From NCBI GenBank assembly GCA_910575585.1, contig CAJTGF010000008.1:62001-126000 (forward strand): a DNA stretch of 64,000 nucleotides, read 5' to 3'. Positions 1 through 64,000 of this stretch are shown piece after piece; positions within the stretch are counted from its first letter, which is position 1; the number at the start of each line of letters is the position of its first letter. Under the pieces are notes generated by a model that was given only the letters and a program-made list of their open reading frames with translations, was not told the origin of the DNA and did no database searches. This DNA comes from Clostridiaceae bacterium (GTDB lineage Bacteria > Bacillota > Clostridia > Lachnospirales > Lachnospiraceae). The translations under genes and the position numbers were made by a program.

Positions 1-36
1 GTGCTTTAAACAATAGGAAGAACGGAGGACAGAAAC

Positions 37-2262
37 ATGATTGTATGCCAGTATGAACGGCAGAACTATAAGAACCCGGGAAATGGGTATACAGTGGCAG
101 TTTACCGGACAAGGGAACGCAATAAGATCCCCGCGCCGGCAATCAAGGCAGACAAGGGGAACTGGGTCTCCTTTACGGCAGTGGGAATGGAGCTTCCCGG
201 CCTGGAGCATGTGGACATAGAGCTGGAAGGAACATGGGAGGACAGGGAACGGTTCGGAAAGCAGCTGAAGGTGGAAGGATTTCGCATCCTTCTTCCCAAG
301 ACCAGACAGGGGATCAGCAGTTACCTGTCTTCCATGGTAAAAGGGATCGGGCCGGTACTGGCGGAAACCATTGTGAACCGGTTCGGGGAGAATACCTTTG
401 GGGTTCTTGACCGGGAGCCGGAGAGGCTGCTGGAGATTAAGGGAATTACGGAAGCCAAGCTGGAAACAATCCGGGAATCATACGGAGCCAGCGGGGAGAT
501 TCGGGAGTTAATGGCCTGTCTTGCCCCCTACAGGGTGACGCCGAAAAAGGCGGAGAAGATCAAGGAGCATTTTGGCCTGGAGGCGGTCAGCTTAATCAGG
601 CAGAATCCATACCGGCTCTGTGAGATCAAAGGGTTTGGCTTTCTCACCGTTGACCCAATCGCAAGGGCCAGCGCCGGGTTTGCCCCGGAGGCGCCGGAGC
701 GGGTGAAGGCGGCGGTCTGGTATGTGCTGGAGGAGGCCCAGAAGGAAGGACATCTGTATCTGGACAGCGGGACGGTGATCCAAAAAGCGGAGCAACTCTT
801 AAACAAGGGCTTCGGACGGGGAAGGGTGGAACGCTCTGCCGTTATCCGGGCCGGAAATGAAATGGTTCTGAAAGAGAGAGCCCTGCAGGCAGACGGAAAC
901 GCCATTTTCCTCAGCAGGAACCGGGAGGCAGAGCAGACGGCGGCCAGGAACCTGGCGCGGCTTTTAAGGGAGAGCAAACATGGATTTGACGTGGAACGGG
1001 AGCTGGAGGAGGTCCAGGCGGAGCTTGGCATTGTGCTGGCTGAGAGGCAGAAGGAAGCGGTGCGCATGGTATTTCGGTCCCAGGTGTCCATAATCACAGG
1101 CGGTCCTGGAAAAGGAAAAACAACGGTTCTTGGTGTGATCCTGAAATTATTTGAGAGGAAGGAGCCGGAAAAGCAGGTCCTTCTGTGCGCTCCAACGGGA
1201 CGGGCCAGGAAACGGCTTTCGGAGAGTACGGGCTACCCGGCCCTCACCATTCACAAGGCGCTGTATCTGACCGGGGAGGATGAGGCCCTTCCAGATGATG
1301 AGGCCCTGGAGGAAGACCTGGTGATTGCGGACGAATTTACCATGGCGGACATGTGGCTTGCGGGAATCCTGTTTTCCAGGATAAAAAGCGGGGCAAGGCT
1401 TGTGCTGGTGGGAGACGTGGACCAGCTTCCGTCTGTGGGGCCGGGGAGCGTGTTCAAGGAGATGATTGATTCCGGGGTGATTCCTTTTACCGTCTTAGAC
1501 GTGTTCTTCAGGCAGGCCAAGGATTCCCGGATTATCTTAAATGCGGATTTGATCAACCGGAACCAGAGGTCCCTGCTGTTTGGGGAGGATTTTCAGTTCC
1601 ATAAGGCGGAGGACGACAAGGAAGCGGCGCAGATTATTGGCGATCTTTACAGGAAGGAACTTGGGAACTTTGGAGGGAATGCGGATATGGTCCAGGTGCT
1701 TTCGCCTCTCAGGGTCAACACGGAGGCTGGGGTCAACGCCCTCAACCGGAGGCTGCAGGAGATTGCCAATCCGGGGACTCTGGATAAGGGGGAATGGCGC
1801 TGCGGTTCCATAACCTACCGGACGGGAGACAAGGTCATGCAGACCCAGAACACGGAGGAGATTTCCAACGGCGACATCGGGCTGGTGACGGGAATCGCCA
1901 TACAGCCGGACGGAGGCAGGGAAATGAGCGTTTGTTTTGGGGAAGTGGAGAGGAAATACCAGGAGGAGGAGCTGGCAGTGCTTGACCACGCCTATGCCAC
2001 CAGTATCCATAAAAGCCAGGGCGGCGAGTATCCGGTTGTGATTATCCCGGTTTTGAAGTGTTTTTATCCTATGCTGAAGCGGAATGTATATTATACCGGA
2101 GTCACCAGGGCGAAGATAAGAGTCCATTTGGTGGGGAGCAGGCAGGCGCTTGCCATAGCAATCTCCAACACGGACGCCGGAAAGAGGAATACCCTTCTGG
2201 CCCTGCGGCTGCAAAAGGAAATGGAGCGGCAGAGGCTGGAGGCAGTGCCTCCGGCGGCTTAG
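37..2262 (+). CDS. RecD2-like ATP-dependent DNA helicase
   Basis: A superfamily 1B DNA helicase of the RecD2/TraA type, expected to unwind DNA 5' to 3' in repair or element transfer. The protein has 741 residues, the usual size for RecD2. Helix-hairpin-helix-like segments sit at about residues 100-200. The Walker A motif GGPGKGKTT is near residue 357, and an ADEFTMAD Walker B-like segment is near 432. The C-terminal UvrD-like region (ATSIHKSQGGEYPVV, then YTGVTRAK) is complete. ATG 37 follows a good GGAGG site. It is the first gene of a long same-strand run. The last residues are PPAA (see findings). Family assignment is firm; the role in the element is inferred. Confidence 0.9.
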   Translation: MIVCQYERQNYKNPGNGYTVAVYRTRERNKIPAPAIKADKGNWVSFTAVGMELPGLEHVDIELEGTWEDRERFGKQLKVEGFRILLPKTRQGISSYLSSMVKGIGPVLAETIVNRFGENTFGVLDREPERLLEIKGITEAKLETIRESYGASGEIRELMACLAPYRVTPKKAEKIKEHFGLEAVSLIRQNPYRLCEIKGFGFLTVDPIARASAGFAPEAPERVKAAVWYVLEEAQKEGHLYLDSGTVIQKAEQLLNKGFGRGRVERSAVIRAGNEMVLKERALQADGNAIFLSRNREAEQTAARNLARLLRESKHGFDVERELEEVQAELGIVLAERQKEAVRMVFRSQVSIITGGPGKGKTTVLGVILKLFERKEPEKQVLLCAPTGRARKRLSESTGYPALTIHKALYLTGEDEALPDDEALEEDLVIADEFTMADMWLAGILFSRIKSGARLVLVGDVDQLPSVGPGSVFKEMIDSGVIPFTVLDVFFRQAKDSRIILNADLINRNQRSLLFGEDFQFHKAEDDKEAAQIIGDLYRKELGNFGGNADMVQVLSPLRVNTEAGVNALNRRLQEIANPGTLDKGEWRCGSITYRTGDKVMQTQNTEEISNGDIGLVTGIAIQPDGGREMSVCFGEVERKYQEEELAVLDHAYATSIHKSQGGEYPVVIIPVLKCFYPMLKRNVYYTGVTRAKIRVHLVGSRQALAIAISNTDAGKRNTLLALRLQKEMERQRLEAVPPAA

Positions 2263-2386
2263 GGAGGGCAGATGTTTGGGCAAGGCAATGAAGTTAGCAT
2301 GTGAAGTTGGCATGATTTGACAACAGAAGAAACAGAGGGAATTTTGATTTCAGAGAATGAATGAAAAAAGAAGGAGAAACGAACCT

Positions 2387-4222
2387 ATGGGAAAGACGAA
2401 GATTCTTGAAAACTGGACATTTACCCGTTCCCTGCCGGCCCCTTTTGACGCGGAAGTGCTGAAGAGAGGAAAAAAGGATTCCACGGAGGAAGCCTGTCTG
2501 TCGGTCCACAACAAAATGACACGGGGAAGGCGGGCCACCTTAAACAGCGTCACCCTCCGGGGAATGCTTCTGGCGGCTGACATCATAAACGGAGAGCGCA
2601 GAGGGGCTCTGGGAGTGGAGACAGAAAAGGGGCAGATCTGCCGGTATTATGCGGAGATCGTGGATTCTTCAGGAGCAGGGGATGAGATACGGATTTTCCT
2701 CTATGACCCGAAAAAGGGAAGCTGGAGGGCTTCTGTCAAAAAAGAAAAGACCATGTCCCCGTATCCCAGGATTGGCGAGAACGGGGCCAGCGGGAAGGAG
2801 CTGTTTTTACTTCTGGCTTATGCCAGCATGATCCTGGGGCCTGTCTATGACGGGGAGTTTGAGGGAAGTTTCCAGACCTTTGTGAAGGAGAAGGCAAAGG
2901 GATTTCCGGACATGGACCTTGCCATGGAGTGCGCTTTTTTATGCTGTGACAACCTGTACCGGAGGCTGGAAAACCGGGATACTCTGAAAGAAATGGGAAT
3001 CCCCTTCCACAATGACGAGATCGCTTCGGGAAATGTGCCACTGGTGCCCATGTCGCGTTTTAAGAAAGGTTCCTATAAACCCACCAGGGAGGATTTCGGG
3101 ACATTTCAGGTCCTGAAGGTGAAGGAAGAGATAGAAACTTTGGGAACTGTGGGGGAACTGAAATCCAGATATAACCGGGATTTTTCTTTAACCGAAAATG
3201 AGAAACAGCAGGTTCCCTCCCTGCCGGACCATTACCAGGTTCCGGTGGAGGTGTCGGAGATCGTGGAAGCAGTGCTGCATACGCCTATGCGGGTGTTTAT
3301 GAGCGCCGGGGAGTCCGGCACGGGCAAGACCACCAACGCCAAAATGGTGGCCCAGCTTTTGGGAATGCCCTACTATTTCTTCACCTGCGGCGAGGGGACG
3401 GATGAGACGGACCTGGTGTCCACCATGATTCCCAACATCGGGAGGAAAGAGGCCAGGCCGGCTGTGGAGCTGCCTACCTTTGAGGACATGATCATGGACC
3501 CGGCTTCCGCCCTTGCGTGTGTTTGCGGCAGTTATGAGGAGGAGATCAGTCAGGAGGAGGCGTTTCAGAGGGTTTTGTCGGCCATGTATCAGACCGGCTT
3601 TCAGAACGGACAGGGGGAGAAGGATTATGTCATGGTGGAATCCAGCATTGTCACCGCCTGCAGGAGACCTTCGGTCATTGAGATTCAGGAGCCTTCGGTC
3701 ATCACAAAGCCGGGAACCCTGGTGAAGCTGAACGGGCTTCTGGATGACGGAGCCGCCATTACCCTTACAAGCGGGGAGGTGGTGAGAAGGAACCCGGAGA
3801 CGGTGATTCTTCTGACCACCAACATGGGCTATAAGGGCTGCCGGGGATTCAATGAGTCGGTGCTGTCCAGAATGCGGATGATCCACTACTGTGAACCCCT
3901 GACGGCAAAGGGCATGGTGGAGCGTGTCCTGAAGCGGGTGGCAGGCATGGATAAGGATACCCTGGAGAAAATGGCGGAGACGGTATGCGAAATTCAGAAA
4001 TACTGCCGGACGGAGATGATCACGGGAGGCGTGTGCGGATACCGGGAGTTTGAGGACTGGGTATGGGCTTCTCTTGTGCAGAAGGATATCTGCGGCGCGG
4101 CAAAAAGGACGGTGGTTGCCAAGGCAGCGCCGGAGGCGGAAGAGCGGGAGGAAATTTATAAGACCCAGATACTCACCAAGTTTGAGGTGGAGAGCGGAGC
4201 CGGAGGAGCGAAGGCTGCGTAG
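2387..4222 (+). CDS. MoxR-type AAA+ ATPase
   Basis: An AAA+ ATPase of the MoxR/dynein-related (AAA_5) kind, expected to act as a chaperone that remodels a partner. ATG 2387 is preferred over ATG 2357 because AAGGAG lies 10 bases before it; this gives 611 residues. The Walker A motif GESGTGKTT is near residue 308. A later segment, ETVILLTTNMGYKGCRGFNESVLSRMRM, fits sensor 1 and the arginine-finger region. The N-terminal 200 residues are not recognised. The next gene encodes a VWA protein with an HExxH-like site, and MoxR plus VWA gene pairs are a known functional unit. The protein ends in AKAA. Confidence 0.8.
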   Translation: MGKTKILENWTFTRSLPAPFDAEVLKRGKKDSTEEACLSVHNKMTRGRRATLNSVTLRGMLLAADIINGERRGALGVETEKGQICRYYAEIVDSSGAGDEIRIFLYDPKKGSWRASVKKEKTMSPYPRIGENGASGKELFLLLAYASMILGPVYDGEFEGSFQTFVKEKAKGFPDMDLAMECAFLCCDNLYRRLENRDTLKEMGIPFHNDEIASGNVPLVPMSRFKKGSYKPTREDFGTFQVLKVKEEIETLGTVGELKSRYNRDFSLTENEKQQVPSLPDHYQVPVEVSEIVEAVLHTPMRVFMSAGESGTGKTTNAKMVAQLLGMPYYFFTCGEGTDETDLVSTMIPNIGRKEARPAVELPTFEDMIMDPASALACVCGSYEEEISQEEAFQRVLSAMYQTGFQNGQGEKDYVMVESSIVTACRRPSVIEIQEPSVITKPGTLVKLNGLLDDGAAITLTSGEVVRRNPETVILLTTNMGYKGCRGFNESVLSRMRMIHYCEPLTAKGMVERVLKRVAGMDKDTLEKMAETVCEIQKYCRTEMITGGVCGYREFEDWVWASLVQKDICGAAKRTVVAKAAPEAEEREEIYKTQILTKFEVESGAGGAKAA

Positions 4223-4355
4223 GCAGGGAGTGATGTTTAATCCACAGATACGGCTGCATGGTCAGGGCAGACAGGGTGCCGGAACCCACAATGGCAAGCT
4301 TTTGTGTATGTGAGAAATTTGATATGCTGGAAAGCCGGTACAGAAGGGAGAAGCT

Positions 4356-6893
4356 ATGAATGGAGTACAACGTAAGCGGAAAGAAGTCAAAAAGATCAGG
4401 GAGCAGATGACGGATAAGGAATTGTTTCTGTCAAAAGCGTACCATGATTCTTTAAGGAAATTTGCGAGAGTGTTGGGAGGGAACCAGGCCGTGGGCCTGG
4501 TTCTTGCCTATACAAAGGAGGAGGATTCCAGGATTGCCCTCACAGACGGAAATACCATATTTTTAAACACGGCCAACATCATAACGGAGCAGTTTCTGCA
4601 CCGAAAGGGAAAAATGGCAAGTCATGAGGGACTGGTGGCCCATGAGTGCGGCCATATCCGTTATTCGGATTTTGACCGGAGGACAATCTATACAAACGGT
4701 TTTTCTCAGGGGCGCATTTTTCCAAAGCCGCCAGAGGGGCAGACTCCGGCGGAAAAGCGGGCGGCGGAGGAACTGAAGCAGTTTATCAGACGGAGGGACC
4801 AGGCGGCGGTGTCGGTCATTGCCATGACAGCCGCTCATCTCAACAACCTGTTGGAGGACGTGTACATTGAGGGCAAAATGTGCCAGCAGTATCCGGGAAG
4901 CGTCCGGACGTCTATTCAGAGAAATACAGCGGTTCTTCTGGGGCGGATTCCCACGGCTTCGGAACGGAAGACGGAAAAGAACAATGGCCTGGATATGATG
5001 ATAGACTTGCTCCTTCGGTATGCGAGAAGCGGGGAGACAGAGGAGGAGAAGGCGTATGACAGACAGTACCGGTCCTGCTTGGAAGCCTGCCGCAGCCGGA
5101 TTGATGAGGCGGTGGGAAGTGATGATCCGGATATCCGGTATGTTGTTGCCAATGAATTGCTGCTTAAGATATGGAAATATATTAAGAAGGCGATTCAGAC
5201 AGCCAGGACGGATTTGGGCAGGGATTTTTTGAAGCTGTCGCCAGAGGAACAGGAGAAAAAGGCCAGGGAATACCTGAAGGAAAACTTGAATCCAAGCTGT
5301 TTATCAGGCGGATATGACGGAGGAGGTGGAAGGCCGAAAACCATAGAGGGCTGGGATGGCAGTCTGGATTCTGAGGAAACTTCCGGGCAGGAAGGAAGTG
5401 GCCAGGAGAAGGAGGGCCAGACAGAAAAGGAAAAGCAGGAGGGCCAGACAGAAAAGGAGAAGCAGGGGAGTCAGACCGAAAAGGAGAAGCAGGAGGGCCA
5501 GACAGAAAAGGAGAAGCAGGAGGGCCAGACAGAAAAGGAGAAGCAGGGGAGTCAGATAGAAAAGGAGAAGCAGGAGAGCCAGACCGAACCGGAAGGAAAG
5601 GAGAGTCCGGGTGGTAAAGAAGAGAAGGCGGGAAACAGAGAGAAGGAGGAGTCCCGGAGTGAGAAAGGCCAAAGGAACAATGGGAGAGAGGAAAACGGTT
5701 CCCAGAAACAGGCTTCCAAGGACAATGAGTCGGAGACAGGAGAAGAAAGTTCCCAGAAAGAAGAAAAGGAGGAGCAAGGTGAGAAGGATGAGGACAAGGA
5801 TGGCCGCACCAAGGTTCCTTCCCACATCATTTTACTTCGGGTTGGGCAGCTGGCTGTCCAGGGCCAGGGAGAGGAGTGTGGTGAATTTGAAGGAGAGGTG
5901 ATTGGCCTGCTTGGGCAGGAAGACGGCGCCGTAAGAACCGGAGAGATCGGGGGAGATTTTTTGGAAATCCAGAATAAAGCGGCAGAGGAGGTTTATGGAA
6001 AACAGGCGGAGGTAAAGTTAAAGAAGCGTTTGGAAGATGAGGCAAAGGATCTGTCTCCTGAGGGAATCCACAAAGGCGTTCCGGTCAAGATTTACCGGGA
6101 GCTGGAGATTACGCCAAGAATGGAGGCGGGATATAGGGAGATCGAATCGGAAATAAAAAAGGCCGCCGGCCGTTTAAGACAGATGGTGGAGGAGATTTTG
6201 ATCCGAAAGGAAGGGGGAGTCATGTCCGGCCTTTACATGGGGAAACGGTTAAGCAGAGGGAACCTTTACCGGCAGGATGGGAAAATCTTTGAAAAGAGGA
6301 TTTTGCCGGAGGAGGGATTTTCCGTTGCCTTTGGCGTCCTGGTGGACAATTCTGGTTCCATGATAGTTGATAACCGAATCGGGCAGGCCAGGAAGGCGGC
6401 TCTGGTTCTATATGAGTTCTGCAGGTCTTTGTCCATTCCCATTACGGTTTACGGACATTCTACCTGCAGCGTGCTTTTTCATGGCGACTTCCGGGAAGGA
6501 GTGGCCATGTATTCCTTTGCTGAGTTTGATTCCGTGGATGGGAAGGACCATTTGAGGATTCAGGGCATGAAGCATTGTCAATGCAACCGGGACGGCCTTG
6601 CCCTGCGGTTTGTGGGGAAACATTTGGCGGAGCGGGAGGAAGAGGTGAAGATTTTGACTCTGATTTCTGATGGGAGTCCTTATGCGGTCAACTATGGTGG
6701 AGAGACGGCAAAAGAAGATTTAAAAATGGCGAAGCAGGAGCTTCACAAAATGGGGGTTACGCTGTTTTCTGCGGCGATTGGAGATGACCGGGAGGTGATT
6801 GAGGATATTTATGGGGACAGTTTTTTAAATATCTCAAATCTTGGGACCATGCCCCAGAAGCTGGCGGCTCTGCTTTTGCGGTATCTGCGATAG
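4356..6893 (+). CDS. VWA-domain protein, CobT-like partner of the MoxR ATPase
   Basis: A von Willebrand factor A protein of 845 residues. An N-terminal AHECGHIRYSD segment near residue 96 resembles a zinc-peptidase helix (HECGH). The middle, at about residues 325-490, is very acidic, low-complexity and partly a tandem repeat (E-G-Q-T-E-K-E-K-Q units). The C-terminal VWA domain has a metal site DNSGSM near residue 666 and ends with typical VWA segments (LISDGSP, FSAAIGDD). The layout, flexible acidic linker before a VWA domain and preceded by a MoxR gene, matches CobT/CobS-like and MoxR/VWA pairs. Substrate unknown. A GGGAGAAG site supports ATG 4356. Confidence 0.8.
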   Translation: MNGVQRKRKEVKKIREQMTDKELFLSKAYHDSLRKFARVLGGNQAVGLVLAYTKEEDSRIALTDGNTIFLNTANIITEQFLHRKGKMASHEGLVAHECGHIRYSDFDRRTIYTNGFSQGRIFPKPPEGQTPAEKRAAEELKQFIRRRDQAAVSVIAMTAAHLNNLLEDVYIEGKMCQQYPGSVRTSIQRNTAVLLGRIPTASERKTEKNNGLDMMIDLLLRYARSGETEEEKAYDRQYRSCLEACRSRIDEAVGSDDPDIRYVVANELLLKIWKYIKKAIQTARTDLGRDFLKLSPEEQEKKAREYLKENLNPSCLSGGYDGGGGRPKTIEGWDGSLDSEETSGQEGSGQEKEGQTEKEKQEGQTEKEKQGSQTEKEKQEGQTEKEKQEGQTEKEKQGSQIEKEKQESQTEPEGKESPGGKEEKAGNREKEESRSEKGQRNNGREENGSQKQASKDNESETGEESSQKEEKEEQGEKDEDKDGRTKVPSHIILLRVGQLAVQGQGEECGEFEGEVIGLLGQEDGAVRTGEIGGDFLEIQNKAAEEVYGKQAEVKLKKRLEDEAKDLSPEGIHKGVPVKIYRELEITPRMEAGYREIESEIKKAAGRLRQMVEEILIRKEGGVMSGLYMGKRLSRGNLYRQDGKIFEKRILPEEGFSVAFGVLVDNSGSMIVDNRIGQARKAALVLYEFCRSLSIPITVYGHSTCSVLFHGDFREGVAMYSFAEFDSVDGKDHLRIQGMKHCQCNRDGLALRFVGKHLAEREEEVKILTLISDGSPYAVNYGGETAKEDLKMAKQELHKMGVTLFSAAIGDDREVIEDIYGDSFLNISNLGTMPQKLAALLLRYLR
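5412..5588 (+). repeat. 27-bp coding tandem repeat (about 6.5 units)
   Basis: Seven consecutive 27-bp units, the last one partial, encode the nonapeptide E/G-G/S-Q-T/I-E-K-E-K-Q inside the VWA gene. Units differ by only one to four bases, so copy number could change by slippage without breaking the frame. It is a coding minisatellite, not a CRISPR array: there are no spacers. Confidence 0.85.
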
Positions 6894-7065
6894 TGGAGAT
6901 ACATTTGAATCCATTTTGGAAACCTGACAGGGAGCGTAGAATGGGGATTCCATAGTGGAGAACATTGGGACAGCCTGACAGGGCTTAGAGGTGCATGTGG
7001 CGGAAAATTAGCTGAAAAGGTGCGGAAGGGATTGCCAGAGTGTGTAGATATAACAGGAGGATTTT

Positions 7066-7788
7066 ATGGTGAAAAATGAGAAGAAAGACTGGTCACAGGA
7101 GGTATCCGGCCAGATCGCGGTGTGCAAGACGGATAAGACATTGCTGGAATTGTGGGACAGCTTAAAGCCTGCGTCTGAATTATTTCCGGCCCATATTCAT
7201 GCGTCTGGGGAGAAGGCGGAAATGGGTGAGCGGTCCCTGATCCGGTTGAATATGCTGGATTACAGCAGCGGTACGGGAGAGAAGACGGTGAGCGTTTACG
7301 CCAACATCAGCCCGGAGGAGGCCAGGTACATCTATTCGGCTTTGTCCTGTCATCTGCTTGATTTTGGATTTTCCCAGGATAAGATTTTCGGGGAGCCGGA
7401 TGAGAAGGGGTACAGCATTGTGACAAAGCTTCAGATTGCGCGGTATGATGTGGACCAGAAGGGGAATAAGCGGAATTATCCCTGGTATGTGGAGATTCAG
7501 AATGGAGCCGGGGTTTCCGTGAGAAACGCCAATGGCGGGCGGTACTGTAAGAAGGACAGCTATGTGTGCCGGAGAAAGGTGAGGATGTTTTTAAGCGACC
7601 GGGATATGTTTGTGCTGTTTTGTAGGGCGGATTCTTATATCCGGGCGTTTGAGATGGAGTACGCTTTCAGGCAGAACCGGATCGGGAACTTTGCGAATCT
7701 GCTTCATCTCCTGAATGTGGAGATTCAGAAGGTGGGGGATTTGGTGCAGGTTTATGGGGAAGGCGATGGGCTGCGGAAGGTGAGCTAG
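7066..7788 (+). CDS. hypothetical protein, same run as the MoxR/VWA pair
   Basis: Unrecognised soluble protein of 240 residues. ATG 7066 follows GGAGGATTTT, a strong ribosome site. No signal peptide or membrane segment is visible. It contains a segment (YPWYVEIQNGAGV) reminiscent of small single-domain beta proteins, but no catalytic motif can be named. It is the last gene before a terminator and before the AT-rich RiPP cassette, so it probably closes the RecD2-MoxR-VWA transcription unit. Base composition matches the element, not the cassette. Confidence 0.6.
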   Translation: MVKNEKKDWSQEVSGQIAVCKTDKTLLELWDSLKPASELFPAHIHASGEKAEMGERSLIRLNMLDYSSGTGEKTVSVYANISPEEARYIYSALSCHLLDFGFSQDKIFGEPDEKGYSIVTKLQIARYDVDQKGNKRNYPWYVEIQNGAGVSVRNANGGRYCKKDSYVCRRKVRMFLSDRDMFVLFCRADSYIRAFEMEYAFRQNRIGNFANLLHLLNVEIQKVGDLVQVYGEGDGLRKVS

Positions 7789-7837
7789 GAAGAAGGAAAA
7801 AGAGTGTAGAGTAAGAAAAATAAGGTGATTTGAGTGG

Positions 7838-7876
7838 AAAGCCTCTCCTGAATTTGGAAGTTCGGGGGAGGCTTTA
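7838..7876 (+). terminator. terminator-like hairpin closing the first operon
   Basis: AAAGCCTCTCCTGAA at 7838-7852 pairs with TTCGGGGGAGGCTTT at 7861-7875 (about 13 pairs). The T-run after it is weak. From here on the DNA becomes sharply AT-rich. Confidence 0.65.
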
Positions 7877-8216
7877 CTGAAAAAATACTATTTTATTAAT
7901 AAATTCATAACTAAGGAACTCTTTTCTGAAAATGGAGTATTGATGTTATTTTGGATATATGTATAATGGTTGTAGAAGAATTAAAGTACTTATCTGGTCC
8001 TGGAAGATAAAACTGTAGATGAAATTAGCGAAATTCAATTTTAAATGAAATCTGAAAAATTCAAAGAAGATATTTTTATTAAATGTCTAAATTAACTGTG
8101 TTGAATTAGTTTTTTATGGAGCATTTACCGTTATATCCCTATTAAATTGGACTTATAACAGTAGTGATACATGTGAATTGCAAAAATAAGGTTTGATTTC
8201 ATGGTTTTTGATGTTT

Positions 8217-8264
8217 CTGTGTGATATATTAACAAAAATACTGTGTGATTTAGTAACAATATAG
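8217..8264. repeat. tandem 24-bp repeat upstream of the RiPP promoter
   Basis: Two adjacent copies that both begin CTGTGTGAT, at 8217-8240 and 8241-8264, and agree at about 18 of 24 positions. They end about 30 bases upstream of the -35 box of the RiPP promoter, the usual place for an activator site. The rest of 7877-8294 shows no gene I can support. Confidence 0.5.
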
Positions 8265-8294
8265 TTCAAACTGAAAAACTCGTCATGAAATATA

Positions 8295-8323
8295 TTGAAA
8301 GATAAAAGTGAACGTGATATACT
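8295..8323 (+). promoter_or_regulatory. predicted promoter of the RiPP operon
   Basis: TTGAAA at 8295-8300 and TATACT at 8318-8323 are separated by exactly 17 bases, a near-consensus vegetative promoter. Transcription would begin about 8330, some 45 bases before the first radical SAM gene. Confidence 0.6.
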
Positions 8324-8374
8324 AGTTTTGCTAGAAAAAATGTGATTTTGTAAAAATTGGACCGAGGTAATAGT

Positions 8375-9283
8375 ATGCAATACATAGCCTTAACACAAAG
8401 ATGTAATTATTCATGTAATTGCTGCCCATGTATAACTCATGACAGTTCATCCGATTTGGATTTTGATATATTAAAAGAAAAAATAGAATGTTTGTCCGAT
8501 GATCCATTAGAAAGAATCACTTTGTCAGGAGGAGAACCGACAATCTATAAGCATTTTTTTGAGGTAATGAGATTGTTGTTTCAAAAGAGAAAAAAAGTCA
8601 TTTTTTTAACGAATTCATCACGGTTGAGTTCAGATGATTTTTTAAACGAATTGAACGTTTGTTATCCTCTAAATAATTTGGAGATTATTACTACCCTTTT
8701 TAGTGTCTATCCAGGGCAACATGATCAAGAATCTGGTGTTATAGGTAGCTTTGCTAATACAATAAAGGCTATTCATAAATTGTTGCTGTACGGTACAAGA
8801 GTTACTTTAAAACTATGCATAACAAAAAACAACTACTTGCAATTAAATTCGTTTTATGACTTTATGAGAACAGAATTTTCTGATGATGTAAATTTTCAAA
8901 TTAGTGGGATAGATTATATTGGAATGTCTGAAAAGACACGCTACCAAATGATGCTTACTTGCGAGCAAATACGTAGCCAGTTAGATCCATTACTTAAAAA
9001 AATCAATTATTTAAAATTAAGACATTTAGATAATAGGGTGGTTTTTATATCTAATTTACCATTATGTGCAGCGTCATTAGATTATAGTAATTATTTTGTT
9101 TTAAATGGGGAAATGGGACAAATTGATTATCTTTCAGCACAAAAGGATATGAAAAGTAGATATTATGATTCCATAAAGGGATCGGAGTTGTGTTTTCAAT
9201 GTATTGCATATGATAATTGTCCTGGTACTTATTCATCAACATTTCAAGTAATGGGTGATGCATATGTGACCCCATTTAGGTGA
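8375..9283 (+). CDS. radical SAM protein, first enzyme of the Trp-x-Ala peptide cassette
   Basis: A radical S-adenosylmethionine enzyme of 302 residues. The cluster motif CxxxCxxC is C10, C14 and C17, followed by a GGEP-type segment (LSGGEPTIY) near residue 55. The C-terminus keeps a half-SPASM cysteine set, with CFQCIAYDNC giving Cx2Cx5C. A longer reading from TTG 8357 exists, but ATG 8375 has a GAGG site 7 bases before it. The gene is AT-rich like its three downstream neighbours and unlike the flanking element. It resembles the smaller partner of two-enzyme radical SAM peptide systems such as HxsB/HxsC. I infer that it modifies the Trp-x-Ala peptide; the reaction is unknown. Confidence 0.85.
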   Translation: MQYIALTQRCNYSCNCCPCITHDSSSDLDFDILKEKIECLSDDPLERITLSGGEPTIYKHFFEVMRLLFQKRKKVIFLTNSSRLSSDDFLNELNVCYPLNNLEIITTLFSVYPGQHDQESGVIGSFANTIKAIHKLLLYGTRVTLKLCITKNNYLQLNSFYDFMRTEFSDDVNFQISGIDYIGMSEKTRYQMMLTCEQIRSQLDPLLKKINYLKLRHLDNRVVFISNLPLCAASLDYSNYFVLNGEMGQIDYLSAQKDMKSRYYDSIKGSELCFQCIAYDNCPGTYSSTFQVMGDAYVTPFR

Positions 9284-9315
9284 TATTTATTTATAAATTG
9301 TTAGGATGTGAATTC

Positions 9316-9594
9316 ATGATTCAACATATATATAATGATGATAATATAGGGGATTTGTATATATCGCCATATTGTTTATTTAATATATCAGATGATAGTT
9401 TGGAAATATCTTCTTGGAAACAAAGGGAAATTGTGCGTTTGCATGTTTTACATCCACGAAAAGTTATTATGATATTAGAAAAGGGAGTCACGGCTGAGGA
9501 ACTTATTTCGATATTGCAGACAGAACTTTCTTGCTCATTTGAAGATGCACAGAATACACTTAAAATGTTAGTCAATAAGAAGATAATAGAATGA
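9316..9594 (+). CDS. small PqqD-like (RRE-type) peptide-binding protein
   Basis: A 92-residue protein between the two radical SAM genes. The C-terminal half (LEKGVTAEELISILQTELSCSFEDAQNTLKMLVNKKIIE) has the helix pattern of PqqD-type RiPP recognition elements: a hydrophobic turn, 'T.eEl...l', then 'd....l..L...g.i'. Such domains bind the leader of a precursor peptide and present it to the radical SAM enzyme. HxsD-like proteins fill the same slot in the His-Xaa-Ser system. ATG 9316 is chosen over an upstream ATG at 9280 that overlaps the previous gene. Function is inferred from context and fold pattern only. Confidence 0.65.
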   Translation: MIQHIYNDDNIGDLYISPYCLFNISDDSLEISSWKQREIVRLHVLHPRKVIMILEKGVTAEELISILQTELSCSFEDAQNTLKMLVNKKIIE

Positions 9595-9604
9595 AGGTAA
9601 AAAT

Positions 9605-10990
9605 ATGTATACAAAGACATTGACTAATTATACGATATGTAAAGAATTTACTATAAAGCGAGCCATCATATTTAATGAGAATGATGTAAGTTATCTTTAT
9701 AACACATTAAATGGGCGAGGATTATTTTTAAAAGAGTCCTTACTAAAAAAGCTATTGAATGGAAAAGTAGATGAGAATTTTCTTTTTTTGATGATTCAGC
9801 GTGGCATATTTGAAACAAATGATAATATTATTGATTTACATGATTCAAAACCGACATTTTTTTTAATTAATTTGACAGATAGCTGTAATTTGAGATGCAT
9901 GTATTGTTTTAGAGATGTCCATATTAAGGAATCTGTTAATATAAATTCAAATGAGCTAAAGAAAATTTGTCAAAAGATTATTGAATATTGCAAAAATCAT
10001 AAAGTTAATCGAATTTTTGTACAACCATGGGGTGGAGAACCACTAATATCATATGAAAAAATCATTGAAATTGATGATATATTCCGACAGACTGATTTAG
10101 AATATCAGATTGTTCTTTCTACAAATGCCACATTAGTTACAAGTGAGGTAGCAAGAGCGCTTTTTCATAGAAAAGTTCATGTTGGTATTAGTCTTGATGG
10201 TAATGAAGAATTGCAAAATCTTCAACGTCCATTTAAAAACAGAGAAACGAATAGTTTTCAAGAGGTTTGCAAAGGAATTCAAAATTTGCGAGATGCTGGT
10301 TATGGTGATATAGGGGTAATATGTACAATTACTAAGATAAACATAGATCGAATTGAAGATATTCTAAATGTTTTTATAAATGAAATTAAACTACATACAG
10401 TGAAACTGAATTTAGTTAAAACGAACCCATTCTCACCAGAAAGTGAATATATTGCTGTATCAGACACAGATAAAATAAACCGTTTTTATGATGTTTTAAT
10501 TGATACTATTATAAATACAAATAGAAGGGGATATAATTTTTTTGAACGAAATTTATGTGATAAAATAGTAAATTTGTTTGGAAACAATACAGGGAATATT
10601 TGTGTATCAAGGGGGTGCTTAGGTGGAGATAAGATGATTGCGGTTAATCGTCAAGGAGATATATTTCCTTGTGACTTGGTTGATGTTGAAAAAGTGAAAA
10701 TTGGAAATCTTTTTAGCGACTTTACTGTTCCAGATATGATTGAGCAATCGAAGAAGGAAAATCCTTTTTTTCAGTCAAATGTTATGGAAATATGTAATGA
10801 ATGTCCTTGGAAAATATATTGTGAGGGAGGTTGTTCTGCTTCTGTTATATATAATGGAGAAAAGGGACAATGTGTTGATCATTTAGAATGCCGTATTAAT
10901 CAGATTTTGTATCCTAAATTGCTGAGTTTAGCTTTAAAAAATCCAGAAGCTATTTGGTATCTTACAAATAAGAAGATAAAAATTTTATAA
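9605..10990 (+). CDS. radical SAM/SPASM peptide maturase
   Basis: A 461-residue radical SAM enzyme with a full SPASM domain. The SAM-cluster cysteines are C94, C98 and C101 in CNLRCMYC. A GGEP motif (WGGEPLIS) follows near residue 141. The C-terminal region carries the complete SPASM signature: C, then G and C (CLGGDK...GDIFPC), then CNECPWKIYCEGGC (Cx2Cx5Cx3C), then a final C. This is the architecture of RiPP maturases that make thioether, C-C or C-O crosslinks using auxiliary iron-sulphur clusters. The first 80 residues could be a leader-binding domain. The precursor gene starts 19 bases after the stop. Confidence 0.9.
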   Translation: MYTKTLTNYTICKEFTIKRAIIFNENDVSYLYNTLNGRGLFLKESLLKKLLNGKVDENFLFLMIQRGIFETNDNIIDLHDSKPTFFLINLTDSCNLRCMYCFRDVHIKESVNINSNELKKICQKIIEYCKNHKVNRIFVQPWGGEPLISYEKIIEIDDIFRQTDLEYQIVLSTNATLVTSEVARALFHRKVHVGISLDGNEELQNLQRPFKNRETNSFQEVCKGIQNLRDAGYGDIGVICTITKINIDRIEDILNVFINEIKLHTVKLNLVKTNPFSPESEYIAVSDTDKINRFYDVLIDTIINTNRRGYNFFERNLCDKIVNLFGNNTGNICVSRGCLGGDKMIAVNRQGDIFPCDLVDVEKVKIGNLFSDFTVPDMIEQSKKENPFFQSNVMEICNECPWKIYCEGGCSASVIYNGEKGQCVDHLECRINQILYPKLLSLALKNPEAIWYLTNKKIKIL

Positions 10991-11009
10991 AGTTAGGAGG
11001 ATATAATGT

Positions 11010-11162
11010 ATGAATATGGAATTATTAACAGGTGAAGAAGTTACTATTAACAATCAAAATGTAGAGTTGATTTTTTATGATGGTATTAACACTGCTGAAG
11101 ATTGGACTGCATGGCCTGCATGGACTGCATGGGATGCATGGACTGCATGGGATGCGAGCTAA
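11010..11162 (+). CDS. RiPP precursor peptide with six Trp-x-Ala repeats
   Basis: A 50-residue peptide. Residues 1-31 are an ordinary acidic leader (MNMELLTGEEVTI...). Residues 32-49 are six perfect W-x-A triplets, WTAWPAWTAWDAWTAWDA, with x = T, P, T, D, T, D, then a final Ser. At the DNA level the core (11103-11156) is a 9-base repeat. ATG 11010 lies 9 bases after a perfect AGGAGG (10995-11000); ATG 11006 gives only a 9-residue peptide and ATG 11016 is too far. It is the last gene of the operon and is followed by a strong terminator. A short repetitive C-terminus behind two radical SAM enzymes and a PqqD-like protein marks it as a modified-peptide precursor. No protease or exporter gene is seen. 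Confidence 0.85.
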   Translation: MNMELLTGEEVTINNQNVELIFYDGINTAEDWTAWPAWTAWDAWTAWDAS

Positions 11163-11190
11163 AGAGTTATTATAATTTTTAGGTGAAATG

Positions 11191-11236
11191 AAGGATGTTA
11201 TAAAACTAACTAAGTTAGTTTGGTGACATCCTTTTT
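11191..11236 (+). terminator. intrinsic terminator of the RiPP operon
   Basis: Inner stem AAACTAAC/GTTAGTTT around a TAA loop and outer stem AAGGATGT/ACATCCTT, then TTTTT. It ends the transcript 28 bases after the precursor stop codon. Confidence 0.85.
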
Positions 11237-11305
11237 AAAGAACATTTGATATTTAACATAACCCTTGATATAAATAGTTTACATCATTTTCTAGTATATT
11301 TAGCA

Positions 11306-11333
11306 TTGACAACCACAATATATAGTGTTAAAA
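11306..11333 (+). promoter_or_regulatory. predicted promoter
   Basis: TTGACA at 11306-11311, a 16-base spacer and TTAAAA at 11328-11333. It would start the transcript that holds the structured leader and terminator below. Confidence 0.5.
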
Positions 11334-11339
11334 TAACCA

Positions 11340-11564
11340 TGAAAGTTGATTTATGCAGTCCACAGACCGCACACACTTTTTGTTCTGGTTCAAACACCAG
11401 AAGCACAGGGCAGGGAAAACTCCCTAAGCCAAGACATCACATTTCAGTCAGAGACACATTTGTTTCTGCCTGATAAAAATTCAAGAAAACCAAATAACAG
11501 CGGCTATTTTGCTGCAGGTCAGAGAGACATCCCATACAAAGAATGGAACGATGTCTCTTTTTTG
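11340..11564 (+). ncRNA. candidate small RNA or attenuator leader ahead of an HTH gene
   Basis: About 225 bases run from the promoter to an intrinsic terminator (AGAGACATC at 11523-11531, GATGTCTCT at 11550-11558, then TTTTTT). Inside are a perfect CTGGT/ACCAG hairpin and a nested GGC-GGG/CCC-GCC hairpin. Reading frames cross it, but none starts with a ribosome site. It could be a free small RNA or a leader controlling the downstream HTH gene. No known riboswitch class was recognised. Confidence 0.45.
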
Positions 11565-11604
11565 CGTGCAAAATCCGCCGGAAAGGAGGAGACAGAAAAG
11601 ACTA

Positions 11605-11924
11605 ATGAAAAAAGCTCAGGGACAAAGGGATATGATACAGACGGCTGTTTCTGCCTGTTCATCGCCATTTTAAACGGTGTCGGCGCCAGCGCAGCCCGAA
11701 GGCTTTATGACAAAGGCCCAGGACAACAAAGGCCCGGCAGCCCTTTGCCAAGAGGCAGGCCGCCGGACCGGACAGCAGTGCCGAAAAGCGCAGAAAGAAA
11801 CCGAAGGATTTATGCACTAAGGAAAAAGGGATACAGCCTGGAAGCGATTTCCGATATTCTTGGCTGTGACAGTTCTACTGTAAAGAGAAATCTAAAAAAG
11901 CGAAGGAGGAAACGTGAATCATGA
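11605..11924 (+). CDS. small helix-turn-helix protein, start or frame uncertain
   Basis: The C-terminal 60 residues are clear: a basic helix-turn-helix (YALRKKGYSLEAISDILGCDSSTVKRNLKKR) ending at TGA 11922-11924, overlapping the next start as ATGA. The beginning is not clear. The best ribosome site (AAAGGAGGA) serves ATG 11605, which opens a 22-codon frame starting MKKAQGQRDM. A -1 shift near 11655 would join it smoothly to the HTH frame and give a protein of about 107 residues. The alternative is a TTG start at 11562, directly behind the terminator hairpin. Probable regulator of the operon that follows. Confidence 0.5.
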
Positions 11925-12862
11925 CATTGAAAACATTTGCGGAGAAGATGAGAGTCAGGGTTCAGGAAAAGGCAGGGGATCATTATGAGGTGAACCTGGA
12001 GCACAGTTTGGGAAACAATGGGACAGAGAATATCAGGCTGACTGTAAAAACGGACAGCGACAGCAACACTGCCCCGGCAGCGCTGTTAAATGGATATTAT
12101 GACCAGATGACAGATAAGGAATCGGAAGATCTGTTGGAGAAGATAGCTGACGAAATTGTAAGGCTGTGCTTTTTTTCCGATTATGTGGAAAACTATGGGG
12201 AAATGCTGGCAAGACAGGTTATGGATTATGACTTCTGTAAAGAAAAACTCCTGTTTAAGCTGGTCAATACCGGTTTGAACCAGGAGCTGCTCCTCAATAC
12301 GCCCCATATTCCCTTCCTTGACCTTTCCATTATCTTTTATGTGAGGTTGGAAGAAAAGGATGGAATGGAGATGGGGGTTACGGTCAATGAATATCTAAGG
12401 GAGACATGGAAGGTGACAGCGCAGGAGTTATACCAGCAGGCATTAAGGAATGCTCCTGAAAAAATGCCGGCCAGGTTTGTCGAGATGGACGAGACTGCTG
12501 TGTCCTTATTAGTAATAGATGGAGAAATCACACCGGAGCTCTTAAACATTCTGCCGCCTGTGGAGAACATGAAGGATAATACTCTGTACTGCCTGACGAA
12601 TCGTCTGATCAGAAATGGGGCTTCTGTTTTGTTATATCCCGGAGTGTTAAAGGAATGTGCCGCAACATGCGGAAAAAATTTAGTGATTCTTCCAAGCAGT
12701 GTGGATGAGGTCCTTATCATGTCCCTCAGTGATGAGAACAGGCTGAGTGATCTGACGGAAATGGTTCGGGGTATCAACCAGTCGGTATTGGAGCCGGCTA
12801 AGGTGCTTTCCGACCACATTTACCGCTATGACTGCCAAAATGACCAGATTGTGATGGCGTAA
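11921..12862 (+). CDS. DUF5688-like hypothetical protein
   Basis: A 313-residue soluble protein resembling the DUF5688 family common on Lachnospiraceae mobile elements. It begins with a 'F...v...' N-terminal helix, a conserved 'YY..' segment (LNGYYDQMTD) and a long alpha/beta body, including LYCLTNRLIRNGASVLLYPGVL near residues 225-245. No catalytic residues can be named. AAGGAGG upstream and the four-base overlap with the HTH gene show translational coupling. Function unknown. Confidence 0.65.
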   Translation: MTLKTFAEKMRVRVQEKAGDHYEVNLEHSLGNNGTENIRLTVKTDSDSNTAPAALLNGYYDQMTDKESEDLLEKIADEIVRLCFFSDYVENYGEMLARQVMDYDFCKEKLLFKLVNTGLNQELLLNTPHIPFLDLSIIFYVRLEEKDGMEMGVTVNEYLRETWKVTAQELYQQALRNAPEKMPARFVEMDETAVSLLVIDGEITPELLNILPPVENMKDNTLYCLTNRLIRNGASVLLYPGVLKECAATCGKNLVILPSSVDEVLIMSLSDENRLSDLTEMVRGINQSVLEPAKVLSDHIYRYDCQNDQIVMA

Positions 12863-12883
12863 CCCATAAGGAAAGGAGCAGTC

Positions 12884-13252
12884 ATGCATGTTCATAAATA
12901 TGCGGATTTAGCCTGTTTTCAGGAGATTGGAGTGGGAGGCATGCTGCCGGCTACAGAAGAGTACCGGGAGTTCATCAAAAGACTCCACCCGTCCCAGTTC
13001 CTCTCTGGAGGCGTTCGGGCCACGCTCTATGAGATTTCCTATTCCTACACCACCATAAGGGGAAACGGGAGGACGGCAAAGAAATACACGCTGATGAACC
13101 CGGATCACGAGGAGGCAGGCATAGAAATTGAAATGAAGCTAAGAGACTGGGTAAGCAGTCATAACGCAAAACGTCCATACCGGATAATTTCCAACGTGAC
13201 CATTCTGGAGATGAAACCAATGGCTTTTGCGAATATCCGATTTGAGATTTAG
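12884..13252 (+). CDS. hypothetical protein
   Basis: A 122-residue protein that I do not recognise. ATG 12884 follows AAGGAAAGGAGC. It is soluble, of mixed charge, and includes ISYSYTTIRGNGRTAKKYTLMN and a C-terminal beta-like segment. It lies in the element's long same-strand run between the DUF5688-like gene and the PP-loop gene, with matching base composition. Confidence 0.55.
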   Translation: MHVHKYADLACFQEIGVGGMLPATEEYREFIKRLHPSQFLSGGVRATLYEISYSYTTIRGNGRTAKKYTLMNPDHEEAGIEIEMKLRDWVSSHNAKRPYRIISNVTILEMKPMAFANIRFEI

Positions 13253-13421
13253 AACCGTTTCATTCCCTCATTTCCTGGAGAAAACTCCGGGTTGTCCCTT
13301 AGAGGCAGGGCTGCTGTGAGCTTTGGCCTTGAAAAAGAACGGTAAGGGGCGTAAAAAGACACACCGGGCAAAGAATGGCTTTTCCGTCAAGAGCAGACAA
13401 TTATGCAAAGGACGGGAGAGA

Positions 13422-14309
13422 ATGGAACAATATACATTTATAGACGAACTGCCAAAAAAGATTGCCAGGGCCATAAGTTTCTTCCAGATGTTTGAGAAGG
13501 CAGCGCTGGGATACCGGCCGGAGGGATATTACCTGGCATTCAGCGGAGGAAAGGACAGCGTGGCGATTTACGGGCTGGCAAAGATGGCTGGGGTAAGATT
13601 CACGGCCCACTACCATTTGACAACCGTGGACCCGCCGGAATTAGTCCGGTTTATCCGAAAGGACTACCCGGAGGTACAGGTGGAAAAGCCGGAGCTTACC
13701 ATGTGGGAGCTGATCGTAAAAAAACAGATCCCTCCTTTGAGGAGAGCCCGCTACTGTTGCGAGGCATTGAAGGAACATGGAGGCGAGGGAGCGTTTACCG
13801 TAACCGGAGTCCGCTGGCAGGAAAGCAGGAAACGACAAAAACGAACCAATCTGGAAATTCTGACTTCTAAAGATCCCATTTACCTAAACTGTGATAATCA
13901 AGAATCCCGCCGCCAGGTGGAAACCTGCGCCTTGAAGGGAAAACGTGTGCTGAATCCTATCATTGACTGGACGGAAGAGGAAGTGTGGCGGTTTATCCGT
14001 ACCTATGGTCTCCCTTACTGTGTCCTGTATGACCAGGGATTTAAAAGGCTTGGCTGTCTGGGCTGTCCCCTTGCAGGAACGAAAAACCGGGAACGGGAAT
14101 TTGCCCGTTATCCCCAGTATGCCAGGGCCTATATCCGTGCCTTTGACCGGATGGTGGAGGCACGCGGGGCTTCGGGCAAACCCAAGGGCAGCTGGAAGGA
14201 CGGGGAGAGCGTGTTCCGGTGGTGGATGTACGGAAATGGAAAAAGGGAGAAGCAGGTGGAAGGGCAGATAAAATTAGAATTTGGAGATGACGCCGGAACA
14301 GCGGCATAG
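13422..14309 (+). CDS. PAPS reductase-like PP-loop ATPase
   Basis: A phosphoadenosine-phosphosulfate-reductase-family protein of 295 residues. It has the PP-loop SGGKDS near residue 41 and a C-terminal cysteine pair, CLGCPLAG, near residue 212, as in iron-sulphur-binding members. On mobile elements this family occurs in DNA or RNA sulfur modification (DndC-like) and in many uncharacterised operons. No other dnd or ssp gene is nearby, so a phosphorothioation role is not supported. ATG 13422, with GGGAGAG just before it, is preferred to a TTG 99 bases upstream. The protein ends in GTAA. Confidence 0.8.
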   Translation: MEQYTFIDELPKKIARAISFFQMFEKAALGYRPEGYYLAFSGGKDSVAIYGLAKMAGVRFTAHYHLTTVDPPELVRFIRKDYPEVQVEKPELTMWELIVKKQIPPLRRARYCCEALKEHGGEGAFTVTGVRWQESRKRQKRTNLEILTSKDPIYLNCDNQESRRQVETCALKGKRVLNPIIDWTEEEVWRFIRTYGLPYCVLYDQGFKRLGCLGCPLAGTKNREREFARYPQYARAYIRAFDRMVEARGASGKPKGSWKDGESVFRWWMYGNGKREKQVEGQIKLEFGDDAGTAA

Positions 14310-15120
14310 GAAGGAGGCACTGATCTTTTTGGAGAAACATTCATGCAGGAGCTGCAGGAATCTGGAGAAAGAAAGGAAAGAGGTGATGGAAGGCCGTCTG
14401 AAAGGGCGGTACCGCTATGGGTGCAGCAGCCAGAGCAGTGGATTTGTCTGTGGTTTTTTGGCTGGCGATGAGGATTTGGAGACACTGTCCTGCAGGTTGT
14501 GGCAGGGACAGTCTGAGAGGAAGACGGAGAAAGAGGCACAAAAACTGGAGAAAGAGCTGGACGCAAACCTTCAGGGGCTGTTTGACCGCTGGAATGAGTG
14601 GCACATCAGGGGCTGTCCGGAGGCAAAGGAGACGGATGGGGTGTATTTAAACCGCCTCCGCCTTGCCATAAAGGGGCTTATGGAACGGATTGAGGAGACG
14701 CTTGAAGAGTCCCAGTATCCGGAAAGCTATTATTCCCCGCTGCCGCCGGAGATTTCGGAAGATTACATAGCGGATATGGATGGTTTGGCAAAGAGTGCAG
14801 AGAGGGCTTTACACCGCTACAGAAACTCCCCGGATTATCTCTGGCTGGAAACCTATGTGAAGGAGCAGAGTGAGAAACGGAAGGAGGACGAGAGAGCGGC
14901 GGTATTTCTTGACCATGTGAAGGTTTTGGAGGAGGCGGTCAGCCAGAATCAGTTTCTTCTTATGAAGCAGGAGGTACAGCAGGCAGGGCTTCTGGCAGAA
15001 CTGGAAAAATATAGGAGAGCTGTTTTGCAGAAGGAACATAAGGCGCCCAGAAGAACGGGCAGGAAAGGCAAAAAAGAAATGTCCGGACAGTTTGCGCTGT
15101 TTGAGGAGAAGGCGTCCTGA
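14287..15120 (+). CDS. hypothetical protein with C-terminal beta-clamp-like motif
   Basis: A 277-residue, mostly helical and highly charged protein whose start overlaps the previous gene by 23 bases. An N-terminal Cys pair (CRSCRN) with further cysteines at about 46 and 55 could bind zinc. A long coiled region fills residues 80-260. The last residues contain QFALF, close to the QL(S/D)LF motif that binds the DNA polymerase sliding clamp. Function unknown; DNA metabolism is a guess from this motif and the neighbours. Confidence 0.6.
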   Translation: MTPEQRHRKEALIFLEKHSCRSCRNLEKERKEVMEGRLKGRYRYGCSSQSSGFVCGFLAGDEDLETLSCRLWQGQSERKTEKEAQKLEKELDANLQGLFDRWNEWHIRGCPEAKETDGVYLNRLRLAIKGLMERIEETLEESQYPESYYSPLPPEISEDYIADMDGLAKSAERALHRYRNSPDYLWLETYVKEQSEKRKEDERAAVFLDHVKVLEEAVSQNQFLLMKQEVQQAGLLAELEKYRRAVLQKEHKAPRRTGRKGKKEMSGQFALFEEKAS

Positions 15121-15193
15121 CGGGGGAAAAGCTTTGGAGGGCGCGTAAGCATTGGCAGCTAAAAATGAAAGACGGTATGGGAAGGAGACAGGA

Positions 15194-15733
15194 ATGGATG
15201 ATCAGATGTTGGTAAAGAACCTGTTCAATGACATGTTTGTATTTTTAAACGGGACCCAGCCTCTGGGACTGGAGCCGTTGATTGACGTGTATCAGGACGA
15301 ACCGCTGCTCATGGCATTTATCGGCAGGCTGGATGAGGCGGTAAAGGTTCCCTACAACCAGGTGATGAAAGAGTGTTACGCCTTTTTTAAGCAGTACGCA
15401 GGGGGAGGCTACACGGATGAAGTCTGGGAGAGGATTGTGAAGGACATCCGGGACTTTGACCAGAAGTGGCAGAATCCCTGGTGCCGGGGAATTATCCTGG
15501 CGCTGCTGGAACTGCTGGAACGGGAGGACAAGGAGAGACAGGGGCTTGAAAACCAGGACGGTTTAGCAGAAAACGGAGTACAGGAGCCAGGGCTTCAGGA
15601 AACAGAAGAACCCTATGAACAGGAGCCTGGACAGGAAGGAATGGAGTTTATTCAGGAGGCAGACGGAGAAATGCCCTTGACGAAAATGGAATATGGGGAG
15701 GACGGGCAGCAGGAAGGCAGCCTTGCGGCCTGA
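15194..15733 (+). CDS. hypothetical protein
   Basis: A 179-residue acidic protein. ATG 15194 is preferred over TTG 15152 because GGAAGGAGACAG sits directly before it. The first 115 residues look like a compact helical domain; the rest is an acidic Gln/Glu-rich tail. It ends in GSLAA, strikingly like an ssrA-type tail. A strong terminator follows 5 bases after the stop. Not recognised. Confidence 0.55.
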   Translation: MDDQMLVKNLFNDMFVFLNGTQPLGLEPLIDVYQDEPLLMAFIGRLDEAVKVPYNQVMKECYAFFKQYAGGGYTDEVWERIVKDIRDFDQKWQNPWCRGIILALLELLEREDKERQGLENQDGLAENGVQEPGLQETEEPYEQEPGQEGMEFIQEADGEMPLTKMEYGEDGQQEGSLAA

Positions 15734-15738
15734 TCTGC

Positions 15739-15775
15739 AAAAAGGCTGGGAAAAGATCACATTCCCGGCCTTTTT
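15739..15775 (+). terminator. intrinsic terminator
   Basis: AAAAAGGCTGGGAA at 15739-15752 pairs over 14 positions with TTCCCGGCCTTTTT at 15762-15775 (one G-U wobble), ending in five T. Confidence 0.8.
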
Positions 15776-15902
15776 GGCCTTTGCCTCCCCGGCGAAAGCC
15801 TGCTGTGCCAGACAGGCGTTTGACTTAGCAGCAGGCATTTGTGAGTGGTGAAGGCAGAGAATCATCAGGGGCAAAATTCTATAAACAGTAGGGAGAATGA
15901 AC

Positions 15903-16742
15903 ATGGCCAAACGTATTTTTGAAAAAATGGAGAACATCCATGAAGTCAACCGCATGGCAGCAGAGCTGCGGCGGCTGGGAATGAGGGGGAAGCTAAAGGA
16001 ACTGGCAGGAAAAAACCAGGTAATCGATGAGGATTTTGAGGCATTCTTTCTGGGAAAGCGGTATTTTCTTGTAGACGCGGGAGAGACCCAGAAGACCTAT
16101 GACACAGCCAGGGCCAAACTGATGGATGAAATGCTTATGCTGAACGATCCTCTTTTTGGAAACGTAATCTGCGGTTATCTGCTCCGGTGCTGCGTTGAAC
16201 CGGAATTTCAGGAATCCGTGCTTCAGGCCCATAAGACGCTGCAGCGGTGTATCGAATATGTGATGGAGCAGGCTTACGGACTGCTGGATGAAAACCAGAA
16301 AGAGGCCAGAAGGAACACGGCGGTGGCTGTAGTATCAGACCAGGTATTTCAGTGGGCAAAGAACTATTATACTCTGGACGACAAAGCTGCCCTGGACAAA
16401 AAGTGGAAAAAGGCAGAAAAGGAGTTCCTGGACCGGAATAAGCCAAAGGAAAACAAGGCAACGGGCAGGGGGACATCGAAAAAGAAGACTTCCAAAACTT
16501 CCAAAGCCTCTAAGACATCAAGAACATCAAAAAAGAGTTTGGAGGCAGGGACGTCTGTAAAATCCGGAGCCAGTGGCAGCGCGGCAGATTCGGAGAAAAG
16601 TCTGGCAGAAAAAAAGGAAACCGAGGATAGGCTATCGGAGAATATCCAGGCAGAGGATTTGCCGGAGACAGAGCCGAACACTTCAGAGAAAGGGCAGATT
16701 GAAGGGCAGGTCTCCATGTTTAACATGGGACCGGCGGCATAA
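15903..16742 (+). CDS. PcfK-like / AcrIIA9-family protein
   Basis: A 279-residue protein. Residues 70-150 (MDEMLMLNDPLFGNVICGYLL... then NTAVAVVSDQVFQWAKNYYTLDD) match my memory of the PcfK-like family, some members of which are annotated as Cas9 inhibitor AcrIIA9. It is two genes away from PcfJ, the expected neighbour. From about residue 180 there is a Lys/Ser/Thr-rich low-complexity tail and then an acidic stretch. The C-terminus holds QVSMF, a possible clamp-binding motif, and ends in GPAA. ATG 15903 is better spaced from GGGAG than ATG 15897. The conjugal role is known only by association; Cas9 inhibition is not claimed here. Confidence 0.65.
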   Translation: MAKRIFEKMENIHEVNRMAAELRRLGMRGKLKELAGKNQVIDEDFEAFFLGKRYFLVDAGETQKTYDTARAKLMDEMLMLNDPLFGNVICGYLLRCCVEPEFQESVLQAHKTLQRCIEYVMEQAYGLLDENQKEARRNTAVAVVSDQVFQWAKNYYTLDDKAALDKKWKKAEKEFLDRNKPKENKATGRGTSKKKTSKTSKASKTSRTSKKSLEAGTSVKSGASGSAADSEKSLAEKKETEDRLSENIQAEDLPETEPNTSEKGQIEGQVSMFNMGPAA

Positions 16743-16835
16743 AGAAAATAGAGCATAATTATTTCAGATAACAGCTGGTGGAAAATGAAACCTTGTATGA
16801 AAAATGAAAAGAAAGGAATAAAGGAGAATCGAGAA

Positions 16836-17420
16836 ATGATACTTGCCTACAAAGGATTTAACCCGGATTTATCCTGTACATCAGGGGGAAACCGTTTCCA
16901 GTACGTCCTTGACCGCTGGAATGAGGAGCCTAAGGCCAACTGCGGCCAGAACGGTTTCCACTGTGCGGAGAATCCTCTGGACTGTCTGGCGTATTACCCC
17001 CATATGGAGAAATCCGTCTACTATCTGGTGGCAGCAGCCGGGGACATCAATGATGATCGAAATGGCAGCAGGATCTCCTGTACCAGGCTTCGGCTGGTGA
17101 AGCGGCTGAACCGGGAGGAATTTGTGGCTCACAGCCTGAACTACATCTGGAATCATCCCCTTCGGGAGAATAACAGGCGGGTGTGCATAGAAAGCGGGGA
17201 AGGGAAGGACGGCTTTGTGATCGTCAGAGGAAAAATGCCAAGAGCCTGCGGGAAACTGGGGGATGTTCTTGGAATGGTTAAGGAAAAAAGAGGAAGCAGA
17301 GAGGGAATGGAAATGGGGCTTTATATCGTTGACGGCAAGGAGATTTTGCCGGATACATGGTATAACCTCCACGGAAATCCAGCGAAAAGCATGGGGAAAG
17401 GAGCGGCTGTTCCAGCATGA
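16836..17420 (+). CDS. DUF7666-like hypothetical protein
   Basis: A 194-residue protein starting MILAYKGFNPDLSC. The N-terminal pattern 'KGF...L.C', then 'C...GFHCAENPLDCLAYY' near residues 42-60, is the signature of a small family seen on phages and conjugative elements (DUF7666-like). AAGGAG precedes ATG 16836. It overlaps the PcfJ-like gene as ATGA, so the two are translated together. Biochemical role unknown. Confidence 0.6.
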   Translation: MILAYKGFNPDLSCTSGGNRFQYVLDRWNEEPKANCGQNGFHCAENPLDCLAYYPHMEKSVYYLVAAAGDINDDRNGSRISCTRLRLVKRLNREEFVAHSLNYIWNHPLRENNRRVCIESGEGKDGFVIVRGKMPRACGKLGDVLGMVKEKRGSREGMEMGLYIVDGKEILPDTWYNLHGNPAKSMGKGAAVPA

Positions 17421-19681
17421 AAAAATCACAGTTAAAGAAATTGAAAATCCTGTACGCAACAAAGCAGATGATTGAGATGGCAAAAAAGGAAGTGCCAAAG
17501 AAGCATGAATATGACAACCAGGAATCCTTCGGCCTAAGCCTTTTTATGAGGTGCCAGGTGGAGAAGGGAATCTTAAAAGCGTCACTGTTTTTTACAAGGG
17601 ACCTGCGCATAGGCAGCCATAAGCCGGCATATCAGGTATTTGTAGACAGAGAGTCCGGAAATTTTGTGACCTGGGACTCTGCTTTGGGGAAATGGAGAGA
17701 GGCAAAGGTGGATTCTCTGGAGTGGCCGCGGGCATTCTGGTGGACACAAAAATATATCAGTCCCAAAGATAACAAGACCCTGCAAAATTATCTGGGTGTT
17801 TCAGAAGACGGCTATGACGGGCTTTTGGAATATCAGAGAAAGATAAGGGAAGAGCAGCTTGTGAAAAGGCACAAAAAGGAGACAGACGCCTGGGACCAGT
17901 ATCTGGCTCAGGTTCCTAAACTGCCAGCGGACTGGGACCGATGGGTCGATAAGGAGGGGATTGAGCAGAATTACATCTTTTACGATTATTCCCGGAAAAA
18001 GAACCAGAAGGGCTACTGCAGCTGGTGTGAAAAGGAAGTCCCCATTGAAAAGCCCAGGCACAATAAAGAAGGTGTGTGTCCGGCCTGCGGCAGAAAGATC
18101 CAGTTCAAAGCCAGAGGGCGGGCCGGAAGATTCTGGACGGATAAGTGGTACGTCTATCTGCTCCAGGACTGTAAAGACGGAATGGTGGCGCGGAGGTTTT
18201 CTGCATGGCGTTATTATAGGAAGGGAGAATACGAAACCCCGGAATATACCTGCAGGGAGGAACGGAGGGTCATCTATGGAGACGGCCTGACATCCAGAAC
18301 CTTCTGCTATGGGTTATACAAAAAAAGAGATTTCCGGTGGATGGAAGCCAACAGTCAGAGCTATAACCGTTCCGGTTTTTACTGGCATTATTTTAAAGAA
18401 AAATATGAGGGACGGTTATACGGCATTTCCCTGTCGGACCCGGAATGCAGGGGGCTTGAACGGACGGGACTGCTCCAGTTTACCCAGCAGAACGAACAGG
18501 TCGATCCGGAGCAGTATTTTTATCAGTTAAGGAAAAAGCCCTATCTGGAGCGGCTGGTAAAATGCGGCCTGTTCCGGCTGTCCGGGGAGGTTTATGATGG
18601 AAAGGCAGACCTGGAGATTAAGGAGTCTTCGGATTTTGCGAAATCCATTGGCATAGACCGGCACCGGCTGAAGCGGCTGAGGGAGCATAACGGAGGGAGC
18701 CGGTATCTGAGATGGCTGATCTTAGAGAAAGGCCAGGGAAAAGAGATCCCGGATTTGGTGATCGACTATTTTTCCAGCCACAGCATAGAAGCCAATGACC
18801 TGGATTTTATATTGGGTCAAATGAGCGTGATACGGATTAAGAATTTCCTGGAAAAACAACATAAACTGTCCGGCCGGCCGCCAAAGGAGCTTCTTTCCAC
18901 CTGGAGGGACTATCTTTCCATGTCCGTAAGACTGAAACGGGACATTACCAGGGAGCTGTTTTTCAAACCCAGAAACCTGTTGGAGAGCCATGATGAGGCT
19001 GTGGCGCTGTGCGGGAATAAAGAGATTGCCATGCGTGCGGCGGAAGTGACAGGAAAGTATCCGGATGTTGACAAACTATGCCAGTCCATGAAAGAAAAGT
19101 TTGAATTTGCAGATAAGAAATACTGCATTGTGGCGCCGGAGAAGGTGGAGGACATCTTATATGAAGGGCAGGCTTTAGGGCACTGCGCCAATTCCAGCGA
19201 TATCTACTATGAACGGATTCAGAATCGGGAGTCCTACATCCTGTTTCTTCGGAAGGCAGAGGAACCGGACAAGCCCTACTATACCCTGGAAGTGGAGCCG
19301 GACGGAACAATCCGGCAGAAACGGACAGTGGGAGACAGGCAGAATAAGGACCTGGAGGACGCTGTGGAATTTTTGAGGAAATGGCAGGAGGAGATCCAGA
19401 AACGGCTTACCCTGGAGGACTACAGGCTTGCAGAGGAAAGCTCCAGGCTCCGAGCAGAGGAATTTAAGAAGCTGCGGGAGGAAAAGGCCAAAATCTGGCA
19501 TGGGCATTTGCAGGGACAGCTGCTGGCGGATGTGCTGGAGAGAGACCTGATGGAAGCGGTGAGAAGTGCCAAGGTGAAAGACAGAAACTTTGAACCGTCC
19601 GATGAGAGTGAGGAGCGCATAAAGGATGGGGACCAGGAGGCAGAGCAGAAAGAGGAAATGGTTCTGTCTCCGGCCGCCTGA
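17417..19681 (+). CDS. PcfJ-like protein
   Basis: A 754-residue protein of the PcfJ family, named from the conjugative plasmid pCF10 and widespread on Firmicutes integrative elements. A zinc-ribbon-like set (YCSWC, then CPACG) lies at about residues 201-224. The conserved PcfJ core (GHCANSSDIYYERI... YTLEVEPDGTIRQ) lies at about 585-645. A charged coiled tail follows. Function is unknown, though it is linked to conjugation by location. It is coupled to the gene before it and ends in SPAA. Confidence 0.8.
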   Translation: MKKSQLKKLKILYATKQMIEMAKKEVPKKHEYDNQESFGLSLFMRCQVEKGILKASLFFTRDLRIGSHKPAYQVFVDRESGNFVTWDSALGKWREAKVDSLEWPRAFWWTQKYISPKDNKTLQNYLGVSEDGYDGLLEYQRKIREEQLVKRHKKETDAWDQYLAQVPKLPADWDRWVDKEGIEQNYIFYDYSRKKNQKGYCSWCEKEVPIEKPRHNKEGVCPACGRKIQFKARGRAGRFWTDKWYVYLLQDCKDGMVARRFSAWRYYRKGEYETPEYTCREERRVIYGDGLTSRTFCYGLYKKRDFRWMEANSQSYNRSGFYWHYFKEKYEGRLYGISLSDPECRGLERTGLLQFTQQNEQVDPEQYFYQLRKKPYLERLVKCGLFRLSGEVYDGKADLEIKESSDFAKSIGIDRHRLKRLREHNGGSRYLRWLILEKGQGKEIPDLVIDYFSSHSIEANDLDFILGQMSVIRIKNFLEKQHKLSGRPPKELLSTWRDYLSMSVRLKRDITRELFFKPRNLLESHDEAVALCGNKEIAMRAAEVTGKYPDVDKLCQSMKEKFEFADKKYCIVAPEKVEDILYEGQALGHCANSSDIYYERIQNRESYILFLRKAEEPDKPYYTLEVEPDGTIRQKRTVGDRQNKDLEDAVEFLRKWQEEIQKRLTLEDYRLAEESSRLRAEEFKKLREEKAKIWHGHLQGQLLADVLERDLMEAVRSAKVKDRNFEPSDESEERIKDGDQEAEQKEEMVLSPAA

Positions 19682-19754
19682 TTTTCTCAGAGGATATGAA
19701 AACATCATGGATTGCAAAGCAGATGAGCAAAAAGGAAGAGAGAGGAGAGGCGTC

Positions 19755-20159
19755 ATGGAATTTTATCAGACAAATGCAGGAAAGAATTTTTTTGAGGGCC
19801 AGCTTCCGTTATTGATTCGGGCGCTGGAAGGTATGACAGAGGCTTTGAACCGGAGACAGACGCCGGTGGCGCTGTCAGCAAAAGTAGGAGATGATTTCTT
19901 AAGAGAGCTTTATTACGGAAATATAGGCATTGGGGTAAGTTCCATGGAAGGCTTTGACAATGAGAAGCTGAAAGAGATCACAATCCTTCAGGAGGAATTA
20001 AGAAAGGAACTGAATGAGGAGCAGTGGAAGCTGTTTGAACAGTGCAGCTGTAAGATGACAGGATATACTTCATCGGAGAGCTGCCGAATGTTTCAGCATG
20101 GCTTCCGGCTGGCGGTGAATCTGATTGCCGCTGGGCTTGGCATGCCGGGAAAAAATTAA
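19755..20159 (+). CDS. DUF6809-like hypothetical protein
   Basis: A 134-residue protein. The segment FLRELYYGNIGIG followed by a long helical part (LKEITILQEELRKELNEEQWKLFEQC) and a C-terminal FRLAVNLIAAGLG segment resembles the DUF6809 family. ATG 19755 follows GAGAGGAGAGG and is preferred to upstream starts that overlap PcfJ. Function unknown. It is the last gene before a terminator. Confidence 0.6.
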   Translation: MEFYQTNAGKNFFEGQLPLLIRALEGMTEALNRRQTPVALSAKVGDDFLRELYYGNIGIGVSSMEGFDNEKLKEITILQEELRKELNEEQWKLFEQCSCKMTGYTSSESCRMFQHGFRLAVNLIAAGLGMPGKN

Positions 20160-20214
20160 GTAGGGGTTCTTTGTTTTTCCTCAAAAATTAAGAAAGAATA
20201 GAGATACTGTGAAG

Positions 20215-20243
20215 AAAGGCCGTGGGAAACTGCGGCCTTTTGT
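20215..20243 (+). terminator. intrinsic terminator
   Basis: AAAGGCCG at 20215-20222 pairs with CGGCCTTTT at 20233-20241. Its position argues against the longer reading of the next gene from 20209. Confidence 0.65.
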
Positions 20244-20286
20244 GATATCTCAACAGGTGGAATATTGGGAAAAGGAGGAGGAACCT

Positions 20287-20493
20287 ATGGAGCCAAAGGG
20301 AAAATGGCTTGACGAATACTGCAATAGCTGCGGCAGGCAGATTAATACCTGGGATAAGCGGATATCAAAGGTACTGGCTTACAAATATCCCTGCTGTGAG
20401 AACTGTATCGCAAAGGAGTATGACATGGAGCCGGAGGACTTGCGAAGACGCATGGAAAATGTGTTTGGCATGCGGCCCTGTCTGGGATTGTAG
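20287..20493 (+). CDS. small Cys4 zinc-binding-type protein, copy 1
   Basis: A 68-residue protein with two Cys pairs, CNSCG near residue 12 and CCENC near 36, a probable single zinc site. ATG 20287 has AGGAGGA just before it. A close relative lies at 54275-54478; both share AYKYPCCE and FGMRPC near the C-terminus. In both places the next gene is the long partner described below, so the two form a conserved unit. Function unknown. Confidence 0.7.
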   Translation: MEPKGKWLDEYCNSCGRQINTWDKRISKVLAYKYPCCENCIAKEYDMEPEDLRRRMENVFGMRPCLGL

Positions 20494-20502
20494 GTGCCTG
20501 CT

Positions 20503-21684
20503 ATGAGAGAATACAACCGATTTACAAAGAAGCTCTTTGAACAGGGCTATACCTTTGAGAACTATCCTGCCTATGCCAGAATGCCAAACCCGGTTTGTGA
20601 TAGGAAACTATTTGACACTATGGGAGGGTTCCAATATGAAAACTGGTATCGGAACCAGAAAGTTTATTCTACTGGCTGCGGGCTTTTATGCCGGGGGTCG
20701 GATTTCTCAAACGGATCTATGTCTTATATGGGGATTGACTGGAAGCCGGAAAATAATAATCCTGTGGTTTCCTGTCCGTATAAAAAGGAACACTGTACAC
20801 TCCGCAGTCCTTTGTTGGATCATACTGAGGGAGGCGGTATTTGCAAAATCAGCCAGTGCGACTGTCATGAGGTGGATGTCCCCTATGAATATAAATACAG
20901 TAAGGACCGGGTCTGGGATGAACGTCATAAAAGAATCCAGGAAAAATATGAGGAGTTAAAAAGACAGAAGAAAAATCATGTCTGCTACTGGCAGGCCAGC
21001 TATAATGAATGGACGGAACAATGGGAGCAGAGGTATGACCCGGTGGAATGTGCCAGAAGGTGTTTAAATGTAGGAAAAACCTGTGATTTAATACATATGC
21101 CGATCTCTAAGAAGAAAGGAAATGTATTTTATGACGTGAAAATCACAAGAATTCGCCGTGACGGGACTCTGTTTGACGGACAGAAGGAAGTCAGTATCCA
21201 GAAGGGGTGTCGGCTTCTGGAAACAGGAAAATCCATAACAATCTGCGAGAATATTGTGCGGTATGGGAAGAACTATATCATCCGTCATGAGCAGATGAAA
21301 TATCACAGTGAGATTTTCATTTACGGTTGGAACGTGGAGGTGCTAAACATTCGGGCTGAACACAGGGAAAGCCGTGATCTGCTTCAGGATTTGCAGGATA
21401 TCCGTGAGGGGATTACCATTGTCCACGCTTCGGACCAGGAGAAGCGGAACAAAGAACTGAAAAGGCAGAACCGCGCAGAGCAAAAAGAAAAGCGGGAGAA
21501 AAGGCTGGAGCAGAGGATTGTGAAAAATGGCTGGGACAGCCTGGAGCCGTTTTCTCTGGATTATTACCATGCCTTAAAGTGGTTCGGCCAGGAGAAAATA
21601 AAGGCTTTGGAAAAGCGCCACCAGAAGTATGTGGAGGAGGAGCGGAATAAGCCGCGGCAGATGAGTCTGTTTGAATTTTTGTAG
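20503..21684 (+). CDS. hypothetical Cys-rich protein with QMSLF tail, copy 1 of a duplicated pair
   Basis: A 393-residue protein (396 if GTG 20494 is used). The N-terminal half holds many cysteines: C..LLCRGSD, C..YKKEHC and later CARRCL...C, which suggests metal binding. The centre has KKKGNVFYDVKITRIRRDG, followed by RESRDLLQDLQDIREGI and a charged helix. The C-terminus carries QMSLF, a good match to the sliding-clamp motif. The paralog at 54490-55686 shares this whole plan. It is translated closely behind the Cys4 gene. A DNA-bound role is plausible but unproven. Confidence 0.65.
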   Translation: MREYNRFTKKLFEQGYTFENYPAYARMPNPVCDRKLFDTMGGFQYENWYRNQKVYSTGCGLLCRGSDFSNGSMSYMGIDWKPENNNPVVSCPYKKEHCTLRSPLLDHTEGGGICKISQCDCHEVDVPYEYKYSKDRVWDERHKRIQEKYEELKRQKKNHVCYWQASYNEWTEQWEQRYDPVECARRCLNVGKTCDLIHMPISKKKGNVFYDVKITRIRRDGTLFDGQKEVSIQKGCRLLETGKSITICENIVRYGKNYIIRHEQMKYHSEIFIYGWNVEVLNIRAEHRESRDLLQDLQDIREGITIVHASDQEKRNKELKRQNRAEQKEKREKRLEQRIVKNGWDSLEPFSLDYYHALKWFGQEKIKALEKRHQKYVEEERNKPRQMSLFEFL

Positions 21685-21809
21685 AATGTATGAGCGGGAT
21701 GGCAGCTTTTCAATAGGAAAATTACCCTCTGATCATAAATGAATCTGAAATTATCTGAGAAATATTCCAAAAAAGTCTTATAAGAATCCTATTTATTTTA
21801 TGAAAGGCT

Positions 21810-22210
21810 ATAAAGGCCAATGCACTTTGACAGCAGAATAGGTTCAGTTGTCTTGTAACGCAGGCAGATTCTGAGCATGCGGGGGATACGCTATGGCAAG
21901 ATTAGATTGCCGCGATGAAGATCCACTCAAAATAGGCCCTGGCAAGGGTCTGATGGCTTTGGCAAGTATCCGGTAAAGTGTGTTAACAGCACATTTTGCT
22001 GGATTTGCCTTCAAAGCTGTGCGAAGACAGGAATCTGCCGGAGACTTGTGGGGACTGCCCCTCACCGAAGGAGGGGAGGCGAGGCCGTGATGGAAAAATC
22101 CGGTCTGGTTTAAGCCGTTTTGCAAACGGGCAGGACAACTCCAGTGCCGGGGGACGGGGAAATACGGCACAGGGATTTGCTTTGGAGAATAAAACTAAGT
22201 GACCTGGGAA
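21810..22210 (+). ncRNA. candidate structured RNA region
   Basis: No convincing gene between 21685 and 22242. The stretch has clear RNA-like folds. CCGGTAAAGTGTG (21970-21982) pairs over 13 positions with CACATTTTGCTGG (21990-22002), using several G-U wobbles. CCCCTC/GAGGGG closes a hairpin at about 22057-22075, and GGCCCT/AGGGTC closes another near 21940. Wobble-rich stems favour RNA over a DNA palindrome. The class is not recognised. It lies directly upstream of the DUF6870-like gene and the recombinases. Confidence 0.4.
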
Positions 22211-22242
22211 ATAATTCAAATTAACAGATTGGAGATGAGATT

Positions 22243-22506
22243 ATGGAAACAAGTATCATTAGTGCTGAGGAATTGCGGAAGATGAAAGATATTGATATCC
22301 GGACTGTAGACAAGAATCAGCTGGTTGACTTGAATTCTGTAGTGATTGATGAAAGTCGGCCTGTCCAGGAACGGATGGTGTCTTTTATACAGCAGATTGG
22401 AAATCCCTACTGCTTCCGGGTTGGAGATGTGGCGGTGAAAGTGGTATATAAAGAAAATGGACCGACATTCCAGCAAAATCTTGAAGATATGCTGATGAAT
22501 CTGTAG
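22243..22506 (+). CDS. DUF6870-like small protein
   Basis: An 87-residue protein. The segment DIDIRTVDKNQLVDLNSVVID and the later PVQERMVSFIQQIGNPYCFRVGDVAVKVVY resemble DUF6870, a family that recurs just upstream of recombinases in Lachnospiraceae elements. GGAGATGAG precedes ATG 22243. Role unknown; the position suggests a part in excision or integration control. Confidence 0.65.
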   Translation: METSIISAEELRKMKDIDIRTVDKNQLVDLNSVVIDESRPVQERMVSFIQQIGNPYCFRVGDVAVKVVYKENGPTFQQNLEDMLMNL

Positions 22507-22569
22507 ATGATGATTTTTAGCTATGATGGTCTCTTGCCTGCTAAGTGGCAGCCCAGGTTACTGTTTACA

Positions 22570-22601
22570 CCAAGGCTAATCACTCCGCTGATTAGCCTTG
22601 G
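22570..22601. repeat. perfect 13-bp inverted repeat
   Basis: CCAAGGCTAATCA and TGATTAGCCTTGG around a 6-base loop, with no T-run after it. It may be a terminator for the preceding gene or a binding site in front of the recombinase genes. Confidence 0.55.
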
Positions 22602-22764
22602 GCCAGTACCGTTACGGGAGCAAAGCCCAAAGTGGTGAAATCTGGAAACATCAAGTTTTAGTGGAATTACAGAGAAAGATATGCTATACTGTATTTGGGC
22701 TAAAACAGCATATTCACTCTGATTTTTTGCTGATGTTACGACAGAATAGCAAAGGAGTGAACGT

Positions 22765-24429
22765 ATGCGAAGTACAGATCAGGTTATTTCAGAATATCAT
22801 GCAGCGGTTTATGTTCGGCTTTCCAAAGAAGATGAGGACATGACTCGTAGAAGGAAAACCGAAAGCAACAGCATTTCAAATCAGAAAGAATTAATTTTTG
22901 ATTTTCTCAAAAACAAATCAGATATAAAGATAGTTTCCGTTCGGATTGACGATGGATATACCGGGACCAATTATGACCGGCCTGCCTTTCAGCTTATGAT
23001 GGATGATATTAAGGCAGGTCTGGTTAATTGCGTGGTTGTAAAGGACCTTTCCCGATTCGGCAGAGAGTATATTGACGCCGGAAAGTATATTGATCGTCTT
23101 TTTCCGTTTTATGGAGTGCGGCTTATTGCGGTCAATGACGGGATTGATACCATTACAAAGGATACGGCAGATGAGTTCGGAATCACTGTGCGGAACCTTT
23201 TTAATGACAATTACTGCCGGGATATTTCTATTAAGACACGAAGTAGTTTGAAGGTGAAGCGGCGGAATGGGGAGTATACAGGGGCATTTGCGCCTTATGG
23301 ATACATGCGTTCAGAAAAGGATCATAATCGCCTGGTCATTGATGAATATCCCGCTTCTATCGTGCAAGATATTTTTAAATGGAAATTGGCTGGTATGAAT
23401 CCAAATGGAATCGCAAATAAGTTAAATGAAACAGGGGTTTTGTCACCGGCGGAATATAAACGCAGCCAGGGACTAAATTATAAATCAGGTTTCAAAATGA
23501 AATCAAATTCCATGTGGACAGCCGTTACAGTAAGGCGCATTTTGACCAATGAGATTTATGCGGGAAATCTTGTTCAGGGAGTGCGGACGACCCCAAACTA
23601 TAAATTAAAAACATTAAAAGTGAATGCCAGGGAAGACTGTTCGGTTGTGGAGGAAAGCCATGAGCCGTTGATTTCCCGAAAAAGCTTTGAGCTTGTCGGG
23701 AGATTGCTTTTGATGGATACACGGACATCGCCAAAGGAGGAATATGTGTTTCCTTTAGCTGGGATGATGGAATGTGGAGACTGCGGCAGTCCCATGGTTA
23801 AAAAGAGTTCTGTTTGCAGAAATAAGATGTATTTCTATTATATGTGCAAGGAATATAAAGAGAAACATATCTGCAGCAGTCATCGAATGCCTGCGGATCA
23901 GCTGGAAAGAACGGTTTTGGCAATTTTACAGAAACATATTCAGTCTGTTGTGGACATGAATGTGATTTTAAATGAGTTGGGAAATCTTCCATTTCGGCAG
24001 ATTCATCTGAAAAAAGCGGAGGAACGGTTAAAGCAGGTGGAAGGAGAAATAGACCGTTACCGGAATCTGAAAATACTGTTGTATGAGGATATGAAAGAGG
24101 AGATCGTATCGAAAAACGATTATCTGGAGATCAATCAGCAGTATGAAGAACGAATAGGGGCAGCACAGAAGTCGCTGCTTCAGATTAAGAAGGAAATGGA
24201 CAGACTGCTTCACAACACGACAGAGGAGCAGTTGTGGATACAGGATTTCATGAAATACCGGAATTTAAAGACTCTTACCAGGACAGCGGTTGTGGAGTTG
24301 ATTGAGAAGGTTCGCATTTATGAAGAGAAAAAGGTGGTAGTGGAATTTTGCCATTTTCAGGATTACGAACAGCTTGCTGGCTATATTAAGGAATTGTATG
24401 ATGCGGGAGAGATAAAGGAGGTCATCTAA
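22765..24429 (+). CDS. large serine recombinase 1 of 3
   Basis: A 554-residue site-specific recombinase. The catalytic Ser is S20 in VYVRLS. The resolvase domain covers about residues 12-160 (VKDLSRFGREY near 93). The recombinase domain and a zinc ribbon (CGDCG ... C ... C) lie at about 330-375, followed by a coiled C-terminus. This matches the TnpX/TndX-type integrases that move clostridial elements without needing a tRNA site. It is directly abutted by the second recombinase with no gap. The start is ATG 22765 behind AAAGGAG. Confidence 0.9.
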   Translation: MRSTDQVISEYHAAVYVRLSKEDEDMTRRRKTESNSISNQKELIFDFLKNKSDIKIVSVRIDDGYTGTNYDRPAFQLMMDDIKAGLVNCVVVKDLSRFGREYIDAGKYIDRLFPFYGVRLIAVNDGIDTITKDTADEFGITVRNLFNDNYCRDISIKTRSSLKVKRRNGEYTGAFAPYGYMRSEKDHNRLVIDEYPASIVQDIFKWKLAGMNPNGIANKLNETGVLSPAEYKRSQGLNYKSGFKMKSNSMWTAVTVRRILTNEIYAGNLVQGVRTTPNYKLKTLKVNAREDCSVVEESHEPLISRKSFELVGRLLLMDTRTSPKEEYVFPLAGMMECGDCGSPMVKKSSVCRNKMYFYYMCKEYKEKHICSSHRMPADQLERTVLAILQKHIQSVVDMNVILNELGNLPFRQIHLKKAEERLKQVEGEIDRYRNLKILLYEDMKEEIVSKNDYLEINQQYEERIGAAQKSLLQIKKEMDRLLHNTTEEQLWIQDFMKYRNLKTLTRTAVVELIEKVRIYEEKKVVVEFCHFQDYEQLAGYIKELYDAGEIKEVI

Positions 24430-26121
24430 ATGGCGAGAAAAAGCAGAAAAAACAGCGTGGTTTCAGGGGATAAGCCTTTCGTATCTCAGGGAAAGATTTT
24501 TCAGACAGCCATTTATGTGCGTATTTCTGTGGAGAATGAACGAAAGATGGAGGCGGATTCCATAGGGAACCAGATACAGATGTTAAAGGATTTTGCGTCA
24601 CAGATGCCGGAACTTCAGATATACGACATTTACTGTGATGATGATATTTCGGGGACGACTTTTATTCGGCCGGAATTTTCCAGAATGATGAGGGATGTAA
24701 GGGATAGGAAGATTAACTGCATTATGGTAAAGGATCTTTCCAGGCTGGGCAGAAATTATCTGGAGAGTGGGGAATATTTGGAAAAGGTATTTCCGTTTTT
24801 TGGAATCCGGTTTATTGCTATTAACGACAGAATTGACACTTTGGATCGCCCTATTGATATAGGGGCGCAGTTGAAAAATATGGCGAATGAAATGTATGCC
24901 AGGGATATATCCAGAAAGATTTGCAGCACCATGAAAACGCTTCAGGATCAGGGGAAGTTTGTGGGAAGCCAGCCGCCCTATGGGTATATGCGAAATCCTT
25001 CGGATAAGTACGCTTTGGTTGTTGACCCGGATACGGCTCCTGTGGTGAAGGAGATTTTTCAAAAAATTTTGGATGGTTATACGATACATGCCCTCACGTT
25101 GCTGCTAAATGAGAGAGGGATTCCCTCTCCTGGCCGCTATAAGTTTGAAAAGGGGCTGGTAAAGAATGAGAAATTTAGGAACTCTGTCTGGTTTTTTTCT
25201 ACCACGAGAAAATTGTTGTCCGACCCCATTTATCTTGGATGGATTCAGAACGGAAAGTATGAATCTCATTTTCATAAGGGAGGAAATAAGAGTGTAAGGA
25301 TACCGAAGGAGGAATGGAAAACCATAAAAGGGGTTCATGAGCCGATTATTGAGGAGGAAGTGTTTCATCAGGTACAGGAAATTTTGACTAAGAACAAGGC
25401 CAATGTGGGGAGGTATCAGTCTAAACATAATCAGAACAACATATTCAGGGGGAAACTCCGCTGTGGGGAGTGTGGAAAGTCTATGGCTTTAAGGCAGAGG
25501 GAAAGCCATGGAAAGAAGCAGTTCTGGTACATTTGTCCCATGCATGAGAATTACAATTCCGGCTATTGCCCGAAAAAAGCTATAAAGAGGGAGTATCTGG
25601 AACATATGGTCTTGACGGTGATTAAAAAGCAGATGGAGCTGTATGTGGAGGCAAAGGAGCTGATCTGTAGTTTGAACAGGCAGCCTGGGGGAAAAGGAAA
25701 GTATGAGATTTATCAGGAGCAGATTCGGAAAACCAGGCAGCAGATTACACATTTTACGGAGCGGAAGGCGGCATTGTATCAGGATTATGCGGATGGTCTG
25801 ATCAGTGAGGAGGATTATATTGCCATTGGCCAGGATTACGGAAAAAAATCGGATGACTTGAATATTTATCTTGGAGAACTGGATAAGGAGGCAAAGAAAT
25901 ATTCGGCTGATTATCAGGGGAGCGAGAAATGGGAACAGCTTTTAAGGGAATACCGAAACCAGGATGAGTTGACCAGGGATATGGTGGAGCGGTTTGTGGA
26001 AAAGATCGTGGTGTTTAATGACGGGAGAGTGGAGATTCTGCTGAATCACAGGGATGAGCTGGAATTTATTTTTTATGAGGCGGCAGTGAGAAAAAGGGAG
26101 GGAGTAAAGCGTGCGGTGTAA
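24430..26121 (+). CDS. large serine recombinase 2 of 3
   Basis: A 563-residue large serine recombinase. The catalytic Ser is S33 in IYVRIS, followed by VKDLSRLGRNY near residue 100. The zinc ribbon CGECG...C...C sits near residue 345, and a coiled coil fills the C-terminus. It starts at the base after the previous stop and its end overlaps the third recombinase by 11 bases, so all three are one transcript. Sequence divergence from its neighbours is large, so this is an old trio rather than a fresh duplication. Confidence 0.9.
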   Translation: MARKSRKNSVVSGDKPFVSQGKIFQTAIYVRISVENERKMEADSIGNQIQMLKDFASQMPELQIYDIYCDDDISGTTFIRPEFSRMMRDVRDRKINCIMVKDLSRLGRNYLESGEYLEKVFPFFGIRFIAINDRIDTLDRPIDIGAQLKNMANEMYARDISRKICSTMKTLQDQGKFVGSQPPYGYMRNPSDKYALVVDPDTAPVVKEIFQKILDGYTIHALTLLLNERGIPSPGRYKFEKGLVKNEKFRNSVWFFSTTRKLLSDPIYLGWIQNGKYESHFHKGGNKSVRIPKEEWKTIKGVHEPIIEEEVFHQVQEILTKNKANVGRYQSKHNQNNIFRGKLRCGECGKSMALRQRESHGKKQFWYICPMHENYNSGYCPKKAIKREYLEHMVLTVIKKQMELYVEAKELICSLNRQPGGKGKYEIYQEQIRKTRQQITHFTERKAALYQDYADGLISEEDYIAIGQDYGKKSDDLNIYLGELDKEAKKYSADYQGSEKWEQLLREYRNQDELTRDMVERFVEKIVVFNDGRVEILLNHRDELEFIFYEAAVRKREGVKRAV

Positions 26122-27721
26122 GGTGATTGCCACATATATCCGGCTGTCTGTGGAGGATGGGGATTTGACTGGCGGCTCTAAGGTGGAAAGCAATAGTGTG
26201 GTCAATCAGAGAATGCTTCTTTCGGAGTTTATTCAGTCGAGGGAAGACTTAACGGGCTGTCGGGTGGTAGAATTTTGTGATGATGGCTATACGGGAACGA
26301 ATTTTGAACGTCCTGGATTTCAAGAGATGATGGTGCAGGTGAAGCTGAAGCAGATTGACTGTATTGTTGTCAAGGATTTATCTCGGTTTGGCAGGGAGTA
26401 TCTGGATGTGAGTAGTTATCTGGAATTGATTCTCCCGGTATTTGATATTCGTTTTATCTCTGTGAATGACGGGTTTGATAGTAATGATTATGTAGGAACT
26501 ACAGGGGGAATGGAGCTTGCGTTCCGCAATCTTATCAATGGAATGTACAGCCGTGATATATCTATGAAAGTGAAGTCTGCCAGAAAAACCAGGGAGAGAA
26601 GGGGGGAGTATATGGGAGGACACCCTTTTTATGGATATCTGAAGGATTCCCTTAACCGGCACCATTTGGTTGTGGATGAGGAGGCTCGGCCGGTTATTGA
26701 ACGGATTTTTCGTATGTCGGCGGATGGAGTGTCAACCATGGCCATTGCAAAGGTGTTGAATGAAGAGGGGGTTCCCAGTCCGGTGGAACTGAAGAAATCC
26801 AGGGGAATCGGCTACAGTAAGCCTTTGGCGGAGGAAAAAGCGCTGTGGATGCAGGCTTCGGTGCGGAAGATTTTACGGGATGAGCGTTATACCGGGAAGA
26901 TGATTTCTAATGTGAGAAGCAGTGCATTTGTGGGAAAAAACATTATGGTCAATAATAAGAAAAGTGACTGGATCGTGGTGGACAATACCCATGAGGCTAT
27001 TATTTCCAGGGAATTATTTGAAGAGGCCAATGGAGCTCTGTCGGCCCGTGCCAAGGCATTCAACCGCAATACCAACTGGAAGGTTTCTGGCAATCTTTTT
27101 GTATGCGGTTTTTGCGGGAGGAAACTGCTGAAGTCGTCAGGCAGGGAAACCTATCTGTACTGCCAGAAGGCAAAGTATCTGGAGGATACGGATTGCAGCC
27201 GGATTCATGCGGATTTGGAAAAGATACAGAGGAAGGTTGTGGATACATTGAGAATCTTAGGGCTGGCGGCGGCAGAACGTGCTGTGGTGGAACGGAAGAA
27301 AGTGGTTTCTGATCTGAATATGCTGAAAAAGCAGGTGAATTCTCTGGCGAAGCAGTTTGAGAAAGGAAAACTGGAAAAGAGGTATCTGTATGAACATTAT
27401 CGGGAGGGAGGATTGACCAAAGAGGAATTTATGAAAAAGAGGGAGCAGCATGAGGAGAGGCTTGGGCAGCTGGAGATTCGGATCGGGGAGCTGGAGGTAC
27501 AGATTTTGGCGGAAGAGAAGCGGCAGCAGGAGGAAACCCAGGTTCAGGAGGAGCTGCGGACGGTTCTGGACCTGCCGACATATGACCCTGGGGTAGTCGG
27601 GCAGATTGTGGAAAGGATTGTGGTCTATGAGGAAGGGCGGATGGAACTGGTGATGAGAAGCCGGGATGTGTATGAGAGGATGTTTCGGGGAGAGACAGGG
27701 TATGAAATGTTAGGGGCATAG
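26111..27721 (+). CDS. large serine recombinase 3 of 3
   Basis: A 536-residue large serine recombinase started by GTG 26111. The catalytic Ser is S13 in TYIRLS. VKDLSRFGREY is near residue 90 and a zinc ribbon (CGFCG ... YCQ ... C) near 335, followed by a long coiled coil. All three recombinases keep their catalytic serines and zinc ribbons and look functional. The trio probably marks one end of the element that contains the first 28 kb. Which one is essential cannot be told from sequence. Confidence 0.9.
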   Translation: MRCKVIATYIRLSVEDGDLTGGSKVESNSVVNQRMLLSEFIQSREDLTGCRVVEFCDDGYTGTNFERPGFQEMMVQVKLKQIDCIVVKDLSRFGREYLDVSSYLELILPVFDIRFISVNDGFDSNDYVGTTGGMELAFRNLINGMYSRDISMKVKSARKTRERRGEYMGGHPFYGYLKDSLNRHHLVVDEEARPVIERIFRMSADGVSTMAIAKVLNEEGVPSPVELKKSRGIGYSKPLAEEKALWMQASVRKILRDERYTGKMISNVRSSAFVGKNIMVNNKKSDWIVVDNTHEAIISRELFEEANGALSARAKAFNRNTNWKVSGNLFVCGFCGRKLLKSSGRETYLYCQKAKYLEDTDCSRIHADLEKIQRKVVDTLRILGLAAAERAVVERKKVVSDLNMLKKQVNSLAKQFEKGKLEKRYLYEHYREGGLTKEEFMKKREQHEERLGQLEIRIGELEVQILAEEKRQQEETQVQEELRTVLDLPTYDPGVVGQIVERIVVYEEGRMELVMRSRDVYERMFRGETGYEMLGA

Positions 27722-27725
27722 ATGG

Positions 27726-27974
27726 ATGTTGGAAAAGGAGCTTCAATCTCCCGGTCAATCGTTTAGGGCGATGGGCCGGGAGGTAGAATTGCATAGGAGT
27801 GTGCAAGTCTACATATGCGAATTTGACTGGGATATTGCATGGAAAATTAAAAAATGTTATACTGATGGTACAGAGGTATTTTATGAATGGCCATTGGTAT
27901 ATCCTAAATGGATAGCAGACTATCTGGAACCTGGAAGGGAATCCGGATGGATATGCTGTCATGTCACACAGTAG
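27726..27974 (+). CDS. hypothetical small protein
   Basis: An 82-residue frame just behind the recombinase trio. It has several aromatic residues (YICEFDWDIAWKIKKCY) and no motif I recognise. The ribosome site is weak. It could be a remnant; kept because of its location and plausible composition. Confidence 0.35.
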   Translation: MLEKELQSPGQSFRAMGREVELHRSVQVYICEFDWDIAWKIKKCYTDGTEVFYEWPLVYPKWIADYLEPGRESGWICCHVTQ

Positions 27975-28022
27975 AGCACTTTTGAGTATGACTGCAGGAT
28001 TTAATGACAGAGGAGGGATGAA

Positions 28023-28991
28023 ATGCGCCAGGACACTTATACTTCGCAGGCGATTAAGGCAGCAGAAGATAAAATTAACAATGATAAAGCGTGTAAAAAA
28101 ATATTGGCTTCCAAAGAAATTCTTGCGTACATTTTAAAAGGTGTGGTTCCTGAGTACGCAGAGTGCGGTTTGGAGGAAATCGCGGAACAATATATTGAAC
28201 CTAATGAAATTTTTGGGACCGTTCCGGTGGCGCCGGGACTGACAGGGAAACGGGAATATATAGAAGGAATGCAGCAGGAAGACGGTATATCAGGGGAAGC
28301 AACGGTCTTTTTTGATGTAAAGTTCAGGGTATTACTGCCAGGTTCCCAGAAATCATCGGCACAGATTTGTTTGTATGTGGATATGGAAGCCCAGAACCGT
28401 TATCGGCCGGGATATCCTTTGGAGAAGAGAGGTATTTACTATCTTTCCCGTTTGATTTCCTCTCAGATACAGAAGATATCAGAGGATACGGACTATGGCA
28501 TTTTGCAGAAGTGCTACAGTATCTGGCTTTGTATGGGAAATGATATTCCAAAGGGAGAGCAGCAGAGTATTACCCGATATTCTTTCAGAAAGGAAGACGT
28601 TTATGGCGTTTCTGAGGTGGCTAATAAAGATTACGATATGATGAGTCTGGTTATTTTGAGACTTGGAGATAGCCCGACAGAAGAAAAAACTTTGGGAATG
28701 CTTCAGACCTTGTTTTTAGGAAGCATGATACCGGAAGAACGGCTGAGAAAGCTGGAGGAGGAGTATCAGTTAACGATATCAGAAGAAATTGGAGAGGAGG
28801 TCAGGAATATGTGTTCGTATAGTCAGGTGATTGAAGATAGAGGTGTGGAAAGAGGAATTGAAAAAGGAATTTTCATATATCGGACATTGATGGAAACGAA
28901 AAGTATTCAACAGACTGTGGCAAAAACCAAAGAACCGGCAGATAAAGTAAAGAAGATAGCAGAGTTGTATCAGGTGGAAGTGTTGGAGTAA
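28023..28991 (+). CDS. Rpn-like PD-(D/E)XK nuclease
   Basis: A 322-residue protein of the Rpn/PDDEXK recombination-promoting nuclease ('putative transposase') family. The active-site pattern is visible as FFDVKF and, some 28 residues later, VDMEAQ (D...E-x-Q), followed by a YYLSRLISSQI helix. The C-terminus has the usual helical region with a repeated 'GVERGIEKGI' stretch. Rpn proteins cut DNA and are linked to recombination and to phage defence. A terminator follows. A second family member lies at 40339-41136. Confidence 0.8.
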   Translation: MRQDTYTSQAIKAAEDKINNDKACKKILASKEILAYILKGVVPEYAECGLEEIAEQYIEPNEIFGTVPVAPGLTGKREYIEGMQQEDGISGEATVFFDVKFRVLLPGSQKSSAQICLYVDMEAQNRYRPGYPLEKRGIYYLSRLISSQIQKISEDTDYGILQKCYSIWLCMGNDIPKGEQQSITRYSFRKEDVYGVSEVANKDYDMMSLVILRLGDSPTEEKTLGMLQTLFLGSMIPEERLRKLEEEYQLTISEEIGEEVRNMCSYSQVIEDRGVERGIEKGIFIYRTLMETKSIQQTVAKTKEPADKVKKIAELYQVEVLE

Positions 28992-28995
28992 TAAG

Positions 28996-29034
28996 AAAGG
29001 CAAGGTGGTAGAAAAAATTTATCATCTTGCCTTT
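28996..29034 (+). terminator. intrinsic terminator
   Basis: AAAGGCAAGGTGGTA at 28996-29010 pairs with TATCATCTTGCCTTT at 29020-29034, just after the Rpn-like gene. Confidence 0.7.
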
Positions 29035-29745
29035 GTATCTATGTGTCGAGTTGGTCAATGGAGACAAATAGAATTTTGGTTAAGAGGAGCATTGGATGTT
29101 TGGGGATTTTATAGAATAATGTGTGGGAGATTCAAGAAAAATTTTAGGAAAATCATTTTTGGGAAGTAATAGTAAATAAATAGATTATTGTTTACATACA
29201 TATATATTATATGTGCATATAATATTTTTGTAATTAAAGTCTGAAAATTAATAGGAATATTTGAATAAATCTGTGATTTTATCGTTTTTCTATAAAATTT
29301 TTTTGTGCCTATATTGACACACTCGGAGGGACAAATTTTTGGAATAGGCTGCAAAATATTCACAATTGCTGGGCCGGTGATACTTTATGGGATTTTGAGC
29401 AGCTGGGTGTTGGGAGTGATTTATTGGATTGGAGGAGTGATGGGGGTTATTTAAAAATCACACATAAAAATAGTATCATAAATATAAGATTTAGGCTTAG
29501 AAAGCAGGCTAACGGATTATGATAGTTCGTTAACCTGTTTTTTTGAAAGACAGAGGCAGATAAAAACTATTTTGAGTGCAAAAAGTTCTATACAAAGTGA
29601 TAAAAAGTCAATATAATAGTTTTAATACCATATAATATATGCATAGTATACGGATGTGTTGATAAAGAGAGAATTATAGAAATTTGTTGTTTGAGAGGGC
29701 TACATAGATTTGGTATTTGTATAATATGGGGAAGGAAATCCAAAT
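29035..29745. other. AT-rich intergenic stretch with a second terminator
   Basis: About 700 bases with no gene I can support. A strong hairpin, CAGGCTAACGGA.../...TTCGTTAACCTG, followed by seven T, lies at 29505-29544. This looks like a terminator left by a lost gene. Composition changes here to the low GC of the defence pair. Confidence 0.6.
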
Positions 29746-30546
29746 ATGAAATATATGGATTGGTATAAAACAGAAGAGAATTTATATACAAATGATGGAA
29801 ATAAGATAAAAGTTCTATGTTTGGATTCACAGGATAATGACGAAATTCTGGATGAATGGGCGATGCATTTCAGGGAGAATTACCGTTCACTGGATGATTT
29901 AGATTTTGACAGGCATGGTACAGGAAAGACAAGGGAAGAATTTCTAGAAAATGATGTATTTCCTGACAAAAAAATAAAGCCAGGACCATCCGCCAGAGTT
30001 GGGGATTTTTGTGAGCTTCTGCTTGCGGATTATATTGAATTTATATGTGATTATTATGTGCCAAGAACAAGATATTGCAGGAAAATAAACCGGAACATGT
30101 CTTCACCTGGAAGCGATGTAATAGGGTTTAAATCAGGTCCGGATATTTCGCCAAAAGATGAAGTCTTTGTAATTGAAGTTAAAGGGCTGGCAAATTCTAA
30201 AAGCCGTATTAAAGGATATGAGAGACTACAAAAAGCCATTGATGATTCAAACAAGGATATAACCAGATATTCAGAGTCTTTAAATGCAATTAAACGGAGG
30301 CTTAAGGATGCGGGAGAAAAGGATAAGATATCTTTGATTGAACGATTTCAAAATTATGCTGATAGGCCATATGTAGTTAAATATGGCGCCTCTGCCGTAT
30401 TGACAAACAGTAAATTTATAGCCGAAGAAATGATTTATACAAAAACGGAACAACATAAAGAGAAGCCTCTTGAATTAATAGTAATTCATAATCAAGACCT
30501 GAAAAAACTAATAGATGAGTTGTATAGGAGAGCAGCAAAATGTTGA
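29746..30546 (+). CDS. hamA: HamA-like nuclease of a Hachiman-type defence pair
   Basis: A 266-residue protein resembling DUF1837/HamA. The likely nuclease core is GDFCELLL near residue 86, then SPGSDVIGFK near 122, then VFVIEVKG near 143. This reads as the E, D and ExK residues of a PD-(D/E)XK fold. Its gene overlaps the helicase gene by 7 bases, the arrangement of HamA/HamB in Hachiman anti-phage systems, where the helicase senses DNA and releases the nuclease. A closely related two-gene nuclease-helicase system cannot be excluded. Confidence 0.65.
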   Translation: MKYMDWYKTEENLYTNDGNKIKVLCLDSQDNDEILDEWAMHFRENYRSLDDLDFDRHGTGKTREEFLENDVFPDKKIKPGPSARVGDFCELLLADYIEFICDYYVPRTRYCRKINRNMSSPGSDVIGFKSGPDISPKDEVFVIEVKGLANSKSRIKGYERLQKAIDDSNKDITRYSESLNAIKRRLKDAGEKDKISLIERFQNYADRPYVVKYGASAVLTNSKFIAEEMIYTKTEQHKEKPLELIVIHNQDLKKLIDELYRRAAKC

Positions 30547-33500
30547 TAGGGGATACATCAAAGTACTATTTGAAAAAAGTTCGCGCCAAAGCGAAGCTAT
30601 ATGAATATCATATTCCCGAAAGTTTACATGGAACTACAGAGAAAGAAGTTAATCAATTGATTATTTCAGCGATTGCTATTATTGGAGATTTTTCGGATAG
30701 AATTATTGATAGCTTTAAAGGAGTGGATTTTTCTCACACAAATTATCAGGAGAATTTACAATTTGCTTCCAGGTTTTTTGATGGATTTATAAATTCTCAA
30801 TTATATTCAGGAGATAAGGATTACTACGTTTTGTTGGGTTCAATTGTATACTATCTGTGTGACCGCAATGGGAGTTCCAGAGTGTTAGCTTTGCAGGTTG
30901 GGGATAACATTGATTTAGGGATTAATGGAGTAGATTCAGTTCTGACACAGATCCTAAAGGGATGTAGTCATATAGATTATTTAGGAAACTATAAAATATT
31001 ATCAGAGATATGCGAAGAATATAATTGCTTTGCGAAGACAGGGGTATTTCAAAGGTTTGATAAATTGGTTGATTTTAGAAAAATGATATATGCAGAGGGA
31101 AGTGACAGGGAACTGTTGTTTGCGGATGCGTTTATTGCAGTGATTTATCTGAAGATAAAGCATTCTTCTTATGAGCTAATGCCTTACTATACAGAGATTG
31201 ATCCTGAATTATGGAGAGAAGCTATAAGGAAAGGGACTTTAATAACAGAATTGTGGCAGGGTCAAAGAAAACTGGGAGAGATGGGGGTATATTCTGGAAA
31301 TTCTGCTATAATACAGATGCCAACAAGTTCAGGAAAAACGAAATCAATTGCATTGATTATTTTATCAGCTTTTCTGAGCAAGAGGACAAATTTTGCAATT
31401 GTAGTTGCCCCATTTCGTTCGTTATGCAGGGAAATAACCGAGGAATTAGAAAAAGTATTTTCTTTTGATGAAAGTATCCACATAAATGAACTGTCAGATG
31501 TGTTGCAAGTGGATTTCGCAGATATTTTTAGTCAAGGAAATTCAAACGAAAAGAGAGTGTATATTGTTACCCCTGAAAAGTTGTTATATGTCATTAGACA
31601 GGGAATATATTTTTTGTTAAATGTGGGGGTGGTGATATTTGATGAGGGGCATCTATTTGATGATCCTAATCGTGGTATTACATATGAACTGCTTATTTCA
31701 ACAATAAAACACTATTTGACAGATGAAACACAGAAAGTATTGATTTCTGCTGTAATTCCCAATGCTGGGGAGATTAATGAGTGGCTCACAGATGGGAGTG
31801 GAGAGGTTATTGCAGGTAATGCAATACAAACTTCTGATAAAGCTATAAGTATTGCGGATACCAAATTTAATAGGAATAATCAAGCAGTATACATATATTT
31901 ATATTTTTTGAATTATGAAAATATGGAGGAAGAAGAGTTTTTTGTACCGAGAGTTATTACGCAGACTGGGCTGAAGAAGTTTGGAAAAGAGAGAAAAGAA
32001 AGACTGTTTCCAGAAATTAATAATGGGAAAAATGAGCATAAGAATGATGTGGCTTTAGCATTAGGAATCAATCTTTGCATAAATGGTGGTGCTGTTATAT
32101 TTTGCGGCAGAAAGGATACTGCGGATAAGGTTTTAGAACGTATTTTGGATATAGAAAATAGAGGATATGATATTTCTAATTTAATCCAATATTCAGATAA
32201 AAAAGAAATCTCTAAAATCAGGAATCTTATTGAGAAAAATTTTGGAATGGATAATGAATATTATTTAGCTTCCGGATTAGGTGCATTTGTTCACCATGGG
32301 GGAATACCAATGGGAATCAGGTGTGCTGTGGAATATGCCATGCAAAAAAGGCTGATTGTATTTCTGGTATGTACATCAACCCTTGCACAGGGGGTAAATC
32401 TGCCAATTAGGTATTTGATTATCCCCACAATCTATCAAGGAAAAGAACAGATTAAAGTGAGGGACTTTCAGAATTTAATAGGAAGATCCGGAAGGGCTGG
32501 TATTTATACAGAAGGGAATATTATTCTTTCTGAAACGAATGTGTATAGGGTGAGAAGAGATCCATATAAAAATTGGAAGTGGATAAATTACAAAAAACTA
32601 TTGAGTAGCAATCAGGCGGAACCTTGTTTAAGTGAATTTTTATCTTGGTTGCGTGTTGATAAAGAAATGGAAAATTATTTGGAAAATATTATGGAGATAT
32701 TTGAACTATATTATCCTTCAGGAGAGTTCCCTATAAAGATTCAAATGTTTTTAGAAAGTTTGAAATTGGAACAAGAAACAACATATATAGAAGCTGAGAG
32801 AATCGTTAATAGGATGAACTATAATATAGAGGCAATTGAAAGTTTTCTGTTATTTTATCTTATGGAGAAAACGTATGAAGAGTCAAAAGAAAATATTCAT
32901 AATATTATTGAGGGAACATTAGCTTTTTATCTTGCTGATGAAAATGAAAGAAAGAGATTACTGCATATTGTAGATTTGATTGGAGAATTTATTGTAAAAG
33001 CGATAGATTCGCCAGATAAAAGGCAGCGATATAGCAAATCTCTTTTAGGGGTAAGAAAGGAGATAGAAATAGAGCAATGGATTGATGAACATATTCTGGA
33101 GATTATTGGTTGCGGGACAGTGGAAGAATTGCTAAAAACAATTTTTTCTATACTTTTGCGAACAAATAATACAATAGTAAAAAATTGCAATAAACCGGAT
33201 ATGCTGATTGAACTGGGAATAAAATGGATACATGGAGAGTCGTATATAGATATTTGTCATGCAGCAATATCTAAAGATATTAGAATTCTAAAAAGAAGGA
33301 GATATACAGGGATATCTTTAAAACAGATAATAGATTTATGTGATGGATTTTTTGGTTATGACTGTACGCTAATTTTGGCAGCAATAATTGAGAATGTGGA
33401 TTATAAATGTGATGATGTTGATTTAGTAAATAAGTTTAAAGCCTTATCAAAGCAGATGAGATATGGTTTAACTGATTTATGTAGTATTGTAATTTATGAG

Positions 33501-33689
33501 ATGGGATTTAATGATCGTGTAATAGCGGGTGAGATTGCATCAATCATTCAGGAACGGTATCTAGCTGGGAATGTAAAAGAGATTAAAAACATAGTTAAAA
33601 AAAACAAGGATATTAGAGATAAAATATTTGTTTATTTAGAAGAATATCCTTCTTATTTTGAGGATAGGGTCAGAAGTAGTTTTGGATAA
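30540..33689 (+). CDS. hamB: HamB-like superfamily 2 helicase
   Basis: A 1049-residue Ski2-like DNA/RNA helicase. Walker A is MPTSSGKTKS near residue 265, the DExH box is FDEGHLFDD near 366, motif III is SAVIPN near 400. The C-terminal helicase lobe has STLAQGVNLP near 620 and QNLIGRSGRAG near 650. A 250-residue N-terminal part and a 380-residue C-terminal part flank the motor, as in HamB. It is coupled to the nuclease gene in front. The pair is AT-rich and sits between mobile-element ends, as expected for a horizontally acquired defence module. Confidence 0.75.
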   Translation: MLIGDTSKYYLKKVRAKAKLYEYHIPESLHGTTEKEVNQLIISAIAIIGDFSDRIIDSFKGVDFSHTNYQENLQFASRFFDGFINSQLYSGDKDYYVLLGSIVYYLCDRNGSSRVLALQVGDNIDLGINGVDSVLTQILKGCSHIDYLGNYKILSEICEEYNCFAKTGVFQRFDKLVDFRKMIYAEGSDRELLFADAFIAVIYLKIKHSSYELMPYYTEIDPELWREAIRKGTLITELWQGQRKLGEMGVYSGNSAIIQMPTSSGKTKSIALIILSAFLSKRTNFAIVVAPFRSLCREITEELEKVFSFDESIHINELSDVLQVDFADIFSQGNSNEKRVYIVTPEKLLYVIRQGIYFLLNVGVVIFDEGHLFDDPNRGITYELLISTIKHYLTDETQKVLISAVIPNAGEINEWLTDGSGEVIAGNAIQTSDKAISIADTKFNRNNQAVYIYLYFLNYENMEEEEFFVPRVITQTGLKKFGKERKERLFPEINNGKNEHKNDVALALGINLCINGGAVIFCGRKDTADKVLERILDIENRGYDISNLIQYSDKKEISKIRNLIEKNFGMDNEYYLASGLGAFVHHGGIPMGIRCAVEYAMQKRLIVFLVCTSTLAQGVNLPIRYLIIPTIYQGKEQIKVRDFQNLIGRSGRAGIYTEGNIILSETNVYRVRRDPYKNWKWINYKKLLSSNQAEPCLSEFLSWLRVDKEMENYLENIMEIFELYYPSGEFPIKIQMFLESLKLEQETTYIEAERIVNRMNYNIEAIESFLLFYLMEKTYEESKENIHNIIEGTLAFYLADENERKRLLHIVDLIGEFIVKAIDSPDKRQRYSKSLLGVRKEIEIEQWIDEHILEIIGCGTVEELLKTIFSILLRTNNTIVKNCNKPDMLIELGIKWIHGESYIDICHAAISKDIRILKRRRYTGISLKQIIDLCDGFFGYDCTLILAAIIENVDYKCDDVDLVNKFKALSKQMRYGLTDLCSIVIYEMGFNDRVIAGEIASIIQERYLAGNVKEIKNIVKKNKDIRDKIFVYLEEYPSYFEDRVRSSFG

Positions 33690-33729
33690 TATAGGACTAT
33701 CAAAAAAGTAGTAGGAGAGAGTGAAATAT

Positions 33730-35193
33730 ATGATTACAGGACAGCAGGATTATTATGTCAGCCTGATAGAACGATTGAGAAGGCTGCCAGCAGAGACAGA
33801 ATGGTTGGAATACAAAAGCAATAATACAGATCCCCAAATGATAGGAGAATATATTTCTGCCATAAGTAATTCTGCCGCTTTGGAACGAAGAGAGAAAGGA
33901 TATCTCTTGTGGGGGATTGATGATACAACGCATGAGGTTTCAGGAACGGATTTTTGCCCTAGGGCGGCGAAGAAGGGTAATCAGGAATTGGAGAACTGGC
34001 TTGTAGGATTAAGTAATCCCAGATTAAATATTCAGTTTATTGAAGTAGATGTGAAGGATAAGAAGGTAGTTATTCTGGAGATTCCCATGGCTTCAGTTAA
34101 ACCTACGGCATTTGCGGGAGAGGAATATATCAGGATTGGTTCTTATAAGAAAAAATTAAAGGATTTTCCGGAGAAAGAACGGGCATTATGGCAATCATTT
34201 GAGACAACACCATATGAGATGCGAACTGCCATAGAGAATGTAACAGAAGAAGAAATAACACAATTGCTGGACTGTGCTGCCTATTATACATTGATGAAAC
34301 TTCCGTTGCCCAGTAATCGAAGCAGTATGATGTATAACATGAAGGACGAGGAATTCATTCGTGAGATGGATAACGGACAATATGCAATTACTAATATGGG
34401 GGTATTGTTGTTTGCGAAGGACTTGAACAAATTTTCTCATTTAAAAAGGAAAGCAGTTCGTGTGATTCAGTATAAAGGAACAGGCAGGACAAATGCGATT
34501 CGTGAACAGGTCTTTTTGCGGGGATATGCGCTTTGTTTTGATGAAATTTGCAGATATATAGATACCCTCATTCCGCAGGAAGAAGAGATTCATATTGGAC
34601 TTCGCCAGATACACAGGATGTTCCCGGAGAAGGCAGTCCGTGAGATGCTTGGAAATATGATTATTCATCAAGACCTGACAATGCGTGGAGCCGGACCAAT
34701 GATGGAGATTTTCGATGCTAGGGTAGAGGCATCCAATCCTGGATGTCTGTTGGTGGATGTGAATCGAATTATTGATACGGCTCCACATTCCAGAAATGAG
34801 GCCATGGCTTCTTTTTTGAGGATGATTCATATTTGTGAGGAGCGGGGCAGTGGATTTGACCGCATGGAAGAGGGGATGAGTGCTCTGAAAATACCGGCTC
34901 CTAAGGTTGAAACGGGAGATGATTTTGCCAGGACGAAATTATATTGGTATGAGAATCTGAATGAATGGACAAAAGAGGATAAAATTCGTACCTGTTATCT
35001 GGCGACTTGTTATTATTATGTAAATGAGATTTCGGTGGCAAATGCTGTGTTAAGGGAGAGATTCGGTGTAGAGGCAAAAAATAAGGCGATAATATCACGA
35101 ATTATCAAAGATACGGTAGACTCTGGACTAATAAAATTAGCGGACGAAAATGCCGCTCCTAAGCTAAGGCGGTATATTCCGTATTGGGCATAA
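33730..35193 (+). CDS. AlbA_2/Schlafen-type ATP-binding protein
   Basis: A 487-residue protein. The N-terminus is an AlbA_2 (Schlafen-like) domain: ETEWLEYKSN near residue 20 and GYLLWGIDD near 59. A GHKL-like ATPase segment follows (EMLGNMIIHQDLTMRGAG near 300 and EERGSGFDRM near 375), then a winged-helix-like tail. Such proteins are usually annotated as ATP-dependent helicase-related or transcriptional regulators. The gene begins 40 bases after the HamB-like stop and may be an accessory or regulator of the defence pair. GTG 33721 is an alternative start. Confidence 0.75.
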   Translation: MITGQQDYYVSLIERLRRLPAETEWLEYKSNNTDPQMIGEYISAISNSAALERREKGYLLWGIDDTTHEVSGTDFCPRAAKKGNQELENWLVGLSNPRLNIQFIEVDVKDKKVVILEIPMASVKPTAFAGEEYIRIGSYKKKLKDFPEKERALWQSFETTPYEMRTAIENVTEEEITQLLDCAAYYTLMKLPLPSNRSSMMYNMKDEEFIREMDNGQYAITNMGVLLFAKDLNKFSHLKRKAVRVIQYKGTGRTNAIREQVFLRGYALCFDEICRYIDTLIPQEEEIHIGLRQIHRMFPEKAVREMLGNMIIHQDLTMRGAGPMMEIFDARVEASNPGCLLVDVNRIIDTAPHSRNEAMASFLRMIHICEERGSGFDRMEEGMSALKIPAPKVETGDDFARTKLYWYENLNEWTKEDKIRTCYLATCYYYVNEISVANAVLRERFGVEAKNKAIISRIIKDTVDSGLIKLADENAAPKLRRYIPYWA

Positions 35194-35303
35194 TTTTAGT
35201 TGATGGGTAGTTGATAGAATAATGGCTTTTGTTGTGAAAGATAAGGATAAATGGCGGTTTTAGCGGATTTTTCAGGACAATTTTAATTGATGGGTAGTTG
35301 ATA
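35192..35303. repeat. 25-bp direct repeat, 87 bases apart
   Basis: Copies at 35192-35216 and 35279-35303 share GATGGGTAGTTGATA and differ at one position. They follow the AlbA-type gene. The rest of 35194-35549 has no gene; the inferred left end of the IS lies at 35395. Confidence 0.7.
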
Positions 35304-35394
35304 AGATATACTTCTTAAGAAGATATATAAATTGCCGCTATTTGTATACAGATTTTTCCAATCTAAATTTGGAAGAATGGTATATCAGAAGAAA

Positions 35395-37200
35395 ATAACT
35401 TCTCGGAATCTCAATGAATGTGATTCTAACTGAAAATTGACAACTGAATATCGTGCAGGAAAAGAAATTTGAGAAAAATGGACATAAACATTGGACATAG
35501 CGGATACTATGCCTTGAAAAATCTTATGGAATCGCTTAAGATATCATTATTAGGCGGCTAAACCTAAGAATGATTTTTGAAATGCCTCAGCAGAGGGCAT
35601 TTCCCAGGCATCAAGATGCTGTAACATCATGATGCCGTAGAGGCGGCAGTACCACATCTTCGTCGAGCGGTGCCTGCCGTCTTCTAATTTATAGTCCTCT
35701 TTCTCGCGCTTGTTGGAGCGTTCCACAGAAGTCCTTCTGTCATATTCCTTTTCCCATGCTTTAGAGTCCCTTGGCGGTATGTTAAATAACCTTGGATTAT
35801 CATCGGTAAAAATGTGTACGGTCCTGCCGTATTTTGCCGGTGAACAAGGGTGTTCACAAAAGCAGCCACGTTTCCGGTTTGATTTTGGGCACCGGTATTT
35901 TGCCCGGTGTTTGGCAGCTTCATACCCATCTTTATGCATACGTAAGCCCAACTTACAGACAGGGACACCATCGTCATCGATTGAAAAATCGTCCTTATAG
36001 GTAAAATGCCCGGTATGTCCGGGATTGAGGTCGATAAACGGTGTGATATGTTCCCGTCTGCAGTATTCATAAACAGGGTAAGCGTCGTGTGCGGAATCCA
36101 GAAGGAGCTTTTCAATGCGGAATTTCGGAAGATACGCTTTCATAGTGAAAAAGGAATGCAGGAAGGAAAGCATGTCATGCCGGGAGGCCCGCTCTAAAAT
36201 CGGAAACACAGGGAGATCGCTGAAGGAATCGGAAGCCACATACATGTAGAGGTGGTATCCGAAGAAATAACATTCCCGGTGAGAGTCCCATCCCCAGTTA
36301 CAGTCGGGCTGGGAATAATGGCGTTTACAGTTACAAGAAGAACAGCCTTTGTCCTTACAATAGCAAATGCGCTTTTTGCGCTGCTGTGCGGCAGTACGGA
36401 CAGGGGTGCCGTCACCGGCAAGAGCCAGGTGCCGGGGATTAACCAGCCCCCTGTGGATGGATTGGTCCAGAAACTGCTGCTGATAAAGCCGGAAAATGAG
36501 GAAAAAGGGATTCTCAGGCTTTAACTGCCAGCGTTCCAGCAGGGGAAGAAGTTTTGAAGCAGTGCTGGAAGAATCGCAGGGAGTCTTATCACCTTTCTTC
36601 TTTCCCTTGGGAGTTTTCTTCATTTTAGGGAACCGGTCTTTCGGAGAAAGGTTGTTGGAGTCATCCTGCCAGACGCGGGAAAAGAAATCATAAAAAGTCC
36701 CGACACCAGGGGTATCGCCAAAAGAGAACCCGCTGAGGATGGCATAAAGGGGAGATTCCTTAAGCATGCGGCACCAGACAGTGATGGAAGTAACTTTCAG
36801 TTTCAAAGCGAGCAGGTAGGAGCGCAGCATGCAGGAGGGGATCCTTGGTTCCGGGCCAAAAACAGAGTAACATTCCTGCATAATAGAATCCGTCTCGGAA
36901 AGATCGAGAAACCAGAACTGGACGATATAATCCCAGGTGCTTTTGGGAAGCGCAAAGGGATCCGGGTAAAATTTAAGGAACTGGGATACGAAAGAATCCT
37001 GAAAGGCGGCATGACCGCCAGGGTTACAAGGTAACATCAAAAATCGCCTCCAATCAAAAAAGTACTTTTTGATCAAGGGCGCGAAGCGCCGCATTTTTTG
37101 ACTGGTTTGTCAAGTGTTTTTGAGAAAAAAAGTGGGTGATTTTTGAAAAATAGGTTCTGAAAGCCCTATGAAATAAGGGCTGAAGATTCCGAGAAGTTAT
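35395..37200 (-). mobile_element. insertion sequence with 17-bp inverted ends
   Basis: ATAACTTCTCGGAATCT at 35395-35411 is the perfect reverse complement of 37184-37200. The two copies bracket a single transposase gene and give an element of about 1.8 kb. The third tyrosine-recombinase reading frame loses homology at the right boundary, so the IS has interrupted it. No clear target duplication was found. Confidence 0.65.
35550..37037 (-). CDS. IS transposase (DDE type)
   Basis: A 495-residue DDE-type transposase, perhaps IS1182- or IS4-related. Recognisable parts are an N-terminal helical domain (MLRSYLLALKLKVTSITVW), ALAGDGTPVRT with the first Asp, LLLDSAHDAYPVYEY with the second Asp, and YDRRTSVERSNKREKED with the final Glu. 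A Cys/His-rich insert (CYCKDKGCSSCNCKRH) near residue 226 is unusual. The start at 37037 is preferred to 37094 because GGAGGCG lies 8 bases before it. Confidence 0.8.
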   Translation of the reverse strand: MLPCNPGGHAAFQDSFVSQFLKFYPDPFALPKSTWDYIVQFWFLDLSETDSIMQECYSVFGPEPRIPSCMLRSYLLALKLKVTSITVWCRMLKESPLYAILSGFSFGDTPGVGTFYDFFSRVWQDDSNNLSPKDRFPKMKKTPKGKKKGDKTPCDSSSTASKLLPLLERWQLKPENPFFLIFRLYQQQFLDQSIHRGLVNPRHLALAGDGTPVRTAAQQRKKRICYCKDKGCSSCNCKRHYSQPDCNWGWDSHRECYFFGYHLYMYVASDSFSDLPVFPILERASRHDMLSFLHSFFTMKAYLPKFRIEKLLLDSAHDAYPVYEYCRREHITPFIDLNPGHTGHFTYKDDFSIDDDGVPVCKLGLRMHKDGYEAAKHRAKYRCPKSNRKRGCFCEHPCSPAKYGRTVHIFTDDNPRLFNIPPRDSKAWEKEYDRRTSVERSNKREKEDYKLEDGRHRSTKMWYCRLYGIMMLQHLDAWEMPSAEAFQKSFLGLAA

Positions 37201-37345
37201 CAGAAAGGTAACGGAGGAACAGGTTCCATGTGTCATGTATACTCTGTATGGTGTTGTCACTGCAGCCGCGTTGTTTTGGAAGAAACACGGTAAAATACGG
37301 CCTGAGATGTTTGCGGACCAGAACCCTTGAGGCATCAGTTTTCAT
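37166..37345 (-). pseudogene. third tyrosine recombinase of the trio, truncated
   Basis: About 59 codons from ATG 37345 (MKTDASRVLVRKHLRPYFTVF...) show the N-terminal core-binding region of a tyrosine recombinase, including NTIQSIHDTWNLFLRYL. The frame runs into the IS end near 37200 and all catalytic residues are gone. Its start lies within the last bases of the second recombinase gene. Confidence 0.6.
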
Positions 37346-38300
37346 GCGGCACCTCCGGGATAATCCCCTGGATGTCCATGAACTTCTGGATACCCAGCTT
37401 CTCTGGCAGAAGGTGGATGTAATAGAAGGTGCTGTTAAAAGTGACATGCCCCATGTAGGTGCTTAAGTATGGCGCATATGCATTCAGGTTCTTTCCTTCC
37501 TCCCCCCAGCGCATGAGCGTCCTTGTTGCGAAATTATGTCTGAGATCATAGGGGGTACAGCTTTTGGAAGATGTATTGTTCCCGGCATTTTCCCAGCATT
37601 TGTGGAATTTTTCCGTCATCCAGCCATGCGTGTATGGGCTGCCGTCAGGGGACGGGAAGAAATATGTCCTGCCAGGATGGAGGGATTCTGCTATGGCGTC
37701 ATATTTCCTGCACAGCTCCATCACATTCGGCAGGGTCACAATCCTGCGGTCCCTATGGCCTTTTGCTTCATCTATATATATCGTGTTTTTCGAAAAATTA
37801 AAGTCGGCCCGCTTCAGGGTCCTTGCTTCCTGCGGCCTCATTCCCGTAGCGAACTGGAGCCTGAAGATTACCGGAACCGTATATTCGAGCAGGGGGCTGT
37901 TGTCTGCATGGGGATAACGGTCTGCTGCCCCGAAAAATGACCGGATCTCATTATCTGACATGATATAGGGAAGGTCTGCTTTTTTCTGCGGGAAGAAATT
38001 CATGGGAAGGATGTATGCCTCTTTCCCTATGGCAGAGAGGTAACGGCCGAATTCCCGGACTGTGCCTGCGCGGTATCCGCAGTTTTTCCCATCTGTCCCG
38101 GCCTGACAGAAGCCAAAAGCGATCTCCTGGGTGAGCGTGCCGGAATCCGGATGATGGGACAGGCAGTACCGGTCAAAAGTCTGCAGGGCCCAGGCATAGC
38201 TTTCGCATTTATGTCCGAGCGCGGCTTTGTATTCCACCATCCCCTGGATGTCATCGGCAAAAAGGCTTGCAAATACAAATGTTTTCTGTTTTGTTTTCAT
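37335..38300 (-). CDS. tyrosine recombinase, second of a RIT-like trio
   Basis: A 321-residue tyrosine recombinase that looks intact. The catalytic residues are visible: Arg in FATGMRPQEA near residue 150, HxxR-type box TPYDLRHNFATR near 250, His in YMGHV near 281, and Tyr in FYYIHLL near 290. The start ATG 38300 overlaps the stop of the first recombinase as ATGA. It matches RitB-like members of 'recombinase in trio' elements in size and overlap. With partners broken on both sides, mobility is doubtful. Confidence 0.8.
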   Translation of the reverse strand: MKTKQKTFVFASLFADDIQGMVEYKAALGHKCESYAWALQTFDRYCLSHHPDSGTLTQEIAFGFCQAGTDGKNCGYRAGTVREFGRYLSAIGKEAYILPMNFFPQKKADLPYIMSDNEIRSFFGAADRYPHADNSPLLEYTVPVIFRLQFATGMRPQEARTLKRADFNFSKNTIYIDEAKGHRDRRIVTLPNVMELCRKYDAIAESLHPGRTYFFPSPDGSPYTHGWMTEKFHKCWENAGNNTSSKSCTPYDLRHNFATRTLMRWGEEGKNLNAYAPYLSTYMGHVTFNSTFYYIHLLPEKLGIQKFMDIQGIIPEVPHEN

Positions 38301-39539
38301 TGCAGCCCCTCCTTCTCTGTAGCGAACATGCTGATGTCCATGCAGCATTCAGCCAGCATTTCATCATGGAGGGATATATAGTGCCTGGACGAATTTATAT
38401 CGCGGTGGCCCAAGATCTGTGACACCTCTTCCAGCGGGGTCCCGTTCCTGACGAGATTGGTTCCCATAGTCCTGCGGAGCCCATGAAATGTCTTTCCATC
38501 ACCGAAATGGTGTTCTATACCATTTTTCTTGAAGTAACGTCCCATGAGGTCTTTTGTGGGAGACGCAGATGAAAGCATAGGAGAGTAAGGTTTTCTGAGG
38601 CGGAGAAAAACATATGGACTGCTGCATTTCGGCCTGGCCTCTAATTATATAGTCTGCTACAGCAGTCCCTGCCCGGAGCGTCAACGGAAGTGTAAGCGGA
38701 GTGTCCGTCTTTTCCTGTTTCACCCGGATTTCCCGCTTCTCTCATAAAATGTCGGAAAGCTGCATCTTGGCAATGTCCGACCATCTAAGGCCGGTGTCAA
38801 GCGCAAGCATTACCAACGCATAATCACGCCTGCCCTGTTTTGTTGATGTATCTATGCTTTCAAGTATTGCCTTTGTTTCATCATCATCAAATGCCGGAAG
38901 CACCCTCTCATGTACAGGTGCCGGGTTTGCCAGAAGGAAATCGAATGTTCCTGAGAGGGCAACGCCGCTCTTTTTGACATAAGCAAGGAACTTTTTCAGA
39001 GGCCATGTGAGGTTTACGTAATTGCCCATGTGTTTAGGAGCCTCTTGGATCACATATGCACGCAGGATATCAGCTGACAGATCCTGGATAGTGAGGCAGC
39101 CTGCTTTCTCAAGATACTTCAGAAATTTCCGGATTTCATGAATGATGTTATAGACTGACCCTTCGGCAAGTTTTCCGGAAATAGACTCCTCAAAAGAACC
39201 AAGAATCTGCTGGTAATTTTCAGGTAGTTCCGTTATTGTATACCTGTTGCGTTTCCATTCAAGCGTACCTGTTTCGAAATAATCTGCCACATAGTAAGCG
39301 GCTTTCCGCATGATCAGTGCATAGATTTTGCCGAATTTACCATTTTCAGCCAATTTCAGCTGTTCTGCTGTGAAAGAAGCCGCATCTTTGTATGAGAATT
39401 CCTGTAGGGCATTGCGCTGACAGTAATCCCTGACATGCGAACAGCAGCAAGAGTAGTACGTTACTGTTGCAGGAGCCATAGGGATACTTTTCAAAAAGGA
39501 AAGCACCTTTTTGATGGCTTCATCAATTGATAGTGACAT
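38297..39539 (-). pseudogene. tyrosine recombinase, first of the trio, with stop and frameshift
   Basis: The reading frame from 39539 gives 264 residues of a tyrosine recombinase (ALDTGLRWSDIAKMQLSDIL), then an in-frame TGA at 38742-38744. The frame continues (KQEKTDTPLTLPLTLRAGTAV) until a shift near 38610. The other frame then resumes with YVFLRLRKPYSP and the catalytic FHGLRRTMG, GHRDINSSRHYI segment to 38297. One nonsense change and one frameshift therefore break a gene of about 410 codons. Confidence 0.75.
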
Positions 39540-39546
39540 GGATATG

Positions 39547-39754
39547 TCCTCCTTTGCTATGGTATGTACTCTCGGAATCTCTCTTGCACCTGCCTTTGTG
39601 GATGATTTTCCGTCAGATGTGCATAAATTTAATCAACGTACGTTCCACGTACGCTTCATAAATTTATGCACATCTGACAAAAAATCATCTCACAAAATCA
39701 GGCACAAAGAGACTCCGAGAGTACATTGGTTTATTTTAATAGCATAACAAAGGA
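39547..39754. repeat. long imperfect palindrome at the end of the recombinase trio
   Basis: Two arms of about 90 bases face each other. GTCAGATGTGCATAAATTTA at 39612-39631 is exactly mirrored at 39659-39678. The GTACTCTCGGA and CCGAGAGTAC segments, and TCCTTTG/CAAAGGA at the outer edge, also match. The loop holds nested ACGTACGT palindromes. It sits right before the first recombinase start. Its outer arm shares TCTCGGAATCTC with the IS end at 35401. Confidence 0.8.
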
Positions 39755-39857
39755 GTAATCACTTAGGCAGGGGATTTAGAATTATTCCGTTTTTTTCTTA
39801 TGGGGGGACTGTTAATATCAAGGTTTCTATGCTAAAATCGGAATAATCAGAGAATCG

Positions 39858-40135
39858 GAATAATCCATAGTAAGGAAGGGATTGAACGGCTGGTGAATCT
39901 GATCAGTCTGTCCTATAGTGCCATGACCCTGCTTCCTTACAATGATGAAACCTTTTCTGGATATCAGTCTGCCAGTGCCCAGGAAACCAGATACAAAATT
40001 GGCCAGCAAATCCAAGCGGATATAATTTTATGCAGTTTCGGGCAATTTCTCGAAACTATTAAAAATTGTTCTGCCTTGATAAAGGTCGTAGAAGACTACA
40101 TTTTATCAGGTTTTAGGAAATTCCAAAAGTTGTAA
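39858..40135 (+). pseudogene. 3' fragment of a transposase-like gene
   Basis: An open frame of about 90 codons (KEGIERLVNLISLSYSAMTLLPY... ILSGFRKFQKL) that reads like the C-terminus of a transposase. No start or catalytic part is present; upstream DNA (39755-39857) is non-coding. Identity of the family is a guess. Confidence 0.4.
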
Positions 40136-40137
40136 AC

Positions 40138-40287
40138 TGGTGTACTATTATTAACCATATCAAAATTCAGTCGGGAGAAATTTTTCCTTGTGTATCTTGT
40201 GGCGAAAATATCTCCATAACCAAAATGACAGCTGCTTGGAATAATAATGCGTGTCCTTATTGTGGTGGCAAAATTAGAGTAGAATAA
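40138..40287 (+). pseudogene. zinc-ribbon gene fragment
   Basis: An open stretch without a start codon that ends FPCVSCGENISITKM...ACPYCGGKIRVE. The two CxxC pairs make a small zinc ribbon. It is most likely the 3' end of a lost gene. Confidence 0.4.
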
Positions 40288-40294
40288 TAAATAG

Positions 40295-40329
40295 AGCCGG
40301 GAATCTGGCTTTTAGATTTCCCGGCTTTA
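40295..40329 (-). terminator. hairpin between convergent genes
   Basis: AGCCGGGAATC at 40295-40305 pairs with GATTTCCCGGCT at 40315-40326. It lies just downstream of the minus-strand Rpn-like gene. Confidence 0.6.
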
Positions 40330-40338
40330 AAACTTCGT

Positions 40339-41136
40339 CTATGCACTTTTATCAGCTTTAAGTTGCTTTACTTCTTCAAGAGAAAGTCCTGAAATATTAA
40401 CGATTTCCTCTAAAGCATATTTGCCAGCTGCCAGCATACGAAGCGCAACCTCTTTCATTCCTTCTTTCAATGTCTGATTCCTCATATCTTCCATAGCTCG
40501 GCACATAATCTCGATTCCCTCCTTGCTCTCTTTGAAAAATCTCACCCTGTCTGCCAGTGTTCCATAGTACATGTCCGCTGCGTCTGTGCAGGAGAAGTCA
40601 TGCATTAACTTCCCGATTGGCGTATCTCCACGGTAAGCGCCATTTACATACAGTATGTGCGAACCGTCCTCAAATCTTTCCCCGGTTCCTAAAAAGCACC
40701 GCTCAATTGGATAGAGCGGCAGCCCTTTTCCCATTACGTCATTCTCTGTGATAAAGATTACCCACGTTTCCGGCAGCTTGTCGAAGTCCTCGCCTTTCTT
40801 CAAAAGGTTTGCGTCCATCATGCTGCTGTTGTACCTGGCTCTTTTTCTCCCGGCTCCTTTGTCGGAGCGCTGTACCTCCACGTTCAGTTTTGCCCCTGTG
40901 CTGTCCGTAGCCAGGATATCCAGCCTTACCGAACGGTTCAGCAGGTTCTCCACAAATACCTGGGTGCGGACGTCCAGCACCTTTAGATCCGGCTTTTCCA
41001 GTACAATCTGCAATACCAGTTCTATGCTTGCCGTATCTCCCTCAAAACACTTTGTGAGGAAATCATCATCAAGCAGGCGAAGACCTCTTAGCCTCTGTAA
41101 ATCTTCCTGATGTTTCTGGTCTATCTGTTCCGTCAC
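40339..41136 (-). CDS. Rpn-like PD-(D/E)XK nuclease
   Basis: An Rpn/PDDEXK-family protein of about 265 residues from GTG 41136, which has GGTGGGAAG upstream; ATG 41208 would add 24 residues. The active site is visible as RLDILATD and, shortly after, NVEVQRSD (D...E-x-Q). Typical downstream segments follow: RARYNSSMMDANLLKKGEDFDKLPETWVIFITE. The C-terminal helices contain the family's 'KEGMKEVALRML' stretch. It is only distantly like the other copy at 28 kb. Confidence 0.8.
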   Translation of the reverse strand: MTEQIDQKHQEDLQRLRGLRLLDDDFLTKCFEGDTASIELVLQIVLEKPDLKVLDVRTQVFVENLLNRSVRLDILATDSTGAKLNVEVQRSDKGAGRKRARYNSSMMDANLLKKGEDFDKLPETWVIFITENDVMGKGLPLYPIERCFLGTGERFEDGSHILYVNGAYRGDTPIGKLMHDFSCTDAADMYYGTLADRVRFFKESKEGIEIMCRAMEDMRNQTLKEGMKEVALRMLAAGKYALEEIVNISGLSLEEVKQLKADKSA

Positions 41137-41295
41137 TGTCAATCTTCCCACCTGCTTTCCCTTCCGTTTTTGTATCTCTATACTACCATACAATCGAAAT
41201 ATTTTCAATCATATCCAAACTTGTCCAGCACTGACGCTTAAAAATTTTTGTAAACAAAAACCACAAGGAAAGAGTCACGGAAACGCCTGGAAGAG

Positions 41296-42630
41296 TTGAA
41301 GCTTGCCTGTGAACTGACGAAGCTAATCCATCATTTTTTCCCGGACCTGCTCCTGCTGTTAAAAAAACTGCCCGACCACCGGAACCAAAGCTACATTACC
41401 TATCCGGCGGTTGTACTTCTTATGACCCGCATCCTTTCCTCTATATTTTACATCAGCAGCATGAGAAAAACAAGCGAGGAATTCAATTCGGACACAGCAA
41501 TTGAAAACTTATGGACGCTGTGTGGGGAAAAAACTCCTGCCGTGGAAGAACTGCCATATTGGGAAACGGTCAACCGTTACTTGAAAGGGCTTGATTCCGG
41601 ACAACTCCAGAAGATTGTCTGCCAGCTATGCCGCAGGCTGCTGCGGAGCCGGTCATTTGAAGGGAACAGGATTCGTGGGAAATACTGGCAGGTCCTTATT
41701 GACGGAACCCAGATCCACAGCAGCCGGGGGGAACTGGACGGGAAGTGCTTGTACCGTGTGCGTAAGCGGGGAACAAAAGAAGAATACCGTGAAAACTACT
41801 ACTATGTGCTTGAAGCAAAGCTGGTGCTGCACCCGAAGGTGGTGGTAAGCATCATGACGGAATTTGTAGAAAACCCGGAGGGGAAGGAGTCTGAAAAACA
41901 GGACTGCGAATGGAAAGCATGCTGGCGTCTGATGGAAAGACTGAAAGAGGAGTTCCCCCGCCTTGGGATCTGCCTGTGCGGGGACAGCCTGTATGCATGT
42001 GAACGCTTTTTTGAGGAATGCGAAGGGAAAAAGTGGAAGTATATCGTGCGGTTTAAGGAAAGGAGCATCCCCTATGTGGCGGATGAGTATCAAAGCCTGA
42101 AAAAGCAAGGAAAAAATCTACGCAAAAAGAGAGTTGGCAACAGGGAGATCAGGCATGATTATATAGAAGGGATAGCGTATAAGGGATATGAGGTCAACGT
42201 GGTAGAATATGCGGAAGAGTTGGAAACGGAATACCGTAAGGGAAAGAAAAAGGGGAAAAAGCGCGGGACGAAAAAAGAATTCCTGTTTCTTACAAATCTG
42301 ACAGTAAGCCAAAGGAATGTGGAAGCAGTGGCAGAGCAGGGAAGGATGAGATGGAAAATAGAAAATGAAGGCTTTAATACGCAGAAAAGGCAGGGGTATA
42401 ACCTGGAACATCCGTACAGCAAAGATTACCAGGCGCAGAAATGCCATTACTATCTGATTCAGATAGGGCACATGATAGCGCAGCTCATGGAGGCATGGGG
42501 TAAGATATGGGAAAAAATAGGGCAGAGCAGGGAACAGAAACATCGGAGAGTATTGGAATCGTTTAAAACGGTACGCATAAAACAAGAAAGCAGAGAAACA
42601 GAACAAAAGTTCCAGATACGGTTAAGCTAA
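41296..42630 (+). CDS. IS transposase (DDE, ISAs1/IS4-like)
   Basis: A 444-residue transposase. QVLIDGTQIHSSRGELDGK near residue 135 and GICLCGDSLYACERFFEE near 225 carry the two Asp residues, and MRWKIENEGFNTQKRQGYNLEH near 350 carries the Glu. The frame is open upstream for about 15 codons without ATG, so it starts at a TTG (41296) or is slightly truncated. It lies right against an integrase fragment, whose N-terminal part is missing, so this IS probably interrupted that gene. Confidence 0.75.
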   Translation: MKLACELTKLIHHFFPDLLLLLKKLPDHRNQSYITYPAVVLLMTRILSSIFYISSMRKTSEEFNSDTAIENLWTLCGEKTPAVEELPYWETVNRYLKGLDSGQLQKIVCQLCRRLLRSRSFEGNRIRGKYWQVLIDGTQIHSSRGELDGKCLYRVRKRGTKEEYRENYYYVLEAKLVLHPKVVVSIMTEFVENPEGKESEKQDCEWKACWRLMERLKEEFPRLGICLCGDSLYACERFFEECEGKKWKYIVRFKERSIPYVADEYQSLKKQGKNLRKKRVGNREIRHDYIEGIAYKGYEVNVVEYAEELETEYRKGKKKGKKRGTKKEFLFLTNLTVSQRNVEAVAEQGRMRWKIENEGFNTQKRQGYNLEHPYSKDYQAQKCHYYLIQIGHMIAQLMEAWGKIWEKIGQSREQKHRRVLESFKTVRIKQESRETEQKFQIRLS

Positions 42631-42636
42631 AAAAGG

Positions 42637-43146
42637 ATGAGGAAGGAGGTGGGATTAAAGACAAAATCCAGTTACAGAGAGATTCCGATTCCTGATTATG
42701 TTTTTGAGGCAATCTTAAAGGAACGACAGGTTTATGAGAGAAACAAAAACCGCAGAAAGAGAGAATTTCAGGATATGGATTATATCTGTTGTTCCAACTA
42801 TGGCAAAGCAAGGAGCAAAGGGTTCCATTGCAGGTATTATAAACAGCTTCTTGCTGAAAATGGCCTGCCGGACATCCGCTGGCATGATTTGCGCAGTACA
42901 TACTGCACGCTCCTGCTAAAAGAGGCATTCAACCCCAAAGCGGTATGGAAGCTTATGGGACATGCCAAGGAACTCATAACTATGGACGTTTACGCCGATA
43001 ATAAAGGTATCATAGCGGATGGGGTGCCGGAAATTGAGGAATATATGAAGGAGCTTTTACCGAACCTGAGAGAGATAGAAAGTTTTAAAAAGGAACTGTT
43101 GGAGATTGTTGTAGATGTAAAAGAATTTCTTCCGGATGCAGGGTGA
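42637..43146 (+). pseudogene. C-terminal half of a tyrosine integrase
   Basis: About 165 codons hold the catalytic part only: KTKSSYREIPIPDYVF, then IRWHDLRSTYCTLLL with the HxxR box, then LMGHAKELITMDVYAD with His and Tyr. The first Arg and the whole DNA-binding N-terminus are absent. The transposase gene ends 7 bases upstream, so the integrase was split by that insertion. The DNA just after its end (43147-43290) is where its attachment site would be expected. Confidence 0.7.
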
Positions 43147-43295
43147 CAGAAAGGATAAAAAGAACAAAAGTTCGATTTTGCATCTATACAAATTTAACGA
43201 TTTGTGGTAAGATAAAAAGGCTCTTTGGTGCTGCCACGTCCGTATGGAGTTACAGAGGCGCGCCAAGTTGCAAAAACAGCAAATTGTGAACGGGA

Positions 43296-43364
43296 TTCGT
43301 CGTGGGCCTGTTTTTCTCCAATTTAAGTAAATGCCACGACGAAAATAAAATGTTCTACGACGAA
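43296..43364. repeat. TTCGTCGTGG-type repeats around the uvrB fragment
   Basis: TTCGTCGTGG occurs at 43296-43305 and again at 43824-43833, each preceded by ATTGTGAAC. Inverted versions CCACGACGAA (43334-43343) and CTACGACGAA (43355-43364) lie between the first copy and the uvrB start. The two direct copies bracket the uvrB fragment. Confidence 0.6.
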
Positions 43365-43414
43365 TTTTTGCCTAATAGGCGTCTTTTTTACTATGAAATC
43401 AGAGGTGAGCATTT

Positions 43415-43702
43415 GTGCAAAATGAACAAAAAATCTTCGAACTTCACAGCGAATACAAGCCCACCGGTGACCAGCCCCAGGCCATAGAAGCCTTGGTCAA
43501 AGGGTTCCGGGAAGGCAATCAATTCCAGACTTTACTGGGGGTTACGGGCTCCGGAAAGACCTTTACCATGGCCAACGTGATCGCACAGCTTAACAAGCCG
43601 ACTTTGGTAATAGCGCACAATAAGACATTAGCGGCACAGCTCTATGGTGAGTTCAAAGAGTATTTTCCGAGTAATGCGGTGGAATATTTTGTGTCCTACT
43701 AA
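43415..43702 (+). pseudogene. uvrB: 5' fragment of uvrB
   Basis: Ninety-five codons from GTG 43415 encode the unmistakable start of excinuclease subunit [19 protein letters not shown], the Walker [14 protein letters not shown] near residue 43, and [21 protein letters not shown]. The frame stops right after VEYFVSY, where UvrB normally runs on for some 570 residues. GAGGTGAGC before the start is a proper ribosome site. The remaining 3' part is not in this window, so a mobile element has cut the gene here or carried away its 5' end. Confidence 0.85.
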
Positions 43703-43856
43703 GCGAAAGGACTTTTGAAACTACATCTAGTATTATTTGGTTTCATTTATACTATATATTGTGGACTAAATGGACTGTATGGATAGAAAAAACAGGGTGG
43801 AATCATAGGAATTGTGAACAAAATTCGTCGTGGAAAGTATTTAAAAGAAGAATATA

Positions 43857-43910
43857 GGAGCTAAATAATGATCTACAAGGCATAGGAAATTTGTCTTGTA
43901 GATTTTTTTT
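43857..43910 (+). promoter_or_regulatory. possible attenuator: short leader peptide plus terminator
   Basis: TAGGAGCT is followed by a five-codon frame (MIYKA, 43868-43885). Its codons overlap the hairpin ATCTACAAG (43871-43879)/CTTGTAGAT (43895-43903), which is followed by a run of seven or more T. The next gene begins 32 bases later. The layout resembles translation-sensitive attenuators, but a simple terminator is also possible. Confidence 0.4.
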
Positions 43911-43941
43911 ACAGAAAACTATGAGAAATGAGGAAAACATT

Positions 43942-45099
43942 ATGTCAGAATATCAATTAGAGATCAAACAGATTGTGGATTATCCACGCTGCCGGATCTA
44001 CCGGCAGTTTATCCAGAACTTAATGGCAGACCGGAGCATTCGCACAAGCGGGGGTTCCGGCCTTTTTTATTATACGGTGCTTTGCAACTACGCAAATTTC
44101 CGTACCTCCTATCTCCGCATAGACGGTATCGGCTATACGGTATACCCCGGTGAATGGATCTGCACTGTGAAAGAACTTACAGCATGGTTCCGTACCCGTT
44201 TCCAGTGCCAGGCAGTTTCTATCCTGGATGAATTGCAGAAACGCCATCTTATATCCTATCTTTTCCTTGACCGGGGAAAGGTAGTCAAATATAAGGTGCG
44301 TGATTGGAAAAAACATAATACCGTGTTGGACTACAACTGCCCCTGTCAAAAGGATACAGGATTTTTCTTTATGCCGACTGTGATTGCAACAGAACTGGTC
44401 AGCGCCGGCCGCTGCTCCGAAATGGATATCCTGCTGGATCTGTGGATGTCTGCTGTCTACAATGACAGCCAGGTACAGGGTTCAGAAATTGGTCCAGTTG
44501 TCTATTTCCGTAATGGCACCGGCTCCCCGCTGGCCGCCTACAGTGAAATGGCTGTCCGTTGGGGCATCTCCAAAGCTACAACAGGGCGGATACTAAAAAA
44601 GCTTGCCGACATGGACTATATCTCTTTAATGTCATTCCCCGGAAGGACAGGCAGCGTGATCTATCTGCATAGCTACCTTTCTACCATGTTCCAGATATCA
44701 GATGTCCTTGTTGATAAAGAGGAGGTTGCCATGGTCCTGAAAATCAATCTTGCACTGCCGGATGAAACAGATTCACAAGATGATTCTACTGTTACAGAGC
44801 ATGAGATATGCGTTTCAGAGGAATTAACCAGCGTTTCAAAATCGAACATGGAAACTGTTATCACAAAAATGGCGCAAGTCCTTGATGCACAGGGCATTTC
44901 CTGTTTCCGGTGTCCCAAATCCATATATAAGTTATATCCTTTATCAGACGCCTGCAGGGAAGAGTATATATCCCACATACTGAAAGGGGCTGTACGGTTT
45001 GGAATGACTGTATCCTGTGGGGAGGATAAGCCAGTCTATACCTTTGAGCTGACGCTTTCCCCAACCGAAAAAAGCAGAGAGGGAGGTGCCAGGGCATGA
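43942..45099 (+). CDS. winged-helix-type protein, possible replication or regulatory protein
   Basis: A 385-residue soluble protein from ATG 43942 behind AGGAAAA. Two helix-turn-helix-like parts are visible: one near residues 70-115 (CTVKELTAWFRTRFQCQAVSILDELQKRHLISY) and one near 205-235 (SEMAVRWGISKATTGRILKKLADMDYISLM). The second is MarR- or Rep-like. Proteins with this plan on clostridial elements are often annotated as replication initiators or MarR-like regulators. The next gene overlaps it as ATGA. Exact role undecided. Confidence 0.6.
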   Translation: MSEYQLEIKQIVDYPRCRIYRQFIQNLMADRSIRTSGGSGLFYYTVLCNYANFRTSYLRIDGIGYTVYPGEWICTVKELTAWFRTRFQCQAVSILDELQKRHLISYLFLDRGKVVKYKVRDWKKHNTVLDYNCPCQKDTGFFFMPTVIATELVSAGRCSEMDILLDLWMSAVYNDSQVQGSEIGPVVYFRNGTGSPLAAYSEMAVRWGISKATTGRILKKLADMDYISLMSFPGRTGSVIYLHSYLSTMFQISDVLVDKEEVAMVLKINLALPDETDSQDDSTVTEHEICVSEELTSVSKSNMETVITKMAQVLDAQGISCFRCPKSIYKLYPLSDACREEYISHILKGAVRFGMTVSCGEDKPVYTFELTLSPTEKSREGGARA

Positions 45100-45644
45100 A
45101 AAAGAATCAGGAAGAAATGAACATTGCCGATAACCCACTGTACCATGATACTTGGAAACTGCTGAAGAAATACAGGGACGTGGTGTGGAGTCTGGAGCTG
45201 TCTGTCCAGCAGGTGCGGAGCCGGTTTGAGATCGAATATGGGAGTTCCATTGAGGATTTCCTGGAGTCCGTCTATGTGGCCGGAATAGACCTGTCAGACC
45301 GCAGCATTGAGCACCATGCCAAATGTATCGAGCGGAGCCACCGGATGCTGAAACTTCTGGATACCTCCATCGACCTGCTCCGCACCAAGCATAAAAATGG
45401 GGAGAGCTATTACTGGCTGCTGTATTTTTCCTTCCTTTCCCCGCAGCAGCTGAGAAATGTGGAAGAAATTATAGAGAAACTGCGCCCCCATATCCGGGAT
45501 ATCAGTTTCCGCACCTATTACCGCAGGAGGCGGGAAGCGATTGACGCACTCAGTTCTATCCTGTGGGGATATACGTCCAAAGACAGTATTGACATTCTGG
45601 AGAAGTTCTTTCCGGACGATAAGGAAGCCAGGGAAGAAAAATAA
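45096..45644 (+). CDS. hypothetical protein, ArpU/sigma-like C-terminus
   Basis: A 182-residue helical protein translated in overlap with the previous gene. The C-terminal part (ISFRTYYRRRREAIDALSSILWGYTS) looks like the recognition helix of late-phage regulators such as ArpU. The N-terminal 100 residues are amphipathic helices without motif. DNA binding is plausible; regulation of the neighbouring module is inferred. Confidence 0.5.
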   Translation: MKKNQEEMNIADNPLYHDTWKLLKKYRDVVWSLELSVQQVRSRFEIEYGSSIEDFLESVYVAGIDLSDRSIEHHAKCIERSHRMLKLLDTSIDLLRTKHKNGESYYWLLYFSFLSPQQLRNVEEIIEKLRPHIRDISFRTYYRRRREAIDALSSILWGYTSKDSIDILEKFFPDDKEAREEK

Positions 45645-45692
45645 GTAGCTATAAGATATTTTTAGGTGATCAGGCCGGATTGGAGGAAATAT

Positions 45693-46218
45693 ATGATAAC
45701 ATTGACTGATGATGAAAAGAGGATGGTGTTCCAGCTGGAAGGCTGCCACAGGTATGATGCGATACAGGAGATCGCTGTGCTCTGCCGGTATACCCGTGAC
45801 CATGAATATAAAAGCAACTGCAGAAAATTTGTTAAAGAAACTTCGTGAACTTTCGGAAGATGACTGCAGGGAGCTGATCTGCGACATTCAGAGAAATTAT
45901 CACCTGCCCTGGAAAGCAAGGACCGTTGGGGAGATGATTGCTGTGGCAAGGCAGGAGTCCAATGCCCAGAAGCTGGAAGGGCATGACATTATGGCACTGG
46001 AACGCTTTGACCCGGAAGTGAAGCATATGATTATATTTGATGTGCTTTCAGGGGAATCTCCCATAGGAGATAAAGGGCATAGGATGCGGCTGTTTCTGAC
46101 AGAAGCGGGCTATAAAAAGGCGGTGGAGAGTCAGGACAGGTCTTTTATTCGGATTCTGAACCATGCAAAAGTGTCACAAGGGCATCTAAGATATGACCGG
46201 CTGGATGGAGAACGATAA
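45693..46218 (+). pseudogene. hypothetical gene broken by a one-base frameshift
   Basis: The first frame from ATG 45693 (MITLTDDEKRMVFQLEGCHRYDAIQEIAVLCRYT) ends at 45848. The second frame gives ATAENLLKKLRELSEDDCRELICDIQ... to 46218. Skipping one A in the run at 45811-45814 (GAATATAAAAGC) joins them into one protein of about 174 residues. Related intact genes are, from memory, single proteins with 'GHDIMALERFDP'. So this is a frameshift, or a slippage-prone A-run, in a gene of unknown function. Confidence 0.6.
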
Positions 46219-46369
46219 TTTGCGAAATGTTGTAATGTAAGAGATTATTTTTCTAATGGGGAATGAGGGTTCCGATAAGGAATGACGAGGTTGCTGCTTT
46301 TGTTTCATAGTGCATAATCAAATTGATAATCGGCATGATATATGAAAGAAAGATAGTAAATACAGGTTT

Positions 46370-46488
46370 AGCATATCGGCACTTGATAAAAAAAATGCCG
46401 ATATGCTAATTGACAAATGAAAAGGAAAGATTTAGAATATAAATAGAAAATCGGCATTTTCAAATAAAAAGTGCCGATATGCTAATGG
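46370..46488. promoter_or_regulatory. operator-like inverted repeats upstream of the AbiE pair
   Basis: AGCATATCGGCA at 46370-46381 is perfectly mirrored at 46396-46407. A second set, TCGGCA at 46451-46456 and TGCCGATATGCT near 46472-46483, lies just before the abiEi start. A further ATAATCGGCAT is found near 46327. AbiEi-type antitoxins are known to bind inverted repeats in their own promoters, which suits this layout. Confidence 0.65.
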
Positions 46489-46498
46489 AGATGATTTT

Positions 46499-47236
46499 AT
46501 GATCAATGACAGCGGTATATTTCTATTAAAAAATAAGGAGCCTTTTGACAGGCAGGAGCTTTTTCGGGTTTTAGAAGAGCAGTACAAAGGGCTGAGCCTG
46601 GCGTCTTATAAATTGAAAATGCAGCGCTTGTTGGAATCAGGGATAATTGCGAGAGTTGGGAGGAATCTGTATTGTATTCCGGATAACCAGGTGCCGATAT
46701 ATGATTATGAGTATTCGGAGCTTGCAGTAATTATTCAAAAATTGATTTATGAAAGACATCCTTTTTTAGAATACCGGATTTTTGAACTGGTACAGATGAA
46801 TGAATTTTTAAACCACCAGATTGCTCATAATACAGTCTTTGTGTCTGTTGAGGCAGATCTGGGTGATTTTGTGTTTGAAACATTGAAAGAAAAATTTCCA
46901 GGAAAGGTTTTATTAAATCCTTCTGTAAAGGAATATCATCTATATTGGCAGGATGATCTTATCATTATAGGAAAGCTGCTGACAGAAGCACCAAAAGGAA
47001 AGAAGGCTGTATGGCATACCTGTCTTGAAAAAATGCTCGTTGATATGACCGCAGAGAAAGTGATAAAGACAACCTTTAGTGAGGCAGAATATCCAGGTGT
47101 ACTGGAGCAGGCGTTTCAAAAATATATTATTGATGAAAGCCAGATGTTCCGTTATGCAAAGCGACGACATGTAAAAGATGATATTATGAAAATCATCCAG
47201 AGTCAGACAAGAATAAAACTCAGAACGGAGAAATAA
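46499..47236 (+). CDS. AbiEi-like antitoxin
   Basis: A 245-residue protein with an N-terminal winged helix (RQELFRVLEEQYKGLSLASYKLKMQRLLESGIIARVGRNLYCIP) followed by a domain typical of AbiEi-related antitoxins (DUF6577-like). The gene ends 4 bases before the nucleotidyltransferase gene. It lies directly behind a group of inverted repeats, as expected for self-repression. Role: repressor and antitoxin of a type IV toxin-antitoxin pair that blocks phage by abortive infection. Confidence 0.7.
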   Translation: MINDSGIFLLKNKEPFDRQELFRVLEEQYKGLSLASYKLKMQRLLESGIIARVGRNLYCIPDNQVPIYDYEYSELAVIIQKLIYERHPFLEYRIFELVQMNEFLNHQIAHNTVFVSVEADLGDFVFETLKEKFPGKVLLNPSVKEYHLYWQDDLIIIGKLLTEAPKGKKAVWHTCLEKMLVDMTAEKVIKTTFSEAEYPGVLEQAFQKYIIDESQMFRYAKRRHVKDDIMKIIQSQTRIKLRTEK

Positions 47237-47240
47237 ATTT

Positions 47241-48287
47241 ATGCTCACGAAAGAAAACTTTAATGAATCACATATCCGGATGTTACAGAAACAAAGCAAA
47301 AAAGATCCTGCGCTTTTAGAAAGGGTGGTATTTGCGTTTGGCTTGTTAGAGGCAATCAGGCGGGTAGAAATGCCGTTTATTTTTAAAGGAGGCACCTGTC
47401 TGATTCTTTTGTTAAAGCATCCTATGAGACTGTCTACGGATATAGATATTGTTGTTGAGCCGGATACTGATGTGGACACATATATTTCTAAAGCATCAAC
47501 AATATTTCCATTTAAACAATGTGAGGAACAGGTGCGCATTGGTAGAAACAGCATGGAAAAGAGGCATTTTAAATTTACCTACCAGTCTCCGATCACTGGA
47601 AAAGATATCTATATTCTTTTGGATATTTTATTTGCCGAAAATCCTTATACCAGAGTGGTGGACTGTGAAATAAGGAATGATTTATTATTAACTGAGCCAG
47701 AATATCTGCTGGTAAAAACGCCGGATATCAACTGTATTCTTGGTGATAAACTGACGGCATTTGCGCCACATACAACAGGGATTCCGTTAAATGCAAAAAA
47801 AGATATGGAAGTGATGAAACAGATGTATGATGTCGGAACATTGCTGGATGAATTTACAGATTTTAATCTGGTATATGATACATATTTTAAAGTGGCAACG
47901 GAAGAAATTTCTTATCGGGGGAATAACATAACAGTAGGGGACGCAATTAAGGATACATATATGTCGGCAGCCTGTATTGCATCCCGCGGCACTCTTTCTT
48001 CGGAAGAGTATCCTTTATATGTACAGGGGATACGTGATCTGCGGGGGCATATTTATGCAGAGAACTATTCTCCGGAAACGGCAGTGGGACGAGCTACAAA
48101 AGTCATGTATATGGCTGCATGTCTGTTAAAGAGACAGCCTTATGAGAAAATCGTAGATCCTATGGAATTTTCCACGCAAAAGTTTTATACCGCAGATATG
48201 ACAAAATTAAAATATTTGCGTAAAGTCAATTTAGAAGCATATGGGTATGCAATTAAGGCAGAACATTTGATGAATTCTCAATCATAA
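47241..48287 (+). CDS. AbiEii-like nucleotidyltransferase toxin
   Basis: A 348-residue protein of the AbiEii/MenT nucleotidyltransferase family. FKGGTCLILLL with the GG motif near residue 51 and RLSTDIDIVV near 65 form the metal and nucleotide site. GDKLTAFAPHTTG near 170 is the conserved downstream segment. Related toxins add nucleotides to tRNA or other targets and arrest growth. The AbiEi-like gene in front is the expected antitoxin. All key motifs are present, so it looks active. Confidence 0.8.
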   Translation: MLTKENFNESHIRMLQKQSKKDPALLERVVFAFGLLEAIRRVEMPFIFKGGTCLILLLKHPMRLSTDIDIVVEPDTDVDTYISKASTIFPFKQCEEQVRIGRNSMEKRHFKFTYQSPITGKDIYILLDILFAENPYTRVVDCEIRNDLLLTEPEYLLVKTPDINCILGDKLTAFAPHTTGIPLNAKKDMEVMKQMYDVGTLLDEFTDFNLVYDTYFKVATEEISYRGNNITVGDAIKDTYMSAACIASRGTLSSEEYPLYVQGIRDLRGHIYAENYSPETAVGRATKVMYMAACLLKRQPYEKIVDPMEFSTQKFYTADMTKLKYLRKVNLEAYGYAIKAEHLMNSQS

Positions 48288-48357
48288 TGGACAGGAGACT
48301 GTGAATACCGCATAAAATGTGGGAGGAGATCACAGGGGGGCTACAGTAATATTCTTA

Positions 48358-48444
48358 ATGCAGGTATTTTATGTGACCATCTGTGCTATTATGTTAGTTT
48401 GGCTATGCTTAATAAAAAGCAGAAGAAAACTATGGCATAAGTAA
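48358..48444 (+). CDS. possible small membrane peptide
   Basis: A 28-codon frame: residues 2-18 are hydrophobic (QVFYVTICAIMLVWLCL), then a basic tail (KSRRKLWHK). The shape is that of small single-pass peptides, including type I toxins. The ribosome site is poor (a GGGGGG run 18 bases upstream), so this is a candidate only. Confidence 0.3.
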   Translation: MQVFYVTICAIMLVWLCLIKSRRKLWHK

Positions 48445-48501
48445 GGAGCTATTTAATCAGATAAATGCCTGCTATATATTATGCAGAAGGAGGTGCCTGT
48501 C

Positions 48502-48738
48502 ATGTCAACATTACGGAATCAGATAATACAATCTTTGGAAGGGCTTTCGGATGATAGCCTGCGTTTTATTCTTGATGTGATACAGAGATTTATACTGCCT
48601 GTGGATCATAGTACTGTCATGCAAGGGACAAAACGCAGGCTTGGAAGTATGAAAGGGCAGAAATTTATTGCAGACGGCCATGATATAGACGAGTGCAATG
48701 ATGAAGTTGCCAGATTATTTTGGGTGGATGATGGATGA
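48502..48738 (+). CDS. antitoxin-like small protein
   Basis: A 78-residue protein from ATG 48502 behind AGAAGGAGGTG. The pattern 'L..lp.dsL..il.fI..' then RRLGSMKGQKFIADGHDIDECNDEVARLF is like the tail of DUF2281/Phd-type antitoxins ('GigkGk..d.D..n.eia..F'). No matching toxin gene follows; 48739-48960 holds only fragments. It may be an orphan or the remains of a pair. Confidence 0.55.
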   Translation: MSTLRNQIIQSLEGLSDDSLRFILDVIQRFILPVDHSTVMQGTKRRLGSMKGQKFIADGHDIDECNDEVARLFWVDDG

Positions 48739-48987
48739 AGATGTTGCCAGATATACATATTGCAATATAGGCAGTTCTAGATTTGGAGGAACTGCCGGAT
48801 ACGACCAAGACAATAATACTTGACGAACAATGAAAACATATAGATTTATAGATAGCTAAAGGCATCCAATCCGTTATCCTCTCTATATAATTTTGCAAAA
48901 ACATACAAACTATATCTTGACATATCTATTGACCTTTTTGGTATAAATATAGTAGTATAGGAGGGCGTGGAAGGAGTGGATACTTGT

Positions 48988-49614
48988 ATGCTGAAGGAAT
49001 ATCTGGAAAAAAACTATGGTTACAACGAACCGATTTTCATTAACGAGATCCGTCTGGATGGGCTTAATGACAATGCTCTGCGCCAGTATTTCAAACGGAT
49101 GCTCAAATCAGGCGACCTAGCCCGTTTTGATACGGGGATTTATTATCTCCCCAAAGCGTCACGGCTACTGAAAAAAAGTTATTTAGATCCCATGAAAGTT
49201 ATTGTACGCAAATATATCCAAAGTACAACAGAAACCTATGGATACTTTGCTGGAGCCACTTTTGCCAATCAGATTGGTCTGACAACTCAGATGCCGGCAA
49301 CACTGGAGATCGTAACGTCAAAAGAATCGACAAAGGGGCGTACTGTTACCGTAGGTTCCCAGACCGTCCGGCTGAAACGGCCCGTTACGACTATAACATC
49401 GGAAAACGCCGGGCTGCTCCAGTTTTTGGATGCCGTTTCCCAGGGAGAAAAATATTCCGAGCTTTCTGATCCGGAAACCGGGATTCTTCTGAAAAACTAT
49501 GCAAAACAACAAACTTACAGTAAGGAGCTTCTTTCCAGCGTGCTGTCCGGTATTACGGGTCCGACGGCAAAAAAACTGATTAAATGGGGAATTATTTATG
49601 AATTTACATCATGA
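48988..49614 (+). CDS. DUF6088-type (AbiEi-like) orphan antitoxin
   Basis: A 208-residue protein with an N-terminal winged helix (IFINEIRLDGLNDNALRQYFKRMLKSGDLARFDTGIYYLPK) and an AbiEi-like second half (TYGYFAGATFANQIGLTTQMPATLEIVTSKE). This is the DUF6088 pattern. Usually an AbiEii-type toxin gene follows; here none does. ATG 48988 is favoured, with AAGGAG about 12 bases upstream; GTG starts further up are possible. Confidence 0.7.
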   Translation: MLKEYLEKNYGYNEPIFINEIRLDGLNDNALRQYFKRMLKSGDLARFDTGIYYLPKASRLLKKSYLDPMKVIVRKYIQSTTETYGYFAGATFANQIGLTTQMPATLEIVTSKESTKGRTVTVGSQTVRLKRPVTTITSENAGLLQFLDAVSQGEKYSELSDPETGILLKNYAKQQTYSKELLSSVLSGITGPTAKKLIKWGIIYEFTS

Positions 49615-49891
49615 CCACGAATAATTCAATAGGGGCATGATTATATAGCCTACGCTCTATTCGTTCCATAAAAGCTAACAACACTCTTCTTATAGAAATA
49701 TATGGAAATATATGTTACTATATATTTTCCCTTATCAGATCAAGACCATTATTGCGTTATTTTCTAAATTTTTGCTAAAATGCTGGAACAGACAGCTATC
49801 TATAATTGATAACTGCCCAATACACCGGAATTTGTTGTGAACAACAATCAATTAAAAAGGCTAATAAGAAAATTTATTATTCTTTAATAAA

Positions 49892-50485
49892 TCAGTACGG
49901 AAAGTGAGGGTATGAGGCATCATATTGATTTTGAAATTTGTATTTATCATTCATTTTATTAAATGCTTTATGAAAAGTGGAAAGTAGTTCATTATCTTTT
50001 TGAAGTTCCTCAATAACCCAGGGTTGTAACATATAAGGAAAAACAGCATTGTTTAAATCTGATACAGCATACTGATTTGTGGTTTCCGTGATTATTATAT
50101 TTTGTTTAAGTAATTTTACAGCTCCATCATGTAATGGTAATTCGCCAGTATGGTTATCTTCCATATATAGACTATACACGATTGCTTTTTGGTAATCATT
50201 CAACCCTTGTAGTCTTGGTTTTGCAGTTGCTCTGAATTTCTTCATAAAATATAAATGACTAAAATATTTGTATACGCTTACCAAGACTGTAACTATAAGT
50301 ATTGAAAAAGAAATTAGAAATAGTAGTCCAATAGCAAAACCATATTTATTTCTGAAATCAACCATATACATTTTTGTGACTATGCTATCTGGAAGAAATA
50401 AAATTAGACCAGAAGCAAGGGCAATAGCAAACATGATTTTTGTCGGCAATTTAAAAAAATCCGCAAGGTTAAAATCTAAATTCAT
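49892..50485 (-). CDS. SieB-like superinfection exclusion membrane protein
   Basis: A 197-residue protein with two clear membrane helices near residues 14-32 and 47-70 and a cytosolic C-terminal part (GLNDYQKAIVYSLYMEDNHTG...). This is the plan of SieB-family proteins, which block a second phage from growing. The gene follows GajB on the same strand, 85 bases on, and may be part of the same defence operon. AGGAG lies directly before ATG 50485. Confidence 0.65.
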   Translation of the reverse strand: MNLDFNLADFFKLPTKIMFAIALASGLILFLPDSIVTKMYMVDFRNKYGFAIGLLFLISFSILIVTVLVSVYKYFSHLYFMKKFRATAKPRLQGLNDYQKAIVYSLYMEDNHTGELPLHDGAVKLLKQNIIITETTNQYAVSDLNNAVFPYMLQPWVIEELQKDNELLSTFHKAFNKMNDKYKFQNQYDASYPHFPY

Positions 50486-50570
50486 TCTTTCACTCCTAAT
50501 TTATCGATTTGTTTTATCATAGTGTCTAACCGTTTCTGTACCTATTCGTTCGGATCGGCGTCATGATAAT

Positions 50571-52097
50571 TTAATTACAACACATGCAATTTACAATAGT
50601 GGCCACATCGCTCATTTTTAAGTTTGACTCAGCAAAAATCCTATTTATATTTTTGGCAAACTGGATTGCGTTCCAGTCATTATCAATATATACCATAATC
50701 AATTTAGATTTTGCTCGTGTGGCGGCAACATAATAATTATATATATCCTGCTCGCTTGATAACCTATAATCTGATACAAACAAAATTACCTGTTCAAACT
50801 CCAACCCCTTTGACGAATGAAATGTAATGGCAATTCGTTTTAACCCATCAATATTAAATGCTGGATGATATCGCTTATCACAAATTGTTCTATATAACAT
50901 CTCACAATGATCAGCTTTTGCTTCGTATCCTAAGTAATTGGCCATTAGCATAATTTGTTTTTCAAAGCCAGAGGTATCCTCCTGCTTTATACATTCATCT
51001 AAAATGCTCAATGATTTTTTGATGTAATTCAAGATTCTCTTATTTCCGACTACTTCGTTGGGTATTTCGTCTCTAAAGTCATAAGCTGAATACTTCGGCA
51101 GAATAAAGAATTTAGCGATAGCATTGTAAAGCCATGCTGTTTCTGTAGTTATATCAGCAATAGGTGTTTGCGGGATATAAGTAAACTCTATATTTCTATC
51201 TGTTAAATCTTTAGCTCCTGCTTCAGCATTTGCCTTGCTATACCTTAATAATGCACATTTCTTATGGAGATCTAAATACGGAATAACCGATGACACCCAA
51301 TTAGCTGAGGTAGCACATACCATTATCACAGAAGATAAATCTTCTACAGGTTTATACAAATCTCGGGTTTCATAACACAGTAAGTTTGAATAATTTTGTA
51401 TTTGCTGGCAAGAGCGAAAATTATCCCTCATAAACTTTTTTGAAAAGTCTTGTCTATTCCAAATATCCATGAAAGCTTTTGGATATGCGCCACGCCACAT
51501 ATAAATTGATTGTTTTTCATCGCCCACAACAAAAGTGTCTATGTTCAGACATACACAGATATACATAAAAAGGGCATGCATATCTTTATCACAATCCTGG
51601 TATTCATCAACATAGATTTTGAAATACTTTGCCTGTAAATATAATTGACACGCTTTAGACTTTTTCAAAATATCTAAAGCAAGCTGAAATATGAAGTTTT
51701 CCATATTATTCTCATACGAACATAAAACCTGTTCATCTCTTATTTTTGCTACTCCTTCATTAAATGTGTTTACTTTTACCGAGTAGTCTGTATTCATATC
51801 CTGTTTATATGCCTTACCGAACACATCCTTCATAAAAGGTTTAATAATTTCCTCAATAACAAAACTATTATTTGTTCCAATAAAATGACTAGATGTATCT
51901 ATTGTTAATCGTTCTTTAATTTCATTGGCTGCTTTAATTGTAAATGTGATTGCTGCAACCACCTTGTGCGTATGCTGGTGTTCTATGTCATACATAATTT
52001 TAGATACCATGGTATGCGTCTTTCCTGTACCAGCACTTGCTCTAACAATCAGATTCCCTGGTTGTTCGACAATTTCCTTTTGTATAGGAGATAACAT
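50571..52097 (-). CDS. gajB: GajB-like UvrD-family helicase (Gabija)
   Basis: A 508-residue UvrD/PcrA-type protein. Walker A is ASAGTGKTHTM near residue 20, motif II is VDEYQDCD, and the C-terminal FHSSKGLEFEQVILF and YYVAATRAKSKL segments are complete. It is the size of GajB, the helicase partner in Gabija. The start ATG 52097 shares one base with the stop of the gajA gene (TAATG) and has AAAGGAGGT before it. GajB supports GajA, which cuts phage DNA when cellular nucleotides fall. Confidence 0.85.
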   Translation of the reverse strand: MLSPIQKEIVEQPGNLIVRASAGTGKTHTMVSKIMYDIEHQHTHKVVAAITFTIKAANEIKERLTIDTSSHFIGTNNSFVIEEIIKPFMKDVFGKAYKQDMNTDYSVKVNTFNEGVAKIRDEQVLCSYENNMENFIFQLALDILKKSKACQLYLQAKYFKIYVDEYQDCDKDMHALFMYICVCLNIDTFVVGDEKQSIYMWRGAYPKAFMDIWNRQDFSKKFMRDNFRSCQQIQNYSNLLCYETRDLYKPVEDLSSVIMVCATSANWVSSVIPYLDLHKKCALLRYSKANAEAGAKDLTDRNIEFTYIPQTPIADITTETAWLYNAIAKFFILPKYSAYDFRDEIPNEVVGNKRILNYIKKSLSILDECIKQEDTSGFEKQIMLMANYLGYEAKADHCEMLYRTICDKRYHPAFNIDGLKRIAITFHSSKGLEFEQVILFVSDYRLSSEQDIYNYYVAATRAKSKLIMVYIDNDWNAIQFAKNINRIFAESNLKMSDVATIVNCMCCN

Positions 52098-53782
52098 TAC
52101 TGCATTACCTCCTTTAAACAAGCAAAGTTATAGTGCTCATAAATGCGTTTACAATCCTCTACTGTAAGTTTTTCAACAAGTTCAACCATATGATTATTTT
52201 TAGCGTCTTGCAAATATCCAATTACATCCCCATCTGCATTAGGTAGGTATGAAATCATCTGGTCATGAATTATTTCATCCAAATCTTCCTCTAAACTACA
52301 TCTTGATAGATAAATTGAATATTCTGCTCTAATTTGATCAAGTTTTTCTTGATTATTGTCATATAGTTTGCGCTTTGCTTCAACGCCAGTTTCATCAATA
52401 GGAGTATCTGGAAGGATTTTCTTTTTGGTAAAGTTGTTTAATCTTGAAAAACCTAATACACTATATTTTTCTTTTCCCTTTATCTTTCTTAAATCATTAT
52501 CAGTTTTGATAATATTATCAATTTGTAGAGCATCTAATATATGATAATATGGCTTGAATCCAAATCCCCCTACTGGAAGTATGTAAATTCCGTCTGCTTC
52601 ATAAAATGGGTTTATCTCGGACAACACTTTTCCAAATAAAACATTTTCAGATGGTCCCTCAACGAGCAATACTTTATCAGCAAAAATAGCTTCTACAAGT
52701 CCTCTATTTAGCATCTTTCTCTGGCTCTTAAATTTAGTAGGAACCCTATAAAGAACACTTTTGCTTACGATTTTGTCTTCATTATATATGCGAACCAGAT
52801 TTATCTGATCCATTTCTGCCAGCACATATGGTGAATGAGTTGTTATAAACAAATATTGATACTTGTTATCAAGAAACAAAATATGGGATAATGCTATCTG
52901 CATGGAACGATGCAGATGGTTTTCTGGTTCTTCAATTAAGAAAATAGTAATCTTCTTTTCTTCTTCCTCTTTAGAAAGCAAATCAAAAATAGCATATACC
53001 AAAAGTTTTTTGCGACCCTCACCAGAAGTCGGATACAAAGAATTGTCTGTTTCCTGTTTAATATAAGGAACGATATTCGAGTATAAACCTTTTACCGCTA
53101 TTTCTGATTTTACAGAGACTGATATATCATCATGTCTAAACTTTTTATATTCCGGTGCAATTTTTTCTTCAAATGCCTTTATGCCAGACAATCCAGAAAT
53201 TTCAGCATTTAATTCGTCACATATCTTATCAATACTTTCTAAAATATCTTTATCCTGTTCGTGATCATTGACAAGTAGTGTATTAGCATTCTTTTTGAAT
53301 AGCGCATACAAATCAACATATGCATCTATGTAAATCACATTAAAAACGTAATCAATTTCAAAGAATGTGCCATGAACTTTCATTTCTTCCAGATCTTCAA
53401 TATCTCCACCCCAGTATAAAACTGGAACACCAACCATTTCTTTTTTGTTATAATCGGCTTTTACTTTGATATAAACAATATTCTGGTCTGAAAGAATAGC
53501 ACCTTTCAGCTTTGCTCGAAGCTTTTGACTATCTGCATCCTCTGTATCGCTGATATCTATTGAAATAATGATCTCTATTGGATTAAATACATTCTTTTTG
53601 TAGTAATCCGTATCATTAAAGTTTTGTTTTCTAATTTCTTTATCGAAAATAAATCTTAACGCATATAGAAAATTTGTCTTACCTACGTCATTCATTCCAA
53701 AAAGGACGTTTTTATTGGTTAAATCTATGGATATATCTTCAAAATTTCGGAAATTCTTTATTGTTACAGAATTAAATTTCAT
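52097..53782 (-). CDS. gajA: GajA-like OLD-family endonuclease (Gabija)
   Basis: A 561-residue OLD-type protein. The ATPase part has GMNDVGKTNFLYALR near residue 33 and the signature and Walker B region (EGRKKLLVYAI; IFLIEEPENHLH) near 260-285. The TOPRIM nuclease part has LLVEGPSENVLFGKVL with its Glu near 370 and a later Asp pair (TDNDLRK). This is the GajA plan, and the helicase partner is fused in translation. Start 53782 has GAGGGATT upstream. The pair with the SieB-like gene reads as a defence island. Confidence 0.85.
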   Translation of the reverse strand: MKFNSVTIKNFRNFEDISIDLTNKNVLFGMNDVGKTNFLYALRFIFDKEIRKQNFNDTDYYKKNVFNPIEIIISIDISDTEDADSQKLRAKLKGAILSDQNIVYIKVKADYNKKEMVGVPVLYWGGDIEDLEEMKVHGTFFEIDYVFNVIYIDAYVDLYALFKKNANTLLVNDHEQDKDILESIDKICDELNAEISGLSGIKAFEEKIAPEYKKFRHDDISVSVKSEIAVKGLYSNIVPYIKQETDNSLYPTSGEGRKKLLVYAIFDLLSKEEEEKKITIFLIEEPENHLHRSMQIALSHILFLDNKYQYLFITTHSPYVLAEMDQINLVRIYNEDKIVSKSVLYRVPTKFKSQRKMLNRGLVEAIFADKVLLVEGPSENVLFGKVLSEINPFYEADGIYILPVGGFGFKPYYHILDALQIDNIIKTDNDLRKIKGKEKYSVLGFSRLNNFTKKKILPDTPIDETGVEAKRKLYDNNQEKLDQIRAEYSIYLSRCSLEEDLDEIIHDQMISYLPNADGDVIGYLQDAKNNHMVELVEKLTVEDCKRIYEHYNFACLKEVMQ

Positions 53783-54274
53783 TATAAATCCCTCCATATC
53801 TTGTTGGTAATGCTTGTATTATATCACGAAATCCCAACAATATATAGAGAGAACTGAATATCATATCAAGGCGACATCTGGTTTTTCTGTATTATCTGAA
53901 AAAGATATATAGTTTCTTTTCATTGACTGGTTCCATATCTTGTGTTACACTTCCCTTGTAATTGATTTTTGTGCGCATCCTTTTATGGAGATACGGATAG
54001 AAATGTCCGTATGCGGCAAAGTTCCGCATTGCACACGCTGTTAAGTTTGTATGACCGTGCTAGCAGTATCACTACGCCCTGTGGTGACATACCGCTGGTT
54101 TTTGTTTTAGAAAATTTAATCATCTCTTTTTAGAGCAGGAACGACAATGGTTCATAGGAATTTATGGACAACAGGAATATCAGAGAGTCATTCCTGCTTT
54201 TTTGCTGCCTGAAAGCCGGAAGGCATATAAGGATACAACAACATTCACAAGAAAGAAAGGAAGGTGGAGAGTGA
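53783..54274. other. intergenic region with several hairpins
   Basis: No gene seen. ATACGGA/TCCGTAT pairs at about 53990-54011, GCGG/CCGC directly after it, and a longer fold (GTAT-CAC/GTGGTG-ACATAC) near 54065-54105. These could be part of a leader RNA or a transfer origin; nothing can be assigned. Confidence 0.35.
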
Positions 54275-54478
54275 TTGCAGAAAGTAAGATGGCTGGATCA
54301 GGACTGTAACAAATGTGGCAGACAGTTAAACAGCTGGGATGCCCGGTTATCGAAAACCCTGGCGTACAAATACCCGTGCTGTGAACCCTGTATTGCCGGA
54401 GAATATGATATGTCGGCAGAAAGGCTGCGGGACCGCATGGAAAACTATTTTGGGATGCGTCCCTGCCAGGGATTATAA
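54275..54478 (+). CDS. small Cys4 zinc-binding-type protein, copy 2
   Basis: A 67-residue protein started by TTG 54275 with GGTGGAG upstream. CNKCG near residue 11 and CCEPC near 34 give the same four-Cys site as the copy at 20287-20493, and LAYKYPCCE, MENYFGMRPC and GL at the end match. The gene is followed 12 bases later by the long partner, exactly as in copy 1. The pair therefore travels together. Confidence 0.7.
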   Translation: MQKVRWLDQDCNKCGRQLNSWDARLSKTLAYKYPCCEPCIAGEYDMSAERLRDRMENYFGMRPCQGL

Positions 54479-54489
54479 GGAGGAACAAA

Positions 54490-55686
54490 ATGAGGGAAAA
54501 GGAATATGAGGAATACAATGCTCTGACAAAACGGCTGCTGGAGGAAGGTTATAGCGCAGAGCACCATCCAGACTATGTAAGGGTTGACATACCCATGTGG
54601 CAGGAAAAGACTCTTGATAATTATGATGGGGGTTTTACTTATGAAAAATGGTGGATATTTGAGCAGACCTTTAAGACACCCTGCGGCCTGCAGTGCAAAG
54701 GGCTCCAGTGCCACAGCAACATGAGCTACATGGGGATTGAGTGGACTTTTGAAAATGATATGGCTACCATCCACTGCCCTTATGAAAAGAAAGAATGTAA
54801 GCTGAAACATGAATATCTCCAGGAGCATGGCATACTCCGGTATGACTGCGAGGTCCATATGACGGAGGAAGAATACTGTTATGAGGGGAGTGTGGAGCAT
54901 ATCCTGAAACTGCATGACGATGAGATACGAAGGCAGGAGATCAGTTTCGGACTGCAGAAGAAAGGACGTATCTGCCGGGAGCATATGCGGTTCAACCGGG
55001 ATACGCTGGAATGGGAGATGAACTATGACCCTTATGACTGCGGGAGGAACAGATGTGCAGGGATGTGCCCGGTCCTGGGACATGAACTGGATAAGAAAAG
55101 GGGGAATGTATTTTATGATGTAAAAATTTCCTATCTTAGAAATGACTTAAGCGGCACGCTGTTTGAAGGACAGGTGGACACCCGGATTATCAAAGGGAAA
55201 AAGCTCTTTGACCATCCGGTGAGCATGGATATCTGCAGGATATGCACCAGGCTCTGCCAGGACAGAATAAAGGAGAAAGTGCGGAACCATTATTTTACGG
55301 AACTCTTTTTCTCCGAATACCACGGCAGGTATTTTTCCTTTGAGATCCAGAACGTCCGTGCCGAACAGAGGGAGAGCCGGGATCTGATGCAGGACCTGGA
55401 GGATATCCGGAACGGAATCCAGATCGTGCATGCTTCCGATATGGAAAAACGGGATTTAGAGAATAAACGGGAGAGCCGGCGGCAGTCACGGGAGTCCGCA
55501 GTCAGGCGCCTGGAAAAGAAACTGCTGGAGAACGGATATGAGAGCCTGGAGGAATACAGCACAGACCGGCGCCATGCAGACAAATGGCTTGGACCAGAGA
55601 GGATAGCGGAACTGGAAAATCTGCATCGGCTAAAAGAAAAGGAGAGAAAAGAACAGCCGGTACAATTAAGCCTGTTTGATATATAG
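54490..55686 (+). CDS. hypothetical Cys-rich protein with QLSLF tail, copy 2 of the duplicated pair
   Basis: A 398-residue protein paralogous to the one at 20503-21684. Shared parts are CGLQCKG-like cysteines near residue 59, MSYMGIEW, KRGNVFYDVKISYLR, RAEQRESRDLMQDLEDIRNGI and IVHASDMEKR. The C-terminal QLSLF is a perfect sliding-clamp consensus. It has more charged helix than copy 1 at the end. The presence of two such pairs in one window suggests two element backbones. Function unknown. Confidence 0.65.
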   Translation: MREKEYEEYNALTKRLLEEGYSAEHHPDYVRVDIPMWQEKTLDNYDGGFTYEKWWIFEQTFKTPCGLQCKGLQCHSNMSYMGIEWTFENDMATIHCPYEKKECKLKHEYLQEHGILRYDCEVHMTEEEYCYEGSVEHILKLHDDEIRRQEISFGLQKKGRICREHMRFNRDTLEWEMNYDPYDCGRNRCAGMCPVLGHELDKKRGNVFYDVKISYLRNDLSGTLFEGQVDTRIIKGKKLFDHPVSMDICRICTRLCQDRIKEKVRNHYFTELFFSEYHGRYFSFEIQNVRAEQRESRDLMQDLEDIRNGIQIVHASDMEKRDLENKRESRRQSRESAVRRLEKKLLENGYESLEEYSTDRRHADKWLGPERIAELENLHRLKEKERKEQPVQLSLFDI

Positions 55687-56136
55687 GACAGTTGGATAAT
55701 TAACTTCCAGTTTATAAAACCAATTCGTAAACTGTTCCGAAGGTGTGGACGGATAAACATTCACTACCATGGCATTTAAAGACATTGGGAATATGAGAGA
55801 GAATTAGGAAATATTTATAACCCATAATACTAAAATTCTTAAAAACATGAAAAAGTCCACTTGTTTGTTTTGTATATAGCAGGAGGGCTTTTTTGTTTTG
55901 TATAAAAACGATTGTCTTAATGACATTGGGGTTCTTTGTCTCTTTTTCTATCTTTAGAATATCGTATCAGACCGGAAAAGACAACGATGCTGCCGGCTGG
56001 GAAATTTCAGGTTTCGGCGGGAGCCGGAACGTGGAAAATTCGCAAGTGTATAGACACTTGGAACGCTTGCCGTTTAGAGCCATGGCCGAAACATCCCTTT
56101 TCTATTGGGCAGTATATGCAGGAAGAAATTTCAATC
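55687..56136. other. intergenic, possibly a gene remnant
   Basis: A frame at 55936-56169 (77 codons; PAGKFQVSAGAGTWKIRKCIDTWNACRLEPWP...) has reasonable composition. It has no ribosome site and runs into the tetR promoter. A competing frame at 55893-56165 is as likely. I treat both as unsupported or remnant. Confidence 0.3.
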
Positions 56137-56194
56137 TTGACAAGCGACCGTTGGTCGCTATATAATTAAAATGTAATAAACGACCATCGGTCGC
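56137..56194 (+). promoter_or_regulatory. consensus promoter with two TetR-type operators
   Basis: TTGACA (56137-56142) and TATAAT (56161-56166) are perfect boxes. The spacer contains GCGACCGTTGGTCGC (56144-56158), a perfect inverted repeat, and a second copy (ACGACCATCGGTCGC, 56180-56194) lies just downstream. A TetR-family repressor bound here would block the polymerase, so the operon is probably self-repressed and induced by a ligand. Confidence 0.8.
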
Positions 56195-56213
56195 TACTGG
56201 GAGGTTTTGTCAG

Positions 56214-56852
56214 ATGCCAAAAGGAATTACACTTACACCCGAACAACAGGCAGCACGTCGAAGCGAAATAGTTGATATTGCGTTGCGCCTTATTGCTGAA
56301 AATGGGTTTCAAAAAACATCTATGCGGGAAATTGCAGACTTAGCGAAAATGGGAAAGTCCAGTCTATACGATTTTTTCAAAACAAAAGACGAGATTGCTG
56401 TATATGCAATGGAGAAAAAATTTGAGGAAATCATAGAGCAGGTTCACAGAATTATTGACAATGAACCTTTGCCGGAACTATGCCTTAGAAAAATCATGCA
56501 CAATCAGCTTAAAGTGCCACATCAGTACAGGACTGTACTAATGTGGCTTCATGCCGAATCTGACTACTTGGAAGAAGAGTATCGGAAGCGTCTGAAAACA
56601 ATACGTTACGAATACCACAATACTATCAAGACCGTGATTGAAGGCGGAGTGGCCAAAGGTGTTTTTCGCAAAACAGATTCTGACCTTGTGGTGCGCCTGT
56701 TGATTAACTCCATGCTCTCCATTGTCTATACTTCCCGGCCATCAGCCAGTGAGGAAAAGATGCTGGACGAAACAATCAATATATTTCTACACGGAATTAT
56801 GAATGAAGGAGGTGAAAAAAATGAACCCCTATATCCTGTCTTTGGAGCATAA
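56214..56852 (+). CDS. TetR-family transcriptional repressor
   Basis: A 212-residue regulator with an N-terminal TetR helix-turn-helix (IVDIALRLIAENGFQKTSMREIADLAKMGKSSLYDFFKTKDEI, near residues 18-60) and a helical ligand domain. It is first in an operon with a rifampin-phosphotransferase-like gene and an MFS exporter. Two operators with the GCGACC-type half-site precede it. Its stop lies 29 bases inside the next gene, so the two are coupled. It probably senses the compound that the operon removes. Confidence 0.85.
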   Translation: MPKGITLTPEQQAARRSEIVDIALRLIAENGFQKTSMREIADLAKMGKSSLYDFFKTKDEIAVYAMEKKFEEIIEQVHRIIDNEPLPELCLRKIMHNQLKVPHQYRTVLMWLHAESDYLEEEYRKRLKTIRYEYHNTIKTVIEGGVAKGVFRKTDSDLVVRLLINSMLSIVYTSRPSASEEKMLDETINIFLHGIMNEGGEKNEPLYPVFGA

Positions 56853-59388
56853 ACAGGCATCACTTGAAATGGTTGGCGGAAAAGGTATGTCTTTATCAAA
56901 GCTATTGACAGCGGGTATCCCTGTGCCAGACGGTTTTCATGTTACGACTGCTTCATACCGGATTTTTGTTGAAGCGAACCAAATTCAGCCTTACATCAAA
57001 GCATTGCTGGAGGGCACAGATTCCAACAGTACCAGCCAACTTGAAGATATATCCAAGCAGATTGGTCAACTTTTTCATAATGGAAAAATGCCGCAGGAAG
57101 TATCGGCGGCAATAAAAACCGCTTATGCCGGATTAGGAAATGTTTCGGTGGCTGTCCGATCCTCCGCGACTGCGGAGGATTTACCCGATGCTTCTTTTGC
57201 GGGTCAGCAGGACACGTACCTCAATATACAAGGTGAGAACGAAGTCCTTGACGCTGTAAAGCGATGCTGGGCATCCCTGTGGACAGCTCGTGCGATTGCT
57301 TACCGCATAAAGAATCATATCAGGCAGGAGCTTGTGGCCCTTGCCGTAGTCGTACAAAAGTTGGCGTTTTCTGATGCTTCTGGTGTTATGTTTACAATCA
57401 ACCCCATGAACGGCAGACGTAACGAAATGATTATAAACGCCGCATGGGGGCTTGGTGAAGCGGTGGTTTCCAGCTTAGTCACCCCTGATACAATCGTTAC
57501 GGACAAGAGCGCCGTCCGAATCGTGTCATATGAAGTGGCAAACAAAGAGATTATGACGGTTCGCACCTTAGACGGAACGGAAGAAATCCCTGTCCCCGGA
57601 CGGCTCCGTAAAAAACCTGCCCTTACCCGCAATCAAGTCATGCGGCTGACGCAGCTTGGAAATAAAATTGAGAAATATTATCGAATGCCTATGGATATAG
57701 AATGGGCGCTGGAAAAAGATAAGTTGTATATTGTTCAGGCCCGCCCCATTACTGTCTTACCGCCGGAGTGGGTATTGCCGGAAAAGAATGTAGTTTACAC
57801 AAAGGGCAGTCTGGCAGAACACCTGCCAAACCCAGTCACGCCTCTGTTCGCCACTCTTGGCCTTGAATTAGTCAACCGTGCGTCGGCGCTTTTATGGGTG
57901 GATATGTTTGGTACAAGCGCAAAAAAGCTGCTGCCAGACAATGGGGCATACACGATCATCAATGGTTATGTCTATCTTTCCGCTAAGGCAAAGCCTCTTT
58001 TAATTGCTGTAAAATCCCTTTCCCCCCGCTCTTTGCATCGGACGCTTACCAACAGCATGATGCGCTTTGAAGCGGCAAGAAAAAAATTTGAAGATGTGGT
58101 GAGGCAGTGGGACGAAACATCCCTGCATACGTTAAGCGCCAAGCAGATTATGGAGGGCATTCAAGCCGTATTTTACGCCGCATGTATTTATTTCACAAGG
58201 ATTCAGCTTACATTGCCCGCCGCATCGATCAGCGAAACGTTATTCACAAAATTCTTTCAGGGTGCGGCCCGCCGTGCTGGTATAACGGACATTTCCGTTC
58301 TCTTGCTTGGGTTTGATACGATTGCGCTGCAATCGGAAAAGAACCTGTGGGACCTTTCGGAATGGGCAAAGCAAAGTAACACTTTAGGCTTCTATCTGAA
58401 AAGCAATCCTGCAGCAAAGATAGCAGAAGATTTCAAGTCCTCCATTTTGCCTGCGGAAGTTTCGCAGGAGGTATGGATGGAGTGGAAAAGCCGGATTAAC
58501 GCCTGTTTCAAAGAATTTGGCTGTACTGCGTATGAATTTGATTTTGCATATGCCACACCACAGGAGATGCTTACGCCAACCTTTGAATCCATAAAAGCAT
58601 TTTTGGAGGAAAAAGGGGAAAATCCGTATTCGCGCCAAATCACATTTGAAAAGCGCAGGAAACAGGCCGAAAAAGAGATTTTGCAACAGATAGGCGGCCA
58701 CCGTAAAAAGCTGTTTTTGAAGCTGCTCCATTGGGCACAAACTACTGCCCCCATGCGTGAAAACGCTATTTATTTGATGGGGATGGGGCACCCACTGATT
58801 CGCCGTATGTTACAGGAAATTTCTGAACGTCTCTTAACTGGAGGAGCCATTTCACATCCGGACGATATTTACTGGCTCACAAAGACAGAATTGGAAACGC
58901 TCATAACACAGCTTGATAAAAATATGCCCCTGTCTGATCTGAGTGAGGCAATCCCTACTCGACAAGCGGAGCACGATACATTCCGGGGTTATGTGCCGCC
59001 TTCCATGTTGCCGGAAAAAAGCACAAAAGCCGTATCACATGCAACTCAAATACAGAAAGATGGGAAAATTGTATTGACGGGCATAGGAACCAGCCCAGGC
59101 GTTGTTACGGCTCCCGCCTGTGTACTGAACAGCCCGGCAGATTTTGAGAAATTCCAGCCGGGAAGTATCCTGGTCGCCGTTACCACAACTCCCGCATGGA
59201 CGCAGTTGTTTGCCTCCGCAAGTGCGATTGTAACAGACATTGGCGGCCCTCTTAGCCATTCAAGCATTGTTGCCCGTGAATATGGTATCCCCGCTGTCAT
59301 GGCAACACACACTGCTACGCGAACCATACAAAACGGACAAATGATAACAGTGGACGGCGCAACAGGGGAGGTGACACTCAATGAATAA
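56821..59388 (+). CDS. rifampin-phosphotransferase/PEP-synthase-like protein
   Basis: An 855-residue three-domain protein related to rifampin phosphotransferases (Rph) and PEP synthase. The N-terminal ATP-grasp part (MVGGKGMSLSKLLTAGIPVPDGF; VRSSATAEDLPDASFAGQQDTYLN) covers about residues 1-320. A long middle domain follows, where the antibiotic binds in Rph. The C-terminal swivelling domain ends GGPLSHSSIVAREYGIPAV, with the phospho-carrier His at about 813. Length matches Rph (about 865) and the gene is placed between a TetR repressor and an exporter. Drug inactivation is inferred; another substrate is possible. Confidence 0.75.
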   Translation: MNPYILSLEHKQASLEMVGGKGMSLSKLLTAGIPVPDGFHVTTASYRIFVEANQIQPYIKALLEGTDSNSTSQLEDISKQIGQLFHNGKMPQEVSAAIKTAYAGLGNVSVAVRSSATAEDLPDASFAGQQDTYLNIQGENEVLDAVKRCWASLWTARAIAYRIKNHIRQELVALAVVVQKLAFSDASGVMFTINPMNGRRNEMIINAAWGLGEAVVSSLVTPDTIVTDKSAVRIVSYEVANKEIMTVRTLDGTEEIPVPGRLRKKPALTRNQVMRLTQLGNKIEKYYRMPMDIEWALEKDKLYIVQARPITVLPPEWVLPEKNVVYTKGSLAEHLPNPVTPLFATLGLELVNRASALLWVDMFGTSAKKLLPDNGAYTIINGYVYLSAKAKPLLIAVKSLSPRSLHRTLTNSMMRFEAARKKFEDVVRQWDETSLHTLSAKQIMEGIQAVFYAACIYFTRIQLTLPAASISETLFTKFFQGAARRAGITDISVLLLGFDTIALQSEKNLWDLSEWAKQSNTLGFYLKSNPAAKIAEDFKSSILPAEVSQEVWMEWKSRINACFKEFGCTAYEFDFAYATPQEMLTPTFESIKAFLEEKGENPYSRQITFEKRRKQAEKEILQQIGGHRKKLFLKLLHWAQTTAPMRENAIYLMGMGHPLIRRMLQEISERLLTGGAISHPDDIYWLTKTELETLITQLDKNMPLSDLSEAIPTRQAEHDTFRGYVPPSMLPEKSTKAVSHATQIQKDGKIVLTGIGTSPGVVTAPACVLNSPADFEKFQPGSILVAVTTTPAWTQLFASASAIVTDIGGPLSHSSIVAREYGIPAVMATHTATRTIQNGQMITVDGATGEVTLNE

Positions 59389-60442
59389 AAACTCAATGAA
59401 TAAAACGCCTATTTTTGCCTTGAAGCTTGCAACTTTTGTAATTGCGTTAGGATATAGCCTGATTATTCCGGTTATGCCGTTTTACATGAAAAACCTCGGA
59501 GCGGGTGGCAAAGAACTTGGCTGGCTCACGGCCATATATGCGCTGACACAAACACTGTGCGCCCCGTTTTGGGGAGTGCTGTCCGACCGAATCGGCAGAA
59601 AGCCGATTATCAGCATTGGCATGTTGGGCTATACAATCAGCTTATTGCTGTTTGGCTTGGCCTCCTCCTTTTGGACACTGTTTATCGCCCGTGCTTTATC
59701 CGGTATTTTGTCATCTGCTACGTCAGTTGCGTCCCTGGCCTATGTGGGTGATTCCAGCACAGAGGACGAAAGAAGCAAGAATATGGGTCAGCTTGGAGCT
59801 GCAATGAGTGTAGGTGTTATGTTGGGGCCGTTGTTTGGCGGTATTCTGGCTGGCTATTCACTTGCACTTCCATTCTTTACAGGAGCCGGAATTTCATTTA
59901 TTGCATTTTTACTCATTGTAACCGTTTTGCCAGAGGCCATAGAGAGGTCAGGTTATCCGCACAAAAAAGATTCTTTTGATTTTTTAGCCCTGAAAAGCAT
60001 GCTGCTTGGCCCCGCAGGAGTTATTCTGATCCTTATTTTTATCGTAAACTTCTGTCAAACCGGTTTGCAGGGTATTACGGGGCTGTATGTCGTTGACAAG
60101 TTTGGATTTACCACCGGGCAAGTTGGTGTTGTTTGGATGGTGGTAGCAGGTGTTTTAATTGTAGTACAGGGTTTTTTTACCGGTCCTTTGGAAAATAAGA
60201 CGGGCGATAAGCTGCTAATACTGACAGGCATATTTTGTAAAGCACTGGTTGCCTTTGCTATGGTATTAACATCTGGATTTATCAGTGTACTTGTTGTTTT
60301 CGGTCTATTTGCAGTATCTTCCGCTTTAACAGTACCCACACTAAACGCAAGCCTTTCCAAGGCGGCCAATCAGCGCAAACACCATCATTCTGCGTGTGGA
60401 ATTAACAGATGGCCTGTTGCTCTCGCATGGTACAAGATATGA
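59381..60442 (+). CDS. MFS drug exporter, C-terminally truncated
   Basis: A major-facilitator transporter of 353 residues, about 10 membrane helices. The family motif GVLSDRIGRKPI lies near residue 65. It is coupled to the Rph-like gene. Related exporters continue with 'NQR.G...G' and two more helices; here the frame turns after SKAANQRK into an unrelated tail (HHHSACGINRWPVALAWYKI). A deletion or recombination near 60372 has therefore removed the last helices, and activity is doubtful. Confidence 0.75.
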   Translation: MNKNSMNKTPIFALKLATFVIALGYSLIIPVMPFYMKNLGAGGKELGWLTAIYALTQTLCAPFWGVLSDRIGRKPIISIGMLGYTISLLLFGLASSFWTLFIARALSGILSSATSVASLAYVGDSSTEDERSKNMGQLGAAMSVGVMLGPLFGGILAGYSLALPFFTGAGISFIAFLLIVTVLPEAIERSGYPHKKDSFDFLALKSMLLGPAGVILILIFIVNFCQTGLQGITGLYVVDKFGFTTGQVGVVWMVVAGVLIVVQGFFTGPLENKTGDKLLILTGIFCKALVAFAMVLTSGFISVLVVFGLFAVSSALTVPTLNASLSKAANQRKHHHSACGINRWPVALAWYKI

Positions 60443-60533
60443 GTTTTAAATTTTCAAATTTCCTACTGTGTTAGGTCAAGTATTATTATAGCTTATCCTA
60501 ACCGTTTGCAGGTAGGCTGTTTAAGGAGGTTCC

Positions 60534-61082
60534 ATGAAAGGATTTAACCGGAAAAATCAGTTCTTGTTCCTTTGTGGTCTGAATTGTGGACTTTGCCCCA
60601 TGTTTTTGAACAAAAACTGCCCCGGCTGCGGTGGAGGGGAAGGAAATCAGTCGTGCAGAATCGCAAGGTGCAGCATGGAACATGGAGGAGTAGAATACTG
60701 CTGTCAATGCAGGGAGTACCCATGTGAAAAATATGAACATATTGACGATTTCGATTCCTTTATTACACATCGCAATCGAAGGGCTGATCTGGAAAAGGTC
60801 CGGCAGTTTGGGGCCGAAGCCTACAATACAGAGCAGATGGAAAAGATGAAAATACTGGATATTTTATTGTCCGGCTATAATGACGGCCGTAAAAAGACCT
60901 TTTTTTGCGTTGCGGTAAACCTTTTGAATCTGCAGGAACTTAGGGAGGCGCTCAGGGAGATCGAGAGCAGACCAGATATGGAAACCCTTACGCTCAAAGA
61001 GAAAAGTGCTTTTGCAGCAGGGGTGCTTTCGGAGATTGCATCCCGTAGAAAGGTTGAACTGAAGCTGCACAGGAAAAAGTGA
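60534..61082 (+). CDS. DUF3795 protein
   Basis: A 182-residue protein with an N-terminal cysteine-rich module (CGLNCGLCPMFLNKNCPGCGGG...C...C and CCQCREYPCEKY) typical of DUF3795. The C-terminus is helical and charged. AGGAGG precedes ATG 60534. DUF3795 proteins are common in clostridia and methanogens and may bind metal; no reaction is known. Two more members lie at 63248 and 63651. Confidence 0.75.
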   Translation: MKGFNRKNQFLFLCGLNCGLCPMFLNKNCPGCGGGEGNQSCRIARCSMEHGGVEYCCQCREYPCEKYEHIDDFDSFITHRNRRADLEKVRQFGAEAYNTEQMEKMKILDILLSGYNDGRKKTFFCVAVNLLNLQELREALREIESRPDMETLTLKEKSAFAAGVLSEIASRRKVELKLHRKK

Positions 61083-61166
61083 CAATCTGGATACAGCGCT
61101 ATTTGTATCAGAAACAGCTAACAGTAAAAGAGAATTAGAAAAAGTAAAGCGGAAAGGAATCATTCT

Positions 61167-61649
61167 ATGAGGTACACATGTACGGTGATAGCAGTGGCCG
61201 ACATTAAGGCTGCGAGGAAATTTTATGAGGATCTGTTTGGACTGGAAGTATTTCAGGACTACGGAAGGAATATCGCTTTTACCTGCGGCCTGGCATTACA
61301 GCAGGATTTTGACTGGCTTGTGAACCTGCCAAAAGAAAAGGTATTAAAAAAAACCAACAATGCGGAAATCGTCTTTGAAGAAAGGGACTTTGACGGATTT
61401 CTGCACAGGCTGGAAGAATACCCGGACATGGAATACCTGGGAGAAGTGATCGAACATAGCTGGGGCCAGCGGGTGATCCGTTTTTATGATCTGGACGGAC
61501 ATATCATTGAAGTTGGTGAGGATATGAAAATGGTGATAAAGCGTTTTCTTGCTTCGGGTATGACGATGGAGGAGATTTCTGTAAAAATGGACGCTTCCGT
61601 GGAGGACTTGACGAAACTTCTGGATAGTGAATGCATGGTGGACGAATAA
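61167..61649 (+). CDS. VOC/glyoxalase-fold protein
   Basis: A 160-residue protein of the vicinal-oxygen-chelate family. The N-terminal VADIKAARKFYEDLFGLEVFQDYG and C-terminal RVIRFYDLDGHIIEVGEDM segments are standard. Roles include glyoxalase, dioxygenase and drug-binding resistance proteins; which one cannot be told. The tail after residue 125 (a helix-turn-helix-like MTMEEISVKMDASVEDL) is an odd addition. Confidence 0.75.
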   Translation: MRYTCTVIAVADIKAARKFYEDLFGLEVFQDYGRNIAFTCGLALQQDFDWLVNLPKEKVLKKTNNAEIVFEERDFDGFLHRLEEYPDMEYLGEVIEHSWGQRVIRFYDLDGHIIEVGEDMKMVIKRFLASGMTMEEISVKMDASVEDLTKLLDSECMVDE

Positions 61650-61678
61650 GCAAATTGAAATGGATGGAGGAATTAACA

Positions 61679-62155
61679 ATGAACAGATATGAAGAAGGAA
61701 TGAAATTAATTGAAGAAAGTTGTGGCAACAAGAAAGATAACACCATTGCGCTCTCAACGATTACTACGGAACCGGGCGCTGATGGATTTCCTCGCCCTAG
61801 TGTCCGTGATGTGAGTGCTTATTATGAAGATGGCGTGTTTTATGTCACAACATCGGCAAAATCAAATAAAATGCAGCAGATCGCTCAAAACAAAGAGGTT
61901 GCGTTTTCCGTTTGCTTTGAGGGAATATACGGTCATGGAATTGGAGAAAACCTCGGATGGGTTTTGGAACCCAAAAACGCTGCCCTAAGAACGAAACTCC
62001 GTGAAGCATTTGCAGACTGGTACGATGATGCAAATAATGAGCAGGATGAAAACTGCGTTATTTTGGCAATCCGTATTACAAGTGCAACGATATTTAGAGA
62101 CCATGGTGCTGTGCGTTATAAGTTGGATCTTGTAAATAAGGTGGAGGTTGAATAG
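61679..62155 (+). CDS. pyridoxamine 5'-phosphate oxidase-like flavoprotein
   Basis: A 158-residue split-barrel flavin-binding protein. DGFPRPSVRDVSAYYEDGVFYVTTSAKSNKMQQIAQNKEVAFSVCF is the PNPOx-like core. ATG 61679 follows GGAGGAAT and lies after the VOC gene. The substrate is unknown; family members reduce or bind F420, FMN or haem. The IS1595 element has inserted right at its stop codon (TAG at 62153-62155 is inside the target duplication). Confidence 0.75.
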   Translation: MNRYEEGMKLIEESCGNKKDNTIALSTITTEPGADGFPRPSVRDVSAYYEDGVFYVTTSAKSNKMQQIAQNKEVAFSVCFEGIYGHGIGENLGWVLEPKNAALRTKLREAFADWYDDANNEQDENCVILAIRITSATIFRDHGAVRYKLDLVNKVEVE

Positions 62156-62160
62156 TAGAA

Positions 62161-63189
62161 AATGATTATATACCAAGCTCAGCTACTGTCTTATAAGGCG
62201 ACCATACGCTACATTCCAGCAAGTGATCGAACACAGGCTTCCTGCTGTGTCGCCTGTTAAAGCGGTAACAAAATTCATCCAGATAGCGCTTCAGGTACCT
62301 CTTCCCCAAGCCATGGTATGCACCTTCTATATTCGCTTTTATGTTTGAGATCATTACATGGAGCCACTTTAAACGCTCATCCTTACTTTTGGGCTCATAC
62401 TTCTGCATATCACAGCAGTATTTTTTTGAAAGAGTCCCATATGACCGAAATGCATCACTATGGATTGTGCTTCCCTCCATAATGTTTCTTTCCGCAAAAG
62501 CTAATAACGTCTCACCTTTCGCATCTGGAATTACCTGCATTTTCAAAAGTTGGGGCCTGCCGCTAACATCCAGCTGCAGGGCAACAGCCACCTCTGCCTT
62601 ATTTTCACTGCCTCTTCCACGCTTACCCTCTGCTTTTCCGCCGAAAAAGGCCTCATCCATTTCGACTGAGCCGCCAAGATAGTAAATATTTTCGCGCTCA
62701 CCCATAGCGCTGCGGATTTTATGTAGGAGAATCCAGGCGGTTTTGAGGGTTGTATCAATGTATTTAGCCAAAGCCATAGCAGAGATACCGTCCTTATTGG
62801 TTGCCACAACATATAATGCAAGGAACCATTTAGCCAGTGGCAGTTTTGTGTTTTCCATAATAGTGCCGGTGATTGCAGATGTCTGATGGCGGCAGGCAGG
62901 GCACTGGTATAAAGGAAGCCTGCGGCCATGAATAATAGTAAAATGGTGTTCCCCGCATTTAGGGCAAACAAAACCGTCAGGCCATTTCAAACGGAATAAT
63001 GCCTGCTCACAATCCTGTTCGGTACCATACTTGGATTGGAACTCAAAAAGGCTATAAGTATTTGCTCTGGGGTCGATATATTTATTCATGGTAAGATACC
63101 TCTTTTTTACTTGATAGAACTATCATACCACTTATTTAGACCCATAAAACGGACTCAGATGGTCTGGCTGAGCTTTGTATAAAATCATT
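62161..63189 (-). mobile_element. complete IS1595-family insertion sequence
   Basis: Ends of 23 bases, AATGATTATATACCAAGCTC... at 62161-62183 and its near-perfect inverse at 63167-63189 (2 mismatches). The 8-base target duplication TAGTAGAA is perfect at 62153-62160 and 63190-63197. Size is 1029 bp with one transposase. It looks recent and possibly active. Confidence 0.9.
62166..63089 (-). CDS. IS1595-family transposase
   Basis: A 307-residue ISXO2-like transposase. The N-terminal zinc ribbon has CPKCG near residue 42 and CPACRHQTS near 63. The DDE-type catalytic part is SVEMDEAFFGGK near 145, STIHSDAFRSYG near 210, and KANIEGAYHGLGKRYLKRYLDEFCYRFNRR near 255. All residues are present. The stop lies five bases from the IS end. 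ATG 63089 is the natural start. Confidence 0.9.
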   Translation of the reverse strand: MNKYIDPRANTYSLFEFQSKYGTEQDCEQALFRLKWPDGFVCPKCGEHHFTIIHGRRLPLYQCPACRHQTSAITGTIMENTKLPLAKWFLALYVVATNKDGISAMALAKYIDTTLKTAWILLHKIRSAMGERENIYYLGGSVEMDEAFFGGKAEGKRGRGSENKAEVAVALQLDVSGRPQLLKMQVIPDAKGETLLAFAERNIMEGSTIHSDAFRSYGTLSKKYCCDMQKYEPKSKDERLKWLHVMISNIKANIEGAYHGLGKRYLKRYLDEFCYRFNRRHSRKPVFDHLLECSVWSPYKTVAELGI

Positions 63190-63247
63190 TAGTAGAATTG
63201 TAGAATGGTGGACTAACAAGCAAATCGAGGGTTGAGGAAGGGAAAGA

Positions 63248-63622
63248 ATGAAACGAGAATTAGGAATCGCAAGGTGTGGGCTTGCCTGTTGCCTGTGTTC
63301 AGAAAATAAAAAATGCAATGGCTGCTATTCGGATACCTGTCCTGACTACATCCAATGTGAAAACAGAAAATGCGCCATGGAGAAGGAACTTCCAGGCTGT
63401 TATGCCTGTGAAATGGATTGTAAAAGAGGGTTGCTGAATAAAATCAAGCCATATGGATTTACATTATTTATAAAAAGATATGGGATAGAAAGTCTTCTTG
63501 ACTGTCTTGAAGAAAATGAAAAGAGAGGAATCCTGTATCATCGTAAAGGAATTATTGGCGATTATGATGATTTTGACGATGTGGAAAAGCTGATTGAATT
63601 TATTAAGACAGGGAAACGCTAA
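63248..63622 (+). CDS. DUF3795 protein
   Basis: A 124-residue protein with the DUF3795 cysteine pattern (CGLACCLCSENKKCNGC, CP...C, C...C, CYACEMDC) in the first 60 residues. The rest is helical (GFTLFIKRYGIESLLDCLEEN). GGAAGGG lies before ATG 63248. It follows the IS1595 insertion. Function unknown. Confidence 0.75.
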   Translation: MKRELGIARCGLACCLCSENKKCNGCYSDTCPDYIQCENRKCAMEKELPGCYACEMDCKRGLLNKIKPYGFTLFIKRYGIESLLDCLEENEKRGILYHRKGIIGDYDDFDDVEKLIEFIKTGKR

Positions 63623-63650
63623 ATTCCAGTTTTTAGAAGGATAAGAACTT

Positions 63651-64000
63651 ATGAAAATGCCTAAAGAAAATATTGACACAAGTATGTTTGCTCCATGTGG
63701 AATGAATTGTCTTGTTTGTTATAAACATTGCTGCCACAAAAAACCATGTGCAGGTTGCTTAAATAGTGATAAGGGAAAACCAGAGCATTGCCGTAAGTGT
63801 AAAATAAAAGATTGTATCAAGGTCCAAAAATTACCATATTGTTTTGAATGTTCCGATTATCCCTGTAAACGGATTAAAAACCTGGAAAAAAGTTATAACA
63901 AAAGATATCAGGAAAGCCTTATGGAAAACAGCGAATTTGTCCGTCAATTTGGTTTGGAAAAATTCATGGATATGCAGAAAGAAATATATACCTGTTCCCA
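63651..64000 (+). CDS. DUF3795 protein, runs off the window
   Basis: The frame from ATG 63651 (AGAAGG upstream) stays open to the window's end, 116 codons. It has APCGMNCLVCYKHCCHKKPCAGC and CRKCKIKDC and CFECSDYPC, a third DUF3795-type protein in a row. The incomplete C-terminus starts a helical part. Confidence 0.7.
   Translation, partial: MKMPKENIDTSMFAPCGMNCLVCYKHCCHKKPCAGCLNSDKGKPEHCRKCKIKDCIKVQKLPYCFECSDYPCKRIKNLEKSYNKRYQESLMENSEFVRQFGLEKFMDMQKEIYTCS

Follow-up and report, generated by a model that had tools for sequence, protein, structure and literature searches.

A four-gene operon with paired radical SAM enzymes that probably joins each Trp of a Trp-x-Ala peptide to the residue two places on

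Two radical SAM enzymes encoded together with a small protein and a peptide rich in Trp-x-Ala triplets raise the question of what is done to that peptide. The locus lies in the window, the stretch of 64,000 nucleotides from a Clostridiaceae bacterium that was analysed here. The evidence supports an operon of RiPP type, which probably links each Trp of the peptide with the second residue after it. We think it reasonably likely that the operon belongs to a small family of paired-radical-SAM RiPP pathways working like a triceptide pathway, and an internal crosslink in every triplet is the reading that fits best. From sequence we infer the reaction and the atoms that it joins, how the enzymes share the work, and that there is any activity at all.

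The operon and its surroundings

The four genes lie on the forward strand in the order gene C (8375..9283), encoding an HxsC-like radical SAM enzyme of 302 residues, gene D (9316..9594), encoding a small protein of 92 residues, gene B (9605..10990), encoding a radical SAM/SPASM maturase of 461 residues, and gene A (11010..11162), encoding the precursor. This order, with the reading frames and coordinates, is as the sequence-only reading had given it. A plausible ribosome-binding site, judged by eye, is found upstream of each gene, and no dedicated protease or exporter gene is found within the operon. A promoter had also been proposed, and a promoter-like site with an extended -10, TTGAAA-17-TATACT, is indeed present at 8295..8323 on the forward strand (match 10/12); we grade it as weak because such sites are no commoner in the window than in shuffles (24 versus 23.1). 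The terminator expected 3' of the precursor gene is visible as a strong hairpin whose foot carries a U run (11190..11234, forward strand, -22.3 kcal/mol, z -6.9), which was missed by the pattern scan for terminators, where two other sites were listed against 1.0 ± 0.9 in shuffles.

The operon is AT-rich within GC-richer surroundings, as had been remarked, with a GC fraction of 0.30 at 8300-11240 versus 0.53 at 1-7800 and 0.50 at 11500-16000. Both flanks of the AT-rich segment, delimited as 7801..11300 from GC content and comparison with a genome of the same genus (G003), match that genome at 97.0% and 97.7% identity; in G003 the flanks sit on two contigs and different DNA adjoins each of them. 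The four-gene operon is apparently the cargo of a mobile element.

No close copy of the operon was found. Its DNA gave matches of at most 60 bases outside its own genome among the 99 genomes searched (its own and 98 others), and protein searches of 131 plasmid and 68 phage records returned only distant radical SAM matches, all below 60% identity. In viral contigs, a search with the window protein alone gave eight stretches, none of them confirmed, while a DNA pattern for W-x-A repeats matched at least 120. A profile of B, at E 1e-60, picked out the window alone among 398 genomes of the phylum (its own included); in 392 genomes of the order it gave the window and one further genome (G732). With a profile of C, three genomes of 397 from the family (G154, G397 and G207) were found besides the window at E 1e-35; G207 holds a true Hxs pair, and G397 a more distant system whose small gene lies next to the end of the contig, so that no precursor is visible. 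Scans of viral contigs with A11 and A12 returned the contig of L141 again, together with 3 and 24 weaker radical SAM loci.

The precursor and the residue two places after Trp

The precursor, MNMELLTGEEVTINNQNVELIFYDGINTAEDWTAWPAWTAWDAWTAWDAS, read by translation from the list of open reading frames, has 50 residues and is made up of a 31-residue leader and the core WTAWPAWTAWDAWTAWDAS. The core (11103..11159, forward strand) consists of six gap-free Trp-x-Ala triplets, with T, P, T, D, T and D at x, much as had been described, followed by a single terminal Ser. An alternative frame across the core, HGLHGLHGMHGLHGM, was dropped, as by eye it has no ribosome-binding site of its own. When the 19 residues of the core were shuffled a six-unit W-x-A run arose in none of 200,000 cases and a five-unit run in two. 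The DNA of the core is, however, a 9/18-bp tandem array, with near-uniform codons and an 18-bp repeat at 94% match, so the regularity of the triplets may partly reflect duplication, and a single copy gives no signal of selection. The array might accordingly be a recent tandem expansion in a decaying cassette, its product left unprocessed, and the lack of a copy of the operon in the 98 other genomes fits with this. We consider it very improbable, since the enzyme genes are open and retain their invariant residues, the terminator is intact, and relatives such as L145 hold the residue two places after Trp while their codons vary.

Related enzymes lie near Trp-rich small reading frames at 14 other loci, in hosts including Eisenbergiella tayi, Blautia caecimuris, Ruminococcus bromii and a Methanomethylophilaceae archaeon, and identity in the 12 SPASM enzymes that were aligned is 28-36%. 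Candidate precursors were reading frames of 28-130 residues, lying up to 8 kb from each core, with at least three Trp in the last 35 residues. From these, precursors were chosen by eye as having the strand of the operon, a leader and a Trp core, with inner Met starts picked for some; the other listed frames (10 of 11 in the window) were dropped, a procedure biased towards Trp but not towards any residue at +2. The 16 precursors include several close relatives, and L143 and L149, being one place, were counted once. Those of ten relatives gave only two weak matches to NCBIfam, of L155 to GrrA/OscA1 (16.8 bits, cut-off 31) and of L157 to an unrelated cellulose protein (10.2 bits, cut-off 410.2).

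Each of the 70 Trp in the 16 precursors that has a residue at +2 carries N, D, H, R, K, Q, E or A there. Gly, Ser and Thr, which with the neighbouring positions were added as controls after a 12-residue set had been defined following the first counts, never occur at +2, versus 29, 38 and 52 times at +1, +3 and +4. The Gly-rich +4 position also shows less variety than in shuffled sequences, so constraint extends beyond +2. Ala is seen at +2 only in the window and at one other locus, the other relatives having Trp-x-N/D/H/R/K/Q/E. Trp-x-Ala had been put forward as the core that would define a new family; it was dropped as a family signature on this count and is therefore one variant under a rule that resembles that of the triceptides. 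The gap-free, exclusively Ala triplets do set the window member apart. It is also the only precursor of the 16 with Trp at every third residue. Counting against our explanation, it is missing the SEK[LMI] leader motif that is present in 10 of the 15 other precursors.

The even spacing might instead mean that each Trp is joined to the next (i to i+3), or to a residue outside its own triplet. The Trp residues are three apart in the window and five apart in 26 of 59 spacings elsewhere (none of which is three), and darobactin, which is made with the radical SAM enzyme DarE, provides a precedent in its Trp-Trp ether (PMC9055067, in excerpt). Since the spacing across the family ranges from 3 to 10 while the class of residue at +2 stays fixed, a link from i to i+2 is favoured, and joining outside the triplet appears decidedly unlikely.

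The small protein, the two enzymes and the proposed reaction

The product of gene D is predicted to be a stand-alone RiPP recognition element (RRE), with strands at 20-24, 29-33 and 38-42 and helices at 47-56, 60-71 and 75-87 (pLDDT 95). The Foldseek search that had been proposed for this protein bears out the predicted fold, the first ten matches to the model being RREs or RiPP enzymes, although only the first has E < 0.001. Its top match in VIA-align, on the other hand, is the oxidase BmdC from a non-ribosomal pathway, which counts against our explanation. The description of the gene as PqqD-like thus holds for the predicted fold but not for the sequence. The Pfam search for PqqD (PF05402) gave no match for six D proteins, the window's included, HxsD matched none of 14, and hhalign against one HxsD gave 0.2% in a comparison of sequence profiles; membership of either family by sequence was dropped. 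Nothing below E 0.3 was found for D by sequence in the PDB. The small protein of a more distant system, L144, matches PqqD at 40.1 bits.

In addition to CX3CX2C, the product of gene C contains C231, C273, C276 and C282 towards its C-terminus, all invariant in 12 aligned sequences. HxsC is by far its top NCBIfam match (98.5 bits, cut-off 267.9; next 57.4). Gene B, with the family motif QPWGGEP, scores 60.2 bits for Radical_SAM in Pfam and 21.7 for SPASM, against a cut-off of 21.5. Its best NCBIfam scores are nearly level between HxsB (122.2 bits, under the cut-off of 370), DynA, PapB and sulfatase maturases, so the sequence does not single out cyclophane chemistry. B and C are distant kin of HxsB and HxsC, far under the cut-offs of those families. 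In trees they separate from the two HxsB (100/100) and the two HxsC (99/97) included, though the long branches of the C tree, that of the window included, give no resolution of whether the C enzymes of the two W-x-A loci are sisters. When L144 was added its C fell inside the family and its B with HxsB, both weakly supported.

One or both enzymes might make a non-crosslink change, epimerisation for example, or this might fall to C alone once B has crosslinked the peptide. The profile of C does reach the epimerase EpeE/YydG in the PDB (E 1.8e-8 over ~100 residues), behind SkfB (6.9e-16) and cytosylglucuronate decarboxylase (6e-15), and a two-enzyme pathway may run two different reactions, as for bicyclostreptin (PMC11002830, in excerpt). 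Against this, C is nearest to HxsC, and a strict +2 rule that leaves out Gly suggests that a side-chain beta carbon is the site of the chemistry; we regard a non-crosslink change as unlikely. It is a possibility of some weight, though we would not favour it, that B and C work as a single complex, with just one of them carrying out the essential radical chemistry. B-C and C-B fusions occur among relatives and TrnC/TrnD of thuricin CD would be the precedent (PMC12093266, in excerpt), whereas the cluster-type Cys are invariant in the aligned sets of both enzymes, so that both appear catalytically competent. A single complex is compatible with our explanation rather than opposed to it.

In the triceptide-like pathway that we prefer, D would bind the leader of the precursor and present the core, and B, together with C, would take a hydrogen from the beta carbon two residues after each Trp, the freed carbon then being joined to the indole ring. 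As the +2 residue is always Ala in the window, there could be as many as six Trp-Ala rings of three residues, each adjoining the next. The precursor, with a monoisotopic mass of 5788.61 when unmodified, would then lose 2.016 Da for each triplet and up to 12.09 Da in all, and the leader would presumably be cleaved by a host enzyme. Only tentatively do we suggest the fullest form of this, a B-C complex guided by D that joins indole carbons to unactivated Ala methyls in six adjoining rings, giving a rigid C-C ladder. The Ala beta carbon offers only a primary radical, making for a harder reaction, which counts against joining Trp to Ala; with Trp at every third residue neighbouring rings might also clash, and only some triplets may react. 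If the reading is true, this would be the first Trp-Ala triceptide crosslink in the parts of the sources consulted, in an unusually long gap-free array, and the work of an unnamed enzyme family spanning Bacillota and an archaeon. The relatives would provide a natural substrate series for partner tolerance, with N, D, H, R, K, Q, E and A at +2 and so including the bare methyl of Ala, and the window copy a clean substrate with one core aromatic, one partner, no spacers and no Cys.

Comparison with known systems

The open-licence literature searched gave no Trp-x-Ala core and no name for the enzyme pair. Thioethers of sactipeptides require Cys, and the closest solved folds for B, 5wgg (which we take to be CteB) and anaerobic sulfatase maturase, carry out thioether or formylglycine chemistry on Cys or Ser. 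The Cys donors of sactipeptides and ranthipeptides are absent from the window precursor, and an identity with either was dropped. The same absence separates the window operon from that of TrnC/TrnD, which it resembles in that two radical SAM enzymes act there as one complex (PMC12093266, in excerpt), as the fusions suggest here. Bicyclostreptin (HghA-D), compared by its published description, likewise combines a pair of radical SAM enzymes with one RRE protein and a single precursor, but with O-C and N-C rings and a His-Gly-His core (PMC11002830, in excerpt), whose C-terminal His-Gly-His is absent from the window precursor.

The likeness to the Hxs layout that had been pointed out holds for the pairing of an HxsC-like with an HxsB-like enzyme (in hhalign the family profiles gave 99.6% against Nostoc HxsB and 99.5% against Nostoc HxsC), for the presence of a small protein and for a precursor whose triplet repeat lies near the C-terminus. 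It does not extend to the small protein itself, as D has no match to HxsD, nor to the core, which is Trp-x-Ala without His-Xaa-Ser repeats. A positive control from a different genome within the taxonomic family (L175) has an HxsB/HxsC pair that passes the cut-offs, at 525 and 315 bits. The role of the HxsB/HxsC pairing was still putative in 2022 (PMC9062424, in excerpt), and kin of the window operon in named strains, such as Eisenbergiella tayi DSM 26961 and Blautia caecimuris DSM 29492, may help with it.

The triceptides (XncB, OscB, MscB, YxdB, HaaB, YhhB and ScaB) are alike in having a radical SAM/SPASM maturase, found here beside the precursor by Pfam scores and fold, and an aromatic-x-X3 core with X3 of a crosslinked kind, found here for 70 of 70 Trp. 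Their rule joins aromatic residue i to the beta carbon of i+2, with N, D, R and A crosslinked as X3, and for HaaB and ScaB the bond runs from His to the Ala beta carbon (PMC11002830, in excerpt). Neither a Trp-Ala crosslink nor H, K, Q or E as partners is named in the excerpt of PMC11002830 consulted, and MscB uses Ser there, a residue never seen at +2 here, which counts against the triceptide reading. The window operon differs further in pairing Trp with Ala where the Ala precedent is with His, and in that B falls far under the curated cyclophane cut-offs for GrrM/OscB (70.7 versus 310 bits), YhhB (77.4 versus 445), AmcB (66.6 versus 425) and FxsB (64.4 versus 370). It also encodes a pair of radical SAM enzymes along with a stand-alone RRE, and if our reading is right a paired-radical-SAM branch would be added to the triceptides.

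Gene order and genomic setting

The window carries a single operon of four genes on the + strand, in the order C-D-B-A. Gene C (8375-9283), encoding an HxsC-like radical SAM protein, is followed by D (9316-9594), predicted to be a small stand-alone RRE, B (9605-10990), the radical SAM/SPASM maturase, and A (11010-11162), whose 50-residue product, the precursor, closes with six Trp-x-Ala triplets followed by a single Ser; in the DNA these triplets form a 9/18-bp tandem array. Folding predicts a terminator hairpin at 11190-11234 (-22.3 kcal/mol, z -6.9). The sequence-only reading had proposed this layout and was right in it; the promoter that it also claimed corresponds to a site that does exist at 8295, although shuffled sequence has such sites equally often. 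No protease or exporter gene was seen within the operon.

The operon has a GC content of about 30%, with 53% before it and 50% after. In the same-genus genome G003 the left flank, up to window 7800, is found at 97.0% identity and the right flank, from 11301, at 97.7%, each adjoining DNA different from that of the window. From this comparison window 7801-11300 is likely to be an exchangeable cargo site, short of proof because the G003 flanks sit on two separate contigs. A search of 98 other genomes turned up no further copy of the operon. On the left-flank side G003 has a BrnT toxin gene and, by eye, a BrnA-like ORF (L170, L171). Three serine recombinase genes with Resolvase and Recombinase domains lie in a row at window 22765-27721.

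Related loci and their accessory genes

The search was seeded with the SPASM enzyme of genome G154 (31% identical), then extended to G732 and to a contig from a viral collection. The resulting four-sequence profile matched 12 loci in the species-genome collection, one of them (L149) the G154 locus itself; since the collection was scanned by two peptide patterns, the count is not exhaustive. Adding the window, G732 and the contig from the viral collection brings the total to 15 distinct loci. Organisms named in the record titles are Eisenbergiella tayi, Blautia caecimuris, Ruminococcus bromii, several Lachnospiraceae, a Bacilli MAG and a Methanomethylophilaceae archaeon. All 15 loci have B and C (C of L157 is cut short) and, no more than 8 kb away, a small ORF rich in Trp; D is present at 14. 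The exception is L153, where B lacks its N-terminal part and is fused to C. B and C are fused in the archaeon too (L155; 7905-10211, 7633-7908 and 10233-10415), which has a Trp-x-D/N precursor. The family is rare: used as a query within the taxonomic family, B gave one strong match (G154) and three weak ones among 396 other genomes. G207, a genome from the taxonomic family of the window, has a genuine Hxs pair, its HxsC and HxsB each scoring over the respective cut-off (L175 1222-3731).

Five of the larger clusters, the window not among them, have bleomycin-hydrolase-type C1 peptidases (PF03051; L142 12838-14082, L151 2982-4217, L153 3256-4449, L156 1440-2705 and L157 2140-3345), which may be the leader peptidases of those clusters. 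In each there is also a gene for a 316-348-residue protein that bears a DDLxDxxxD-like motif (L142 14456-15442, L151 4298-5344, L153 4468-5436, L156 3643-4602 and L157 4265-5215); four of these proteins were scanned against Pfam with no match, and our guess for these clusters would be ComQ-like prenyl transfer to Trp. AMP-binding enzymes beside the module at L145 (12723-14317, together with a phosphopantetheine carrier protein) and L146 (4394-6724) suggest acyl tailoring in some members, and at L149 an FkbM-type methyltransferase (5347-6147) comes after the precursor gene. A NUDIX protein is also present at L142, L153 and L156, that of L142 just over the IPP-isomerase cut-off.

The residue two positions after Trp

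The 16 precursors contain 80 Trp, 10 of them without any +2 residue. After the remaining 70 the +2 residue is Asn (35), Ala (11), His (9), Asp (8), Arg (4), Gln, Lys or Glu (1 each), so that Trp-x-Ala, taken in the sequence-only reading as the defining core, does not define the family. Gly, Ser and Thr never occur at +2, although the cores are 21% Gly and 15% Ser; when the cores are shuffled around fixed Trp positions, 33.1 are expected there (range 22-44), and at +1, +3 and +4 these residues are seen 29, 38 and 52 times. Pooling the 12 absent residue types, a set picked post hoc, gives 0 against 41.2 expected (minimum 30 in 2000 shuffles), and 0/40 against 20.6 (minimum 10) with three long-repeat precursors removed. 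The precursors are not independent, the cores of L151, L152, L153, L156 and L157a being very similar; with four of these five removed, Gly, Ser and Thr remain at 0/62. Entropy at +2 is 2.16 bits (lowest in 1000 shuffles, 2.68), and the Gly-rich +4 position, at 2.51, is likewise under its own shuffle minimum of 2.74. Two codons serve for the ten +2 Asn of L145, and four different residues stand at +1, which fits selection on the amino acid at +2.

All six window triplets have Ala at +2, as do five of ten in L146. The B enzymes of the two loci are sisters in the trees (supports 81/76 and 90/96), so Ala may go with the branch that they form, though there are just two such cases and the C trees do not decide the point. 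Trp at every third residue is found in the window precursor only, the 59 spacings elsewhere ranging from 4 to 10. The SEK[LMI] leader motif, present in 10 of the 15 others, is absent from it; by eye, its TGEEVTI resembles TGEMLSF in the G154 leader.

Proposed chemistry and relation to known systems

As described in PMC11002830, triceptide radical SAM enzymes bond an aromatic residue i to the beta carbon of i+2, XncB and OscB joining Trp to Arg, Asn or Asp and HaaB and ScaB joining His to Ala. Because the +2 rule of the family resembles this one, excluding Gly, which is without a beta carbon, and admitting Ala, which has only that carbon, we propose that Trp-Ala rings would form in the window core, six at most, which would amount to 12.09 Da. 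By analogy, C could form a joint complex with B, for which thuricin CD (PMC12093266) is the precedent, or carry out a second reaction in a set order, for which it is bicyclostreptin (PMC11002830), or do both. Unlike the triceptide enzyme MscB, described as using Ser as partner (PMC11002830), the family has no Ser at +2. The sequence-only reading was right in its Hxs parallel. The family is a branch near Hxs that seems to follow the triceptide rule. Its logic is ordinary and its detail new, and the Trp-x-Ala array of the window copy is striking.
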